Shown here: piece after piece, positions 1 to 56,421 of the stretch
How positions within the stretch are numbered: position 1 is the first letter of the stretch
Layout of the letters: each line of letters begins with the position of its first letter
Virus record (IMG/VR): IMGVR_UViG_3300026484_000465
Span: 1 to 56,421 of that record
DNA length: 56,421 nucleotides
Source of the DNA: a virus
Strand: one strand, 5' to 3'
Notes under the pieces: model-generated
What the model saw: the letters and a program-made list of their open reading frames with translations, nothing else
Database searches by the model: none
What the model was told of the DNA's origin: nothing
Program-made: the position numbers and the translations under genes

Positions 1-240
1 CATTGTTTGTATTTACAGTATTTGGTGTTTCATTGTTTGTATTTGTATTGTATATCTTTTGCTTAAATCTTTTTCTTTCTTCTGCTTTGTTTTTTAATTT
101 TTTGATAGAAATAGGTGTTTCATTGTTTGTATTTACAGTATTTGGTGTTTCATTGTTTGTATTTGTATTGTATATCTTTTGCTTAAATCTTTTTCTTTCT
201 TCTGCTTTGTTTTTTAATTTTTTGATAGAAATAGGTGTTT
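1..240. repeat. Exact 120-bp tandem duplication
   Basis: Bases 1-120 and 121-240 are identical, and the first bases of a third unit (cattgtt) follow at 241. The period is 40 codons, so the reading frame of the minus-strand gene is kept. Because the window starts inside the array, the copy number may be higher than two. Confidence 0.95.
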
Positions 241-565
241 CATTGTTAAGGTTAACTTTTTGTTTTATATCTTCACCCTCAGTTATTCCTTTTTGTGATA
301 GTTTTTTTTGTGATGCCCTATATTGATCTCTTTCTGCTTTAAATTTTGTTTTAGACCCCTGTCCAGAAATATGTTTTAACTCTTTATGTTCTTCTGGGGT
401 AATTAAATCATTTGCTAGCATTTCATCTAGCTTTTTGTGTAATTTGTTTTGTTTCCCGTTAAATTCATTACTATTAACAAAATCCATTATAAACTTATTA
501 TTACCGAATCTATCTTTTATTTTATTATAATAAGCTGTTTTAATTAAGTATTGTGTTGCATTCAA
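1..565 (-). CDS. KTA-tagged repeat protein, 3' end cut by window edge
   Basis: The frame stays open from a TTG start at 565 down to the window edge, about 188 codons. The start follows an A-run with AAGGA and a TATAAT box at 588-593, the same layout as other genes here, so TTG is preferred; no in-frame ATG fits. The N terminus reads MNATQYLIKTAYYNK, carrying the LIKTA motif shared with many head-region proteins and with the major capsid protein. The rest is Lys/Asn/Glu-rich and without membrane segments. From about residue 108 it holds a 40-residue unit (contains ETPISIKKLKNKAEERKR) encoded by two exact 120-bp copies. Function is unknown; I infer a protein packaged in the capsid. Confidence 0.75.
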   Translation of the reverse strand, partial: MNATQYLIKTAYYNKIKDRFGNNKFIMDFVNSNEFNGKQNKLHKKLDEMLANDLITPEEHKELKHISGQGSKTKFKAERDQYRASQKKLSQKGITEGEDIKQKVNLNNETPISIKKLKNKAEERKRFKQKIYNTNTNNETPNTVNTNNETPISIKKLKNKAEERKRFKQKIYNTNTNNETPNTVNTNN

Positions 566-587
566 TGTTTTTCCTTTTTTTTTATTT

Positions 588-593
588 ATTATA
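588..593 (-). promoter_or_regulatory. -10 box for the minus-strand repeat protein
   Basis: On the minus strand the sequence reads TAGTATAATAAAT, then an A-run, GG and the TTG start at 565. The TAG just before TATAAT is the stop codon of the upstream HAD-like gene, so promoter and stop codon abut. There are 13 nt between the -10 box and GG. Confidence 0.7.
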
Positions 594-1022
594 CTAAAGA
601 TTGTTTATTATTGCAATTATTTTATCTGCATCTTCTTCTGTTAATCCATTGTCTCCGTTAATATGATAGAAATTTGATTTGTTTATATAGTTGTGCTTTT
701 CTGAACATATATAAGTATCATCATCATCAATAACTAAAAATTTATCTATATTATATTTTTTAATCGTATTTTTTATTTGCCCACCTTTTATAACATGAGT
801 ATCCAATGTTGTTCCTATTATTTTGTCTTTATTTTTTAAAGATGAATTTAATAAGATTCTTTGTACTTTGTATTTTAAAGATGAGTGGATAATAACATGA
901 ACATTAGTTTTATTTATTATCAGGTCTAATAATTCTAATTTTGAATTTATACTATTTAAATCGTTATTTTTATGCGACAATATAACACCATCAAAGTCCA
1001 AAAACAATATTTTTTTACACAA
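594..1022 (-). CDS. HAD-superfamily phosphatase-like protein
   Basis: With the TTG start at 1022 the protein is 142 aa. It opens with ILFLDFDGVI (Asp9 and Asp11, HAD motif I, nucleophile and acid/base), has HSSLK near residue 46 (motif II Ser), a Lys-rich stretch near 84, and FLVIDDDDTY at about 96-104 (metal-binding acidic motif). This matches small single-domain HAD proteins of phages; the substrate is unknown. The frame also opens at an ATG at 1052, but that ATG overlaps a -10-like box (TGTTAAAAT), and the AAAAAAGGAT ribosome site lies after it, 7 nt before TTG. The gene is divergent from the plus-strand block at 1153. Confidence 0.75.
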   Translation of the reverse strand: MCKKILFLDFDGVILSHKNNDLNSINSKLELLDLIINKTNVHVIIHSSLKYKVQRILLNSSLKNKDKIIGTTLDTHVIKGGQIKNTIKKYNIDKFLVIDDDDTYICSEKHNYINKSNFYHINGDNGLTEEDADKIIAIINNL

Positions 1023-1042
1023 AACAAAATCCTTTTTTATAG

Positions 1043-1048
1043 ATTTTA
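1043..1048 (-). promoter_or_regulatory. -10 box (TAAAAT, extended) for the HAD-like gene
   Basis: The minus strand reads TGTTAAAATCTATAAAAAAG followed by GAT, which matches the form TGTTATAATTAAG-A-run-GG found before the gene at 22064. This supports the TTG start at 1022 over the ATG at 1052. Confidence 0.55.
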
Positions 1049-1102
1049 ACATTTTTTTGTTATTTAGTAAATTATTTTTTGTATTTATATTAAAAACAAT
1101 AT

Positions 1103-1131
1103 TTGACTAACAATAAATAGTAAGTTATAAT
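1103..1131 (+). promoter_or_regulatory. Full sigma-70-like promoter before the first plus-strand genes
   Basis: TTGACT at 1103-1108 and TATAAT at 1126-1131 are 17 bp apart, the standard sigma-70 spacing. An A-run and GGAT follow 11 nt after the -10 box, so the predicted transcript begins in the A-run with a very short leader. It serves 1153 and probably the genes after it. Confidence 0.8.
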
Positions 1132-1152
1132 AAACAAAAAAAGGATTTAGTT

Positions 1153-1575
1153 ATGCCAACTATTTCAACAATGTTTGATAAACCTTTAGAAGAAGATATT
1201 GCGTTAGAATCAAATTCTACTTCTGCTTCTAGTGTAGTTGATACTTTAAAGAATGCTGAAAACACATATAAAGCATTTTTATATTTAAGAGCTATGTATT
1301 CATTGTATCCAAATAAAGAAACAATACTTAAAATGGATACAATTAAAAGCGATGATTATGTAGAGATAGATAAACCTGTTAATGCAAACAAGATATTTGT
1401 AGTTAATACGGGAGATGGTAGTTGTCACATTAAATTCAATGATGAAGAGTTTGAGATTGTTGTTGGGAGAGAATACGAATTTCCTGTTATTCCTAAAACA
1501 GATGAAAACGATGGTGATAAGGTTGAAGTTAAAGGAACACTTTCTTATTACATGAAAAACGTACAGGAGTTTTAA
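1153..1575 (+). CDS. Unrecognised virion-associated protein, paralogue A
   Basis: 140 aa, start set by AAAAAAAGGAT 7 nt upstream. It shares with the next protein an N-terminal block, FD-x-PLEED-[IV]-A-[LF]-E, and a second block around residues 38-50, YKAFLYxxxM[YF]S; after this the two diverge into acidic beta-rich tails of similar size. No membrane segment or KTA motif is present. Position at the head of a fibre/spike block suggests a small structural or adaptor protein, but this is an inference; the family was not recognised. Confidence 0.7.
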   Translation: MPTISTMFDKPLEEDIALESNSTSASSVVDTLKNAENTYKAFLYLRAMYSLYPNKETILKMDTIKSDDYVEIDKPVNANKIFVVNTGDGSCHIKFNDEEFEIVVGREYEFPVIPKTDENDGDKVEVKGTLSYYMKNVQEF

Positions 1576-1576
1576 T

Positions 1577-1984
1577 ATGGGAAATACTATAAAAACAAGA
1601 TTCGATAATCCTTTAGAAGAAGATGTTGCATTTGAACAAACAAAAAATCAACAAGGAATAAGTGATTTATTAAAAAATACTGAGAACATATATAAAGCAT
1701 TTTTGTATATGAAAGAAATGTTTTCTAGTGCACCCGTGTTTAATAAAATTGTTAATATTACTTATATTGATAATGCTACTGACGAAGATATTTCAATTGA
1801 TGAAAAAGCTAATTTGTTAACATTTAAAAATAATAATAAAGATATATCTGAAATTTATTATAATGATAATGACAAATTAGTGTTGTATGCATATGAACAA
1901 ATTGATATACCTGTTTTTAGTGGAGATACTATTAAAGTTACAGGCACTATGAATGTTATACAAATGAAATACGAGATTAGATAA
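1577..1984 (+). CDS. Unrecognised virion-associated protein, paralogue B
   Basis: 135 aa, starting one base after the stop of paralogue A; the ribosome site CAGGAG overlaps the end of A. It keeps the RFDNPLEEDVAFE and YKAFLYMKEMFS blocks of its neighbour while the C-terminal half has drifted, so a tandem duplication is the simplest origin. The two may form a pair that joins one fibre. Function not recognised. Confidence 0.7.
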   Translation: MGNTIKTRFDNPLEEDVAFEQTKNQQGISDLLKNTENIYKAFLYMKEMFSSAPVFNKIVNITYIDNATDEDISIDEKANLLTFKNNNKDISEIYYNDNDKLVLYAYEQIDIPVFSGDTIKVTGTMNVIQMKYEIR

Positions 1985-1998
1985 CAAAGGATAGAAAA

Positions 1999-4062
1999 AT
2001 GGCTAATATTTATTATGTTGACCCAGCTAATGGAGATAATGGGAATGATGGTTTAAGTGTAGATAAACCAATAAAAGATTTATGGAGTGATAATGTAGAT
2101 TATGGAGATAAGGATAATATATCTATATTTTACATTAAAAGAGGTACGGAATTAATAATTCCAGAGGACACTAATAAAGCTCTACCTTTCGGTATTGTAA
2201 TGTCTTGGCCACATTCTAATGATGGTGAATATTGGGATAATAGACCAGATGATGGTAAGGATTGGGATGATGATGATAGTTCAAAAGCAAATTTTGCAGC
2301 AGAGAATAAAGCATATATTAGTATAGATGATAAAAAAATGGTTTATTTTAAAAATATAGATATGCATTATCCAGATAGAGATACAAACCCAAGTTTTGTA
2401 ATAAAAAATTCAATAATAGGTTTTATTGATTGTGATATATCTGCTGGTTCATGGCCTGAAGGTCGTGACTATGCTTTTGTTAGGGTTGGAGGCACAAGTA
2501 ACGACACAAAATTAAATAAAACAATAGAAATAACTAGAACAAATATTAGTTTTGATTCTGGTGGTACAGTTATATCATATAATAATAATGATGATGTTAG
2601 AAGTTTTATTAAAAGGGTAAATGTTGTAGACTCAGATATAAATGCTTATAGATTTTTTTGTGCTGATAGTGACTATGATGCTGAATACGGAACTTCTGTG
2701 TTTAGTATTATTAATTCAACAATCAAAACCAGTGATGACACTTTTAGACATTATGGTGATAGGGGTGGAAGTGATCGAGCAGGAACAATGTATTTGAAAA
2801 TAAAAAATTCTGAATTTAATTCAGATGGTGTCTTTTTTATGTTTGGCGATGGAGGTTATACATTGTATCTTCTTGATGTTGATATTAAAGATAGTTCTAT
2901 TAAAACAGATAAATATATTTTTTATACAAATGCAAATAGCAGTGATATTACTAACTATTTAAGAATAAACACAATAAACACAAAATATGATTCAACTAAA
3001 TCATGGATTTATCATAACAGTTCAACAGATGATATGCATTTCCGTTTAAATGCGATAAGAAATACTTTCAGTAACCAGGATTGTGTAATGGATTTACATA
3101 TGGTATATGTTTCTGAAGGTATTACACTTATAAATAACAAATATAAAAATATAGGAACTATATTAAAGGAAAGATCACATAGTAGTGCAACTTTTGATAA
3201 AGTTAAAATGTTTGAATCAAATCTTGATGTTGAACATATTGTTGATGGTGTAACAAAAAATTCAACTTATTATTTAAATAATTGTATTGCAAGCGGATAT
3301 GCATTTAATAATATATCCAATAGTGATGTTGTGTTAAAAAATTGTAAAGTAGGTCAAATAAATTCTGATTCGTTTACATCAATAAAAGCAATAAACTGTG
3401 AGATAAGTCAAGATGATGGATCACCTATTGCTAATGGAGATGTTTATCTAGAGAATTGTAAAATAAATAATGATGATTATCCATTGTTTGATAATGCTTC
3501 AAAAGTTAATGGGATTATTATTGATTCTAATATATCAGGCGATATTGCACCATCATCGTTAGTAAATGTTTTTAGTAAATTTTATAATACTAAAATATCA
3601 GGAGAGACTATTTCTTATAGATGTGAAAAAGAAAAGGTGCAAATAATAACGGCTTCTCCTTATAGAAGTGGTGGTTCTAAATTTTCATTAATGTTACATA
3701 AAAAAAATTCAGGTATTTATCCTGCGGTAATGGATGAATTATTTACGCAATATGATTCAAAAAAAACAACATTAACATTGTATTTTGCAACAGCAGCTGA
3801 GATTAATATTGATAATTATGATATACAAGTTGGTATTTCTTATAAAGATAAAACAGATGGATACACATTTAAAGACTGTAATATAGAAGAAGACCCATAT
3901 AGTGAATGGGATGGTCTTTCTGATGAAGTTAAATATTATAAGGCTACTGTTGATATTAGTGATGCTGATTTAGATAATGGAGATAAAATTACTTTTGTTT
4001 TTACATCTGTGTTAGATAGTATATCTAAATATTACGCAGATGCAATTATAGGGAAAAACTAA
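1999..4062 (+). CDS. Beta-helix tail spike-like protein
   Basis: 687 aa. The N terminus IYYVDPANGDNGNDGLS with a following Pro matches the opening strand and turn of pectate-lyase-like right-handed beta-helix proteins. Many short units built on N-x-[ST]-x-I with Asn/Asp turns follow to about residue 530, then a beta-rich C-terminal domain of about 150 residues. An acidic loop, WDDDDSSK, lies near residue 90. Such folds are typical of phage spikes that bind or cut surface polysaccharide; no catalytic residues can be assigned by eye. The next gene starts inside its stop codon (TAATG). Confidence 0.7.
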   Translation: MANIYYVDPANGDNGNDGLSVDKPIKDLWSDNVDYGDKDNISIFYIKRGTELIIPEDTNKALPFGIVMSWPHSNDGEYWDNRPDDGKDWDDDDSSKANFAAENKAYISIDDKKMVYFKNIDMHYPDRDTNPSFVIKNSIIGFIDCDISAGSWPEGRDYAFVRVGGTSNDTKLNKTIEITRTNISFDSGGTVISYNNNDDVRSFIKRVNVVDSDINAYRFFCADSDYDAEYGTSVFSIINSTIKTSDDTFRHYGDRGGSDRAGTMYLKIKNSEFNSDGVFFMFGDGGYTLYLLDVDIKDSSIKTDKYIFYTNANSSDITNYLRINTINTKYDSTKSWIYHNSSTDDMHFRLNAIRNTFSNQDCVMDLHMVYVSEGITLINNKYKNIGTILKERSHSSATFDKVKMFESNLDVEHIVDGVTKNSTYYLNNCIASGYAFNNISNSDVVLKNCKVGQINSDSFTSIKAINCEISQDDGSPIANGDVYLENCKINNDDYPLFDNASKVNGIIIDSNISGDIAPSSLVNVFSKFYNTKISGETISYRCEKEKVQIITASPYRSGGSKFSLMLHKKNSGIYPAVMDELFTQYDSKKTTLTLYFATAAEINIDNYDIQVGISYKDKTDGYTFKDCNIEEDPYSEWDGLSDEVKYYKATVDISDADLDNGDKITFVFTSVLDSISKYYADAIIGKN

Positions 4063-4334
4063 TGATTATTTTATCTTGTAAAGATTATTTTAATCCAACT
4101 AATGAGAATAATTATATAGAATTATTCTCGTTGGGTGAGACTAATTCTGATAGTAGATTAAATAGCAGAGGTGACAAGTTTACTATGGAAGAATTTGTAG
4201 AATTTAATTTTTTAAATGATGTTAATATAAAAAATATTGGTTCTAGATTTAAAAGATCATATTTAAAAATAAATAGAATACTTTATCCCAAAACTGTACT
4301 ACAAAACTATGGTAGGTTGCAAAAAAAACTTTAA
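4062..4334 (+). CDS. Small unrecognised protein coupled to the spike gene
   Basis: 90 aa, ATG overlapping the spike stop codon by one base, which suggests translational coupling. Acidic N-terminal half and basic C-terminal half (RFKRSYLKINRI, ending RLQKKL). No membrane segment or known motif. It could be a chaperone or tip protein of the spike; this rests on position only. Confidence 0.6.
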   Translation: MIILSCKDYFNPTNENNYIELFSLGETNSDSRLNSRGDKFTMEEFVEFNFLNDVNIKNIGSRFKRSYLKINRILYPKTVLQNYGRLQKKL

Positions 4335-4338
4335 TATG

Positions 4339-4360
4339 CTAAAATTAACAAAAAAAAGGA
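4339..4360 (+). promoter_or_regulatory. Extended -10 promoter and A-tract leader before 4367
   Basis: TATGCTAAAATTAAC, then an A-run and GGATTAACA before ATG. The -10 box TAAAAT is at 4339-4344, with TG one base upstream of it. Confidence 0.7.
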
Positions 4361-4366
4361 TTAACA

Positions 4367-4801
4367 ATGAGAAGTTTTAATTTAATTAAGACAGCGGCTA
4401 AGAAAGATGATGGACTTAACACAGCTGAAAAAGCTGCTATAGCAAGTGCAGGGGTTGGAGCAGCAGCTTTATCTCCTTATGCAGCAAAAAGTGTTATGAA
4501 AACATTAGCAGAAAGAAGTGGTAAAAAAGCAGATAAATTATTAGCAAAAGCTGATACTTATAAAAATGCTAACAAATCAGGATGGTTTGGTGGTCTAAGA
4601 AAAGGTCATAAAAAAGAACATGAAGCATTAATGGAAGCTTATAGAAACCAAGTAGAAGCAGCAAATAGAGCTCAAGGTAGAGCAAATTCTGTTGCAGGGT
4701 TTGTAGACGAACATGGTAAAAAATTAAAATATGCTGCAGGTGCAGGTGCTGCAGGTGCAGGAGTTGGTTTAGTATATGGACAAGGGCAAAGAAGAGGTTA
4801 A
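4367..4801 (+). CDS. KTA-tagged glycine-zipper membrane protein
   Basis: 144 aa. N terminus MRSFNLIKTAAKKDDG carries the LIKTA motif at residues 6-10. Two small-residue-rich hydrophobic segments follow: residues about 20-40 (AAIASAGVGAAALSPYAAK) and 117-136 (AAGAGAAGAGVGLVYG), with a basic Ala/Lys helix-forming middle. The 41366 protein has the same plan and also ends in RG. It is a single-gene unit with its own promoter and a terminator over its stop codon. I infer a head-internal protein whose tag is removed by the prohead protease; membrane insertion during infection is possible. Confidence 0.75.
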   Translation: MRSFNLIKTAAKKDDGLNTAEKAAIASAGVGAAALSPYAAKSVMKTLAERSGKKADKLLAKADTYKNANKSGWFGGLRKGHKKEHEALMEAYRNQVEAANRAQGRANSVAGFVDEHGKKLKYAAGAGAAGAGVGLVYGQGQRRG

Positions 4802-4820
4802 TTACCCCTCTTTTTCTTCT
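4792..4820 (+). terminator. Intrinsic terminator overlapping a stop codon
   Basis: AAGAGG (4792-4797) pairs with CCTCTT (4807-4812), then a T-rich run. The TAA stop of the 4367 gene is in the loop. Confidence 0.65.
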
Positions 4821-4883
4821 TTTTTTTCTCTACAAAAAATAATCTTATAATTAATATTTCATTTCTATAAAACATTTTTTTAT

Positions 4884-4907
4884 GCTATAATTAACAAAAA
4901 AAAGGAT
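4884..4907 (+). promoter_or_regulatory. Extended -10 promoter and A-tract leader before 4914
   Basis: TATGCTATAATTAAC, then eight A and GGAT. TATAAT is at 4886-4891; no clear -35 box, so it relies on the TGC extension. Confidence 0.75.
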
Positions 4908-4913
4908 TTATAT

Positions 4914-5756
4914 ATGGAAAGATTTGGATTTAAATTGTTTAAAGACCCTGATTTAAATTATGAATTGGTTGCAGGTGATGTTAAAATTGCACTTAACTCC
5001 GTAAATCAACAAGAGCAAACTGTTACAGTTTATTTTGGGGCTTGGGATCAATATGATCCAGCAAAACAAAAATCAATTAGAACGAAACTTACTTTGTCAC
5101 CAAATGATACCTTATTATGGACATTGGTTAGATTGGTAGATGATGGCGATGGAGGATTAAAAGAAATTCCCGCTGTTGAATTTGTTAAATCTGTAAAAGT
5201 AACTGCTCCTGATGAAGAAGACTTAATTTCTTTAAAACCTAATAACCATGTTGCTAATTTTTATTACAACAGTAGTGATGATGATAAGAAATTATCAGAA
5301 GAAGGTGATGATGTTATTTGGGGATTTTTTAATGTAGGTGAATATAAGTTTGGATGGTCAACTTCTACAAATGTCGAAGCTGGATATTTTAGAGCTGCAA
5401 AAAGAGATGATGATGATTCTTCTAAAGAAATCATTATGACAAGAAGAGATGTTTATGGTGATGATGATGACCACCCTGATAGATTTATGCTATGGTCTCA
5501 TGGAGATAGATTACCACATGGTTGGTATATTAAGGACTTTTGGGCATACACATATCCAAACGACGATGATGATGAGACACAAGCTAATGATATTATTCCT
5601 AGATTAAAAACAATATCAACAGGAGTTGGTAATGCTGTTAGATTTGATGTTACTTTTTATATCCCAGAAAATTATACTGGAGATAGTCAAGACCTATCGT
5701 TTAAATTTAAGATACTTGGTCTACAAAATGTTCTTGTTGAACAAAATGAAATCTAA
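4914..5756 (+). CDS. Acidic structural protein, paralogue C
   Basis: 280 aa. The first 90 residues match the 5865 protein: GFKLFKDPDLNYEL against GFRFYHDPNLRYEI, then VYFGAWDQY against MFFGMRDYL, and a similar C terminus (NAVRFDVTFYIPENYTG against NAFKIEITFDLAYDFTG). It differs by insertions of Asp-rich loops (DDDDSSK, GDDDDHPD, NDDDDETQ). Predicted beta-rich, no membrane segment. Likely a virion protein; the exact part is unknown. Confidence 0.7.
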   Translation: MERFGFKLFKDPDLNYELVAGDVKIALNSVNQQEQTVTVYFGAWDQYDPAKQKSIRTKLTLSPNDTLLWTLVRLVDDGDGGLKEIPAVEFVKSVKVTAPDEEDLISLKPNNHVANFYYNSSDDDKKLSEEGDDVIWGFFNVGEYKFGWSTSTNVEAGYFRAAKRDDDDSSKEIIMTRRDVYGDDDDHPDRFMLWSHGDRLPHGWYIKDFWAYTYPNDDDDETQANDIIPRLKTISTGVGNAVRFDVTFYIPENYTGDSQDLSFKFKILGLQNVLVEQNEI

Positions 5757-5864
5757 TAGAATAAATAAACATCTGTCGGTAAGACATTAAAAGGTGCAAG
5801 AAACAGTATATTAATCGGCGGCACAGGATACCGCTGTAATAGATAACAATTAAAAGGATAAAAA
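5757..5864 (+). other. Intergenic stretch with hairpins and a possible coding remnant
   Basis: 108 bases between two paralogues, richer in G+C than the surroundings. It contains TGTC-ggtaa-GACA and GCGG-cacaggata-CCGC, both able to form small hairpins. One plus frame is open without a start codon and reads TSVGKTLKG...SILIGGTGYRCNR before TAA, which looks like the end of a lost gene. No convincing promoter was seen. Confidence 0.4.
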
Positions 5865-6557
5865 ATGGCAATTAGTGGTAATGTTAATTTATTTGAATTA
5901 GGGTTTAGATTTTATCATGACCCAAATTTAAGATATGAAATAACTCCGGACTCTCAAATAAGAATAGACCCAGCAACGGGTAAGGCTACAATGTTTTTTG
6001 GAATGAGAGACTATTTGGTTGATGGTGTAAGAACAAGAAAACAATTAAAAGTTGTACAAGGTGCTCCAACATTCTTTCTTGAAGCTATAGATGAAACTGG
6101 TCAAAGAAATTGGGAAGGTGTAAAAGGAGTTCATTGGGATGATAAAGGAACAATGACATCTTATAATGATACTCTTACTGCACCAGAAAGAATAAGTGAT
6201 TATTATAATGCCGACACTGCTTGTCCTAATGACAATACACAAGCTAGGGTTGCATTTGTGTTTTGTTATGATAATAACGATACAAGATATAAAATTAAAA
6301 ACTCTGATAGTGGATCAACTAGAGAAGTTTATGCAAGAAATACAACAACTATTACCTTAAATAAAAATGAGTATATTTATGGTATTAATTCTCATGGGAA
6401 TAGACTTTTATCGGAATTAAAATCAGGAATAGATAACGCTTTTAAAATAGAAATTACATTTGATTTGGCTTATGATTTTACAGGGCAACAAAGAGGTCTT
6501 AACTTTTTTACAATGCCTGATACAGTTATTCAAGTTATAGAATATGTATTGGATTAA
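5865..6557 (+). CDS. Structural protein, paralogue D
   Basis: 230 aa, start set by AAAAGGAT. It shares the N-terminal and C-terminal blocks of the 4914 protein but lacks the Asp-rich loops, so it is nearer a minimal version of the fold. The pair is separated by a 108-base stretch holding what may be a remnant of another gene. Predicted all-beta; function unknown, probably part of the virion. Confidence 0.7.
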   Translation: MAISGNVNLFELGFRFYHDPNLRYEITPDSQIRIDPATGKATMFFGMRDYLVDGVRTRKQLKVVQGAPTFFLEAIDETGQRNWEGVKGVHWDDKGTMTSYNDTLTAPERISDYYNADTACPNDNTQARVAFVFCYDNNDTRYKIKNSDSGSTREVYARNTTTITLNKNEYIYGINSHGNRLLSELKSGIDNAFKIEITFDLAYDFTGQQRGLNFFTMPDTVIQVIEYVLD

Positions 6558-6569
6558 TAAAGGATTCTT

Positions 6570-7925
6570 ATGTTAATAACACTAGATTCAATAGGAATGA
6601 GATTAACTTATGATAGGGAGGGGAGATATCCTATAAATATCTCCGAGCCTATTGATTTGCCCTCTTATCAAAAAGAATTTGATTGTTATATGTCCTTAAA
6701 ACAACCAAAACAGTTAGAGGATGGGAGTTGGGAGTGGTATCAACCAAACCAGAGTTATTACAGTTATAGCGATTGGGATTGGAGAGGTTATCCCGATGTG
6801 ACAGATGCAGGGGCTGGTTTTGGTGTTAAAGTAGGACATAAATTAAAAACATACAAAGAAAATATAAAAATGAAAAATATTTTTATAGAAGAAATAGGAA
6901 TATTTGAAAGTTCTATTACTCTTGATAGATTTAAAAATTGGACATCAAACAAAACTCCTTTAGTTTCTGACGATAATGGAGAATTTAGTCTTGAACAAGC
7001 AAAAGAATCTAAACTTTATAAATATTTTAAACCAGATGGTAGCAATTTTCTTAGATATGAGGATGTTATGGGGGAAGAATATTTTTTTGATGTAACACCA
7101 GGGTATATTAGTGGAGTTAATTTTAAAGCGGTTAATTTGATGGATAATGAATTGTTTTTTTCTATGTTTGGGAATAATAAAAATTTTACTATTTGTTTAA
7201 GAATATCTGTCCCGTCAAAAACATGGAATAATTCTTCTTATGTAAATATATTTGAAGGAGTTAATTTAGATATAGGATTAGATTTACTAGGAAAAAATAT
7301 AGTGTTCACTTTTAAAGGGTTAGTTGGAACAGAAAAAGAGCTACTAATACCAACTTTTAATAATAGTAATGAATTTTTTGATATATATTTGTCTTACAAT
7401 AATGGAGAAGTCTTGTATGGAACAGAAGGTAATATAAAAAAAATATTTGTTAATTCCATTTTAAGACCAAAACATTATTTATATAAAAAAGAGGAATCGT
7501 TAGTCTATATAGAAAATATTGATACAGGGGGGAATTCAGCCGGATACAATGTCAAAAATGAAGTTTTTAAGGATAGTAACACTAATCTTGATTACATAAA
7601 AAAACTATATTTTAACGAGTATTCAAAATTAGAAACAATATTTAAAACTAATAAACACTATAACTATCCATTAAGCGAACAAAGAGGTGGATATACTGAT
7701 AGATGGGCTGACTGGAGTCGAAAATATGTTTACTTTAAAGGTATGTTAAAAGAACCAAGAATAGGATATGGAAGTAAACTAACGGTTAAAAATATAGATG
7801 GGCCATTTTATTTGTGGCCATGGATGAACATTATGTTAAAACAACGTATATATAAAAACATACAAAGAATACATCCAATATCTGGAAAATTAGAAACAGT
7901 TTCTTCGGAGTTAATTATAGTATGA
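6570..7925 (+). CDS. LamG/concanavalin-like adhesion protein candidate
   Basis: 451 aa. An aromatic, Trp/Tyr-rich N-terminal part (SYYSYSDWDWRGYP near residue 65) is followed at about 205-300 by a stretch resembling a LamG-type beta sandwich: FTICLRISVPSKTW, IVFTFKG, FFDIYLSYNNGEVLY and a closing KIFVNSILRP. Such domains in phage virions usually bind sugars. The stop overlaps the next ATG by 4 bases (ATGA-type), so the two are translationally coupled. The LamG call is from pattern only. Confidence 0.6.
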   Translation: MLITLDSIGMRLTYDREGRYPINISEPIDLPSYQKEFDCYMSLKQPKQLEDGSWEWYQPNQSYYSYSDWDWRGYPDVTDAGAGFGVKVGHKLKTYKENIKMKNIFIEEIGIFESSITLDRFKNWTSNKTPLVSDDNGEFSLEQAKESKLYKYFKPDGSNFLRYEDVMGEEYFFDVTPGYISGVNFKAVNLMDNELFFSMFGNNKNFTICLRISVPSKTWNNSSYVNIFEGVNLDIGLDLLGKNIVFTFKGLVGTEKELLIPTFNNSNEFFDIYLSYNNGEVLYGTEGNIKKIFVNSILRPKHYLYKKEESLVYIENIDTGGNSAGYNVKNEVFKDSNTNLDYIKKLYFNEYSKLETIFKTNKHYNYPLSEQRGGYTDRWADWSRKYVYFKGMLKEPRIGYGSKLTVKNIDGPFYLWPWMNIMLKQRIYKNIQRIHPISGKLETVSSELIIV

Positions 7926-10051
7926 GTGCTAATGTAGAAAATACAATGACTCAAGATATCCTTCAATATTTTTCTATTTATGGGGATGAACAATTAACTA
8001 GGGAAATTGGGGCAAATGATATAATTGATTTGTGTGACACTGATAACACAATAACATTATATATAACTCTTAATGATTATTTATCTATTAATGACCAAGG
8101 ACAATTATGTATGGTTATTGATGGGGAATACAGGGTTGTTTTTTTTGATATAGTAAGAGAAATTGAAGGTAAATTTTTTAGAAATTATGATTTAGTAGAA
8201 AGCATAGAGACAGAGTTTTTTTTTGATACAAAGCCATTAATAGAGAACTTAATAAAAAAAATAGATGGAGAGTCTTTTATAAATGTAATGGGAGTTCTTA
8301 ATTTTTTTAGCTTTAAGTCTCTAAGTTTTAAAGAAATAAAGCCTGACTACATAAAAGGTGAGGGGTATTCATATAGTTCGGAGGGTATGTTTGATTATAC
8401 TAATAAAATAGCAGAAAAACCACTTTTATTACCTTCGTTTGACAAAAAAATAAGCGATCTGGCATCAGTTTTTCCAAAAGGAAATGTGGAGATAGATAAA
8501 GTCTATTTTTCTAAAAATGAATTGGATGAATTGTTTTATTTAAATGTGTATTTAAAAAAGAAAGTTTATTCTTTTCCAGTTGTTAGGGACAAAATTGTAA
8601 AGAAATATGTAAAACAAAAGTATTATGAAGAACAAGTTAAAAACAATTTTTTTTTAACAGAGATACCTGCAGGGTCAGATATTAGTCCAGATTACTTAAC
8701 TTTAATAGAAAAAATATATAATACTAATTACATTAAAGATTGTTTACAAATAGAACCTATGAAAGAATATCCGGGTTTATCTATAAGCGATTTATTTACA
8801 CACTCAGCTCTATATTGGAATGGTTGTTTTGGAAAAGCACATATTAACATATTGGGGAACATAAAACCTACTTGCTATATAGTGCAAGACAAGTTTAAAA
8901 ATTATATGGGTGATTCCAGTTCTGATTACAGACTAGGGCGTTCATCTCATGAAGTGTTTCAACGATGGGCTTGGTATATGGAGAAAGAAATGAAAAAAAC
9001 TTCAGATGAGGATAAAACAAATGATGAAATATTTATTTATAACACAAAAATAAAAGGCAATCTTGAACAAAAAACAATGAATGAAACAATAGCAACTGAT
9101 TTATTGGGATTAGGTAGAGTATCGACCATCGAGAGATACAATTCACTATATCCTTATTTAGAGAAAGATGGTGCTATAAAAAATATAACAAAAAAGCTAC
9201 CCAATTACTTTTTATTTAAAACACCTCCTTATGGGAAAGGACAATACAGGGGGAAAAAGATAGGAAGTGTCTGGAGTGACTTTTCAATGCAAAAAATAAT
9301 ATATGCCACAATACATAATAATGGGGATATGTATATGCAAGATAGGGTTAAAAACGTGTTAGATTCGCATGGTGGTGGAACAGAGTATAATTTTTTTGTT
9401 TCTTATGATACTTTTTGCAAAAAGCACAATATTAACCTTAATTACATAACCAAAACAGATAACGAAGGAATAGCCGAAAAATCATATATTTTAATGGAAA
9501 GCATAAGGGCTAATACAGAAATCCCAACTAAAGTATACTGTGAGTTTTATGATAGAAATCACCCCGCTCCATTAGATGATATTTATGCTTATGTTCCAAT
9601 CCCATTAACTCCAGGAAATTATAAATATAAAGATGTTCCTTTAAAAGACGAACATGGTAATATTGTTTACAACAACAAAGGAAAACCTATTATAGATGTA
9701 AATAAAGGTTTATATAGAATAGAAGATAAAATTGCTGTAAAAGAAGATATAGGGTCTAACCTAATGATGCACAAAAGAAAAAGAAGTGAAGATTCCGAAG
9801 GAAATGCTACAATAGAAGATTTAGGAGAAGTTGAATATCCTGGAAACACATGGAAAATACCTTTTAATGAAGGGGAGTATTTATATAAGTGCAAGTGTAA
9901 TGCTGTTCATACTTTTATTTCTAGGGATATGAAATTTAAAATAAAAATAAAATTTAAAAAAACACTAAATAGAGAACAGAATGTATACTTTAGATTGTTT
10001 GCACATGATTATACTTTTGGTAGAATGTTTTATATAAAAAGGAAAAGATAA
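7922..10051 (+). CDS. Large unrecognised structural protein
   Basis: 709 aa, starting inside the stop of the preceding gene and ending one base into the next start. No signal peptide, membrane segment or KTA motif is visible. Composition is mixed with many Tyr and Lys; the C terminus is strongly basic (KIKIKFKKTLNREQ ... MFYIKRKR). Its place between two candidate adhesion or fibre genes suggests a tail-fibre or baseplate-periphery component. Confidence 0.65.
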   Translation: MSANVENTMTQDILQYFSIYGDEQLTREIGANDIIDLCDTDNTITLYITLNDYLSINDQGQLCMVIDGEYRVVFFDIVREIEGKFFRNYDLVESIETEFFFDTKPLIENLIKKIDGESFINVMGVLNFFSFKSLSFKEIKPDYIKGEGYSYSSEGMFDYTNKIAEKPLLLPSFDKKISDLASVFPKGNVEIDKVYFSKNELDELFYLNVYLKKKVYSFPVVRDKIVKKYVKQKYYEEQVKNNFFLTEIPAGSDISPDYLTLIEKIYNTNYIKDCLQIEPMKEYPGLSISDLFTHSALYWNGCFGKAHINILGNIKPTCYIVQDKFKNYMGDSSSDYRLGRSSHEVFQRWAWYMEKEMKKTSDEDKTNDEIFIYNTKIKGNLEQKTMNETIATDLLGLGRVSTIERYNSLYPYLEKDGAIKNITKKLPNYFLFKTPPYGKGQYRGKKIGSVWSDFSMQKIIYATIHNNGDMYMQDRVKNVLDSHGGGTEYNFFVSYDTFCKKHNINLNYITKTDNEGIAEKSYILMESIRANTEIPTKVYCEFYDRNHPAPLDDIYAYVPIPLTPGNYKYKDVPLKDEHGNIVYNNKGKPIIDVNKGLYRIEDKIAVKEDIGSNLMMHKRKRSEDSEGNATIEDLGEVEYPGNTWKIPFNEGEYLYKCKCNAVHTFISRDMKFKIKIKFKKTLNREQNVYFRLFAHDYTFGRMFYIKRKR

Positions 10052-11184
10052 TGAGCTGTTGTTCGTCTAGGGATTTGTATTGCACGAATGATTATAATGG
10101 ATTTATAGTTTTAAAGCCTGATAAATTTACAGTTAAAGGGGTATATTTTTCTGGGTATGAGGCAAATGGAGTAGAAACGGCAAATGGTTTTATTTTTTCA
10201 GCAGGAAAAGATGGTGTATTTGGAGGTGTTGTAAAAAATGATGAATTTAATGCTATTTTTAATGTTTCTATAGGTGATTGGTTTCCTGATGTTGATGTTA
10301 GTGAATGTAATATAGCTATGATAAAGGCTCTTCCTATAGCTATGGATAAGGTTTATATTTGTGTTATCGCATATAGTGGATATGATTTGTATTTTTACAG
10401 TAAAATAGTAAATGTTTTTACAATATTTAATAATTCAACTATAGAACTAAACAAGCAAGAAGAAATTAAGCCAATAGCAGAATATCAAGCAAATAGTGAT
10501 AACGAAGAAGTAATTGATGTAACATCTTCTATTGATAATAATTTTAACGTAGATGAAGCTAGAACTGTTATAATGGAAAAAATAAAGGATGATTTAGAAG
10601 ATATTTTTAACACAAATTTACCTTCTTTTATTGAATTAAAAACTATTTTTTCATTAGGCTCAAATGGAAGTATTGATGGTATACTGTATATGTTAGATGT
10701 TGATTGTCTAACTATAAAAAAAAGAAAAATATTTACAGATTTAGACATTAATGTGGGAGATAATATAGAAACTGTTAAAACATTAGAAAAGCCTATTTTT
10801 GTGCCCAATAAATATGCTTTCACTAATTTTGCCACATATGGATTAAGAAATGGTGCTTGTTCTCAAATATATAGTGTTGTTAAAAATTCAAATAAAAATA
10901 GTTTTCTGTATTTGTTTACGACAGATGAAATAACATTTTTTGGTTATTCGGACGAGAGCACTCTTGTTTATTGTAACACACAAAGCAAAGCAATGTTTTT
11001 TAAATGTGATGCAGATAAGGTAGATGAATTTAATATAGCCAACAATATTATTATAAATCCAAAAGATGGTGTTTATGCTAAAACTTTAAATGCACCCATA
11101 ACTTTACCGAGTGGAACATTGAAACAACAAGATGAAGATATTACTTTTATTAGTTGTTTTGATATTTATTTTAATTATAAATAA
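10051..11184 (+). CDS. Unrecognised structural protein
   Basis: 377 aa; ATG overlaps the preceding stop (TAATG). It opens with a Cys-rich MSCCSSRDLYC that is too polar for a signal peptide or lipobox. The remainder alternates hydrophobic and polar residues as in beta sheets. It is co-transcribed with 6570-12845; function not recognised. Confidence 0.65.
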   Translation: MSCCSSRDLYCTNDYNGFIVLKPDKFTVKGVYFSGYEANGVETANGFIFSAGKDGVFGGVVKNDEFNAIFNVSIGDWFPDVDVSECNIAMIKALPIAMDKVYICVIAYSGYDLYFYSKIVNVFTIFNNSTIELNKQEEIKPIAEYQANSDNEEVIDVTSSIDNNFNVDEARTVIMEKIKDDLEDIFNTNLPSFIELKTIFSLGSNGSIDGILYMLDVDCLTIKKRKIFTDLDINVGDNIETVKTLEKPIFVPNKYAFTNFATYGLRNGACSQIYSVVKNSNKNSFLYLFTTDEITFFGYSDESTLVYCNTQSKAMFFKCDADKVDEFNIANNIIINPKDGVYAKTLNAPITLPSGTLKQQDEDITFISCFDIYFNYK

Positions 11185-11195
11185 AAGGAGATTGT

Positions 11196-12845
11196 ATGTT
11201 GTCAGTACCTATGGAAGTTTATTTGGATTTTTCTTTAAGAAAAAAAGTAAATAGTATAAATATAAACGTAAACCAATTAAAGTCTCAAATATCAAACATG
11301 GATATTTTTTATTTATCTAATAGATTTAAACCTACTTCTGATGGAAGAGTGATAAATACTAAAATAGTAACAAACTCTACTTTTTTTATAAAATTTACAG
11401 ATGAAACAAATAATTTAAATTTTACAATGCTACGATACGCTTATTTTGGTAATGTTTTTGAAAGTGACTTTGAAACAATGTCTTTTACTCCACCAGACCC
11501 AGAGAATTATGCTAATTATTATGGGGATAAAGTTGTAGAGTTTGAAGAAGGGGATTGGCTTTATTTCGCTTATGTTCCTTTTGGAAGAAATATTATAGAG
11601 TTGAATGATGAGACTACTATTGAAACTTGTGGAACGCAAGGTAAAGTGTGGATAAAAAAAGGACAGGCATTTAAAAGATATGCTAGTATACCAAAAGTTC
11701 CTGAATTGTTTGCTATGGGACCATATAAAATAATGAAGTTAGTGATAGGATCAATGTGGGAAAAATATGGACCACAAAGTTATTCTGTGTCTATTTTTTC
11801 TCCAGATATGAAAGAAGTAGAAGAAACTGTTTATGAACTTATTCCTATGGATGATGTGCTTTCTTATATTAATAATACAGTTGCAACTACAGAAGGAGGT
11901 TTACATTTAGTGGATTGGAAAAATTCAGAAACTCCAATAAGAGTAAATGCCTCTATACAAACCGGAACACCTATAAGAAACTTAAAAAACAAATTAGTTT
12001 TAAGCAAAAGTGGATATATAAATATGAATCATATTGGACCAAAAATAAAAGAAGAATTTACTGTTCATATGAATTTCTCAGTATATAATACTAACCATAG
12101 AGGAACAATTCTTTTTGAAGCTGCTTATGGAATAGATGACTATGAAAATCAAACACATCATATTACAATATGGGCAAATAAAGATGGTTTTATTTGTTAT
12201 AACTGTAAATTTAATGATGAGTATGTAAATACAGGAGAGAAGTTACCTACAAACATCTACACAACAATGACTTTTGTTTTAGCTAATGTGCAGATTAATC
12301 CAGAAAAAATGGATGATAAAAAATATATGGGATTTATATTTATAAACGGAAGACAGATATGGCCTAAAGAAACATATCTAAACCCAGATGAAATACAAGT
12401 TTTAAGTAGAGGATATAAAGCGTATAGAACATATACTGATGTATGTATGAATTTAGAAGCAAATACAACAACAATGGCATATATAGATGCAAAAAGTTTA
12501 TGTATTAAAAAGTTACTAAAAGAATCAGGGTTTGTTTCTATTGAGACTTTAAATCAAATATATCAATTATATTTAAATGCACCATCTCCAACAAAAGTAG
12601 ATATAGATAAAGAATTTGCGATTGGAGACAATGATAAAACTACAATAAAAAAGTTATATTTTGGGCAAGATTCTTATGAAGATATTTTAGACCAAGAATA
12701 TTATTTTGAAGGTGAAATTTATGAAATTGTAGTATTAAACAGAGCATACACAAGAAGAGAAGTGGAAAATATTAATTTGATCTCATCATTAGGATATAGT
12801 GTGGTTGATATTTATTCGCAAGAAATAGAGAAAAAAGATGAATAA
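11196..12845 (+). CDS. LamG-domain tail fibre/adhesin candidate
   Basis: 549 aa, start after AAAAGGAGA. Residues about 285-525 show a LamG/concanavalin-like layout: EEFTVHMNFSVY, GTILFEAAYG, HHITIWANKDGF, YTTMTFVLANVQ, FIFINGRQIW, and the closing GEIYEIVVLNRAYTRREVE, which is the usual last strand and helix of these domains. The N-terminal 280 residues are probably the virion attachment part. Likely role is binding a cell-surface sugar. Confidence 0.7.
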   Translation: MLSVPMEVYLDFSLRKKVNSININVNQLKSQISNMDIFYLSNRFKPTSDGRVINTKIVTNSTFFIKFTDETNNLNFTMLRYAYFGNVFESDFETMSFTPPDPENYANYYGDKVVEFEEGDWLYFAYVPFGRNIIELNDETTIETCGTQGKVWIKKGQAFKRYASIPKVPELFAMGPYKIMKLVIGSMWEKYGPQSYSVSIFSPDMKEVEETVYELIPMDDVLSYINNTVATTEGGLHLVDWKNSETPIRVNASIQTGTPIRNLKNKLVLSKSGYINMNHIGPKIKEEFTVHMNFSVYNTNHRGTILFEAAYGIDDYENQTHHITIWANKDGFICYNCKFNDEYVNTGEKLPTNIYTTMTFVLANVQINPEKMDDKKYMGFIFINGRQIWPKETYLNPDEIQVLSRGYKAYRTYTDVCMNLEANTTTMAYIDAKSLCIKKLLKESGFVSIETLNQIYQLYLNAPSPTKVDIDKEFAIGDNDKTTIKKLYFGQDSYEDILDQEYYFEGEIYEIVVLNRAYTRREVENINLISSLGYSVVDIYSQEIEKKDE

Positions 12846-13632
12846 TCAATATATATTGCCTGTAAAAATAATACTTAATCCCCCAGATGTTTTTTATAAA
12901 GCAGTTTATTTTAAGCAATTTGACTACGTTAAAACTACTTACAAAACTTATAAACATTATTCTGGTATTAGTGCTGTTAGATTTCCTGGTTTTTACAACG
13001 AAGAAGATTTCAATGAGTTAAGAATAAAAGACACCTACCTAAAATGGAATAGAAGTAATTATGAAAGTGAAATTATAACATTTACAAATTTAGAAAAGTT
13101 AGCTAGTCAAAAGGTATTTTATGTTGAAAGAGCGATTTTTTTAAAGATAATAAAATATTTTAATTCAGCTTTTAAAGTAATTGATATAAAATATAGAGGT
13201 AAGAATATATTGTTTTTTAAAAGCAGACCTTTTACAAAGATAATAGAACCAAAAGCTACAGATGTGTTTTTAGAGAAAAAACAATGCATTGGATTGGATG
13301 TTAATTATATTGGAATTGATTTTTTAAATATGATTCAGATTAATAAATATAAGAATTACCGAATGTTTTCTATAAACAACAACACGAAGAGTAAAGTCTC
13401 TCCTAGTATAGTAAAAGAAGTAAAGCCTTTTCTGTTTGGAATAAACTTCAAAATAAAGAATATTTATGATAAAATACAAGAGTATCGTTCTAGTTATTTT
13501 ATAAATTTGGTTTACAAAGGAATTGATAATATAAACACAAAAGAAATAATTTTTAATCGTTTTATAAAAATTAAAACCTCTATAAAAATAAAAAAATATA
13601 TGGGGCCAACTCATTATTTAATTTTAAATTAA
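12838..13632 (+). CDS. Lys/Tyr-rich unrecognised protein
   Basis: 264 aa, starting 8 bases before the preceding stop. Strongly basic and rich in Lys, Tyr, Ile and Asn, with repeated strand-like segments (VKIILNPPDVFYKAVYF, KYRGKNILFFKSRPF). The same style is seen in the much larger proteins at 14614 and 16440, so they may be related or form one complex. No known motif was found. Confidence 0.65.
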   Translation: MNNQYILPVKIILNPPDVFYKAVYFKQFDYVKTTYKTYKHYSGISAVRFPGFYNEEDFNELRIKDTYLKWNRSNYESEIITFTNLEKLASQKVFYVERAIFLKIIKYFNSAFKVIDIKYRGKNILFFKSRPFTKIIEPKATDVFLEKKQCIGLDVNYIGIDFLNMIQINKYKNYRMFSINNNTKSKVSPSIVKEVKPFLFGINFKIKNIYDKIQEYRSSYFINLVYKGIDNINTKEIIFNRFIKIKTSIKIKKYMGPTHYLILN

Positions 13633-13648
13633 AAAAAAGGAATACAAA

Positions 13649-14614
13649 ATGATTACATATGAAGATGTGAAATTTTACAAATCAGAGCATGTTGATTTTG
13701 GTGATGACAAAAAGAATGGTGGTTTAATAGGACCAGATCCTATCCCTTCAGGAGAGGTTAATAATATTTTACCAGAAGTTACAGCATCAGAAAGAGAAGA
13801 TGGGGTAGTTAAAAGAATTAAAGTTTATATTAAAAATGAATCGGATGATAGAGATATGAAAGATTGTTTTATTTCTATTTCTAAAGATTGTGATTTACCA
13901 GATAATATTAAACTTTATGAAGCAACAAAGTTGGACCATTTTCAGTTTGTTTTTGATCAAGATGTAAATGATGGTACTGCAGCAGGAACTCATATAAAAT
14001 ACAGAGATAATGTTCCTAATGAAGCAGAAACTTTTTCTGATATAAAAGGTAGAACAATAAAAACTAATAATCAGTATTTGACTGTAGATGATTTGGATAC
14101 AGATAATAATGAAATATGGTTTAAGGAAGATACTGATGGCAGTATTACCAATGGAGATATGGCTGATACGGCAGATGATGATAATAAATATGAATCTGAT
14201 GAAGATTGGGATAATATGACTTATTATATTAATGCTCCGATAATTGAAACATTAAGTAATGGTGAAGACAAAATAACAGTAAAAAAAGAAGATGCTGACA
14301 ATATGGCCGTAGGAATGAATATTTTAATTGTTAATAATTATAGAAGACCTATGTTTAGAACACAAATAGATTCTATTAATAGTGATGATAATGATGATAG
14401 TATTAAACATATAGTTTTTAAGAAGCCTTATTCTAATGCAACGATACCAGCAATGTATGGTTACGTTTGTTCTTCTCCTAGTGTAGATATAGGTAGTCAC
14501 AAATATGCTCCTATTTGGTTAGAATTAAATGTTGTCGCTTCAAATGCTTTAGAAGCAGAGTTAACAAATTCTTTTCAATTACAACTTACTTTTGATGATG
14601 TGGCTGCTGAGTAA
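13649..14614 (+). CDS. Acidic unrecognised structural protein
   Basis: 321 aa, start after AAAAAAAGGAAT. Strongly acidic with Asp runs (ADDDNKYESDEDWDN, SDDNDDS). The part around 205-250 (TLSNGEDKITVKKEDADNMAVGMNILI) resembles the small beta fold also seen in the 50625 protein (AGTRVIHLDTDKGAKFKVGDKI). It lies between two very basic proteins, and charge pairing with them is possible. Its stop overlaps the next ATG. Confidence 0.65.
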   Translation: MITYEDVKFYKSEHVDFGDDKKNGGLIGPDPIPSGEVNNILPEVTASEREDGVVKRIKVYIKNESDDRDMKDCFISISKDCDLPDNIKLYEATKLDHFQFVFDQDVNDGTAAGTHIKYRDNVPNEAETFSDIKGRTIKTNNQYLTVDDLDTDNNEIWFKEDTDGSITNGDMADTADDDNKYESDEDWDNMTYYINAPIIETLSNGEDKITVKKEDADNMAVGMNILIVNNYRRPMFRTQIDSINSDDNDDSIKHIVFKKPYSNATIPAMYGYVCSSPSVDIGSHKYAPIWLELNVVASNALEAELTNSFQLQLTFDDVAAE

Positions 14615-16449
14615 TGAACTTTAGTGAAATAACCTTTGTTTCTTTATTTGGGGGAATAGGTTTTAGAGCTATAAAAATGAATTCTAGTTATAAGATCTGT
14701 TCTTATAACTCAAAACCGGTTATAAGTATAGGATACAGAAACACTATAAGTTCAAGTGTTTTAAAATCATTCTTTAACTATGAAAAATTATATATAAGTA
14801 TGGATGGTATATACAAAAATGGAAATATACTTATATATGATTTTTCTTATGAAAATGTGAAAAATAATAATATTAAGTTCAATTCTATTTATTCTAAAAA
14901 AAAATTAAGTCATTTTACTATTAAATGTGTTTATTCTGAAGTAGCACACAATGAGATAACATTTAAAGCCAAATATATTAAACGCTCTTATAAGAATAAG
15001 ATAAGAAATGTTTTTTGGGACAACAATGGAATTTATCATTATGCAATGAAAGCTATATTTTCTATCGAAAAAAAGAAAGAAGTTGTTATAGGGGAGTTTG
15101 ATAAAAATTATTTAAGTTTTAAATTTAAATATAAATTACCATATAAAAAAATGTATAACCTTCATGGTTTGTATATAGATATCCGTTTTAAGATAAAAAA
15201 TTTAAAGACAAATACTAACGATTATATTTATGATAAAGATATCCCTCTTTTGTTTACAAAAACAATTAACACAAAAAGTATTGGCAACATGTTGAAAATG
15301 TCTATAAATAACTATATACATTTATTTGGTATTTATTCACCTTGTCAAACCTACAAATATGCTGTTTTAATGTCATTAACTGGGTATGAACTAAGTATGG
15401 ACTTTTCTCTAGTAAACATACCTTTAAGAGATTTTTATAGTCATCAAGTTATTTTAAGAGTAAATATACATAGAATGAAGTGGAGAGAACCTGTAGGGGA
15501 TATAATTGACATACCTTTAAGTGTTAAGCAATATAAATTCAAATCAAGTTGTATGGCATCAATATTTCCAAATGTTTGGAGAGATTGTAAAGCAAAATAT
15601 TTAGATGGTTTTATTTTTCCTCCTTTACGAGATTACAAATATGTCACAAACAAAAAGTTACTTTCTTGTTTTAAAATAGAACAAAAAAGATATTACAAAA
15701 AGATTGTTTCTAATGTGAGAAGTGGAACTTTTAATTATTTAAACAGAATAAGTAAATATAAAGGGACTTCCACTTCATTTTTATCTCTATTCTATTTATT
15801 CTATTCAAGAAAATATCATTTATTTAATTTTGGCTACTTATTTGTTTTGTCTCAAACTAACGGTGTAAGCATTGGTTGTCTTTTAAAAAAAGAAGTAGAT
15901 ACACATAGTATGTATTATAAAGTAAATATTTACCCTTATAAAAATATATTTAAGTTAATACATAATATGATTGTTCCATATAGCAATGTTGGTAGCAGTA
16001 AATGTAATTTTATTGTTAAATTTTATTTAGATGAATTAAATAATTTAACGGCAAATGCACCAATAAGTTATCACCGATATTTCTTATCTAGTAAGGATGT
16101 GTATAATACCTATGTTATTAAGCGAACAAGAAACAAGGATTTAAAACAAATAAAAAGCAACCAAATGAAATTAAATATCTCAATGCAACAAAACTTAAAC
16201 AGTATTTATTCCCTTAATCAACCGTTTACTCTTAATAAAAATATTAATTTATTGTCTGTTGTTAAGAGTTTTGTTAAAGTAATACTACCAATAAAACTTA
16301 AAAAATGGTATAGTAATACATATTATATTCCTTACAAGTATAAAATAAATGTTAATGGAAGATATAATCAATGGGATTTATCTATAAATTCATCTAATTT
16401 AGAATGTTATTATGGTCCGATTATGGAGGTTAACCACAAATGGTATTAG
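14614..16449 (+). CDS. Large basic Tyr/Lys/Asn-rich structural protein
   Basis: 611 aa, one-base overlap with the preceding stop. Composition is extreme: Lys, Tyr, Asn, Ile, Ser and Phe dominate. The sequence looks like a chain of diverged beta-strand units (FKAKYIKRSYKNKIRNVF; NLNSIYSLNQPFTLN). No enzyme motif or membrane segment is obvious. It overlaps the next gene by 10 bases. Probably a large tail or fibre part; unrecognised. Confidence 0.6.
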   Translation: MNFSEITFVSLFGGIGFRAIKMNSSYKICSYNSKPVISIGYRNTISSSVLKSFFNYEKLYISMDGIYKNGNILIYDFSYENVKNNNIKFNSIYSKKKLSHFTIKCVYSEVAHNEITFKAKYIKRSYKNKIRNVFWDNNGIYHYAMKAIFSIEKKKEVVIGEFDKNYLSFKFKYKLPYKKMYNLHGLYIDIRFKIKNLKTNTNDYIYDKDIPLLFTKTINTKSIGNMLKMSINNYIHLFGIYSPCQTYKYAVLMSLTGYELSMDFSLVNIPLRDFYSHQVILRVNIHRMKWREPVGDIIDIPLSVKQYKFKSSCMASIFPNVWRDCKAKYLDGFIFPPLRDYKYVTNKKLLSCFKIEQKRYYKKIVSNVRSGTFNYLNRISKYKGTSTSFLSLFYLFYSRKYHLFNFGYLFVLSQTNGVSIGCLLKKEVDTHSMYYKVNIYPYKNIFKLIHNMIVPYSNVGSSKCNFIVKFYLDELNNLTANAPISYHRYFLSSKDVYNTYVIKRTRNKDLKQIKSNQMKLNISMQQNLNSIYSLNQPFTLNKNINLLSVVKSFVKVILPIKLKKWYSNTYYIPYKYKINVNGRYNQWDLSINSSNLECYYGPIMEVNHKWY

Positions 16450-19400
16450 GGTATCTTAATTTAAATACTTTAGAGATTCTTTATATAGAGGCTCACTTTA
16501 ATATACAAACACTAAATGCTTTAACTATTGAGTGTATATCTTTTCAAATAAAAAAAGAAAATTTAAAAGGTTTTGTAACTCCGGAATGCTATTTGTCAGC
16601 AAATAATGTAGTTCAGTTTGTTGGAGAGTATCACAATTTTAATGAATATTATATTGATTATATAGATTTTTCTATTTCTAATTTTACTAAAAACAAAAAG
16701 TTAAAAGAAGTTTATAGTTATAATTGTTTTTATTCAACATTAAGGAATCCATTTAACAGGACTCACTTTCATAATGTTGGAACTTTATTTTCAATAAAAT
16801 CTGTAATTATGAGAGCCAACTTCGAATGTAAAATAAATGATTATAAAGTAGATTTTGCTTTACCTTCTTCAATGTTTTATTTAAAAAATTTAAATCTAAA
16901 AGCTTTTGTTCTTACGAATTCATGGGGTGTTATTAAAAATGCTGAATTGTTTTTTATGGGTTGTAATTTCCCTATATTAACAAGATTAAATAAAAAAAAT
17001 AAATATACCAGTATATGGACAAACAGCAAAAATCATCCTTATTGTATTACAAATAAAAATTACTTTTTCAGAATACCATTAATTTTACACATTAGAATAG
17101 GAGATATTACTGTATTAACAGAAGTTGAAGATAATTACACTATAGAAGAACCTACAACTATTTCTTTAAATTATATTATTAAACCATTTGTAAAAATTGT
17201 TAAATTAAATAATGATTTACTTCCTGTAACTTCAGAAGAACAATATTTTAATATATTTTTACTTCATAATTTGAATTCAGTGTATTCATTAAAATTAAAA
17301 TACAAAGATACATACAATTTAAAATCATTGGTTTCGGCTTGTTTACATATAATTCCTGTTGTTGCACCAAAAGGGGAATATTATATTATAGATACAAAGG
17401 ATTTTTATAAACAAATATTTAAAGTTAGTGAAGTTAAAAATGGAAATATTGCAAATTTAAATGGAGTTAGTTTGTATTTATGTGATATGTGGGGTATTTA
17501 CCAATTAAATGAAGTATATGGAAAAACATCTAAATTTATTCTTAAAACAAAAATTGATAAGATAGATATATTAAATGGAATAATTAGTGATTTTACTGAT
17601 TTAAATATTATTATTTATAAAAGAATAATTAATCTAAAATCTGTTGGAATAAACAGCTTAATAAGACTAAGAATATATTCTACATCGGAATTTCAAAAAA
17701 AAGGACTCTACAGAAGTATAAGGTTTAATAAAGTGCAAAAAAAACCAAACAAAGCTGCTCCTTTTTATGAGACTGATTGGGTAAAATTAGTTAACTATTC
17801 AATGACCAATATAATATTTGATAATTTAATTTCTGGGAATGCCTACAAAAATATGAGAGGACCATATAAAAGAATATTTAATATGCCAATATATTATTCT
17901 TTAAAGAATTCTTTTTGTGTTGGTAAACTTTCTTTAATTAAAAAAGGCATTGGTTTTTATGTTGTTAACAAAAACAACAACAATACTTACAATAAATTAT
18001 TTGTGTATTTGTATTCTAATAATGGACAAATATCAGGACATTTACAAAATATATTATATTCTTCTGACGGATTAGAAATAAATAGGAAGTCTATTTCATC
18101 TGTAGAATTAATTTATTTGTTAAATGTATATTTACAACCTTCATATAGGAGAGCTGCTTACATATTTAAGACTAAACAAGATGGCACTTTTGATTGGGAT
18201 AGAAAAACTATGAATTATTATAAAAAAATACTTCTTTCTGATGATGTTATAAGAGCAAATAATGAGTGTAAACGCATGGGTATATCTCCTTATGGAATAA
18301 GGAAAGTAGTTGGTTTTGAGTTATCAAAAAAAGAAATGAGTAATATATATTATTTTGATAATCAAGAAACTCATTTTAATTATAAAGGAGTGGATTATTA
18401 TATAGATACTTATCCTATAGAGAAACAAAATGTATTTTATTCATTTCTTAAAAATTATGAATTTATTAAAAATGTAGAGAGTTCTTATTATTCGTTTACT
18501 ATAAAAAACGAAGTAACAACTATTAATTCTTCAAAAATAAATATTGAAGCCAAGGCATCAGTATTTTATTTACATAAATCAAATTTCTACATTAAAAGTG
18601 GTGATATTAGATATATAAGAGCAATAGATAGTAGTAATGAATATAAGATAACTTTTAATTACTTTAGCCGAGAAATTATGGATTTAAAACCTATTGTAAA
18701 AAATTTTGTTTCTACATCAAAACTTTTAAATTTACGTAATTTTAAATATCCTCTTTATTTACAAATAATAGAAGTAGATATAAAAGATACCTTATTTGAT
18801 TATTATGATGTGTATATAAATATGCCTAGAACTTTAAACCCTTATTATTCTAATGAACAGAAATTTAAATTAAATAAACCAATATCTTTAAATGGGATTG
18901 TGTTTAAAAATATTTTTAGATATAAGTTTATACATGTCCTTAAAAAATATAAAGGAGTGTATTCTAATGTGTTTCATATTAAAATAGCACAAAGAGAAAC
19001 ATTAAAAAAAGTGTATTCAAAATATGACAGTGTTTGGATGCAAATATATTTCTCAAATTATTCTGATATGGCAATAGATGAAACAATTTTGTTTCTATTT
19101 AACAAAAATAATGATGAATTTAGTATAGATATGCCAATAAGACATGGATTTGTTGACAAGATGGGCGGAGAAGAAGAGATAAAAAAAGATAAATATTGGC
19201 CTGATTTTCTTCAAGACGGAGATCCAGAATATGGAAATTTTTTAGTGGAAGATACTCCGAACCACAAAGCAGAACCAACAAAAAATTGTATAAATGTGTA
19301 TAATAAATTATCTTATAGTGGATTTAACTTTGAGATAGAAAGAGATGATAAAATATTGGTAGGAAATCTTGTTTATAAAACAACAAAAAGATTGTATGGA

Positions 19401-19853
19401 TCAAATATAGAAGAAAAACAATCTTTAATGGTAGAAGGACATTCAATCTCAGACAATGGCATATTCCATGAGAATTTGCAAGAACATATTGCCGCTATTG
19501 TTGATAAAGAAAAAGTTAAAGATTTTAGAGAAGAAGATATGAGATTTACTAAGGAAGATTTAAAAGGGTATGCATATCCTAATGAATATATAAAATCTTT
19601 AAATAATCAATTGATTAAAGGTGTTGAAGGAGTTAATACCAGTATATCTGCTGAAGATGTGATTTCCACTCAAAATGAACAGGTATTATCAGAAGAGACG
19701 GTTGAAGAAATAAGAAGATATATTGACGACCTGGGAGATGTTTCAGACTCTATGATTTACGATATGGTTCCAACTAGACCTATTATTGATGGTAAGCTAT
19801 TAAAAAAAATAATAGTTCCACAAGATGTAAGTGTAACGGACAGGGAGGAATAA
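16440..19853 (+). CDS. Very large basic repeat-like structural protein with acidic tail
   Basis: 1137 aa, ribosome site GGAGG 11-12 nt before ATG. For about 900 residues it has the same Tyr/Lys/Asn-rich strand pattern as the 14614 protein, including HNLNSVYSLKLKY, near-identical to NLNSIYSLNQPF there, so the two probably share a repeat fold. From about residue 900 the character changes to an acidic domain (MGGEEEIKKDKYWPDF ... SEETVEEIRRYIDDL). This could be a fibre shaft with a distinct attachment or trimerisation domain. Confidence 0.6.
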   Translation: MVLGYLNLNTLEILYIEAHFNIQTLNALTIECISFQIKKENLKGFVTPECYLSANNVVQFVGEYHNFNEYYIDYIDFSISNFTKNKKLKEVYSYNCFYSTLRNPFNRTHFHNVGTLFSIKSVIMRANFECKINDYKVDFALPSSMFYLKNLNLKAFVLTNSWGVIKNAELFFMGCNFPILTRLNKKNKYTSIWTNSKNHPYCITNKNYFFRIPLILHIRIGDITVLTEVEDNYTIEEPTTISLNYIIKPFVKIVKLNNDLLPVTSEEQYFNIFLLHNLNSVYSLKLKYKDTYNLKSLVSACLHIIPVVAPKGEYYIIDTKDFYKQIFKVSEVKNGNIANLNGVSLYLCDMWGIYQLNEVYGKTSKFILKTKIDKIDILNGIISDFTDLNIIIYKRIINLKSVGINSLIRLRIYSTSEFQKKGLYRSIRFNKVQKKPNKAAPFYETDWVKLVNYSMTNIIFDNLISGNAYKNMRGPYKRIFNMPIYYSLKNSFCVGKLSLIKKGIGFYVVNKNNNNTYNKLFVYLYSNNGQISGHLQNILYSSDGLEINRKSISSVELIYLLNVYLQPSYRRAAYIFKTKQDGTFDWDRKTMNYYKKILLSDDVIRANNECKRMGISPYGIRKVVGFELSKKEMSNIYYFDNQETHFNYKGVDYYIDTYPIEKQNVFYSFLKNYEFIKNVESSYYSFTIKNEVTTINSSKINIEAKASVFYLHKSNFYIKSGDIRYIRAIDSSNEYKITFNYFSREIMDLKPIVKNFVSTSKLLNLRNFKYPLYLQIIEVDIKDTLFDYYDVYINMPRTLNPYYSNEQKFKLNKPISLNGIVFKNIFRYKFIHVLKKYKGVYSNVFHIKIAQRETLKKVYSKYDSVWMQIYFSNYSDMAIDETILFLFNKNNDEFSIDMPIRHGFVDKMGGEEEIKKDKYWPDFLQDGDPEYGNFLVEDTPNHKAEPTKNCINVYNKLSYSGFNFEIERDDKILVGNLVYKTTKRLYGSNIEEKQSLMVEGHSISDNGIFHENLQEHIAAIVDKEKVKDFREEDMRFTKEDLKGYAYPNEYIKSLNNQLIKGVEGVNTSISAEDVISTQNEQVLSEETVEEIRRYIDDLGDVSDSMIYDMVPTRPIIDGKLLKKIIVPQDVSVTDREE

Positions 19854-19854
19854 T

Positions 19855-20628
19855 ATGTTTGAAATAAACTTTAATTCGGTTAAGGTTATGGGTCGTATAA
19901 TAGGATTAGAAAATGGAGAAAATAACATTTATTTAAATCCATTGAACGGTAACATTGTGTCTTATCAAAAAGAAGATTATATTAAAATAGCAACCATAAA
20001 TTATAATAAAGAGACAAAAACGATAGAAATAGAAACTAAAACAGAATCTTTTTCTGATAATATTAAAGCGGATTTTGATTTCAAGAATTACCATAATTGT
20101 AGAAATCTGGGAAATAGGAGAATGATAGCAAATGGTCCATATTATGGTGATACTAGTCTTATGGGATCAACAGAATTTCTAGAAGGACTACCTATTTCAT
20201 TTAATTACAATAGTTTTATTATGTCAAGTATATCCATAGCTTCATATAATTGGGCCGGTGGGAGAATGTGTTTTAATACAACCTTAACAAATGCTAATGT
20301 ACATAATCCTCCATTTACAGGGTATAGTCCTGGTTGTGGTATTTCTTCATCATTTTCAATACCTCAAATATCTCTTGCAATACCAATGAATTTACTTTAT
20401 GGTAATGGGTTGGCTGCAATGAAATGGATTAATGGAATGACTAGCATAGTTGACTTCTTTTATACTCACAGACAATATACAAATGTTGAAATAAATAAAA
20501 ATGATTTATTTAGACTTAAAATAAAAGGTAGTGAGATAAAAATTAACCCAATAGCATTAGATAACTCATCTATTTCTACTTCACCTGATTGGGCTGCATC
20601 AATGTCTATGTTGAATATATTAAAATAA
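19855..20628 (+). CDS. Unrecognised virion protein, Gly/Ser/Asn-rich
   Basis: 257 aa, ribosome site GGGAGG just before ATG. An N-terminal beta-rich part of about 80 residues is followed by a Gly/Ser/Asn/aromatic-rich region (SYNWAGGRMCFN, PPFTGYSPGCGISSS). Position right after the 1137-aa protein suggests a small fibre-tip or connector protein; no family recognised. Confidence 0.6.
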   Translation: MFEINFNSVKVMGRIIGLENGENNIYLNPLNGNIVSYQKEDYIKIATINYNKETKTIEIETKTESFSDNIKADFDFKNYHNCRNLGNRRMIANGPYYGDTSLMGSTEFLEGLPISFNYNSFIMSSISIASYNWAGGRMCFNTTLTNANVHNPPFTGYSPGCGISSSFSIPQISLAIPMNLLYGNGLAAMKWINGMTSIVDFFYTHRQYTNVEINKNDLFRLKIKGSEIKINPIALDNSSISTSPDWAASMSMLNILK

Positions 20629-20646
20629 CAAAAAAAAGGAAAAAAA

Positions 20647-22023
20647 ATGGCTAGTCTGTTTATATCAACAGTAAAACCAAAAACACTGGAAGTTATACCA
20701 GGCAAAAAACCATGGTTAACAAATATACCTGATGAACAAAAAGATGTTATATTGTATAAATTGGTAGGGCCTTGTCCTCCTCCAAACCAAGGTGGATGTG
20801 GTAAATATAAAAATGAAAAAAAAATAGTAGTTAAAGTTCCCGCAATGAGAGAAATGTTGACTCCATTTTTAATGGATTCAATTGAAAAAGAGATGAAAAA
20901 TAAATATTATCACAATATTAGATATATAGAAGTAGACAATAAAACATTCTACAAAAGATTAAAAAAACATAAAATACATAAATTTAGATATTTTTATAAA
21001 GGTAAGTTCAGAACATTATATTTTAATTTACAATCAAAATCTTTGATATTAAAAGAAAATTTCGCTATTCATTTAACTTTATTTGCTTCTTTTCCTGCAA
21101 GAGGTTTAACGGCTGGATTACCTGTTCCTTGTAAAAGAGCTGGTTCATATAAAGCACCTTGCGCGTGTAATGCATCTGATTGGGCAATAGCTACATGGTT
21201 AAAAGGGCTTGACCCACTTAAAGATGAGTGGTGGCAGATACATGGGGAACCAGAGTTAGATAAGTATTGTAGTCCAACTGGAAAACCTTGTTATGGTGCC
21301 CCGTTGGAATTAGAACATGATATATATTATTATACAAAGCCAGGTGATAATGATTATATTGTTGAATGTTTTACTGAAGAAATTGTGAACAATAATTTAG
21401 AAGGATGGGCTAAAACCAAATATTTTATATTAGATAGAGAAGGCGAATATTTTAAAAAAGGAACAAAAAATAAAGCAAGATACTCCGATTGGGTTTTAGA
21501 TTCATATAATAGTCAAGAGTATCAGAGAATAGAATTATATCATGATAAAAAAGAAGAAGTTAAAGCTAGATTTGTTGTTGATAACTTTAAAAGTATTGAT
21601 GAACTGTTTAAAAAAATAGGATACTCATGGTTTGGCAGACATAACACTTTTTATTTAATGTGGTTAGGATGTGTTAATTATTTTAATGATGAAATTATAG
21701 AAGGATTTTACTGCCCTCCAGACCCAGAACTCAAAATAATTGGAGGGGGTGGTGCTAAATTAATAGTTCCTAATGGTGGTGGAATAGAGGCGAATGGTTT
21801 TAATGACATTAGTGACGATAAAGAATTTCTTATTCAACAAACAATAGAATGGTATAAACAACCAGATTTGTCTATAAAACATTTAGATGATATAAAAATA
21901 TTCCAACAAGAGCAAGTATTGTATTTTAACATAAACACAGATAAATATTTAGACAAGATAAGAATTAATGGGAACACAAATGATGATTTTATAGATTATG
22001 CTGTGGTAAACTATTTTACTTAA
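20647..22023 (+). CDS. Cys-rich unrecognised structural protein
   Basis: 458 aa. It contains Cys clusters (GPCPPPNQGGCGKY near residue 40; CKRAGSYKAPCACN near 160; YCSPTGKPCYG near 207), unusual in this window and perhaps metal-binding. A Gly-rich turn, IGGGGAKLIVPNGGG, lies near residue 368. It ends the long first plus-strand operon before a new promoter. Family not recognised. Confidence 0.65.
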   Translation: MASLFISTVKPKTLEVIPGKKPWLTNIPDEQKDVILYKLVGPCPPPNQGGCGKYKNEKKIVVKVPAMREMLTPFLMDSIEKEMKNKYYHNIRYIEVDNKTFYKRLKKHKIHKFRYFYKGKFRTLYFNLQSKSLILKENFAIHLTLFASFPARGLTAGLPVPCKRAGSYKAPCACNASDWAIATWLKGLDPLKDEWWQIHGEPELDKYCSPTGKPCYGAPLELEHDIYYYTKPGDNDYIVECFTEEIVNNNLEGWAKTKYFILDREGEYFKKGTKNKARYSDWVLDSYNSQEYQRIELYHDKKEEVKARFVVDNFKSIDELFKKIGYSWFGRHNTFYLMWLGCVNYFNDEIIEGFYCPPDPELKIIGGGGAKLIVPNGGGIEANGFNDISDDKEFLIQQTIEWYKQPDLSIKHLDDIKIFQQEQVLYFNINTDKYLDKIRINGNTNDDFIDYAVVNYFT

Positions 22024-22034
22024 TAATTTTTTAT

Positions 22035-22056
22035 GTTATAATTAAGAAAAAAAAGG
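22035..22056 (+). promoter_or_regulatory. Extended -10 promoter for the tail operon
   Basis: TTATGTTATAATTAAG, A-run, GG. TATAAT is at 22037-22042. It is the only clear promoter between here and 35373, so the connector, sheath, chaperone, tape measure and hub genes probably share one transcript. Confidence 0.75.
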
Positions 22057-22063
22057 AAAAAAA

Positions 22064-22567
22064 ATGACTTTTACTAACACAAGTAAAGCAGTTTTAGTGT
22101 TAAATGGTAGGTTAATAGATCCTAGTAAGTCTATTTTTGTAAGTGATGATAATTTAAAATCAAATGCTCACAAAATTCTTCAATATTGTGTTACTAATAA
22201 AGGTATTGTAAAAGATATTACAGGAAAACAAATGTCTGTTGAAGCACTTAAAGAATATATTAATTATAGTAGTGTATCAACAAAAAACGAACAAGTAGAA
22301 AAAGAAAAGGATGATTATCTTGATATACTTAAAGAAACTATTAAAGAGGAAGAAGCAAAAGAAAAGCCTGTCGTTGAAGTGGAAAAAGAAACTGTTAAAG
22401 TGGAAAAAGAAAAAGAAGAACCTGTTACTGAAGTAAAAGAGCCTGTTGTTGAAGAAACAAAAGAACCTGTTACTGAAGTAAAAGAGCCTGTTGTTGAAGA
22501 AACAAAAGAACCTGTTGTTGAAACTAAAAAAACTAATTCAAGAAAAACAACATCAAGAAGAAAATAA
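22064..22567 (+). CDS. Protein with Glu/Val/Pro-rich repeats and basic tail
   Basis: 167 aa. Residues 1-75 form a small mixed domain starting TNTSKAVLVLNGRLIDP. From about 85 to 155 the chain is an extended Glu/Lys/Val/Pro repeat (unit EPVTEVKEPVVEETK, two exact copies plus partial ones), ending in a basic NSRKTTSRRK. First gene of the tail operon. Possibly a flexible linker or a connector-associated protein; not recognised. Confidence 0.65.
   Translation: MTFTNTSKAVLVLNGRLIDPSKSIFVSDDNLKSNAHKILQYCVTNKGIVKDITGKQMSVEALKEYINYSSVSTKNEQVEKEKDDYLDILKETIKEEEAKEKPVVEVEKETVKVEKEKEEPVTEVKEPVVEETKEPVTEVKEPVVEETKEPVVETKKTNSRKTTSRRK
22421..22510 (+). repeat. Two exact 45-bp tandem repeats in coding sequence
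   Basis: 22421-22465 and 22466-22510 are identical and encode the 15-residue unit PVTEVKEPVVEETKE; a partial copy follows. Confidence 0.9.
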
Positions 22568-22570
22568 CAC

Positions 22571-23041
22571 ATGGCTCTATATGTAGATATTGATGACATT
22601 AAAGAATTTATTCAAGACAAACCAGAATTAAATTTCCTTAATGACAATATGGAACAGTTTAGAGATGATTTGTACGACGTGATATTACCTATGGTAGAAG
22701 ATGAGATATTGACTCAATATCCTTCTTTGTCAGGTCGTAAAATAAGAAAAAGTATAATAATGTTCTTAATTATAGCCAACTTGATGGGATCAGAGGCTTT
22801 TATTCAAGTTAGAAATCAAGTGAGTGTGGCTGATACAAATAATAATGGTACTTCATTATATGGAAAACAAGGTGAATATTTACAATTAGAACAAATGTAT
22901 AGACAAAGGGCTAATTTAATGCTCAATGCTATGGTTAAATCTTCTTTCTATAATGAATGTTGGGGAAGTGTGTATTCTAATGCATCAGATATGGAAAGTA
23001 GTAATGAAATGTATGATGGTTTAATTACTATAGGGTATTAG
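22571..23041 (+). CDS. Head-tail connector/adaptor candidate
   Basis: 156 aa, mainly helical by pattern, with YVDIDDIKEFI at the start and QLEQMYRQRANLMLNAM in the C-terminal part. It opens the gene series that leads to the tail sheath, where contractile phages usually keep head-completion and neck genes. Identification is by gene order and size only. Confidence 0.6.
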   Translation: MALYVDIDDIKEFIQDKPELNFLNDNMEQFRDDLYDVILPMVEDEILTQYPSLSGRKIRKSIIMFLIIANLMGSEAFIQVRNQVSVADTNNNGTSLYGKQGEYLQLEQMYRQRANLMLNAMVKSSFYNECWGSVYSNASDMESSNEMYDGLITIGY

Positions 23042-23857
23042 ATGATTAGATTAATAAAAGACACAGTTAATTCTATTATTGTTTACATTTGGGATGAAAA
23101 TGTAACAGCTGATACTTTACGAGTATGGACAAAACACTCTTCATCTGAAAAAAAATTAGTTGGCGAGTTACCATACAATAAAGATAAAATAGATTATTTA
23201 TTTTCAGGATTCTCTAATTTTATTGATTATAATGTTGATTTTTTTCCTTTTGAAGTGGAATTTTTAAAAGACAACAAAATTATAAAAAATGTTATTGTTA
23301 GCACAACAAATTACAAATTAAAACCGTTCCAAAGAGGGGTTTATAAAGTAAAAAGACAAGAGTTTTACATAAAAGCAAAAAACGTAAATGGAATGAGATT
23401 GCTTTTATTTAAAAAACAAAATAAAGAACATTGTCCCGATTGTTGGGATGAGGATTATAAATCTTCAAATAATAGCAATTGTAAAACATGTGGTGGAACT
23501 GGCTATGTAGATAAGTATTCATTACCTGTTTTTAGTTATGGATTTTACTTTAATGACCAACCAGTAGATTCCCCAACTATTGAGAGTGGTAAACAACCAT
23601 TAAATCCTGCAGTAGGAAATAATGCATATATTACTTTACTCCCTGATATTGTCTTAACCCAATCAGATCTAATCTACTCTGTAGATATTGGTGATTTAAG
23701 TATTATACATAAAACAACATTAACACTTTTCAATAATAACCCTATAAGTCAAAAAGTATTTACTTCATCGCTACCAACAAATTCCAACGTTTATAAATCC
23801 ATAAAGGAAAATCTACATAATAAGATGAAGGAGGTGATGGGTGGCATTGGACAATAA
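23042..23857 (+). CDS. Zinc-finger neck/head-tail protein candidate
   Basis: 271 aa, ATG directly after the preceding stop. Residues about 130-156 contain CPDC, then CKTCGGTGYV 14 residues on, a four-Cys zinc-ribbon-like site. A CxxC-x(n)-CxxCxGTGY pattern is known to me from neck-region proteins of large phages, followed as here by a beta-rich C-terminal domain. Its end overlaps the next gene by 17 bases. Confidence 0.6.
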   Translation: MIRLIKDTVNSIIVYIWDENVTADTLRVWTKHSSSEKKLVGELPYNKDKIDYLFSGFSNFIDYNVDFFPFEVEFLKDNKIIKNVIVSTTNYKLKPFQRGVYKVKRQEFYIKAKNVNGMRLLLFKKQNKEHCPDCWDEDYKSSNNSNCKTCGGTGYVDKYSLPVFSYGFYFNDQPVDSPTIESGKQPLNPAVGNNAYITLLPDIVLTQSDLIYSVDIGDLSIIHKTTLTLFNNNPISQKVFTSSLPTNSNVYKSIKENLHNKMKEVMGGIGQ

Positions 23858-24554
23858 TTCTGTAAAAGTAATAGATATTGGAGAGAAACAAAAAAATACA
23901 GAGATTTCTTTTTCTACATCTACAATAAATTCTTTTAATAGAAAAGTAACTAATCCCAAGGAAATGATTGGTTATTATATGGTATTAACAAACTTATTCC
24001 TTTCTGATATAGGTAGAGAAGATATTGAAACTGATGTCTTTTTTAATGAAAATAAAGCTAGAGAAAATCCAATTTATATATTATTCAATAGAGGAACATT
24101 ATCTCCTGCTAATTTAGCTGTGCCTGGTTCGAGTTTTAATCCTGTTGGCACAGAAGATATATCTATACATATAAACTCTGGAGAAAATATAAACCCTAAT
24201 GAAAACTTGTTAGGAGTTCATATGTTAAATGCCCAAATGCAAATCAAGCTATATGCACATAACAGGGTTGAATTAGAAGAATTAGGTTATAAAATTTATA
24301 ATTTAGTTCTTTCTGTTTCGGACAATGTTTTATCTCAAATGTTTTCTGATATAGCCAGAGTTATGGAGCCATCAATGTCTTCTATTGTGCCAACTAAAGA
24401 TTATGATGATATGTATGAATGTGAAATAGATTGGAGTATTTATTATATAGAAAGCAATATTTTACTTTTTAAAGAAAAAATGTTAAAATACAATAACTTC
24501 ATAGTGTTTGACCAACAGGCACAAGATGAAATAAAAATAAATAAAAAAGGATAA
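23841..24554 (+). CDS. Tail terminator/completion protein candidate
   Basis: 237 aa with a GTG start at 23841, fixed by an unusually strong AAGGAGG at 23828-23834, 6 nt upstream, unlike the A-rich sites elsewhere. The middle part (MQIKLYAHNRVELEELGYKI) and the C terminus with alternating beta strands resemble tail-terminator or neck proteins found before sheath genes. No specific motif; the call rests on order and size. Confidence 0.55.
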   Translation: MALDNNSVKVIDIGEKQKNTEISFSTSTINSFNRKVTNPKEMIGYYMVLTNLFLSDIGREDIETDVFFNENKARENPIYILFNRGTLSPANLAVPGSSFNPVGTEDISIHINSGENINPNENLLGVHMLNAQMQIKLYAHNRVELEELGYKIYNLVLSVSDNVLSQMFSDIARVMEPSMSSIVPTKDYDDMYECEIDWSIYYIESNILLFKEKMLKYNNFIVFDQQAQDEIKINKKG

Positions 24555-24557
24555 ATA

Positions 24558-26696
24558 ATGATTTCTATTAGACCTTATGTATCCGTACAAGAGGATATAA
24601 TTGCTTCTGCACCAGTTATGTTAGATTCTTTACTTAAAGGGCTAATTGTAGGTCCAATAATGGATGAATTTCATTCTATTTCTGAAAGTTTTAATTTTTC
24701 TGTTTTAAATAGTGTGACTATTGCAAAATTAAATGATCAACTAGATGATAAAGGTAAATATTTTAAAATAGCTGGAGCCAGAGAAGGTAGTACGGTGGAC
24801 GCTAATTCTATTGAATGGGGTGCTTCTATTGCAAAATTCTTGTTTGATTTTGGTGACAATGAGTTGAAAGGGCATGTTAAAGATAAAGACCATAAATATA
24901 TCTTTATTCAAGAAACAGGTGATGATGGTCAAGCATCAGAAAGCGATTTAATTGACCAAGGATTGCAAAAAGGAGATACTCTTAGAGTATACGATCCAGA
25001 TGATGATAGTAAATTTACTGATATAGTTATTAGGGATTTTGATAGAGATGGAGATGACTTAGCTATTCTTTTATGGGATGAAATTCCTTATGATGTTGAT
25101 GAAACTAAATCTTTAAAAACTGATATTGTTAAAGAATTTAAAGATGTTGAATTAACACAAAAAGACTATAGCTATTCGTCTGCACCATATAGTGGAACGG
25201 ATGTTTTAATTAAAGGTGAGGGTAAGTTTTATTTAACTTACTTTGTTTATAAGCCTACAGATAAAGATGCTAGCTTAAATAACATTGTTGTGTCTACAGC
25301 AAATATGGTGATTCCTAATTATAGTGGGGGAGTTTTAACAGCAAAAGTTTTTGACGGATTTTTAAATAACTTTTTTGATGCATATAGAACTGATTTAGAA
25401 AATCAAATTCTTACAGTAAACTATTCTAACTACAAAAAATTATTAGGAAAACCTTCTAAGAAAAATAAATTAGGTACAGCATTGCATTTAATTGCCCAAG
25501 AAGTGCCAGGCTTCGAAATTAAAGTTATGCCAACAATAAAAGATGATTTAGAGAGTTATTCTAAAGTTTTTGATTCACTTGTGAATGTAGAAGATTTTTA
25601 TAGTATAACCCCACTTACATCGGACAAAAAAGTTATTGGATTGTTAAATAGATTAACAGAACAAGTATCGACTGGTGAAGTATCTAACTTTAAAATGGGT
25701 GTAGCTTCGATTAAGATGCCAATTATAACTAAAAAAATAGAAACTTCTTCTTACAATGTAGAAGATAATGATGATGGCACATATACTGTAACATTAGACA
25801 ATGGTGGTTTTAGTAGTAGTGATATTCGCGTGGGTGATTATATTTTTGGAAATAAAGATATTAAACTTGCAGACGAAGAATATTATAATGACATAGGAGA
25901 AACATATTCAGGAAAAGCCATAGCAAAAATCCAAGATGTTGTAACTGACAAAAAAATCATAATAACTCCTATTATAGAAGGGTTAGAAGTAAAAGAAGCT
26001 TTAGATGGTCAAGATTTAGTTGTTGCTAAATTAAATACAAAAAACGAAATTAAAAAAATTATAAAAGAATATCCTAAATCTTTTAATAATATGCATATGG
26101 TGTTAGTTTTCCCTGATAAGTTTGTAAAAGGTAACAATGTATATGCTGGTTATTATGGTGCTGCTGTTATTCAGGCTGTTATGGCTCATTTACCACCTCA
26201 ACAAGGTTTATCAAATATGGCTATTACTGTTTTTGACAGGGTAATTAATTCTTCTTACTATTTTCAAGAATCAGAGTTAGATGAAATAGCTAGTGCTGGA
26301 GTTATGGTAATTTCTCAAAAATCATTTAATTCTTATCCATATATTATAAGACAATTAACTACAGATATGAATTCTATAGAAGAAATGGAAGTTTCTAAAG
26401 TTAGATGTTTAGATTATGTTGCTATTCAAATTAAACAATCAGTTGATGGTTATGTAGGGAAAAGAAATGTGACACACGATAATGAGGATGAAATACTTCA
26501 AAAAATTGAAGTATTATTAAAAAGTATTATTAAGGATACTTCGAATATATTATTAGGACCAATTATTTTATCTTACTCTAATTTAGTTGTTAAAATAGAT
26601 ACTAATGAAGTTGGAGCGATAGAAGGTTCAGTGGAAGTTGTAACACCTACTTCATTAAATGCAATTAAATTAGGTGTAAAATCTAAAAGTAAATAA
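24558..26696 (+). CDS. Tail sheath protein
   Basis: 712 aa. N terminus RPYVSVQEDI ... GLIVGP matches sheath openings. Residues about 515-700 carry the conserved C-terminal half: YAGYYGAAVIQAVMAHLPPQ, the ELDEIASAGVMVISQ segment, IIRQLTTDMNSIEEMEVSK, RCLDYVAIQIKQ, DGYVGKRN and a final strand EGSVEVVTPTSL. The middle region is a variable, Asp-rich surface insertion. It polymerises around the tail tube and contracts to drive DNA delivery. It is followed by the tube candidate, as expected. Confidence 0.88.
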   Translation: MISIRPYVSVQEDIIASAPVMLDSLLKGLIVGPIMDEFHSISESFNFSVLNSVTIAKLNDQLDDKGKYFKIAGAREGSTVDANSIEWGASIAKFLFDFGDNELKGHVKDKDHKYIFIQETGDDGQASESDLIDQGLQKGDTLRVYDPDDDSKFTDIVIRDFDRDGDDLAILLWDEIPYDVDETKSLKTDIVKEFKDVELTQKDYSYSSAPYSGTDVLIKGEGKFYLTYFVYKPTDKDASLNNIVVSTANMVIPNYSGGVLTAKVFDGFLNNFFDAYRTDLENQILTVNYSNYKKLLGKPSKKNKLGTALHLIAQEVPGFEIKVMPTIKDDLESYSKVFDSLVNVEDFYSITPLTSDKKVIGLLNRLTEQVSTGEVSNFKMGVASIKMPIITKKIETSSYNVEDNDDGTYTVTLDNGGFSSSDIRVGDYIFGNKDIKLADEEYYNDIGETYSGKAIAKIQDVVTDKKIIITPIIEGLEVKEALDGQDLVVAKLNTKNEIKKIIKEYPKSFNNMHMVLVFPDKFVKGNNVYAGYYGAAVIQAVMAHLPPQQGLSNMAITVFDRVINSSYYFQESELDEIASAGVMVISQKSFNSYPYIIRQLTTDMNSIEEMEVSKVRCLDYVAIQIKQSVDGYVGKRNVTHDNEDEILQKIEVLLKSIIKDTSNILLGPIILSYSNLVVKIDTNEVGAIEGSVEVVTPTSLNAIKLGVKSKSK

Positions 26697-26709
26697 AAAA
26701 GGATAAAAG

Positions 26710-27045
26710 ATGGCTTTAACAAAAGGAACTATGAGTTCAACTAATGCTGCTGCAACTGGTATTATTATAAACTACAGTTTAACATATGGAGAAGACCCGC
26801 AACCATTATATGAGGCGGGTAGTTCAGAAATACATGCTGTATTAAGAATGGAATCAATGTTACAGTTACAAGTAAGTAAGGCAATGTTTAATAATGGTGA
26901 TGCTATTCAAAGTGTAAATGGAATACAATTAATAGGGGCTCCTAGCAAAACAATTCAAAACCCTGCTATAAAATACACTTATTCTGCATCTTCTGGACAA
27001 GTTTATGTTGTTGAAAACTTTATGGCAATTGGAAAAGAAGCATAA
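26710..27045 (+). CDS. Tail tube protein candidate
   Basis: 111 aa, directly after the sheath gene with AAAAAAGGAT 5 nt before ATG. Short beta-rich protein without membrane segment. The sheath-tube order is typical of contractile phages and a length near 110-120 aa is known for some tubes (Mu type). The sequence itself shows no diagnostic motif, so a different small tail protein is possible. Confidence 0.5.
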   Translation: MALTKGTMSSTNAAATGIIINYSLTYGEDPQPLYEAGSSEIHAVLRMESMLQLQVSKAMFNNGDAIQSVNGIQLIGAPSKTIQNPAIKYTYSASSGQVYVVENFMAIGKEA

Positions 27046-27048
27046 TTT

Positions 27049-28809
27049 ATGTCAAAAGGACTCGAAAATACAAAAACCCATCTTTTTTTGGGTTTTGTAA
27101 CAAAAGTAGATCCATTATACAATACTATAGAAATAGATTCTGCTTTATATGGAAAAATATACACTCAATATAACCCTGTTTTGGGATTGGAAAAAGATGA
27201 TTTAGTTTTAGTTTCTAAAATAGAGGGGTTTTTTAGTGTAATAGAAAAAACTATAGTAGATTACGATGAAAAACAATTATATGTAATTGATACTGAAAAG
27301 GAAAATATTGATGAAAGAATAAAAGAAATAAACTCAGAAGATTTGCCCGAAGAAGTTAAATATCCAGCTGATTTTTACATAAAAAAAGAAGAAGGTGATA
27401 AATCTGATAATGTCAGCACAAATGGGTATAGAATAACTAAAAAATTTATAGAATTTTTTTCAGGTTTAGCAACTATGAGGGTTGATTTTAACAGTGTCAG
27501 AATTTTAAGTAAAGCGTTTCTATTTTTTGGAATAAAAACAAAGGCTTTATTTAAGGTTACTGAAAATAAAACAGAAGACAACTCTTATGCCTTATTTATT
27601 CCTAAAAATAATAATAAACCATATTTAATAAATATTAAAGGAGATGTAAGGTCTGCACTATTTGAACATAAAATAGAAGTTGAATTACCTATACCAATAG
27701 AAAACATTGTTTTGTTAAATGCTGTAATATCAGACACAAAAGACATTATTTATGACTTAACAGAAACATCTTATGTTTATGATGATAATAAAAATACATT
27801 AACAGTAACAGATAAAGATAAAACACACAAAATATCAAGGGAAGCAATAAACCTTTTTACGGAGAATATAAATAAAAAATTATATAAATACTTTTCTTAT
27901 GAATGTGTGATAGATGGCAATAAATATCAGATAGTGAGTTATGAAGCAATAGATAAAAAAGGAAATAAATATAATTTTAATAACAATGTTTTTAATGTAT
28001 TAAAAAATAAAGAGGAAATTATTGTTGAAAAAGAAAAAATATATTCATCCGACACAATGAGAATATGGGGAAAATCTATGTACATTAAAAACACACCTAT
28101 ATCCGAGAGTCCATGGTATATGGAAATTTTATATAAGAAAGCCATAATTAACTTTTATTGTAATTTACAGGTAAATGTATCTGAAGCTGTTTATCTGAAT
28201 TCAAAAAATACTACATTAAACACATATAAACAATATAAATCGTATTTTAATATAAATACAAATATTGTAAATGCCAAATCTAATGTTATAAATATATCAT
28301 TAGATGATTCACTTGAAGATAAAGCAGCATATTTATTAAATATTAAAGACAGTGTAAATATTGTTTCAAATAAAAACAATATATTTGTTGTGCAATCTTT
28401 AAAAAGTGGAGATGCAATAAGTTTTTCTATTACAAAAAACAATAATGTGTATTTTACAAAAACAAATCAAATATATTCTGATTGTAAAACATTTATTGTT
28501 CCTTCTGGGCAAATTATTGCGAAATCATTATATATAAAGAAATATTTAATTGTAAAAGATGTTTTTACTGCGTTTGAAAAAGGAGTTTATTTAACTGCTC
28601 CAACAACTTACATAAAGGCAGATAATATATTTTATGTTGATACAGAAAAAAGTTATTTAAAAGCAAAAACTAATATTGTTTTATATATTGAAAAAGAAAA
28701 AATAAATGATGAAGATAAGAATACAACAATGTCATATATCTCTATGTCTAAATCAAGCATAATAGGGAATGCAAGTAGTGTTGTTATTCCTAATTTAAAG
28801 AAAGGTTAA
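27049..28809 (+). CDS. Baseplate spike/OB-fold protein candidate
   Basis: 586 aa. Residues 10-65 (GFVTKVDPLYNTIEID, NPVLGLEKDDLVLVSK) look like an OB-fold barrel as in gpV/gp5 central spikes. From about residue 370 the chain turns into regularly spaced hydrophobic strands with Asn/Lys turns (NIVNAKSNVINISLD, DSVNIVSNKNNIFVV, TYIKADNIFYVD), suggesting a triple-stranded beta-helix. No lysozyme motif is visible. It would form the membrane-puncturing tip; call moderate. Confidence 0.55.
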   Translation: MSKGLENTKTHLFLGFVTKVDPLYNTIEIDSALYGKIYTQYNPVLGLEKDDLVLVSKIEGFFSVIEKTIVDYDEKQLYVIDTEKENIDERIKEINSEDLPEEVKYPADFYIKKEEGDKSDNVSTNGYRITKKFIEFFSGLATMRVDFNSVRILSKAFLFFGIKTKALFKVTENKTEDNSYALFIPKNNNKPYLINIKGDVRSALFEHKIEVELPIPIENIVLLNAVISDTKDIIYDLTETSYVYDDNKNTLTVTDKDKTHKISREAINLFTENINKKLYKYFSYECVIDGNKYQIVSYEAIDKKGNKYNFNNNVFNVLKNKEEIIVEKEKIYSSDTMRIWGKSMYIKNTPISESPWYMEILYKKAIINFYCNLQVNVSEAVYLNSKNTTLNTYKQYKSYFNINTNIVNAKSNVINISLDDSLEDKAAYLLNIKDSVNIVSNKNNIFVVQSLKSGDAISFSITKNNNVYFTKTNQIYSDCKTFIVPSGQIIAKSLYIKKYLIVKDVFTAFEKGVYLTAPTTYIKADNIFYVDTEKSYLKAKTNIVLYIEKEKINDEDKNTTMSYISMSKSSIIGNASSVVIPNLKKG

Positions 28810-28814
28810 TTGCT

Positions 28815-29249
28815 GTGGTTATAGATGTAAATAATGTTGAAATTAAATCAATTTTAAATCAATTCCAGCCTTTTACTAGAATAGAAACTATTTCTTTTAT
28901 AGAGGCGGAACTAAATAAAAAAACTATAATAGAAGCACTAAATGATGATACAGTAAAAATAAAAGTTTTTTCTGACTGCATTAACGATGTTGAGTTTATT
29001 GGGAAAAAAATTGTATTACCTAATTTCTATACACTAAACAACGAATCACAAAAAAATCTAATATCTGTGTTTGAATTTGTTATCAATAAAATAAAAACCA
29101 CTCTTCCTTATAATAAAGAGAATGGGATATTGGTTGACATAAATAAAGGTAATATAAAAATAATAGATAATGGGTCTGGTTTTGAAAAAGAAACAATATT
29201 ATTGTATAATTTACTAACAATACAATTATGTGAAAAACTAAAAAAATAA
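28815..29249 (+). CDS. Small unrecognised tail protein
   Basis: 144 aa with a GTG start; AAAGG lies 9 nt upstream and no ATG fits. Soluble, with mixed helix and strand by pattern. It sits between the spike candidate and the tail chaperone. It may be a baseplate or tail assembly component; nothing specific can be seen. Confidence 0.6.
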   Translation: MVIDVNNVEIKSILNQFQPFTRIETISFIEAELNKKTIIEALNDDTVKIKVFSDCINDVEFIGKKIVLPNFYTLNNESQKNLISVFEFVINKIKTTLPYNKENGILVDINKGNIKIIDNGSGFEKETILLYNLLTIQLCEKLKK

Positions 29250-29262
29250 AAAGGAACAAAAA

Positions 29263-29817
29263 ATGAACGATACAATTAACACAGAGTTATTTAAAAACAA
29301 CAATATAAAACAAAATATGGAAGCAAAGAGTAGTACAGACAACAAAGATAAGTCTAAGAAAGAGGAATATGAGAATTTTTTTGATAAAACAATGGAAGAG
29401 TTAAAGTTAAGTGAAGAAGATATTGTTTATAGAATTGTAGAGTTAGTAGACAAAGGTTATATTGAAGATGAAGTAGCTATTTTAAATAAAATACATGTTA
29501 CTTTAAGAACTGGTTTTATATCAGAAACAGAAATACTTTATGAATATATGGAGCAAGAAGCCGATAATTCTGTAGGGGTTTTTGAATTTAAAGTAGCCTT
29601 AGCTGGTGTTGCTATGTGTTTATTTGAATATAAAGATAAAAAATTCGAACCAGTAAAAACACTTCATGATCTAAATAAAAAAGTTGCTTGGATTGAAGAA
29701 AATATTCCATTGGCAATACATACTCAAATCCAGATAAAATTAAACCGTTTAAAAAAAATAAGCACATTACTTGGTCACGAAAAGATAAATGATATGCTGG
29801 GAAAGTTGGGTGGCTAA
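29263..29817 (+). CDS. Tail assembly chaperone, short form (gpG-like)
   Basis: 184 aa, helical and acidic, no membrane segment. It is called from context: it lies directly before the tape measure gene and contains, four codons before its stop, the heptamer GGGAAAG at 29799-29805 in the frame G GGA AAG, the same site used in lambda G/T. Ribosomes that do not slip end with ...MLGKLGG. In lambda-like systems this form coats the tape measure protein during tail assembly. Confidence 0.8.
   Translation: MNDTINTELFKNNNIKQNMEAKSSTDNKDKSKKEEYENFFDKTMEELKLSEEDIVYRIVELVDKGYIEDEVAILNKIHVTLRTGFISETEILYEYMEQEADNSVGVFEFKVALAGVAMCLFEYKDKKFEPVKTLHDLNKKVAWIEENIPLAIHTQIQIKLNRLKKISTLLGHEKINDMLGKLGG
29799..29805 (+). 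promoter_or_regulatory. Programmed -1 frameshift site GGGAAAG
   Basis: Canonical X XXY YYZ slippery heptamer in the zero frame. After a -1 shift the frame reads VGWLIDYIKAYVDNK and stays open to 30098. No clear downstream pseudoknot was seen. Confidence 0.85.
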
Positions 29818-30098
29818 TAGACTATATCAAAGCTTATGTTGACAACAAAACAGCTAATGTTACTCTGAAAAAATTATTATTGGCTTGTTTTGTTATTGAA
29901 AACTTAAATAAAAAAAGATATTTAAAAATGAAAGCTTTAAATGATGTTATGATTGCATCTTTGAAAAAAAATGATGATTATAAAACAACTTACTCCTCTA
30001 TTTTAGAAAATATAGATAAATATTTTAATATAAAAAATGAAGAAAAGAAAGTGACAGAAAAAGACATGTTATTAGGTATAGAATTTTTAAAGGAATAA
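29805..30098 (+). CDS. Frameshift extension of the tail chaperone (gpT-like)
   Basis: 97 codons in the -1 frame, open from the slippery site to TAA just before the tape measure ATG. There is no credible independent start: the first possible one is TTG at 29880 without a ribosome site. Fused after residue 181 it gives a 278-aa long form. The domain is helical (LKKLLLACFVIENLNKK). In the lambda model the T part recruits tube protein to the chaperone-tape measure complex. Confidence 0.75.
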   Translation, partial: VGWLIDYIKAYVDNKTANVTLKKLLLACFVIENLNKKRYLKMKALNDVMIASLKKNDDYKTTYSSILENIDKYFNIKNEEKKVTEKDMLLGIEFLKE

Positions 30099-30099
30099 A

Positions 30100-33000
30100 A
30101 TGAATGATAATTTTATGAATGACCCATATATGATGATGATGATGATGCAACATCCTCAAACAAACACATCCCATATGTTTAACAGTATGATGGGTTATAA
30201 TCAATTCTTTATGCCAAATGCTAATACAGGTTATAATATAACAGGAAATATGTCGTTTTTAGACAAACAATATAATAATTATGATTTTGGGTTATCAGAT
30301 TATGTTACTCATAATCTATTAGGGCTACATAGACATATAGGTATGAATGGAATTGATGCTCAACTTGCTGCCTCAGCACAACATGATTTATCTATTGGTC
30401 ATGCTAATACTTATGGTTTAGAGTTAGGGTTAGGTGCTTTGGCTATGGGGTTACCTATGTTACCAGGTTTAGCTGTAGGAACTGGAGTTAGCGCTGTAGC
30501 AGATCAAGTAAGAGAAAATATAAATGATAGATACAAAAACTTTCAAAAAACTGCCCTTATTACATCTAATTTTATAGGAAAAGATGGAAGTGAAGGATTT
30601 GATAGTAATACAATTAAAGGAATAAATAAACAAATTAGAGATGAAGCTGCTGACGACACAATGTTTTCTGTAGATGACATTCAGGAAATGATGAAAAAAT
30701 TTAATTCACATGGATTTCTTAATGATGTTAACTCTAGTAGACAATACAAAGATATTGTTGGAACATTAAAAGACAGGGTTAGGGATTTGGCAGAGTTTTT
30801 AGGTGAAACTAATCCTAGTAAATTATTAGATGGTTTAACTAAATATAAATCAATAGGTTTTACTAGAGCCGAAACATTTGATATTATGAAACAGATAAAA
30901 GGCGTGTCAAATATATCAGGTATCTCTAAAGAAATCATAGAGCAACAAATAGGGATGGAAGTAGCACAAAAAGATAATGTAGGAACAGATGAAAGGATTA
31001 TAACAAAGAGAGTTTTATCTGAAGCGGCTCAAATAAATGCCTTAAGTAGAAGTGGATTTATGCCAGGTGTTTTTTCTGATAAAAAGAAGGCCTTATCTGT
31101 ATATTCTTCCTTAAATCAAGCTGCAAATGAAGTTATGCAAAGTGAGCAAGGAATGGGGCAAAACCAATTAATGTTTCTTGCTATGAATTTACAAAAAGAA
31201 AAAGGAGGCTCGTTAAATAAAAATTACCAAAAAATACTTGATATGAACTATTCTGAAAGAAATAAACTTATAACACATTTTCAACAAACAAACAAAGAAT
31301 TTGGCTCTTTCTTCTATGATAATGACTTACTTAGTACAGCAATTCAAAATAATAAAGAGGTGGGAAGTGTTGAACAATATAAAAACCCGATCATTCAACT
31401 AATAAAACATATAAAAAAAGAAATGCCGCATGCAGATAAAAATGAAATTCTTAAGGCTCTTAAATACAGAGGAATAAAAGGTGAACAATTAAGTATGGCG
31501 GGTGTTTTAGTGCAAGGCTATGAAACTTATGGAAATTTTAATTGGCTTACAAGCCAAAATGATTCAGTTAAATCAAATACTGATATTAGAAATGCATTTA
31601 ACAAATATTCTCTTGCAAGAGAAAAAACTAGCACTGCTGCATATATTGGAAGAAAATGGAGACATACTACAGAATGGTTGGGTGATATATTCGGTGGAGA
31701 TTATGGAGAAGAAATTGCCGCTGAAATTCAAGATATGAATAGGGGAATAACAGCCTATCCTAAAGAAAATAAAAGTTTTGTTTTACGACATAAAATTGCT
31801 GACTTTAAAACAAAACTCGGGGTTAAGAATGTTTATAAATTTTTAGCAAAAAATTATAGTGATATTATGGATACTTCAAAAAAAGATCCATTAAAAGAAA
31901 AAGAAGAGCTTTTAAAAGATATTCAAAATAATGTTTTAGTTAGGTCTGGCTCAATAGATGCAACAGCAGCATTTAAGATGGCTTTCAAGAGAAAATATAA
32001 AAATGATAGCAGTATGTCGGCTATTGATTATTTTAAACAAGCATATGGAGAAAAAGCTAAAACTTACCATATGCTTCCTTTTACAGAGATGTTTCATGCT
32101 TTTGATAGTGATTATTTAAAAGTTATGCTTGCAGACAATATCTCAACAGGGGATTATATATCTGTATTTAAAAAGAATAATGAATTTAAACATGTTAAGA
32201 AATCATGGGGAAACATTATAAAAGATAAAGGTCATACAGGATTAGAAGAGATGTATCTGTTAGAGAGAAATGCACCAAAAACAAAAAAAGAAGCAAAGAA
32301 ACTAATACAAGGGTATGAATATTATAATGAATTCTCAGAAGAAAAGAAAGAAAATAAAAACATTACTTTTAAAGAATTTTTAGCCAAACAAAAGAAAGTA
32401 AAAAATGATAAACTTATCCGTAGTTTTGTGTCTAATGAAAATGAATTTAAAGAAGTGAAAAATTTAGGTAAAAATCAAGTTAATAAATTGTATTTAGCTG
32501 CTTCAAAAGGTAATGTGTCTGATTTTAAAGAATTGATTAAATCTCCTAAAATAGATTTAGTTACAGACCCAAAAGTTTTAGATAGATTAAGGGCTAATAT
32601 AAAAAAAAGCAAGACTATAGATAGTGAAGACAAAATAGAAATGGTTGCCGAAATAGATAAAACTGTAGCAATGAAAAATGTAAAATTCTTTACTCCAAAA
32701 AAAATAAAAGAATTGGAAGAGGGTGGGGCAATCAAGTTTGCTATAGGATTACAAACGTTAAACAAAGAGCAAAGAAATAAGATGCTTAAAGCTGTAAAAA
32801 ACAATGATACAAAAACTATGTTATCTATAGCAACAGATTCCAATGATGGTAACTTATTACAAAATACTAGACAATTTGTTGCTTCTTACGGTGGTGGTGA
32901 TATGGCTAAAGCATTAAAAAGTGGTGTTAGTGCAGCTAGACAAAAAGAGCTAGGAATTGTTGACGATATGAAAGATCTTCTTAACGTTAAAGACGACAAA

Positions 33001-33297
33001 GTAATGCAAAAAGTATTATCCAAAATGGGTGATGGAGATATGTATGGAGCATATTCTATAGTTAAAAAACAGCAAGGTAACCAAAATATGAGTTACGAAG
33101 ACTTTACTAGAATTCAAAGTTTAGCTAATGTAAGTTCAGAATTTGGGTTTGAAAATAAGGAAGATAAAAAAACACTAGCATCAACAGCTCATCTTACAGA
33201 CAGGCAAACAAAACAAGTAACTTTAGCATTAACAAAAAAACAAACAAGTTTATTAACTGAAATTAAAGACATTTTAGATAAAATAGAAAAAAAATAG
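30100..33297 (+). CDS. Tape measure protein
   Basis: 1065 aa, the second longest protein here, directly after the frameshifted chaperone. N terminus is Met-rich with a run of six Met (residues 12-17). A Gly/Ala/Leu-rich hydrophobic segment at about 107-134 (GALAMGLPMLPGLAVGTG) may insert into a membrane during DNA delivery; the rest is long Lys/Glu/Asn-rich helix. At the usual 0.15 nm per residue it predicts a tail of about 160 nm. A KTA motif (FQKTAL) at about 149-152 follows the hydrophobic part. It shares the tail operon. Confidence 0.8.
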   Translation: MNDNFMNDPYMMMMMMQHPQTNTSHMFNSMMGYNQFFMPNANTGYNITGNMSFLDKQYNNYDFGLSDYVTHNLLGLHRHIGMNGIDAQLAASAQHDLSIGHANTYGLELGLGALAMGLPMLPGLAVGTGVSAVADQVRENINDRYKNFQKTALITSNFIGKDGSEGFDSNTIKGINKQIRDEAADDTMFSVDDIQEMMKKFNSHGFLNDVNSSRQYKDIVGTLKDRVRDLAEFLGETNPSKLLDGLTKYKSIGFTRAETFDIMKQIKGVSNISGISKEIIEQQIGMEVAQKDNVGTDERIITKRVLSEAAQINALSRSGFMPGVFSDKKKALSVYSSLNQAANEVMQSEQGMGQNQLMFLAMNLQKEKGGSLNKNYQKILDMNYSERNKLITHFQQTNKEFGSFFYDNDLLSTAIQNNKEVGSVEQYKNPIIQLIKHIKKEMPHADKNEILKALKYRGIKGEQLSMAGVLVQGYETYGNFNWLTSQNDSVKSNTDIRNAFNKYSLAREKTSTAAYIGRKWRHTTEWLGDIFGGDYGEEIAAEIQDMNRGITAYPKENKSFVLRHKIADFKTKLGVKNVYKFLAKNYSDIMDTSKKDPLKEKEELLKDIQNNVLVRSGSIDATAAFKMAFKRKYKNDSSMSAIDYFKQAYGEKAKTYHMLPFTEMFHAFDSDYLKVMLADNISTGDYISVFKKNNEFKHVKKSWGNIIKDKGHTGLEEMYLLERNAPKTKKEAKKLIQGYEYYNEFSEEKKENKNITFKEFLAKQKKVKNDKLIRSFVSNENEFKEVKNLGKNQVNKLYLAASKGNVSDFKELIKSPKIDLVTDPKVLDRLRANIKKSKTIDSEDKIEMVAEIDKTVAMKNVKFFTPKKIKELEEGGAIKFAIGLQTLNKEQRNKMLKAVKNNDTKTMLSIATDSNDGNLLQNTRQFVASYGGGDMAKALKSGVSAARQKELGIVDDMKDLLNVKDDKVMQKVLSKMGDGDMYGAYSIVKKQQGNQNMSYEDFTRIQSLANVSSEFGFENKEDKKTLASTAHLTDRQTKQVTLALTKKQTSLLTEIKDILDKIEKK

Positions 33298-33308
33298 GAT
33301 GGTAGAAG

Positions 33309-33662
33309 ATGGGAGATTTAAGAAGAGGAGTTATTAGTAAGGGAAGAGAAGATAAAGTAGAAGATTTAATTGTAAGTAAAAATGTTGGATTACGATACGA
33401 TTTAGCCGTAGATAGAGCAATTAGTGGAGATGCAGGTATAAGAAAAGATATTAATTCTAAAAAAGGTCTTGTAAGAGGAACCATTTTAACAATAAACAAA
33501 AAAACACCAAATAAAACAATAAATATTAATGGTATGCTGTTTTCAGATAAATTTTCAGGAGAGTATATTGCGAATAATATAACAAAAGAAGTTAGTGGGG
33601 GTGAAATATCTGCCCCATATAAAAATACATCAGTTGGATTTGTAGGTGTTTCTAATGGGTAA
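33309..33662 (+). CDS. Small unrecognised baseplate-region protein
   Basis: 117 aa, ribosome site AGGATGG before ATG. Short beta-rich protein with Gly-containing turns (GMLFSDKFSGEY). It lies between tape measure and hub candidate, overlapping the latter by 8 bases, so it is likely a baseplate or hub-associated part. Family not recognised. Confidence 0.6.
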   Translation: MGDLRRGVISKGREDKVEDLIVSKNVGLRYDLAVDRAISGDAGIRKDINSKKGLVRGTILTINKKTPNKTININGMLFSDKFSGEYIANNITKEVSGGEISAPYKNTSVGFVGVSNG

Positions 33663-35373
33663 TATAACACTTCAAGATAAAATGTTAGAAAAAACAAATG
33701 TTATTACAAGAAGTAGCATATCACATGTTGCTACAACACAAGAATTTTCGCCAATAGGTAATAATAAAAAAATATTTTATTATGGGAAAGATATATCTTC
33801 TATTAATCTTACTGTGCAATCTTTAGACAAAAAAGGCTTTTCTCCTGATAAACAATTTAAATTATTTTCAAATGAATTCTCAGGGGAAATAAAATTAGAT
33901 TCTATAAATGTCAATGAATATTCTGAATTACCTTATACTATTACACAAATATCAGGAATAGGGAAAAGTAATGAACAAATAAATGTAGTTAATTCTGACA
34001 ATATAAAGATAATCAAAGGGTTAGAAGATATTTATAGTTTAAATTGGCAGACAACATATACACCACATTTAGGAACAGGATATAGTCTTAGTGTATCAGC
34101 TAAAACAAAAGAATTAGCGAACAAAGAAACATTCAGTTTTAGTGTAGGTGAAAAAACATTTAATATAGGTAAGAAAAGTGCTAAATTATTAAATATAACA
34201 AAACAATTAAATAGGGTATATTCAGGGGTATCTATTTCCAAATCAGATCCTTTGCCACTAGTCTTATCAAAAACAGTAGTAATTTCTACAACTGAAAACC
34301 CTTTATTACTTGATATAGTTGGCGGAGATAAAGTATTATTTTATTCAGCAACAAAAATAAATAACTTATTTCATACTTATATAAAAAAAGGAGATGTTGT
34401 AGGTTTTCTATCAGAACTTATAGGAAATGAGATAAAGATAACGGAAGGAAGAAATATTTCCCCTGTTTTACAAGCCTTAAAAAATACTTCTACAACAGGA
34501 GGGAGTCTTGTAAATAACAGAATTAATGAGGCTGTTACAAAATTTTTACAACCTAAAATTTGTACAGTTGGAGATATAATCTCCCAAATACTAAATTTTA
34601 TAGGAATGGAATTTTATTATTCTTACCAAACTGATAGTTATACAATAGACTCTCCTAGAATTTTATATTTTGAAGGTAACAAATCTGATATTGTTTTATC
34701 AAAAGATGATGTTATTTCAATTAGTTCTAACAATAATCTAGCTTCAACTCCATCTTTGATGATACCTAATATAGATTTTAAAAATATGACGCTTTCCAGT
34801 ATTGCACAAAATTGTTCACAAATGTTAGCAGGATATATTTTAAAAAAGATGAGCAAACTTAAAGACTTACCTGTTTTTAAAATAGAAACATTTAGTGTTC
34901 CTGAGATATTGTTCCCTGTTGAAAAAGAATTAAATAAGAAAAGCTTATTTGAGAAAATGAATGGATATTTTTCTGATGTCTGGTTATACTATGCTGGATT
35001 ATCAATGAGAAGTGTTTTTTCTAATATAAACAATGGAAATATTCAAATAGTGCCTAATTTTGATATAATAGAACCTCACAAATGGTATAAGATAGAAGAT
35101 ACTTGGTATTATGTTACAAGTATATCTATTTCCTTTAGTAGGGGTAGCATAATTATGAACTTACAGTATTCTGGAATCTATGACCAGGATTTATATAAGA
35201 TTCTTGATGAATTGAAGCAAATAATGGGCGATAGTACTCAATGTGAAAAAACATTTAATGATTTTTTCAAAGACAAATATACGCCCTTTAACCAAAAAGT
35301 GAGTAATAAATCAAAACCATCAGAGGTAATTGAAGATATTAAAAATCAGAATATTAAGCAATTAGATTTTTAA
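33655..35373 (+). CDS. Baseplate hub candidate
   Basis: 572 aa from the ATG at 33655 (a GTG at 33646 is in frame but less likely). Beta-rich N-terminal domains are followed by a C-terminal part, WYKIEDTWYYVTSISISFSR then IIMNLQYSGIYDQ, typical of gp27/gpD-type hub proteins, where a short barrel ends with a ligand-like beta hairpin. The position after the tape measure gene agrees. The call is by pattern and order. Confidence 0.55.
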   Translation: MGNITLQDKMLEKTNVITRSSISHVATTQEFSPIGNNKKIFYYGKDISSINLTVQSLDKKGFSPDKQFKLFSNEFSGEIKLDSINVNEYSELPYTITQISGIGKSNEQINVVNSDNIKIIKGLEDIYSLNWQTTYTPHLGTGYSLSVSAKTKELANKETFSFSVGEKTFNIGKKSAKLLNITKQLNRVYSGVSISKSDPLPLVLSKTVVISTTENPLLLDIVGGDKVLFYSATKINNLFHTYIKKGDVVGFLSELIGNEIKITEGRNISPVLQALKNTSTTGGSLVNNRINEAVTKFLQPKICTVGDIISQILNFIGMEFYYSYQTDSYTIDSPRILYFEGNKSDIVLSKDDVISISSNNNLASTPSLMIPNIDFKNMTLSSIAQNCSQMLAGYILKKMSKLKDLPVFKIETFSVPEILFPVEKELNKKSLFEKMNGYFSDVWLYYAGLSMRSVFSNINNGNIQIVPNFDIIEPHKWYKIEDTWYYVTSISISFSRGSIIMNLQYSGIYDQDLYKILDELKQIMGDSTQCEKTFNDFFKDKYTPFNQKVSNKSKPSEVIEDIKNQNIKQLDF

Positions 35374-35377
35374 TTCC

Positions 35378-35406
35378 TTGACCATTTTGATTTATTATGA
35401 TAAAAT
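35378..35406 (+). promoter_or_regulatory. Full sigma-70-like promoter before 35428
   Basis: TTGACC at 35378-35383 and TAAAAT at 35401-35406 with a 17-bp spacer; AAAC, A-run and GG follow. Confidence 0.75.
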
Positions 35407-35427
35407 AAACAAAAAAAAGGAAAGAAA

Positions 35428-35799
35428 ATGGATTTACTAAAAGTAGCAAACGACCCATATGCGAGTTATTTAACAAAAACAGCCGCGGTAATCAGTGATT
35501 TTGAACAAGGAAGAATTACAGCTGATGAAGCGTTTGGAGCAGCTCAAGAAATGGGGATTGCACCACAAGATTTAGTTGCAGCTCAAGAAGTTTTATTTAA
35601 AGAAGCTTCAGAAAGTGCTAGCCTTGAAAAAGTAGCATCAATTGTAGATGACCCTTATTGCACACCACTTGAAAAAGTAGCAGCGATTGTAGACGGTATT
35701 GCTGCAGGAACTGTTGATTATGATGCAGGAACTCAAGTTGCAGCTCAATTAGGATTTGATGCTCAAGACATGGAATATATCTACGCACAAACTCACTAA
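35428..35799 (+). CDS. Multi-site KTA/KVA protein, core/scaffold candidate
   Basis: 123 aa, acidic and Ala-rich, helical. The hydrophobic-x-K-x-A motif occurs five times: LLKVA (3-7), LTKTA, LFKEA, LEKVA and LEKVA. The units around DPYASYLTKTAAVISDFEQG and DPYCTPLEKVAAIVDGIAAG are internal repeats. If the motif is a protease site, this protein would be cut into small peptides as phage core or scaffold proteins are. It has its own promoter and terminator, which fits high expression. Confidence 0.7.
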   Translation: MDLLKVANDPYASYLTKTAAVISDFEQGRITADEAFGAAQEMGIAPQDLVAAQEVLFKEASESASLEKVASIVDDPYCTPLEKVAAIVDGIAAGTVDYDAGTQVAAQLGFDAQDMEYIYAQTH

Positions 35800-35811
35800 G
35801 CTAACCTAAAA

Positions 35812-35839
35812 AAAAGGAGGGTGCTTATACCCCCCTTTT
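35812..35839. terminator. Two-way terminator between convergent units
   Basis: AAAAGGAGGG (35812-35821) pairs with CCCCCCTTTT (35830-35839). Read on the minus strand the single non-Watson-Crick position becomes G-U and a longer T-run follows, so it is stronger there. The stop codon of the small minus-strand gene is in the loop. Confidence 0.75.
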
Positions 35840-35947
35840 AAGAACCATCAAAATAAATAAAACCAACTTAACTACTAATTTAACTGAATCAAGTATAGTT
35901 TTTTTTAATATCATGATGGATGCACTAGGCTTACTTACATCAAACAT
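35825..35947 (-). CDS. Small membrane protein, 40 aa
   Basis: A 41-codon frame with ATAAAGGAATAAA before ATG, a good ribosome site. The protein has a polar N terminus (MFDVSKPSASIMILKK) and one hydrophobic segment at about 18-36 (VKLVVKLVLFILMVL) ending in KRGV. Its stop lies in the loop of a terminator, as for other genes here, which supports it being real. It would be the last gene of the minus operon from 38221. The role is unknown; a holin-like or other small membrane effector is possible but not shown. Confidence 0.55.
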   Translation of the reverse strand: MFDVSKPSASIMILKKTILDSVKLVVKLVLFILMVLKRGV

Positions 35948-36010
35948 TTTATTCCTTTATCTTAAATTTCTCTTTTAATATAGAGATTCCTTTGATAAGG
36001 GCCTAGTGCA
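35931..36010 (-). promoter_or_regulatory. 10-bp inverted repeat enclosing the start of the small membrane gene
   Basis: TGCACTAGGC (35931-35940) and GCCTAGTGCA (36001-36010) are perfect inverse copies with 60 bases between. On the minus-strand transcript the ribosome site and ATG of the 40-aa gene lie inside this loop, and a smaller TCTCT/AGAGA hairpin (35969-35986) is nested within. It may control translation. No other gene was seen in the 35800-36022 stretch. Confidence 0.55.
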
Positions 36011-36022
36011 CAAATATATAAC

Positions 36023-36745
36023 TTATTTTGTTTTAATATTTTGAGTCGAAGAATTGTTTTTAATTGATACTTTAGTGTTTGTTGTAATGTGTTTTGCAGA
36101 GTTTATTTGTTTTATTTTAGATATTTCTGAAGTCGATAAAGCTGTAGAATCACTAACTGGATTTATTCCTGGAGTGATATTGATAGTCTGTTCAACAATA
36201 TTATTAGGTTTATTATTATAATCAAATAATTCTTTTTTTATTTTTGTTAATTCATTTTGACATTTAGTTAATTGGTTTAACTCTTTGTAGCACAAATTAC
36301 AATCTGTATTTATTCCAAAGCTCTGATTTATTTTAATTATTTCATTGTCTTCAATCTCATTGTAAGAAGCAAAATAAAATCCATATTTTAATTCCGTCAA
36401 TTGACCTTTTATGTTTTTTGTTATTGACTCCCAAGACAATGAAAGACCTTCTTTACTGTTAAAAGCAGAATAAATTATTCTTTTTTTTCCATCCCCATAT
36501 TTTAAAACAACAGCATCAGTTTTTCCGTCGGAGAATACTATTTGGATTAAAATATACCCATTTTTATACGGTGGTTTCACTGTTAAAATAGTATAATTAT
36601 CTCTTCTAAGTGATGGTATAACTTCTGTTTTATATGTATTATTATCGAAAAAATAAATAGTATTGTTTGTTTTATAAAATTTACTATCTACAATTATTGA
36701 TTTTTTTTTATCTATAGGTAAACAAGAAGCAAAAGAAAAACTCAT
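36023..36745 (-). CDS. Unrecognised protein, possible lipoprotein
   Basis: 240 aa from an ATG that overlaps the upstream stop (ATGA); an in-frame ATG at 36778 would add 11 residues. The N terminus SFSFASCLPIDKKK has a lipobox-like FASC, but the hydrophobic part is short, so lipidation is uncertain. A beta-rich middle part is followed by a CNLCYKE motif and a Ser/Thr/Asn-rich tail. Part of the minus-strand operon 38221 to 35825. Confidence 0.6.
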   Translation of the reverse strand: MSFSFASCLPIDKKKSIIVDSKFYKTNNTIYFFDNNTYKTEVIPSLRRDNYTILTVKPPYKNGYILIQIVFSDGKTDAVVLKYGDGKKRIIYSAFNSKEGLSLSWESITKNIKGQLTELKYGFYFASYNEIEDNEIIKINQSFGINTDCNLCYKELNQLTKCQNELTKIKKELFDYNNKPNNIVEQTINITPGINPVSDSTALSTSEISKIKQINSAKHITTNTKVSIKNNSSTQNIKTK

Positions 36746-37797
36746 TGTTTTTGTTTCTCTTTTTGGTGTTTCATCCATAATTCAGGTAATTTAACTAATC
36801 CATAACCTAACACACCTCCCCATAAAGCTTTACCAGCTGTATGTCCAAGTAATGATTTATCTAACACAGGACTACCTTTCATTCCTTTATATAAATCAAT
36901 ATCATCACTATTGTAGTTATGTTTTGTTTTTGACATCATATTAGGTAGAAGATATTTTGATAAAGAATGTAATATTTTTTTTGAACCTTTAGCTCTTTCA
37001 CCTGCTCTAGACCATACTTCACCTTTTTTTATATCTTTTAATTCATCTTTATCGAAGTAAGTGTCTGGGGTTGAACCAACAGATTTGTAGGCTCTTCCTA
37101 ACAGTCTTGAAGTTAAAGGTTCCACTCCAGCACCTATTGCCATACCTGCTCCACTTAATGCTGCAGGAGAAAGAACATTTTCTTCTTTATTATCTAATTC
37201 GGCTGTTGCTGCTGAATTAGCTCCTCCCATAACAGCCATTGGAACAAAACCTTTAATAAACCCTTTTCTCCTGAAGGAATTTACAATACCACCCATTACA
37301 CCTCCAACACCTCCACCGAATAAAGCGGCTTTACCTACATTTTCTTGGTTTTCTTTTCTTTTTCTCTTTTGTTCATCAAGTTCATTTGTTGCTAATTCAG
37401 CAGACCTAGATAAACCAGCTGTTTTTACAATCAAATAATTACCAGCAGAACTTTGTTTTACCAAATCTATCTTTTTTTTTAAGTATTGGTCTGAAACTCT
37501 TTTACCTGCTAATAGTTTTCTTGCTTCAATAGCTTTATCTACCTTTTTATTATTGGATATTTTACCATATGCCCCACCTGCTACTGCACCAGTTCCAATG
37601 TGAGCAAGCGTACCTATTAATCCGGTTTTCTTACTTCTTGCTGAATCAAAAATTCTCAACCCAAGTCCACCAACAAGGGCACCTTTATATGCTCCTTCTA
37701 ACACAGGTTCAACATCTTTCCTTGTGTGAGGATAGAGGGCATCGGCTTTAGCTTGTTCTTCGAGAATGTACTCATCAATACTTTTATTTTTATCCAT
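36742..37797 (-). CDS. Large glycine-zipper protein with internal KTA motif
   Basis: 351 aa. Several small-residue-rich hydrophobic segments: about 36-50 (YKGALVGGLGLRIF), 62-78, 153-172 (GKAALFGGGVGGVMGGIV), 184-200 and 212-226. A motif YLIVKTAGL at 121-129 divides a 126-residue front part from the rest, so cleavage there would yield two membrane-active pieces. Basic linkers (DEQKRKRKENQ) separate segments. Second gene of the minus operon. I infer a virion protein acting in the head or at infection; no known family recognised. Confidence 0.65.
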   Translation of the reverse strand: MDKNKSIDEYILEEQAKADALYPHTRKDVEPVLEGAYKGALVGGLGLRIFDSARSKKTGLIGTLAHIGTGAVAGGAYGKISNNKKVDKAIEARKLLAGKRVSDQYLKKKIDLVKQSSAGNYLIVKTAGLSRSAELATNELDEQKRKRKENQENVGKAALFGGGVGGVMGGIVNSFRRKGFIKGFVPMAVMGGANSAATAELDNKEENVLSPAALSGAGMAIGAGVEPLTSRLLGRAYKSVGSTPDTYFDKDELKDIKKGEVWSRAGERAKGSKKILHSLSKYLLPNMMSKTKHNYNSDDIDLYKGMKGSPVLDKSLLGHTAGKALWGGVLGYGLVKLPELWMKHQKEKQKQ

Positions 37798-37813
37798 TTT
37801 ATATCCTTAGAAT

Positions 37814-38221
37814 TTATCTAGACAAACTTCCTGCTGTTTGAATGTATTTTAATGCTTCATCTGGTTTAGAACCTCTATTAATATCAGCAATAATTTTAGC
37901 TGTTGCTAAATCAACATTACCGCCATATTGATAAATTTGATATATAGCATCTGCCATCAATTCTTTACTATTACTCATTCTAGGAGATAAAGTATAAACT
38001 GCTCCAGCCCATGCTTTTAATTTACTATCAGATACTTTTCCTAGTTCTGGATGTTTTCTTTTAGCATATTTAACAATACTACCCAATTTAACTTTAAACA
38101 TTAAATCATTTGTTTGTTGAATTACTTTTTCAGCCCCTACTAATGCAGCTGTTGTTCCACCTACTGTCATAGCAATATCTTCTAATTTGCTTTTTTCAGC
38201 TATTTTTTCTAAATAAGACAT
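37814..38221 (-). CDS. KTA-type tagged protein, 135 aa
   Basis: N terminus MSYLEKIAEKSKLED fits the tag pattern (LEKIA at 4-8). A weak hydrophobic stretch follows (TVGGTTAALVGAEKV), then a helical domain with LGKVSDSKLKAWAGAVYTL and, at the end, KYIQTAGSLSR. First gene of the minus operon, with its own TATAAT promoter divergent from 38286. A minor head protein is inferred. Confidence 0.65.
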   Translation of the reverse strand: MSYLEKIAEKSKLEDIAMTVGGTTAALVGAEKVIQQTNDLMFKVKLGSIVKYAKRKHPELGKVSDSKLKAWAGAVYTLSPRMSNSKELMADAIYQIYQYGGNVDLATAKIIADINRGSKPDEALKYIQTAGSLSR

Positions 38222-38242
38222 CTGAATCCTTTTTTTGTATTA

Positions 38243-38265
38243 ATTATAACATATTTTGATATAAT
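38243..38265. promoter_or_regulatory. Divergent promoter pair
   Basis: Minus-strand TATAAT (38243-38248, context ATGTTATAATTAAT) drives 38221, and plus-strand TATAAT (38260-38265, context TTGATATAAT) drives 38286. Each is followed by an A-run and GGAT; the boxes are 11 bp apart. Confidence 0.75.
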
Positions 38266-38285
38266 ATTTAAAAAAGGATTTTGTA

Positions 38286-39551
38286 ATGTTGAACACGAAC
38301 GACATATTAGATTCATTTAAAATGATAAATCCAAAAATAACACAAAAAACAATAGATAAATACATAACTATATATAAAAATAAGTATCCACAAATTGATT
38401 TCTCAAAACAAGAAAATATAGATTTTATTGTAATGCCTGTAGTTGCAGCTGAACTCACAATAGAATTAAACAAAAATAAATTATTATCAACTAATACAAT
38501 AGATGGTGTTATAAACTCAAATATGACAGCAGATGAAAAACTTTCGGCATTAAAAGCATATGCTAAATTAATAGGCTTTAAACCTATTTCTAAATCGTGG
38601 GAAAATTTATATAATGAAATTATTCAGTTTACACAAAACAATTGGTACAATTTAAAAACACCTATTGCCAATTTCATTTTAAACAAATTTAATTATATTG
38701 AAAATATATATATAGCTGACAGTAATTCTTCAGAAATGGTAAGAAATAGGGTTTATTATATTCAAATACCTGGTATGAAGATAAACACATTTGAATTATC
38801 AGACAATAATCAAACTAATTTATTTAATTATGCTTTCTCTATAGATGATTATGAAAAATACAAAGCAGCAAAAGAAGGAGGTTTTTTTAGTTTACCTAGT
38901 TGTATAGATTTATACTTATTTACAGAAATAAAAGAAAGCACTTTAAAAGTAACCCCTGTTGATAATTATTTTTCTTTAAAAGAAGGTTATTATGTTAGTG
39001 TAGAATGTGATGAACATCAAATAATCCATTCAAATTTTAATGATAAAAATGTTGATGGAATTATTCTTTGTAAACCAAGATTTTATGTTGATACAGATGA
39101 AGAAATAGAAATCAGAATAAAAGAATACATTTTACCCGATAAAGATGAAATAAAAATAGACGAGCTAGTTACTACATCTGATATTTTAATAAAAGCACCT
39201 TATCCAATTTTTATCTCGCTACTTTGTTATAGTTCAGAAAAATATTCTTCTTCTGATAAAGAAAATATGAAAAATATTTTAAATGAATACCTTAAGTCAA
39301 AACATAGAAATCCTAAAGAAATATCTTTAAAAGATATATCCAATGTATTATTAAGCAATAATTATAATGTAGACTTACAGCCAAAAGTGAATATAGAACT
39401 GTATCCTTATATAAATTATCAAGTTAAAAAAGAAGCAATTTTCCCATTAACAAAAAAAGACTACAGATCAAATAGTGCTGATTTGTATAACCAAATTTCA
39501 AACAATACATCTGTATTCTATATAAAGGATATAAATGTTATACCAGAATAA
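38286..39551 (+). CDS. Baseplate wedge (gp6/J-like) candidate
   Basis: 421 aa. The C-terminal third has the layout of baseplate J-type proteins: ILIKAPYPIFISLLCY, then helices with NMKNILNEYLKSK and DISNVLLSNNYNVDLQ, a pattern of a strand-rich domain plus a final helix pair. The N-terminal part is helical (TADEKLSALKAYAKLIG). Gene order, after the hub candidate and before another large partner, also fits. Not certain. Confidence 0.5.
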   Translation: MLNTNDILDSFKMINPKITQKTIDKYITIYKNKYPQIDFSKQENIDFIVMPVVAAELTIELNKNKLLSTNTIDGVINSNMTADEKLSALKAYAKLIGFKPISKSWENLYNEIIQFTQNNWYNLKTPIANFILNKFNYIENIYIADSNSSEMVRNRVYYIQIPGMKINTFELSDNNQTNLFNYAFSIDDYEKYKAAKEGGFFSLPSCIDLYLFTEIKESTLKVTPVDNYFSLKEGYYVSVECDEHQIIHSNFNDKNVDGIILCKPRFYVDTDEEIEIRIKEYILPDKDEIKIDELVTTSDILIKAPYPIFISLLCYSSEKYSSSDKENMKNILNEYLKSKHRNPKEISLKDISNVLLSNNYNVDLQPKVNIELYPYINYQVKKEAIFPLTKKDYRSNSADLYNQISNNTSVFYIKDINVIPE

Positions 39552-41307
39552 TCAAAATAGTATATTGTTTTATTCCTTGTTGGGAGATTATTATATATAT
39601 ATGTATAAAAAAAATGAAAAAAGTGACTGTATAAATACAGGGACATCTATTTTACTTGAAGAAATATTTGAAGACACTTCACATATAATAAATAGTAGTT
39701 TTTTATATAAAAATACAACATCTTTGTTTTTTATAGGAACAATAGAGTATATTGATAGTAATACAGTTAGATACTTTGATATTAATGGGAAAGAAATAAA
39801 CCCAACATCTGTATATATATTAAATAGAGAGAATGATATTATTTTTAATACTTTAGAACAAAATGAAATAATAAAATACTTACAAAAAAATAAACTTTCA
39901 TCATCTCTTATTTACTATACAAAAGAACAAAAACTTAATGTAGATGAAATAGCTACTATGTTTAATGTAACAGATGTAGATGTAAGTAAGTTTATTGCAT
40001 ATTTAATGTATAAAATGATTCAATATAATGTTTATAATAAAACACTAGTCAATAATTTAATAGCGATATATTTTAATACTCCATTCTGTTTAACAGAAAA
40101 AGAAAAAATATTAAAATATCAAGATGGAAAAGTTATTACAGATGTGAATGAATATGAAATAATTCATGATGTATATATAAAGAAAGAAGGTGATATTAAA
40201 TTTGGAGAACCTTTATATTATATATCTAAGATTAACAATTCAAATTCTAGTGTTATCAATAATATTGTCGATAAAATGTTTTATATTGATAACTATTCAA
40301 ATGCTTTTTATTTGAATAAGTTAAAAACATATGTAACATCTACTTTTCTTAATGCTAGTATATCTGTTGATGTACTTATTCAGAATCCAGAAAAAGGAAC
40401 CGTATTAGCAAATATTTTTAAAAATATTTCCTACATAGATGCTTCTTTAAATACTTACAGAGATGAAGAAGAAGAAATTGGAATTTCACTTAAAAGTGAT
40501 TTAAAGTTAATAGAAAAAGGATTGTTTGAAGCAAAAGAGACCACAATAATAACAATACATTATTATGATAAAAATATTAATGCTATTACATTATTGGATG
40601 AAAAACTTAAAGTTATAGAAAAAGGGAAAGCAGATACATTTGAAACTGAACTCAAGAAAGGTGTGTCTCTAGAAAAAAATGGAATAGATGCAATAGGAGA
40701 AGATAAAAATAAAGAATATGCAAAAGAAAATTTATTAAGTATTGAAAATTCAAAATTAACAGCATTATGGGAAAAATTTAATTTAAAAAATTTAATAGAA
40801 AAAGGTGTTAAAAAAATTATTTATAGTGATACTTTAAAATACCCAAAAAACGATAATTTAAAATACAAGTATATTATTACTCCTACATATAATGTTATCG
40901 AAAAGTATATAGAAAACATTAGTTATTTTGCTTTTGATTTTACCACATTACCTACTGATGATATTTTAACAAAAATATATAACATTAACACCTCACATAC
41001 TTATGAAACATTAAAAAAACAAGGTTTTGTTGAAAAAAGTGAAAGTAACAAAATGAAAGGGAAAGAAGCATTAAAATATTTATCATTATCTCTTTTTAGT
41101 GGAACAGAATTAACTAAAAATAAGACTGTTATTGATAGGTCTCTTTTAAGAACTAGAGATACATTGGGAGGAGATGTTCGTTTAAATAAAGAGGAGACTA
41201 ATAATCTATTATCATCAAATAAATTAAGCAAAAAGATTTCTAATGTATTTATACAAAAAGATGAATTAATAATGGACAGTAATACACTAATAGACGAAAA
41301 AAAATGA
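39535..41307 (+). CDS. Large unrecognised protein, baseplate partner candidate
   Basis: 590 aa, starting 17 bases before the preceding stop, so tightly coupled to the wedge candidate. Soluble, mixed beta and helix, with a charged C terminus (RSLLRTRDTLGGDVRLNKEE). No enzyme motif. In many contractile phages two large wedge proteins are encoded side by side, which is the basis for the suggestion. Confidence 0.6.
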   Translation: MLYQNNQNSILFYSLLGDYYIYMYKKNEKSDCINTGTSILLEEIFEDTSHIINSSFLYKNTTSLFFIGTIEYIDSNTVRYFDINGKEINPTSVYILNRENDIIFNTLEQNEIIKYLQKNKLSSSLIYYTKEQKLNVDEIATMFNVTDVDVSKFIAYLMYKMIQYNVYNKTLVNNLIAIYFNTPFCLTEKEKILKYQDGKVITDVNEYEIIHDVYIKKEGDIKFGEPLYYISKINNSNSSVINNIVDKMFYIDNYSNAFYLNKLKTYVTSTFLNASISVDVLIQNPEKGTVLANIFKNISYIDASLNTYRDEEEEIGISLKSDLKLIEKGLFEAKETTIITIHYYDKNINAITLLDEKLKVIEKGKADTFETELKKGVSLEKNGIDAIGEDKNKEYAKENLLSIENSKLTALWEKFNLKNLIEKGVKKIIYSDTLKYPKNDNLKYKYIITPTYNVIEKYIENISYFAFDFTTLPTDDILTKIYNINTSHTYETLKKQGFVEKSESNKMKGKEALKYLSLSLFSGTELTKNKTVIDRSLLRTRDTLGGDVRLNKEETNNLLSSNKLSKKISNVFIQKDELIMDSNTLIDEKK

Positions 41308-41313
41308 AACAAA

Positions 41314-41342
41314 TTGCAAAATAAAATATTTTATGATACAAT
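41314..41342 (+). promoter_or_regulatory. Sigma-70-like promoter before 41366
   Basis: TTGCAA (41314-41319) and TACAAT (41337-41342) are 17 bp apart. The perfect palindrome ATAAAATATTTTAT lies in the spacer and could be an operator. Confidence 0.7.
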
Positions 41343-41365
41343 AAACTAAAAAAAAGGATTAACAG

Positions 41366-41770
41366 ATGAGAGCATTTGAACTTATCAAAACTGCAGGTGC
41401 AGAATATGGATACAACGATCAAGACAGTGAGGGATTATCTCCAGCAGCTAAAGCAGCAATTGCAGCAGGACTTCTTACAGCAGGTGGAGCAGGATTAAAA
41501 TATGGTGGTCCTAAATTAGCAGATCACATGATGGGTAAAATTGACAGTTTAGCTGATGATAGTGAAAAAATGAAAAAAATGTTAGCAAAGAAAAAAGGTG
41601 ATAAAGAACTTTATGAAAATGCTAGTAAGGCTAAAGAAGCTTTAAAAGCAAAATGGCAAAAATTAAAAGACATTGGTGAACACAAACATGGTGGAAAAGC
41701 ACTTATTGGTGGAGGTGTTACAACTGCAGCTCTTGCCGGAACAGATTACTACCAAAGAAATAGAGGGTAA
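41366..41770 (+). CDS. KTA-tagged glycine-zipper membrane protein
   Basis: 134 aa, same plan as the 4367 protein: MRAFELIKTAGAEYG at the N terminus, hydrophobic segment about 28-50 (AAKAAIAAGLLTAGGAGLKYG), a Lys-rich helix with DELY/ENASKAKEALKAKW-type spacing, a second segment about 110-126 (KALIGGGVTTAALAG), and an end in RG. Single-gene unit with promoter and terminator. Likely a paralogue of 4367 and a capsid-internal protein. Confidence 0.75.
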   Translation: MRAFELIKTAGAEYGYNDQDSEGLSPAAKAAIAAGLLTAGGAGLKYGGPKLADHMMGKIDSLADDSEKMKKMLAKKKGDKELYENASKAKEALKAKWQKLKDIGEHKHGGKALIGGGVTTAALAGTDYYQRNRG

Positions 41771-41780
41771 CCTCTCTTTT
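41762..41780 (+). terminator. Terminator hairpin with the stop codon in a GNRA loop
   Basis: AGAGG (41762-41766) pairs with CCTCT (41771-41775); the loop is GTAA and holds the TAA stop codon of the 41366 gene. A pyrimidine-rich tail follows. Confidence 0.6.
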
Positions 41781-41827
41781 CTCTTCTTCTATATTTTCTA
41801 CTTACTTCTTTTAATAAAATCAAAATT

Positions 41828-41850
41828 ATGCTACAATAAATAAAAAAAGG
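41828..41850 (+). promoter_or_regulatory. Extended -10 promoter before 41857
   Basis: TTATGCTACAATAAAT, A-run, GGATTACA before ATG. TACAAT is at 41832-41837. Confidence 0.7.
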
Positions 41851-41856
41851 ATTACA

Positions 41857-42318
41857 ATGAATTCGAAAAGTTACTTTTTACTTAAAACAGCTGATGACAA
41901 TAATAATGGTGTCGGAACAGGGACTATTGCAGGAGGTGCTTTGGCATTAGGTGGGCTTGGGAGTATGGGATACGGACATAATTTAATTAATAAAGCTACA
42001 CCTGATACTCCACTATTTTCAAAAGGAAATCAACTTGGTACATTAGGATATGGTGCTTCAAATATCCAGCAAGCTAAAGCAAGTGGGGAAGCAAACACAA
42101 AAGCCATTAATGATTTTGTTGAGGGTCATGGTGGAAAAGAAAAATTTGATGTTAACAAGCTAAATGAAGTAGAAAAAGGGAAATACAATAAAATGTTAAC
42201 AGATGGTGAAAATATAGCTAATCTAGGAAAAGGTTCTAAATTTATGCATTATGGAAAAATTGGCGGACTACTTGGTGGCGGAATGATGTTAGGGTCAATG
42301 TTAACCAATAATAATTAA
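41857..42318 (+). CDS. KTA-tagged Gly-rich membrane protein
   Basis: 153 aa. N terminus MNSKSYFLLKTADDNNNG (LLKTA at 8-12). Hydrophobic Gly-rich segments at about 23-40 (TIAGGALALGGLGSMGYG) and 131-150 (KIGGLLGGGMMLGSML), with a polar middle. Two-segment architecture as in 4367 and 41366. It starts a small unit with 42331. Inferred packaged head protein. Confidence 0.7.
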   Translation: MNSKSYFLLKTADDNNNGVGTGTIAGGALALGGLGSMGYGHNLINKATPDTPLFSKGNQLGTLGYGASNIQQAKASGEANTKAINDFVEGHGGKEKFDVNKLNEVEKGKYNKMLTDGENIANLGKGSKFMHYGKIGGLLGGGMMLGSMLTNNN

Positions 42319-42330
42319 AAAGGATATAAA

Positions 42331-42585
42331 ATGAAGATAGAACAAATTTCTGAACTATTAGAAAAAACAGCTGCTCATATAGAGATGATTGAGAATGAAA
42401 ACAACATGTTAAGAAAGAAATTAGAAGAAAGTATTTCTGCAGTTAATTTAAACAAAGAAGCTTCTTTTGATTTTTCAGACACAGCGAATGATGACTATGG
42501 TTCTTTGGGGCAACCTTCTAATTATTCCCCGAGCAATCAAATTTCTTCTAGTCAAAAATTAGAAGAATTCTTAAATAATTTATAA
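42331..42585 (+). CDS. Small coiled-coil protein with KTA motif
   Basis: 84 aa. N terminus MKIEQISELLEKTAAHIEMI (LEKTA at 10-14); residues 15-40 form a short heptad-type helix (IEMIENENNMLRKKLEES). The tail is Ser/Asn-rich. It lies just before a terminator and the capsid genes. It may be a core or scaffold-associated protein. Confidence 0.65.
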   Translation: MKIEQISELLEKTAAHIEMIENENNMLRKKLEESISAVNLNKEASFDFSDTANDDYGSLGQPSNYSPSNQISSSQKLEEFLNNL

Positions 42586-42598
42586 AAAAACTATCTAT

Positions 42599-42630
42599 AA
42601 ATAAGAGCATTTCTTATTTTTGTTTTTTTT
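42599..42630 (+). terminator. Intrinsic terminator after 42331
   Basis: AAATAAGA (42599-42606) pairs with TCTTATTT (42612-42619), followed by a long T-run. Confidence 0.75.
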
Positions 42631-42631
42631 G

Positions 42632-42664
42632 TATAAAATAATGGTAATAAAACCAAAAAAAAGG
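42632..42664 (+). promoter_or_regulatory. Promoter region for the capsid genes
   Basis: GTATAAAATAATGGTAATAA lies between the terminator and the A-run plus GGAT before 42673. Either TATAAA (42632) or TGGTAATAA (42643-42650) could be the -10 box; the second fits the usual distance to GG. Confidence 0.5.
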
Positions 42665-42672
42665 ATAAGTAG

Positions 42673-43059
42673 ATGAAGAATATTGATATTGTAAGAGGTT
42701 ATAGAACCTTCAGTCATGAAGACTTATATGATGCTGACGCAACTGTAACAATCGTGCCAGGAGATATTATAGGCCTTAATGGAAACAAAATAACATTAGA
42801 AAAAACGCATAAAGAAGCTGGAATAGCTCTTGAATCAAACAAAGATATTGCTGGTAATAAACCAAGTGGGAAAATTCCAGTATGTGTTAGTAATTTTGTT
42901 GTAAGATTTTATAGACCAGTTCCAGATGAAGTTAATTTGGGTGATCCTGTTACAGTTATTGATGGAAAGCCATCTAAAACAGACGATGATCATACAGTAA
43001 TTTGGGGATATGTTACAAAAATAGACGAAACATCTTTTGATGTTAGAGTAAATTATTAA
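42673..43059 (+). CDS. Capsid decoration/stabilisation protein candidate
   Basis: 128 aa, directly before the major capsid gene. Beta-rich with ATVTIVPGDIIGLNGNKI, VCVSNFVVRFYRPV and DPVTVIDGKP; the pattern resembles small head-stabilising proteins that sit on the capsid surface. No KTA motif, as expected for a protein added from outside. The call rests on order and fold pattern. Confidence 0.55.
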   Translation: MKNIDIVRGYRTFSHEDLYDADATVTIVPGDIIGLNGNKITLEKTHKEAGIALESNKDIAGNKPSGKIPVCVSNFVVRFYRPVPDEVNLGDPVTVIDGKPSKTDDDHTVIWGYVTKIDETSFDVRVNY

Positions 43060-43071
43060 AAAGGATAAAAC

Positions 43072-44007
43072 ATGGGTATTAATGTAGAAACTCCAGTAAT
43101 TCAACAAAACACAGGGTTAATTAAAGCAGCTTATGCTGGTGGTGACCTTTTAAAACAAGCTATGGATAACAGTACATACTTTATTAGAGATAAAGTAAGA
43201 GAACTTGGTTTTGCTAGAAAAGTAATTGAACCTATTTTTGTTACAAGTGCAGATTTAGACAGAGTTCCAAACAATGAGCAACCTGCTATCATCTTAGAAA
43301 AAGATATCGAAAGTAGAGGGATGACAGTGCCATTCAGAGGGCAAGGAGAACAAAGATATTGGGAAAGAGAAGACATGGTTGTTAATTTCCAAAAAATTGA
43401 ATCAGAAAGAATTAACAAATCTAAATTCGAAATGATGACTTCTAAAACTCCATATACTGAAGTTCTTAAAAAAAGAATTGTTGAAGAGGTTCAAAAAGTT
43501 GAAGATGAAACTTTAATGAACGGTTTCAATGCTATCATAGAGAAAGCAGAAGAAGAAGCTCCTGGTACACAATATCAAGAATTAGAGGGTGGATTAAGCA
43601 AAACAAACATTAAAATATTAATACAAATGCTTTCAAGATTAAAAATGATCCCGCCAACAGGACCAAAACCAAAAATCTTAATGACACAAAATCTAAAATT
43701 AGAATTAATTGAATTAGGAATGATTGAAATTGGTGATTCTAATGTTGGAAAATATTGGAATGAAGGTGTAGTTGGAGTAGATAGATTATTTAATGTCCCT
43801 GTAGTATCTACAATTAAAAATGATTTAGTAAAAGATAATGAAATGTTTATTGTTGCTCCTCAAGATTACTTTGGAAGATTCTTTATTTTACAAGATCACA
43901 CAATGGTAATCAAAACAGAAGCTGATATGATGAATATGTGGACATATGCAGCTATGGGTATGGGATTCGTTAATACAAAAGGTGTATGTAAAGTTACATT
44001 ATCTTAA
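43072..44007 (+). CDS. Major capsid protein
   Basis: 311 aa. It looks like an HK97-fold capsid protein: an N-terminal arm, an E-loop region (EKDIESRGMTVPFRGQG, then YWEREDMVVNFQKIES), a helical spine (EVLKKRIVEEVQKVEDET), and a P-domain with LIQMLSRLKMIPPTGPKPKI and PVVSTIKNDL. At residues 16-20 it has LIKAA, matching the LIKTA motif of the small tagged proteins, so a 20-residue N-terminal piece may be removed at maturation. A strong terminator after it suggests very high expression. Confidence 0.8.
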   Translation: MGINVETPVIQQNTGLIKAAYAGGDLLKQAMDNSTYFIRDKVRELGFARKVIEPIFVTSADLDRVPNNEQPAIILEKDIESRGMTVPFRGQGEQRYWEREDMVVNFQKIESERINKSKFEMMTSKTPYTEVLKKRIVEEVQKVEDETLMNGFNAIIEKAEEEAPGTQYQELEGGLSKTNIKILIQMLSRLKMIPPTGPKPKILMTQNLKLELIELGMIEIGDSNVGKYWNEGVVGVDRLFNVPVVSTIKNDLVKDNEMFIVAPQDYFGRFFILQDHTMVIKTEADMMNMWTYAAMGMGFVNTKGVCKVTLS

Positions 44008-44027
44008 TGTAACTCCTCTTTTGAGGA

Positions 44028-44062
44028 TTACAAAATAATATACGTATTGTTTTGTAATTTTT
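44028..44062 (+). terminator. Strong terminator after the major capsid gene
   Basis: A 13-bp stem (44028-44040 with 44045-44057, one T-G pair) closed by a TACG loop, then five T. A smaller hairpin, GTAAC-TCCTC-TTTT-GAGGA-TTAC, just upstream shares the TTAC bases and cannot form at the same time. Confidence 0.85.
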
Positions 44063-44076
44063 AAAAAGGATAATGG

Positions 44077-45030
44077 ATGTTTTTTAACAATTCTCAAAGA
44101 TATGTTTCTATAGCAAAACAAATTATTAACGAAATAAATCATGGGGGAGATAACCCAGAAGAATTATTAAATAAGTATGCTAAAGAATACAATTTAAATA
44201 ATAATATGAAACAAAGAGTTGTAGAAGAATACAATGTAAATATGTTTTTAAGTAAATTAAAAGATGGTAATCACCAAGAGCATTATGTGTTATTGAATCC
44301 TGTTATTAATGAAACACAAAAATGGAATTCTATTATTGAGAAAAATAATAAAGAAAATGAGCATAAAAAGAATATGACCAAGACAGCCTTTTACAATGAA
44401 GAAGCTAATATTGTATTTAAAAACAATTCAATGGAATATGAGCATGACCCACTTTTAAATGGTTCTTTTTCTAACAAAACATTGGTAAGTTCTTTTGAGT
44501 ACGGGGACACCTCTGATTTACTTAAAAATGCTTCTTACAAAGAAAAACTCAGAGAAGAAGAAGGATTTAAAGAATTAGTAAAAACTGCTCATTATAAAGG
44601 TCATGAAGTTATAAATCAATTAGCAAATGATCTAACTAAAGTAGCAAATATTTCAACAGGAGCTACAAAAACCATAATTTATGATTTAATTAAAGAAGGG
44701 CATGAGGATATTGCTAATACTGTTATGGAAAATTGCAAATATAAACCAAACGAAATACTCGGGGCAAAAATGACAGATGGTATATTTGAACAAGATTTAC
44801 CTCTATTAAAAACATCTCAAGAACTTATAAAAGAAGCAACTATAAGTAAACTAATTATGAGAGTAATATCAGAAAAAGGTATGAACCATATCGGAAGTGC
44901 TTTAAATAAAATAAAAACTATGGCAGGGCCTAAAAATAGAGCAAAAATATATATGGCTTATGTAATGAATAAATTTTTTACAGAAAAAAAACCTGGTGCA
45001 TTACATAATGACTTTATTCAAAATGCTTAA
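44077..45030 (+). CDS. Prohead core/scaffold candidate with five KTA-type sites
   Basis: 317 aa, hydrophilic and helical, directly after the capsid gene. The motif occurs at MTKTA, LLKNA, LVKTA, LTKVA and LIKEA between residues about 102 and 260, each followed by a polar or aromatic residue. Proteins cut many times by the prohead protease are typical core or scaffold parts (as in T4). It could equally be a protein with several functions. The start follows AAAAAGGATAATGG. Confidence 0.65.
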   Translation: MFFNNSQRYVSIAKQIINEINHGGDNPEELLNKYAKEYNLNNNMKQRVVEEYNVNMFLSKLKDGNHQEHYVLLNPVINETQKWNSIIEKNNKENEHKKNMTKTAFYNEEANIVFKNNSMEYEHDPLLNGSFSNKTLVSSFEYGDTSDLLKNASYKEKLREEEGFKELVKTAHYKGHEVINQLANDLTKVANISTGATKTIIYDLIKEGHEDIANTVMENCKYKPNEILGAKMTDGIFEQDLPLLKTSQELIKEATISKLIMRVISEKGMNHIGSALNKIKTMAGPKNRAKIYMAYVMNKFFTEKKPGALHNDFIQNA

Positions 45031-45041
45031 AAGGATATAAT

Positions 45042-45176
45042 ATGGAAAACAATCAAAATTTAATTAAAATAGCTCAGGTAGTTAAAGAGCACGCAAAAAA
45101 ATGGTATTTAAAAAAAATGGCAGCGTTAAAAATAATAGACACTATAGATGCATATAAAGAGGCAATGAAGAACTGA
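45042..45176 (+). CDS. Very small KTA-type tagged protein
   Basis: 44 aa, ribosome site AAAAGGAT before ATG, in operon with 44077. MENNQNLIKIAQVVKEHAKKWYLKKM: tag-like LIKIA at 7-11, then a basic amphipathic helix. After cleavage a 33-residue basic peptide would remain, which could bind DNA or membrane. Confidence 0.6.
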   Translation: MENNQNLIKIAQVVKEHAKKWYLKKMAALKIIDTIDAYKEAMKN

Positions 45177-45204
45177 TTTACTAATTCAGCTTTCTCAAGC
45201 CATA

Positions 45205-45230
45205 GGCCCCAATTTTAATTTATGGGGACC
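45205..45230. terminator. Hairpin between convergent genes
   Basis: GGCCCC (45205-45210) and GGGGACC (45224-45230) pair with one bulged A. No T-run follows directly, so its strength is doubtful; it is the only structure in the 45177-45230 gap. Confidence 0.4.
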
Positions 45231-45758
45231 TTACTGCTCTTTTTTGCTGTTATTGACTGCTTTGTGTGCAAAATAAGCTTGAGCTGCCCCTAAAGTGCCT
45301 ATTCCACCCATAGTTTGTCCTTGTAATTTAGCTCTTTGTTTTAACATATTTTTAATTTTATCTTTACTTTGGCCTAATTCCTTAAGAATTTCCTCTTCTG
45401 ATGAATCTCCAAGTTCTTTTGTAGCTTGTTTGTAGTCACGAATACGGTGTAACCCTTTTCCTAAAGCACCTGCCATTACACCTATTCCCGTACTTCTGTT
45501 TATTTCATCATCACTAGACCCTATTTTTTTTGCCAATAATGGAGCAGCTATAGACCCTCCTAATAAACCTAATTCAGTTGGTAAAGAAAAAGTCTTATAT
45601 TCACCTTTACCCTGTAAAACATTAACAAGATAAGGAATGTTTTCTTGCAATAGAACCCCTGACGCAACTCCACCAGCTGCAGAAAGTCCATCACCTATCA
45701 TCTTTTTTTTATCAGAATCTTTTTTGTCCGCTGTCTTAATTAAATTAAAACTTTTCAT
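45231..45758 (-). CDS. KTA-tagged multi-segment Gly-rich membrane protein
   Basis: 175 aa. N terminus MKSFNLIKTADKKDSDKK is nearly the same as that of the 4367 protein. Four Gly/Ala-rich segments follow: about 24-36 (GDGLSAAGGVASGVLL), 65-80 (LGLLGGSIAAPLLAKK), 93-104 and 150-163 (GQTMGGIGTLGAAQAY). Single-gene unit on the minus strand, sharing an overlapping promoter with 45807. Inferred head-internal protein. Confidence 0.75.
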   Translation of the reverse strand: MKSFNLIKTADKKDSDKKKMIGDGLSAAGGVASGVLLQENIPYLVNVLQGKGEYKTFSLPTELGLLGGSIAAPLLAKKIGSSDDEINRSTGIGVMAGALGKGLHRIRDYKQATKELGDSSEEEILKELGQSKDKIKNMLKQRAKLQGQTMGGIGTLGAAQAYFAHKAVNNSKKEQ

Positions 45759-45777
45759 TGTTAATCCTTTTTTTAGT

Positions 45778-45787
45778 TATAATTATA
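45778..45787. promoter_or_regulatory. Two -10 boxes overlapping by 2 bp, facing opposite ways
   Basis: TATAAT on the plus strand (45778-45783, for 45807) and TATAAT on the minus strand (45782-45787, for 45758) overlap. Both sides have an A-run and GGAT. Only one polymerase can use the site at a time. Confidence 0.75.
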
Positions 45788-45806
45788 TCTAAAAAAAAGG
45801 ATATTT

Positions 45807-47252
45807 ATGGCATTAAATAATTTTGTTAATATAATAACAGACATCTATAACCCAGCCTCTGTGGATAGTTTGTTTGAGCAATACGGAGTAGAAGGATTCA
45901 GTGGAACAGATGCTAGTCTAGTTTCTATGAATGCACCAGCTTGGTTATTTGTTGTTGCATACAAAACTCAAGCAGACAACGGAGATGATGACGGAAAAAT
46001 TAAAGATTCTGTTTCAAATATTTTATTAAAGAAAAATAGTGACAACATTGTTCTATACAAGGAACACAACTATAGTAGTCAAAATATATTGGCACAAGCA
46101 CTTTTATATTTTAGAGGTTCTAATTATAAAGTAGATAGTATCATTGATTATTACAACGATGTGACTGGTGATGATAAGACAATTGAAACTATATCACATC
46201 AAGACACAAATAATGCATCAGTTGCAACTATAATATTTTCAGATGTTAAATATATTAAAGGGTTGGATGTTGGGAAAACCATTTCGACATACAAAGCTGC
46301 TTTTATCGATGTTAATTACAAAAATGATTACCCTTTAGCAGGGTTAATATTTAAGGCCTTGTTTAATGATGATATACAAGATAAAGTTAAAGAAATTATT
46401 GATAAATTAAAAGACAATGATACTTCTGGTAGGTTTGGTAAACACGATTCTATTTTTAAGAAATTTTCAACAAATAATACCGAACCAGTAATAGAAGAAC
46501 TATGTCAATTAATATCTGTGTTATCAAATGAAAAAGCAGACGAAGTCTTAAGTAAAGACGCTTATTTATATGATATATTAGCAAGTTTAACAGACAATGT
46601 TAATACATCACCAACCCCTATTATTGAATCTATAGATTTTAGTAAATGTACTGGTTTTTCATATTTAGAAACAGGTTTCTCTCTTTCTACTTATAAAAAT
46701 AAGGTGGCAGATTACTACCCTGTATTTGGCTTAATGAATGTTTACATTTACAACAGAGGGGCAACAATTAACACTGATGTTATTAATGCTTTCATTGATA
46801 ATAATTTAAGTAATCCATACACATTTCCATATGAAGATACAATAGTGTCTGGAGTTAATTTAATATCTCAATTAGCTTACACTTGGTCTTTTGATAATGA
46901 AATAGGAGGGTTGTCTGATTTATTAACAAAACTATTTTCTCAAATAGAAACAAATATTACATTTGACGACGGAGACTCTAATTTTCAAAAAACAGTAAAA
47001 ATTAATGCTGTAGCAGGGTTTGTATCTGAGTTTACAGAAGGTTCGCAAATAAATATGTATGGAGCAATTAATATTTTATTTAATAAAATAAATGCTAAAC
47101 ATAAAAAATGGTGCAAAGATAATAACAAGAATTTTGATGATTATGATTCTGATGAAGGATATGGTAGTGACAGAGATAAAGTTTTTGGTTTATACTATAT
47201 TGATTTTGACAGTTATAAAAAGTGGTGTCAAAACTTTGGAAAAGACTTTTAG
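45807..47252 (+). CDS. Acidic unrecognised structural protein
   Basis: 481 aa, acidic with Asp clusters (NGDDDGK, DYDSDEGYGSDRDK). Mostly soluble mixed fold; no KTA motif, signal or membrane segment. Own promoter. Its stop overlaps the stop of the minus-strand gene at 47249 with no room for a terminator between. It may be a surface or tail protein, but nothing specific can be recognised. Confidence 0.65.
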   Translation: MALNNFVNIITDIYNPASVDSLFEQYGVEGFSGTDASLVSMNAPAWLFVVAYKTQADNGDDDGKIKDSVSNILLKKNSDNIVLYKEHNYSSQNILAQALLYFRGSNYKVDSIIDYYNDVTGDDKTIETISHQDTNNASVATIIFSDVKYIKGLDVGKTISTYKAAFIDVNYKNDYPLAGLIFKALFNDDIQDKVKEIIDKLKDNDTSGRFGKHDSIFKKFSTNNTEPVIEELCQLISVLSNEKADEVLSKDAYLYDILASLTDNVNTSPTPIIESIDFSKCTGFSYLETGFSLSTYKNKVADYYPVFGLMNVYIYNRGATINTDVINAFIDNNLSNPYTFPYEDTIVSGVNLISQLAYTWSFDNEIGGLSDLLTKLFSQIETNITFDDGDSNFQKTVKINAVAGFVSEFTEGSQINMYGAINILFNKINAKHKKWCKDNNKNFDDYDSDEGYGSDRDKVFGLYYIDFDSYKKWCQNFGKDF

Positions 47253-47557
47253 GTCTCTTCTTCCCCTATTGTTTTTTCTAAATAATCTACAACTCTAATA
47301 CACTCTCCATTTTGTGTCCAACTTTCTTTTTCTCTTATAATATGAAATCTATTTGGGTTATGAAGTATATTTGTCATAAATTCTGCAAATTCCGATGCAG
47401 AAGTATCTTCTGCTATTAAAAATACTTTAGTTTTGTATTCAAACCCTTTAAAAGGGTTAGTTTTCATTTCTGCCCCACTTGGCCTAGGCATTCCACTTAA
47501 ATGTGTTTGTAACCTCTCGGCACTATTATTTAATATTTTATTTATTTCTTGAAACAT
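47249..47557 (-). CDS. Small unrecognised protein
   Basis: 102 aa, last gene of the minus operon from 48330; AAAAAGG lies 6 nt before ATG inside the preceding gene (16-base overlap). It contains VFLIAEDTSASEFAEFMTNIL and a C-terminal acidic end (EKTIGEEET). Soluble, mixed fold. No motif recognised. Confidence 0.6.
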   Translation of the reverse strand: MFQEINKILNNSAERLQTHLSGMPRPSGAEMKTNPFKGFEYKTKVFLIAEDTSASEFAEFMTNILHNPNRFHIIREKESWTQNGECIRVVDYLEKTIGEEET

Positions 47558-47805
47558 GTTTTACCTTTTTCTTCTATTAGATGGTTATATAGTATGATTG
47601 AAACTCTTCTGTATTTTTTAAAATCATTCAGAGTGATATTGGAGAAAGGAATTTTGTCACTTAAACCGATAAAGAACATAACAATATTATAAATCTCATT
47701 AGTTGTCTTGAATCTATTATCTGATATAAAAGATAATTCATCAGGTGTTAGTTTTTTTTGTTTATGTAGATTTAATAACTTATTGTTAAATTGCTTTAAG
47801 GTCAT
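47542..47805 (-). CDS. Small unrecognised protein
   Basis: 87 aa, ATGA overlap with the preceding gene. Helical and basic (MTLKQFNNKLLNLHKQKKLTP; ending KTCFKK). It may be a tail or head accessory protein; function not recognised. Confidence 0.6.
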   Translation of the reverse strand: MTLKQFNNKLLNLHKQKKLTPDELSFISDNRFKTTNEIYNIVMFFIGLSDKIPFSNITLNDFKKYRRVSIILYNHLIEEKGKTCFKK

Positions 47806-48062
47806 TTAACCCCTTTAAAAGAGGACACCTCTGATAATGCCTTTCTTGCCCCATCATCGGAATTAAGCATCCCAACTCCTCCCATTAGAAGTGAACCACG
47901 ACCAATTACTTTATTCAGCGTTGATGTGTTACCGAATCCATTATTGTGTATTAGATTCTTACTAAAGTTACCTAACATTTTAACACCACTTATAGCCGGA
48001 CTAAGTAAATTAGGAAATGCTTTTTTTTCCAAATAAATATGTGCTTTCATTTTTTCACGCAT
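47802..48062 (-). CDS. Small Gly-containing protein with KTA-type tag
   Basis: 86 aa, or 82 aa from the second ATG (48050), which gives MKAHIYLEKKAFPNL, a tag of the usual length with LEKKA. A hydrophobic Gly-rich segment IGRGSLLMGGVGML lies near residue 53. It overlaps the preceding gene by 8 bases at the longer start. Inferred small head protein. Confidence 0.6.
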   Translation of the reverse strand: MREKMKAHIYLEKKAFPNLLSPAISGVKMLGNFSKNLIHNNGFGNTSTLNKVIGRGSLLMGGVGMLNSDDGARKALSEVSSFKGVK

Positions 48063-48330
48063 CCCATTTTAAAATTTTATCTGATTTATGAAATGCAATA
48101 GTTTTCATTGCGGGAAGTGTTTTTTTACAGTTTGTTAAAGCACATCTTTTTTTACTTATTGTTTTTACATAAAATTTACCAAGTCCCTTTAGATAAATAA
48201 CACCTTCATTTTTTCCTCTCATATTCTTTACTATATTAATAAAATTATCCATAACTTTTCTAACCACAACTTCATCAACATCTGTATTCCTGGATATATC
48301 TTTAACCAGTTCAGTATATATCTTCTTCAT
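48055..48330 (-). CDS. HU/IHF-like DNA-binding protein candidate
   Basis: 91 aa. Residues about 4-55 follow the HU plan: helix LVKDISRNTDV, helix DEVVVRKVMDNFINIVKN, then strand GVIYLKGLGKFYVKT with the conserved L-x-G-L-G-x-F turn. The DNA-binding arm and last helix are shortened or replaced by a basic, Cys-containing tail (KKRCALTNCKK). It may bend or compact phage DNA. First gene of the four-gene minus operon; its promoter is not clear (ATATAT near 48345). Confidence 0.6.
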   Translation of the reverse strand: MKKIYTELVKDISRNTDVDEVVVRKVMDNFINIVKNMRGKNEGVIYLKGLGKFYVKTISKKRCALTNCKKTLPAMKTIAFHKSDKILKWDA

Positions 48331-48396
48331 ATGTAGAACCTTTTTTCATATATTTTAACAAAATAATAAAAACATTACAATAAAAAAAATAAATTT

Positions 48397-48420
48397 GCTA
48401 TAATAATCACAAAAAAAAGG
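48397..48420 (+). promoter_or_regulatory. Extended -10 promoter before 48428
   Basis: TTTGCTATAATAATC, A-run, GGAT; TATAAT is at 48399-48404. Confidence 0.75.
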
Positions 48421-48427
48421 ATAGAAA

Positions 48428-48925
48428 ATGGATAGAAATGAACTATTATCTGAGATAGTTGCTTCAGCTGAACAAGAAGTAATGGGGCTTGATAAAACAG
48501 CTAGTTATACTGAAAATCCTGAAGCTGTAAAAAAAATACCTGTGGACAAACCAACAAGCGTTATTTCTAAATTAAAAGAAAGAAGCTTTCACAATCAGGC
48601 AACTTATACAGAGGATTTACATGAAATAAACAATGTAGGAGGCGGGCCAAATACTTCTCCTGAAATGGTTTACCCTAAGCTATCTACTGACAAAGAGACA
48701 AATATAACAAAACTAGCTCATTCTAGTGATGAAATAGTTTCTTTAATAAGAGAAGCTGAACAAGAATTAAATAAAAAAGCTTCTGTTGATGAGACAAATA
48801 TTTCTTATTTTTTAGAAAAAACAGCAGCAGAAACGATAGCTGAAATTAATGATTTAGAAAAAACTGCTGAAGAATTTGGGACTATGGTCGCTAGAGCATT
48901 TTTAAGTGAAATAGGGAGATATTAA
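48428..48925 (+). CDS. Multi-site KTA protein, core/scaffold candidate
   Basis: 165 aa, acidic and helical. Five motif copies: LDKTA (21-25), ITKLA, LNKKA, LEKTA and LEKTA, spaced through the chain. As with 35428 and 44077, complete cutting would leave only short peptides, fitting a core protein. It has its own promoter and is coupled (TAATG) to the next small gene. Confidence 0.65.
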   Translation: MDRNELLSEIVASAEQEVMGLDKTASYTENPEAVKKIPVDKPTSVISKLKERSFHNQATYTEDLHEINNVGGGPNTSPEMVYPKLSTDKETNITKLAHSSDEIVSLIREAEQELNKKASVDETNISYFLEKTAAETIAEINDLEKTAEEFGTMVARAFLSEIGRY

Positions 48926-49086
48926 TGAAAAAAAATACTTCAAAAGTAGGTAATGAATTAAGAAAGTTAGCAAGCAATATATCTTCAGGGAAAATACAAA
49001 TTGAAGGTAACTTATCTTTTAGAGAACTTTCTAAAACTGCTACAATTAATAGATTACAAATATTAATGGGTGTCATTAAAAACTAA
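48925..49086 (+). CDS. Small KTA-containing protein
   Basis: 53 aa, ATG overlapping the preceding stop and stop overlapping the next ATG, so it is held between two coupled genes. Contains LRKLASNIS (12-20) and LSKTATINR (36-44). Basic. Probably a minor core or head peptide. Confidence 0.6.
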   Translation: MKKNTSKVGNELRKLASNISSGKIQIEGNLSFRELSKTATINRLQILMGVIKN

Positions 49087-50555
49087 TGGCCATAACGGTA
49101 GATGATGACATCATTTATGTGGATGATGGAGAATATTCTTTTAATGACATATATGAAAAAGTAAAATCAGACTTTAATGATGATGCTCAAAAAGCAGGTA
49201 ACAACTTTTATTATTTTAACTACAATATTGTAGTGGGTAAAAATACTGCGGCTACATTAAAAGATTTGAATGTATCAGTTTGGATTGATAAAGAAAATTT
49301 TCAAATACATCAAGACTCAACTCTCCAATTAGGGGAGTTAATTGATAACAAGCCTGCCAATGGATGCAAGATAAATATGCCTAACGTTAAATTAGGATAT
49401 GGTTTTGGATGTTCCAATAAAGATGGTGATTATACATTGTCTGGTGACTTGTATATCTACGATAGTTATCTTGATATATTTGGCTTTTGGGGGTTTTTTA
49501 ATGACCCAGAAAAACAAAAAGTAGAAATAATAGATACCACAATAAATGGGTTTGGAAGATTTTCTGGTAAAGAATCTGTAATTGAAAATGTTATTTTTGT
49601 TAATGCTCATAAAAAATACGGGACAATATCAACTCTCGGAGCAATAAATAAAATAAGCAATATTCAGATAAATCACACAGATAAAGATAATGATGGTGTG
49701 TGTTTTTATTTTAATGGAGATGTATCTGGAAATTGTTTAATTAATAATATTTCCTTACCTGGAGATTATAAAACTTTACTTTATTGTGAAGAGGCTGATA
49801 ATGATAAGTTTTTCACAATTCTTAACACAAATATTGAGAATGTGGAATGTGATTTTAAGGATGAACACAGTTACTTGTTAATAAAGAATTCTATTACCTT
49901 ATTACCCGATGAGGATGATTATAGTGTACAGATATTCGATTCATCAAACAATAAAATAGATGAGTTTAATACGAACGATAGAACCACAACAGAATTATTA
50001 TATAGAAAGAAAAATAAAGATAATGATATTTTTTACGAAAATTATAAGGTAATTATAAACAATAATATAGAATTCAGAATAACACCTTCTAACGCTCTAA
50101 ATATTCCTATACAATCTATCTATAAAAAAATGAGACCATTGTGGGATACTCCATTTTTCTATGGAGAAGAAGAAACTATTTATTTAGGAGATCTATACTC
50201 ATTTATTGTTAAATCTTATAGCAAACCAGAAATAAAACTATATAAAACAGGTAACGGAGTTATGTGTGAACCAGATAATATAACTGAACAAAGTGTAGAA
50301 AATTTATGGAAAGTAACTTTTTTGATAGGAGAATTGGGGGAAGAGACTGAAGATGGAGAAAAATGGGTTGATGGTGTTTATTATTTAAAAGGGATAGATA
50401 ATAGTAGTGAACAGGTATTTACTAAAGTAATTTATATCAGAAGAGAAGAAGAAAAAGATTCTAATAAAACAGATGTTAATAAAATAATTAATTTAATTAA
50501 AGACACTTCCGGTAATCTTTCTTCAAATAATAATGGCGGTAAAATAATTATGTAA
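49086..50555 (+). CDS. Second beta-helix fibre/spike-like protein
   Basis: 489 aa, one-base overlap with the preceding gene. N-terminal and middle parts have repeated short strands with Asn/Asp turns (GDLYIYDSYLDIFGF, VEIIDTTINGFGRFSG, SVIENVIFVNAH, NKISNIQINH), as in parallel beta-helices; similar in style to the 1999 protein but not closely alike. The C-terminal third is a different beta-rich domain. A receptor-binding or head-fibre protein is likely. Confidence 0.6.
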   Translation: MAITVDDDIIYVDDGEYSFNDIYEKVKSDFNDDAQKAGNNFYYFNYNIVVGKNTAATLKDLNVSVWIDKENFQIHQDSTLQLGELIDNKPANGCKINMPNVKLGYGFGCSNKDGDYTLSGDLYIYDSYLDIFGFWGFFNDPEKQKVEIIDTTINGFGRFSGKESVIENVIFVNAHKKYGTISTLGAINKISNIQINHTDKDNDGVCFYFNGDVSGNCLINNISLPGDYKTLLYCEEADNDKFFTILNTNIENVECDFKDEHSYLLIKNSITLLPDEDDYSVQIFDSSNNKIDEFNTNDRTTTELLYRKKNKDNDIFYENYKVIINNNIEFRITPSNALNIPIQSIYKKMRPLWDTPFFYGEEETIYLGDLYSFIVKSYSKPEIKLYKTGNGVMCEPDNITEQSVENLWKVTFLIGELGEETEDGEKWVDGVYYLKGIDNSSEQVFTKVIYIRREEEKDSNKTDVNKIINLIKDTSGNLSSNNNGGKIIM

Positions 50556-50586
50556 AGCATCTTTTTGTAAAAGAAAATAAAATAGG

Positions 50587-50620
50587 TATAATACAACCCT
50601 TACATCAAAAAAAAAGGATA
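50587..50620 (+). promoter_or_regulatory. Promoter before 50625
   Basis: AGGTATAATACAA with TATAAT at 50587-50592; the A-run plus GGAT starts farther downstream than usual (about 22 nt), giving a longer leader. Confidence 0.6.
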
Positions 50621-50624
50621 AAAA

Positions 50625-51272
50625 ATGACAAAATGGTTTATAAACAAATCAAATAGATTTTTGATTACTACTGACAGAGACAGTATGAATGTTAACGATT
50701 GGGAAGTTTTTATAACTGACATAGTTGAGAAAACTTCTAGTGAAGAAACATCAAATGTTGAGATAAGTGAAATTATTGTTGATGTTGAAGATGTCGAAGG
50801 TGCTATAGCTTCAGATTCTGCTGCTGGAACAAGAGTTATCCATTTGGATACAGATAAAGGGGCTAAATTTAAAGTTGGAGACAAAATAAAAATACCTACA
50901 GTTGATGGTGATGATTACAGAGAAATAAAATCAATTAGTGGTGACGATATTGTTATTTACAAAAAATTATCTGCTGATGTTAAAGCTGATACAGATGACA
51001 ATGGAGAAAATGATAATAAAATTACATTAGTTGGTAACACAGGTGACTATGTTGTAAAAGTTACATCTTCTGATTTGTCTACACCATTAGAATCAGGTAA
51101 AGATTACCAAGTAATGGTACAATCTAGAGACTTACAAATGGATATGAAATCTGAAGTATTCCATGTAACACCTTATGATATAGATGAGTTGGGTGATGAC
51201 TTAGATGAAATCAAAGGTAAGATTGATGAATTAAGCAACAATACTACAACATCGGGAAGAATATTTATTTAG
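50625..51272 (+). CDS. Acidic beta-rich structural protein
   Basis: 215 aa. Contains AGTRVIHLDTDKGAKFKVGD and IPTVDGDDYREIKSISGDDI, a small barrel-like pattern also present in the 13649 protein. C terminus has a short helix (DELGDDLDEIKGKIDEL) that may oligomerise. No KTA motif. A virion surface or tail-associated protein is likely; family not recognised. Confidence 0.6.
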   Translation: MTKWFINKSNRFLITTDRDSMNVNDWEVFITDIVEKTSSEETSNVEISEIIVDVEDVEGAIASDSAAGTRVIHLDTDKGAKFKVGDKIKIPTVDGDDYREIKSISGDDIVIYKKLSADVKADTDDNGENDNKITLVGNTGDYVVKVTSSDLSTPLESGKDYQVMVQSRDLQMDMKSEVFHVTPYDIDELGDDLDEIKGKIDELSNNTTTSGRIFI

Positions 51273-51286
51273 TAAAAGGATAGAAA

Positions 51287-51655
51287 ATGGCTGATAAAAA
51301 TTATAGATTCTCGGAATGTTATATTAGAGTAAAGAGTCAAGCATTTTTTATTTCTAAAACAAATTTAGTTGGTGAGAAACTTCCGGAAGGGATTCAAGTT
51401 ACAACTAACACTATTACAGGTATGTTGATAAAAAGAGTAGGGACTAAACAAGTATTGTTTATTGATAGTTCTTTAGAACAAAAAGGGAGATTTGATTACT
51501 CTTTTGTTTTATTTGATGAAGCAGACAAAAACAAAAAAGTTTTAGAACAAAATAAAAAAGTACTATCAAATCTTGTTAATGATCTATTTGTAGATATTCC
51601 ACCATTCTTTCCAGTAGAAGATAGTGAAGATAGTGAAGAGAGTGAAAGTAAATAA
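51287..51655 (+). CDS. Small unrecognised protein with acidic tail
   Basis: 122 aa, beta-rich first part (FSECYIRVKSQAFFISK), helix near 83-100, and an acidic end (EDSEDSEESESK). In operon with 50625, ending in a terminator that includes its stop codon. Confidence 0.6.
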   Translation: MADKNYRFSECYIRVKSQAFFISKTNLVGEKLPEGIQVTTNTITGMLIKRVGTKQVLFIDSSLEQKGRFDYSFVLFDEADKNKKVLEQNKKVLSNLVNDLFVDIPPFFPVEDSEDSEESESK

Positions 51656-51685
51656 TCTCACTTACTTTCTTCTCCTCTTTTTTTG
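51644..51685 (+). terminator. Terminator overlapping the stop codon of 51287
   Basis: GAAAGTAA (51644-51651) pairs with TTACTTTC (51662-51669); the TAA stop is at the stem-loop border (51653-51655). A pyrimidine tract with seven T follows. Confidence 0.65.
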
Positions 51686-51696
51686 AATTCATTTAT

Positions 51697-51727
51697 GTTA
51701 TAATATGATAAAAATAAATTATTAAAG
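51697..51727 (+). promoter_or_regulatory. Extended -10 promoter before the protease unit
   Basis: TTATGTTATAATATG, TATAAT at 51699-51704, then an AT-rich leader and AAAGGAT before 51736. Confidence 0.65.
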
Positions 51728-51735
51728 GATAATAA

Positions 51736-52497
51736 ATGAATTCTACTTCTTTTTTATACAAAAAGGCGGGGCTTTATGAACAGCAATCCAATAGAGAACT
51801 GCCTCCCATAAAAACAACTCCACCAGAAGAAAAACAAAGTATTTTGCAAAACATTAAAAATAAATTTAATAAAGCAACTGACCTTGTTGCAACAAAAGCA
51901 GAAAATGGAATATTAAGACAACAACTTAAAAGTCAAACTGATAATGTTGACGAATGGAAAAGCAGACATGCAAATGTGTTTGAAGAACTAAATAAAACAA
52001 AAACTTCTTTGGATGATTTAGAAGCTTCTAAAATGGAATTAGAGGCTAGGCTAAAAAGACAGATTGGGGCATTAAGAAGATTAAAACATGAAGATAAAAT
52101 TCAAAACAAACAACAAGTTATGGCATTGGAAAATCAAATAAATCATTTATCAGGTCAAATATCTGCTCACTCAAAAACTATTTCAAACTACAAACAACAA
52201 TTAAAGTCAGCAGAGGAGATTATTAATGATAATACTCAAGATATAATACAGAAAGAAAATACAATAAAAACATTAAAAACAACTCTTGATGGACACAAAG
52301 AAGAAATAGTTGGTTTAAATAAAAGATTGGATGAACATAAGAACACTATAGAAGAGCTAACTAAAACTCTTGGAAAAACAGAAACTTCAAATAAGTATCT
52401 TAAATGGGGAGCAGGAATTGCTATCCCAACAGTAGGAATGGGAGGATATTTAATGGGTAAATCAAGTAATTCAACAGGAGGAAATAATGCTAACTAA
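51736..52497 (+). CDS. Long coiled-coil protein, scaffold/core candidate
   Basis: 253 aa. Tag-like N terminus MNSTSFLYKKAGLYE (LYKKA at 7-11). Residues about 55-220 form a continuous coiled coil (e.g. ELNKTKTSLDDLEASKMELE). A short Gly-rich hydrophobic end (GAGIAIPTVGMGGYLMG) follows at about 226-243. It is encoded directly before, and overlapping, the prohead protease, the usual place of scaffold or core genes. Confidence 0.65.
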   Translation: MNSTSFLYKKAGLYEQQSNRELPPIKTTPPEEKQSILQNIKNKFNKATDLVATKAENGILRQQLKSQTDNVDEWKSRHANVFEELNKTKTSLDDLEASKMELEARLKRQIGALRRLKHEDKIQNKQQVMALENQINHLSGQISAHSKTISNYKQQLKSAEEIINDNTQDIIQKENTIKTLKTTLDGHKEEIVGLNKRLDEHKNTIEELTKTLGKTETSNKYLKWGAGIAIPTVGMGGYLMGKSSNSTGGNNAN

Positions 52498-53152
52498 ATA
52501 CATTGACGGAGATGCTTACTTAGTAACGCCAGCACATGCTAAACATTGTAATGGTAGTTGTGATTGGTTACAAAAAGAAGCTAGTGTAACACCAGAATCA
52601 GTACATTTTTTTGACAATTTAAAACCAAAACCAGACCATGTGTATCTATTAACAATAGCAATGACAGCAGGAGAATTTTTTGGAGCTAACAAAAATGGAG
52701 ACTATTTTAGAGAACAGGATCTAAAAAAATATTACAAAGATTTTAAAGGTGCTGGAGTTTTCTGGAATCACGACAACAAAGATATGAGTAAATCAAGTGG
52801 AAAAGTTATTGAGGCTTTCTACAATGAACATATGCATAGAGTTGAATTAATTATAGAGTTCCATAAAGATAAAGCTAGATATATTCCTAGTTATATAAAA
52901 GATAAAAAACCTATAGCAGTTTCAATGGGATTAAAAACATCATCGGAAGTATGTTGTATATGTGGTAATGTTACAAGAAATAGTTATGCTACCAGATGTA
53001 GTCATCTTAAATATCAAATGAATCAAGTTCTTGATGATGGAAGAAAAGTTTATGCTATAAGTAATACACCTCTTAAGATATTTGATATTTCTGTTGTTTT
53101 CAATCCAGCTGACAGAACTGCTTATACTTTATACACAAAATCAGGAACTTAA
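52487..53152 (+). CDS. Prohead maturation protease
   Basis: 221 aa. Probable catalytic His95 in VFWNHDNKD with SSGKV following, and Ser146 in IAVSMGLK, the His and Ser of herpesvirus-type phage prohead proteases. A Cys/His cluster (CCICG near 156 and CSH near 171) probably binds zinc; the end FDISVVFNPADRTAYTL is conserved in such enzymes. A WLQKEAS motif (27-33) may be its own processing site. It would cut core, capsid and tagged proteins in the prohead. Strong AGGAGG before ATG; 11-base overlap with the upstream gene. Confidence 0.8.
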   Translation: MLTKYIDGDAYLVTPAHAKHCNGSCDWLQKEASVTPESVHFFDNLKPKPDHVYLLTIAMTAGEFFGANKNGDYFREQDLKKYYKDFKGAGVFWNHDNKDMSKSSGKVIEAFYNEHMHRVELIIEFHKDKARYIPSYIKDKKPIAVSMGLKTSSEVCCICGNVTRNSYATRCSHLKYQMNQVLDDGRKVYAISNTPLKIFDISVVFNPADRTAYTLYTKSGT

Positions 53153-53174
53153 TCTAAAAAAAGAACAGGAGGGA

Positions 53175-53456
53175 TTAACCCACTAGGGTCATTGTCCCAT
53201 CTTTGTTCAAATTATAAGCGATACAATCGCTTATATCCTGTCCCTTTTTCCCCAACAACACTTTGAACTGGGCTTCTTTTGCCCCGTTCCATGTTAGGGT
53301 CGCTGGGTCTATCGACGCCAGCTGATTCCCTTCAGTGGTGAAGAGAGACCATTTACCCTCTTGCACCCTTACTCTGAAGGGAACTGGATCTCCCCATGGG
53401 AGCTGCAATTCTGCAACCCCCATAGAGGAGAACAACTTTAAGTCAATTTTTGCCAT
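53175..53456 (-). CDS. GC-rich foreign-looking small protein
   Basis: 93 aa from the ATG at 53456, after AAAAAAGGAGAAAAA; an upstream in-frame ATG (53504) lacks a good site. By hand count the gene is about 47% G+C, far above its AT-rich neighbours, with codons such as CTG, CCC, GCC and GGG that are rare here. The protein (MAKIDLKLFSSMGVAELQLP at the N terminus) is soluble and beta-rich, with no KTA motif. It lies on the opposite strand between two head genes. A recent acquisition is likely; function unknown. Confidence 0.7.
   Translation of the reverse strand: MAKIDLKLFSSMGVAELQLPWGDPVPFRVRVQEGKWSLFTTEGNQLASIDPATLTWNGAKEAQFKVLLGKKGQDISDCIAYNLNKDGTMTLVG
53214..53234. repeat. Perfect 9-bp inverted repeat inside the GC-rich gene
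   Basis: ATAAGCGAT, ACA, ATCGCTTAT. It lies in codons near the gene's 3' end. Confidence 0.8.
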
Positions 53457-53520
53457 TTTTTCTCCTTTTTTTTTGGATTTTTCGGCTATATATATATAAC
53501 CCATTAAGTAAGTTTTTTTT

Positions 53521-53543
53521 GATATAATAATACAAAAAAAAGG
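53521..53543 (+). promoter_or_regulatory. -10 promoter before 53550
   Basis: T-run, GATATAATAATAC, A-run, GGAT; TATAAT is at 53523-53528. Confidence 0.7.
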
Positions 53544-53549
53544 ATTACA

Positions 53550-53981
53550 ATGAATGCGAGTGAATTTATTAAGGTGGCCTCTAACAAAGACGTAGACAAA
53601 AGATATGACATAAATCCATATGATGTAGCAGAGTTAGCAGGAGCCGCGGGTACGGTAGGCGGGGCAGGGTATGCCGGATATAACCATATTAAAAAGCACA
53701 ATGATAGGGAAGCTATTAAAGAAAACATGTTAGAAAAAGCTTTAAAAAACAGTTCTGATAAAGAGAAAAAAAGCATTATGAAAGCTATTGAGCAAGATGC
53801 TGAAGATTACTTTAAAAACAAAACTGAAAATATTTTAAGCTCATACAAAGCCTCTGGGGTTGAAAAAGAATTTAAAGATTTAGCACAAAGAGAACATGGA
53901 ATGCCAAAAAAAATAGCATTAGGAAGTATGCTTGGTGGAGGCGCTGTTATGATTGGTTCTAACTTGATGAATGATGAATAA
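53550..53981 (+). CDS. KTA-type tagged Gly-rich membrane protein
   Basis: 143 aa. N terminus MNASEFIKVASNKD (FIKVA at 6-10). Gly/Ala-rich segment at about 28-44 (ELAGAAGTVGGAGYAGY) and a C-terminal one at about 124-140 (KIALGSMLGGGAVMIGS), separated by a charged helix. Same plan as 4367, 41366 and 41857. Single-gene unit right after the protease region. Confidence 0.7.
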   Translation: MNASEFIKVASNKDVDKRYDINPYDVAELAGAAGTVGGAGYAGYNHIKKHNDREAIKENMLEKALKNSSDKEKKSIMKAIEQDAEDYFKNKTENILSSYKASGVEKEFKDLAQREHGMPKKIALGSMLGGGAVMIGSNLMNDE

Positions 53982-54010
53982 TTGCTATATATAGGTTTTT
54001 TTGGTATAAT
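53982..54010 (+). promoter_or_regulatory. Sigma-70-like promoter before 54040
   Basis: TTGCTA (53982-53987) and TATAAT (54005-54010) with a 17-bp spacer. The leader of about 29 nt is longer than usual. Confidence 0.7.
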
Positions 54011-54039
54011 TCAAAAAAAATTAAAATAAAGGAAATAAA

Positions 54040-54744
54040 ATGGCAGAGAACATCAAAGCAGAAGAAAATAATAAGGACGAAACACCTTTTATTATTGTAC
54101 ACCCCATGTCTATTGTTTTAAACAATATTTTGATTAAGTATACTTCTGAGCAAATAGAAAAATTAAGCAGCGAAGATTTGATAGAAGCTAAAATAAATTT
54201 AGAATTAAACCAAAACACTTTTATCAAAATGGAGTTAAAAAAAGAAACTGAAGATTTCTTTAAAACAGGTTCTATTGTAGCAGCAGGCACTTCTATTCCG
54301 TTAAGAAAAGAAATATTTGTTTTCCCTGACAATATTGGAGTAATGAGTTTTAGAGTGTTTTATAAATTAATGGAGCTACACAGTAAAGAAACAGACAAGA
54401 AAGATGTTAATATTGAAGATTATATTAATAAAAAAGAGTTGCTTCAAGCAGCAAAAGAAAATAAAGTTGTAGAGCTACTAAAATCTAAGCCTATTTTAAT
54501 TCAAGTAACTGAAGATATGTTTGTTGTTATAGGAAAAATGACAAAAGTAACTTGGGATATTTTATCAGCAGAAAATAATGTAGTAACAACAATTAGACTA
54601 TACAATAATCCTCAAGACTTTATTCCAGGATATGCATTATTAACATCACAATCATTAGGAATGATAAAAGATGTAATTGATAATGGTGGTATTGTTGAGC
54701 TAGAAAAAGATTTTGCTGAGTTATTAAAACCTAACAACGGATAA
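54040..54744 (+). CDS. Unrecognised protein
   Basis: 234 aa, start after AAAGGAAATAAA. Soluble, mixed helix and strand; contains FVFPDNIGVMSFRVFYKLMEL and a C-terminal half with ITVTED-type beta pattern (PILIQVTEDMFVVIGK). No KTA motif. First gene of an operon with 54748 and 55183. Could be an assembly or tail-attachment protein; not recognised. Confidence 0.65.
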   Translation: MAENIKAEENNKDETPFIIVHPMSIVLNNILIKYTSEQIEKLSSEDLIEAKINLELNQNTFIKMELKKETEDFFKTGSIVAAGTSIPLRKEIFVFPDNIGVMSFRVFYKLMELHSKETDKKDVNIEDYINKKELLQAAKENKVVELLKSKPILIQVTEDMFVVIGKMTKVTWDILSAENNVVTTIRLYNNPQDFIPGYALLTSQSLGMIKDVIDNGGIVELEKDFAELLKPNNG

Positions 54745-54747
54745 ATA

Positions 54748-55182
54748 ATGAGAGGGATATCTTATGTGTATATCATAAAGATGACACAAGATGAATTAAA
54801 TGACTATGTTGTAAAAGCAAAAGAAGCAGGGTTAATTTACCATCCTGCTCATTTTGTTTACTCTATGAAGAACACAGAAGGGGAAGTTTTTGAATATAAA
54901 TTTAGACCTCTAAGCGAAAACAATGGTTTATCAAGAGATTCGATAATTTCTAGAAGATCAGTAGGTATAGTTATTGTTACTCCATATGTAATGGAAATTC
55001 CACATAAAACATATGAGAGTGTTGCAAGAAAAATAAAAAATATTTTATTAGACATAGGTTTACCAAAACCTGAACTTGTAACAGATTTTAAAGACACAAA
55101 TAAACAAATAAATGTTGGCACTATGTATAATGAAATAAAACAAAGTGGCAATGATTTTATTATATTAAATAAAGGATTTTAA
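54748..55182 (+). CDS. Unrecognised protein
   Basis: 144 aa, ribosome site GGATAA just before ATG; a Met at residue 12 (MTQDELNDYVV) is a possible later start. Mixed alpha/beta, with a DIGLPKPELVTDF stretch near residue 100. Operon member between 54040 and 55183. Function unknown. Confidence 0.6.
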   Translation: MRGISYVYIIKMTQDELNDYVVKAKEAGLIYHPAHFVYSMKNTEGEVFEYKFRPLSENNGLSRDSIISRRSVGIVIVTPYVMEIPHKTYESVARKIKNILLDIGLPKPELVTDFKDTNKQINVGTMYNEIKQSGNDFIILNKGF

Positions 55183-55410
55183 ATGTTAGTTTTATTAAAA
55201 ACAGAAGATGGTAGAGATAAAGCAGTTAATTTAGATAATGCAGAGTTTGAAGTCCAACCTTCAGAAACAGATGCTAGTATGATGCATTTTAAAATATTTA
55301 AAAATAACGAATTAGTGATTGAGAGTATGATAAGGGAAGAAACTTATCACAATATATTAGAAACTCTTCAAGGACAGAACAAAATAATTATAGCTAACCA
55401 TAAGAATTGA
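55183..55410 (+). CDS. Small unrecognised protein
   Basis: 75 aa, ATG directly after the preceding stop. Beta-rich small domain (LVLLKTEDGRDKAVNLD, FKIFKNNELVIESMI). No motif. Confidence 0.55.
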   Translation: MLVLLKTEDGRDKAVNLDNAEFEVQPSETDASMMHFKIFKNNELVIESMIREETYHNILETLQGQNKIIIANHKN

Positions 55411-55440
55411 TTATACATACAAGCCTTTTTTTAGTATAAT
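55411..55440 (+). promoter_or_regulatory. Promoter before 55462
   Basis: TATAAT at 55435-55440 inside the near-palindrome AGTATAATTACT, with a weak -35-like TTATAC at 55411-55416 (18-bp spacer). A-run and GGAC follow. Confidence 0.65.
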
Positions 55441-55461
55441 TACTAAAAAAAAGGACTTTGT

Positions 55462-55668
55462 ATGTTAGATAAAAATACTGCTTTATCAAATGACTTCTAT
55501 ATAGACTATCTAATAAAAAAACAAGAGCAAAAAAATGATGCTATAATAACTACAATGAGTGGAGACTATTATGGAAAAATAGTTGCTGTTAATAATGAAA
55601 TAGTTATTGTTAAACAAGAAGGTAAAAACATAAAAATTGATGCCTCAAGCATTTTGGATGTTCAATAA
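55462..55668 (+). CDS. Sm-like/small barrel protein candidate
   Basis: 68 aa. The last 43 residues (DAIITTMSGDYYGKIVAVNN then EIVIVKQEGKNIKI and a final short strand) resemble the five-stranded Sm/LSm or SH3-like barrel, with the G-x-x-x-G-K-I-V turn. Such proteins can bind RNA or join protein complexes. It is co-transcribed with the RNA polymerase-like gene. The fold call is by pattern only. Confidence 0.5.
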   Translation: MLDKNTALSNDFYIDYLIKKQEQKNDAIITTMSGDYYGKIVAVNNEIVIVKQEGKNIKIDASSILDVQ

Positions 55669-55679
55669 AAGGGTGATAT

Positions 55680-56421
55680 ATGGGTTTTACGAAATTAGAT
55701 TCTTCTCCTGAAGAAAAAAACAAAGAAACAATAAAAGAAATTATTCCTATTATAGAAAAACATTTTCCTTTAAGCGGGAATTTTTATACATTAGATTTAA
55801 AAAATTTTACAGTAAAAGAAAATAATGCTTCTATGAATGAAATTAAAAATACTATATTAAAAGGTGGAAGTATTTTTAATGAGGTTTACGCTGATGCTAC
55901 ACTTATAAAAAATCAAAATAAAAAAGTTATTGATAGAAAGAAAAAAGTATTAGTGATGAAAATACCAGCTTTTACTAAGAAGCTAAGTTATATTATTGAT
56001 GGAAATTCTTTTACTATTCCTAATCAACAAAGATTAAAGCCTGGTGCTTATTTAGTGGAAAGAAAGAATGGTGAGATTGTAACAATTTTCAACACTAAAG
56101 AAAATAAACAATTTAAGTTAAAATTAAATCCAGAAACAGGTATTTTTTATTTTGACATAGGTAGTAGCAACATACCAGCTGTATCCATTCTAAAAGCAAT
56201 GGGAATGAGTGATACCGAAGGAGAACAAGCATTAGGTAAAGAATTATATAAAACAAATATAGAAAAAAGTTCTCCAGATGATCTTGATAAATTCTTAAAC
56301 AAATCTTACTCTTTACCAAAAGAGATAAGTGATAAAACTCCTCAAGAAAAAATTAAATATTTATTTAGCAAAATGAAAGTCGACCCCGATGTAACACATA
56401 GAAACTTTAATGTAAAAACAG
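55680..56421 (+). CDS. RNA polymerase beta-subunit-like protein, 3' end cut by window edge
   Basis: 247 residues visible, ribosome site AAAAGGG before ATG. Residues about 93-125 (VMKIPAFTKKLSYIIDG, then RLKPGAYLVERKNGEI) follow the beta-subunit pattern P-x-x-T-x-x-G-x-F-I-I-N-G ... SPGVYF, and 161-180 (SSNIPAVSILKAMGMSDTEG) match KIP-V-T-V-LLRALGYSDEE. These are the protrusion/lobe parts of multi-subunit RNA polymerases, which some large phages encode. No catalytic region is inside the window. No KTA motif in the visible part. Confidence 0.55.
   Translation, partial: MGFTKLDSSPEEKNKETIKEIIPIIEKHFPLSGNFYTLDLKNFTVKENNASMNEIKNTILKGGSIFNEVYADATLIKNQNKKVIDRKKKVLVMKIPAFTKKLSYIIDGNSFTIPNQQRLKPGAYLVERKNGEIVTIFNTKENKQFKLKLNPETGIFYFDIGSSNIPAVSILKAMGMSDTEGEQALGKELYKTNIEKSSPDDLDKFLNKSYSLPKEISDKTPQEKIKYLFSKMKVDPDVTHRNFNVKT

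Follow-up and report, generated by a model that had tools for sequence, protein, structure and literature searches.

A hydrophobic-x-Lys-x-Ala motif in phage head proteins as a probable recognition and cleavage site of the prohead protease

A preliminary description of this viral DNA proposed that LIKTA or close variants near the N terminus, in at least ten proteins and as looser forms in 51736 and 48062c, mark proteins for the prohead protease, which raises the question of whether the motif is a cleavage site, a targeting signal, or both. We addressed this question in the whole 56,421-nucleotide stretch (IMG/VR record IMGVR_UViG_3300026484_000465; hereafter the window), which is 28% GC and Lys-rich. 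Every listed instance was present, and short N-terminal segments of 7-15 amino acids ending in Φ-x-K-x-A (Φ, hydrophobic) were found on 10-12 window proteins. The tags are as follows, with a slash at the predicted scissile bond.

533..565, minus strand: tag MNATQYLIKTA/Y (LIKTA 7-11) of 565c, which has a TTG start and runs off the window start; the gene is complete in relative G001
4367..4396, plus strand: tag MRSFNLIKTA/A (LIKTA 6-10), gene 4367-4801
38198..38221, minus strand: tag MSYLEKIA/E (LEKIA 4-8), gene 37814-38221c
41366..41395, plus strand: tag MRAFELIKTA/G (LIKTA 6-10), gene 41366-41770
41857..41892, plus strand: tag MNSKSYFLLKTA/D (LLKTA 8-12), gene 41857-42318
45729..45758, minus strand: tag MKSFNLIKTA/D (LIKTA 6-10), gene 45231-45758c
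48018..48062, minus strand: tag MREKMKAHIYLEKKA/F (LEKKA 11-15), gene 47802-48062c
51736..51768, plus strand: tag MNSTSFLYKKA/G (LYKKA 7-11), gene 51736-52497, a coiled-coil protein
53550..53579, plus strand: tag MNASEFIKVA/S (FIKVA 6-10), gene 53550-53981

The 38221c tag reads LHKIA in the G005 relative, and the G002 and G006 relatives could not be cleanly aligned there. A PHROG scan of the cargo proteins gave only borderline matches of unknown function, to 53550, and Pfam and NCBIfam searches with the protease, capsid protein and cargo returned nothing useful.

The motif started at or before residue 16 in 11 of the 63 window proteins, relative to 1.6 expected and a shuffle maximum of 5; 565c and 45042, both outside this count, also carry it N-terminally. 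Permuted motifs occurred 0-1 times each in the same first 16 residues, and within the first 35 amino acids the motif itself was found in 14 of 61 proteins (3.4 expected; maximum of 8 in 300 shuffles). A low-GC, Lys-rich composition such as that of the window could in principle produce such matches by chance, but the shuffles, which kept protein composition, fell far below the observed counts, permuted motifs were rare, and enrichment persisted at 67% GC; this explanation, whose probability we consider negligible, is refuted by these controls. Head-gene modules of relatives with GC contents of 0.37-0.67 were about 3- to 6-fold enriched in Φ-x-K-x-A. Mycobacteriophage I3, with 10 sites against 4.6 expected, may follow the rule. 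Gordonia phage Stormageddon was not enriched (4 vs 2.9) and was taken to lie outside the rule. Large tail and fibre proteins of the window contained the motif only sporadically, in agreement with the earlier statement that it is mostly absent from them. The motifs at 123 and 154 of 36742c lack conservation and were therefore discarded as sites.

The head proteins themselves also carry the motif, beginning with the protease.

52487..53152, plus strand: prohead (head maturation) protease, 221 amino acids
52568..52582, plus strand: predicted protease self-processing site LQKEA/S (residues 28-32)

The PHROG 18299 head maturation protease profile matched residues 74-212 of this protein (E=1.2e-11), and H95 and S146, which were invariant in 18 relatives, probably have a catalytic role. 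As had been described, the protease carries a motif copy near its N terminus (LQKEA), and Φ-x-K-x-A directly precedes the protease domain in all 23 of the 23 proteases compared. Profile comparison with hhalign gave no significant homology to T4 gp21 (probability 0.1%), no Pfam family matched the protease, and AlphaFold2 models of the protease (pLDDT 47) and the capsid protein (pLDDT 31) were too poor for use.

43072..44007, plus strand: major capsid protein, 311 amino acids
43147..43161, plus strand: predicted capsid-protein maturation site LLKQA/M (residues 26-30)

Of 20 members of the capsid protein family, 13 matched the PHROG 2522 major head protein, the best at 2.1e-15; the identification also rests on a match to the phage G gp27 structure 6wkk (E=6.5e-10) and on the related gp226 of Salmonella phage Arash, which is annotated as the major capsid protein. 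L26, K28 and A30 were invariant in an alignment of 13 major capsid proteins, and all 30 complete ones had Φ-x-K-x-A at the same place near the N terminus, down to about 32% identity. The LIKAA at residues 16-20 that the preliminary description had singled out is present but is not conserved, and was rejected as the main site in favor of LLKQA.

A third group consists of proteins with several motif copies, for three of which about five copies each had been claimed; the counts were indeed 5 (35428), 6 (44077) and 5 (48428).

44077..45030, plus strand: scaffold/core-like protein adjoining the capsid gene, 6 motif copies
48428..48925, plus strand: scaffold/core-like acidic protein, 5 motif copies
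35428..35799, plus strand: acidic protein of net charge -15 with five copies of the motif, the N-terminal one being LLKVA 3-7
45042..45176, plus strand: 44-amino-acid core-like protein with two sites (LIKIA 7-11 and LKKMA), both kept in the G002 relative
42331..42585, plus strand: 84-amino-acid coiled-coil-like protein with LEKTA 10-14 and LNKEA 40-44

Relatives of 35428 have 6-9 copies, and among four relatives of 42331 the site at residue 40 was kept in all and the site at residue 10 in two. Nineteen multi-site proteins together contained 141 Φ-x-K-x-A sites, relative to about 15 expected. In these proteins Lys was the only enriched residue at P3 (141 vs 14.6) and Ala the only one at P1 (141 vs 14.8), and Ser was the most enriched at P1' (48 vs 0.7). 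Orthologues retained the motif Lys in 73% of cases, relative to 50% for other Lys of the same proteins, and the motif Ala in 73%, relative to 47% for other Ala.

The preliminary description had called for the motif to be compared with virion presence, and we made this comparison in Arash, whose virion proteome is published (PMC10585845) as a table of totals only, scoring as virion proteins those with at least 4 peptides. Arash and the Vibrio phages D69, D181 and D148 are the nearest named phages, with a related protease and capsid protein; they differ from the window phage in GC content (53% and 45%) and in having a protease that is extended at its C terminus. The motif was looked for in Arash and D69, and both have it at the protease and the capsid protein positions. 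Arash virion proteins contained 76 sites against 38 expected, and proteins undetected in the virion contained 20 against 22.7 (label permutation, p=0.0007), so that motif excess did accompany virion presence. A rank test over all Arash proteins was not significant (p=0.91); the excess sits in a few many-site proteins. The motif is non-random, conserved independently of GC content, situated at pro-segment boundaries, and tied to the virion proteins of Arash.

The printed Arash sequence coverage is 100% for the scaffold-like gp223, 100% for gp206 and 98.84% for gp100, figures that, at face value, leave uncut molecules in the preparation. This hint of uncut molecules would suit a motif that stays uncleaved and serves in docking or targeting by binding the scaffold or the inside of the capsid, as encapsulin cargo peptides do, which would also account for the cargo tags and the multiple copies in core proteins. 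However, we give these coverage values little weight, because they look too high to be plausible, with 100% printed even for some proteins that had 2 unique peptides. Docking also leaves unexplained why the copy in each of the 23 proteases lies exactly where the domain begins and why the capsid-protein copy lies in the N-terminal segment just ahead of the conserved region, and a strict small P1 followed by Ser, Ala or Gly fits a scissile bond; we regard an uncleaved peptide as improbable.

We favor instead, at a probability of roughly 85%, the reading in which Φ-x-K-x-A is the cleavage site of the phage's prohead protease (52487), which would cut after Ala, with the short tags probably bringing cargo into the prohead. 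Comparative evidence strongly supports the motif as the recognition and cleavage site; that the sites are cut, the exact bond, and the targeting role are inferred. The preferred sequence would be [E/D]-L-x-K-[T/V/E/I/Q]-A/[S/A/G]. During head assembly the protease would strip its own N-terminal pro-segment at LQKEA/S, remove residues 1-30 from the capsid protein at LLKQA/M, break the multi-site core proteins (44077, 48428, 35428 and probably also 45042 and 42331) into pieces, and clip tags of 8-15 residues off mostly unrelated small cargo (565c, 4367, 38221c, 41366, 41857, 45758c, 48062c, 51736 and 53550). Cleavage of the Arash protease gp222 would give AAAEIDDFVK, not QAAAAEIDDFVK.

Phage T4 offers the closest parallel, as its gp21 prohead protease cuts L/I-x-E sites and its internal proteins have propeptides of 10-19 amino acids (PMC9026906). 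Common to both systems are a phage-encoded head protease, multi-site core proteins, an N-terminal pro-segment on the capsid protein, and N-terminal tags of about 10 residues on internal proteins (PMC9026906); several window proteins resemble those with a T4 capsid targeting sequence (CTS) in having a short N-terminal segment that ends in the protease motif. The window differs in having Ala at P1 and Lys at P3, in showing no enrichment of L/I-x-E, which T4 cuts after Glu, and in a protease without detectable sequence homology to gp21. The same test applied to T4 gave 19 L/IxE[AGS] sites against 5.2 expected and 6 ΦxKxA against 3.5, whereas window head proteins gave 23 ΦxKxA against 2.3, with L/IxE[AGS] not enriched (4 vs 3.1). 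Of the earlier proposal that T4-like logic operates here with a different motif, the processing half appears right, because the capsid protein, protease and scaffolds keep the motif, the excess in Arash is confined to virion proteins, and the T4 control behaved as expected. The targeting half is an analogy with T4 internal proteins, in which the tags would carry cargo into the prohead via core binding; tag enrichment was weak in G006 (8 vs 4.7) and absent in Arash (6 vs 5.3), which has few clear short N-terminal tags.

One form of the favored explanation has to be weighed separately, in which the motif is a protease site only and cargo enters through its own folded domains. The K-x-A core common to core-protein sites and tags, and the few tags in Arash despite its complex virion, speak for it; the window tags, however, resemble in length the T4 propeptides (PMC9026906), stand on otherwise non-homologous proteins, and differ from scaffold sites in how frequently P4 is hydrophobic (9 of 12 tags against 4 of 14 sites in scaffolds, p=0.047), which hints that tags may hold extra information. 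We consider tags without a targeting role a serious contender, with the odds somewhat against it.

Other viral proteases invite comparison. SPN3US gp245 (A-x-E) resembles the window system in its several head proteins with N-terminal propeptides, its short motif and its preference for Ser at P1' (PMC10052503). In this and related giant-phage proteases P1 is Glu, whereas it is Ala in the window, and the phiKZ/SPN3US-type [ASG]xE[AGS] was not enriched in window head proteins (2 vs 4.0 expected). Herpesvirus assemblin, from an animal virus, likewise cuts release sites in which P1 is Ala and P1' is Ser, but is not known to require Lys at P3. In Bacillus phage G, the gp19 protease and the gp27 capsid protein are sequence relatives of the window proteins; gp19 has LVKTA ahead of its domain and the gene region is enriched in the motif (26 sites against 10.4 expected), whereas gp27 lacks the conserved N-terminal site. 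Within the literature searched, no K-x-A head-protease motif was described, and the L-x-K-x-A cutting rule appears to differ from those published for T4-like and giant phages. It would widen the specificity of prohead proteases, for which the rule published in T4 and SPN3US is Glu at P1, and provide a readable code for head-processed proteins in a wide range of phages that have hardly been annotated (28-67% GC; kin of Arash, D69 and phage G). In these, the termini of the mature capsid protein, the scaffolds, the boundary of the protease and probable injected proteins could be predicted from sequence; the tag could become a new cargo-loading tag for phage-head work. A bacterial genome scan matched one short metagenome contig and found no host.

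Alternatively, the tagged genes could have the N-terminal motif in common only as recent duplicates with the same promoter and 5' coding DNA. Late genes of the window do have promoter/RBS sequence in common, and 4367 and 45758c share a 63-bp cassette of RBS plus tag at 92%, through codon 14, with no similarity further on. However, LIKTA codons differ among most tagged genes, so that selection acts on the protein; tagged proteins have no similarity to each other beyond the tag; and phages at about 30% identity still keep the motif in their core proteins. Duplication is disfavored for the whole set, for which we think it very improbable, and stands for the 4367/45758c pair alone. More tentatively, the late RBS plus N-terminal tag may be a movable cassette, of which about 60 bp copied before any reading frame would yield processed head cargo, and the clade may thereby gather unrelated genes whose products are injected, under an undescribed Lys-P3/Ala-P1 protease code.

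Within the window, a 56.4-kb virus record of 28% GC, the motif hydrophobic-x-Lys-x-Ala (ΦxKxA) was found in the first 35 residues of 14 of 61 proteins, relative to 3.4 expected and a maximum of 8 in 300 shuffles that kept protein composition. When the motif was required to start at or before residue 16, it was present in 11 of 63 proteins (1.6 expected, shuffle maximum 5), and same-letter permuted motifs occurred there once or not at all. The preliminary description had noted this motif close to the N termini of ten or more proteins, also in the capsid protein and the protease, and about five times in each of three acidic helical proteins; it proposed that the motif tags proteins for the prohead protease, much as T4 internal proteins are tagged. 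All of these instances were found, including those in 565c (a minus-strand gene truncated by the window boundary) and the 44-aa protein 45042, both outside the 11/63 count, and the scaffold- or core-like proteins 35428, 44077 and 48428 carried 5, 6 and 5 copies.

The motif is not explained by composition, because the head-gene regions of relatives spanning GC contents of 0.37 to 0.67 were all enriched about three- to six-fold, and because counts reversed between T4 and the window. T4 head proteins, in which the known T4 rule was recovered, contained 19 L/IxE[AGS] sites (5.2 expected) and 6 ΦxKxA sites (3.5 expected), whereas the window's head proteins contained 4 (3.1 expected) and 23 (2.3 expected), respectively. 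The head-gene region of phage G was also enriched (26 versus 10.4), that of mycobacteriophage I3 was equivocal (10 versus 4.6), and that of Gordonia phage Stormageddon was not enriched (4 versus 2.9).

The putative prohead protease 52487 matched the PHROG head maturation protease (E=1.2e-11). Its nearest named relatives were in Salmonella phage Arash and Vibrio phages D69, D181 and D148, with more distant ones in Bacillus phage G and in Gordonia, mycobacterial and Erwinia phages; environmental relatives were drawn from IMG/VR, among them a pair of contigs each some 161 kb long. H95 and S146 were invariant in 18 sequences. Sequence comparison found no link to T4 gp21, and structure prediction gave no usable model. 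ΦxKxA lay directly before the protease domain in 23 of 23 proteases, although the pro-segments vary in length and sequence, and a second copy just after the domain was seen in Arash, D69, L070 and phage G. The capsid region reads:

42673-43059, conserved 128-aa protein, directly 5' of the capsid gene, where phage G encodes its decoration protein gp26
43072-44007, plus strand, major capsid protein

The capsid protein was 31-34% identical to its relatives from Arash and D69, and a profile comparison matched it to Gp27, the major capsid protein in PDB 6wkk (E=6.5e-10), presumably gp27 of phage G. The form [L/M]-x-K-x-A occupied the same place in 30 of 30 complete capsid proteins, directly before the conserved N-terminal region, with L26, K28 and A30 invariant in an alignment of 13 proteins. 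The capsid site had earlier been placed at LIKAA 16-20, which is present but unconserved among orthologues and was ruled out as the main site; the conserved site is LLKQA 26-30. Across orthologue alignments of nine window proteins, the motif K and A were kept in 73% of cells, relative to 50% for other K and 47% for other A.

Nineteen multi-site proteins from six genomes held 141 sites, versus about 15 expected. Only Lys was enriched at P3 (Arg was not) and only Ala at P1, P5 was dominated by Leu (109 of 141), P6 favoured Glu and Asp, P2 favoured Thr, Val, Glu, Ile and Gln, and P1' favoured Ser, then Ala and Gly. Because P1 is strictly Ala and a small residue comes next, the predicted cut is A↓S/A/G. 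The T4 (L/I-x-E; PMC9026906) and SPN3US (A-x-E; PMC10052503) head proteases instead have Glu at P1, in contrast to the Ala at P1 and Lys at P3 predicted here. In the open-access literature that was searched, we found no report of a phage head protease with Lys at P3 and Ala at P1.

Marking for processing by the prohead protease, as the preliminary description had it, is strongly supported by these conserved sites and by the motif's excess among Arash virion proteins, which we examined in a published virion proteome table (PMC10585845). The 76 proteins with at least four unique peptides held 76 sites (38.4 expected), and the 135 undetected proteins held 20 (22.7 expected; label permutation, p=0.0007). 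A rank test over proteins showed no significant association between motif and virion presence, because the excess was confined to a few proteins (gp97, gp220, gp222, gp223 and gp242); gp225, with two peptides, is a further case. The table row printed 'xxxxx' was taken as gp138, annotated as structural in the record, and row Gp225.1 was left unmapped. Printed coverages of 100% for gp223 and gp206 and 98.84% for gp100 would, at face value, indicate uncut molecules in the preparation, but we set coverage aside as a test of cleavage because 100% is also printed for several proteins with two unique peptides alone.

Site positions, conservation, specificity and virion association rest on sequence evidence, and we infer the cutting itself, its order and cargo targeting. 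In the most likely mechanism, the prohead core would incorporate the protease, which would activate itself by a cut at LQKEA↓S, trim the capsid protein at A30↓M31, destroy the multi-site core proteins and clip the tags off cargo.

Tagged window cargo proteins showed no similarity beyond the tag. As the LIKTA codons differ between most tagged genes, selection appears to act on the tag's protein sequence. Genes 4367 and 45758c share 63 bp (4346-4408 and 45717-45779, minus strand; 92% identical, from RBS to codon 14) and nothing further, so the tag can apparently move as a DNA cassette. In T4, internal proteins carry propeptides of 10-19 residues, in which targeting depends mainly on positions 4 and 7 and processing on positions 8 and 10 (PMC9026906); the window tag MRSFNLIKTA has K and A at 8 and 10, a parallel rather than a test. 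P4 was hydrophobic in 9 of 12 window tags, versus 4 of 14 scaffold sites (p=0.047). Tag enrichment was present in the window, its relatives G001, G005 and G003, and D69, weak in relatives G002 and G006, and absent in Arash; cargo tagging therefore varies between phages and core processing is constant.

Gly/Ala-rich, weakly hydrophobic segments were frequent in tagged or multi-site cargo (4367, 41366, 41857, 45758c, 53550 and Arash gp97, L026:5924-7243), and these proteins are perhaps membrane-active and injected. A late-promoter-like block, approximately TATAAT followed by AAAAAAAGGATT and with no obvious -35, lies just 5' of the start codons of 4367, 41366, 41857, 45758c, 53550 and other late genes, tagged and untagged alike.

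At the window's right end lies:

55680-56420, start of a phage RNA polymerase beta-subunit gene that continues beyond the window (match to an NCBIfam beta-subunit family, E=2.5e-8)

The related Arash protein, gp206, ranks first in abundance in the virion table. The Arash beta subunit (L023:93-4670) begins MPKSAS and that of D69 (L024:6580-11163) MPKKAS, possibly a five-residue version of the site; such a start is absent from the window's own beta relative. Read by eye, a long near-perfect direct repeat lies at 1-250, at the very edge of the window and within the 3' portion of 565c.
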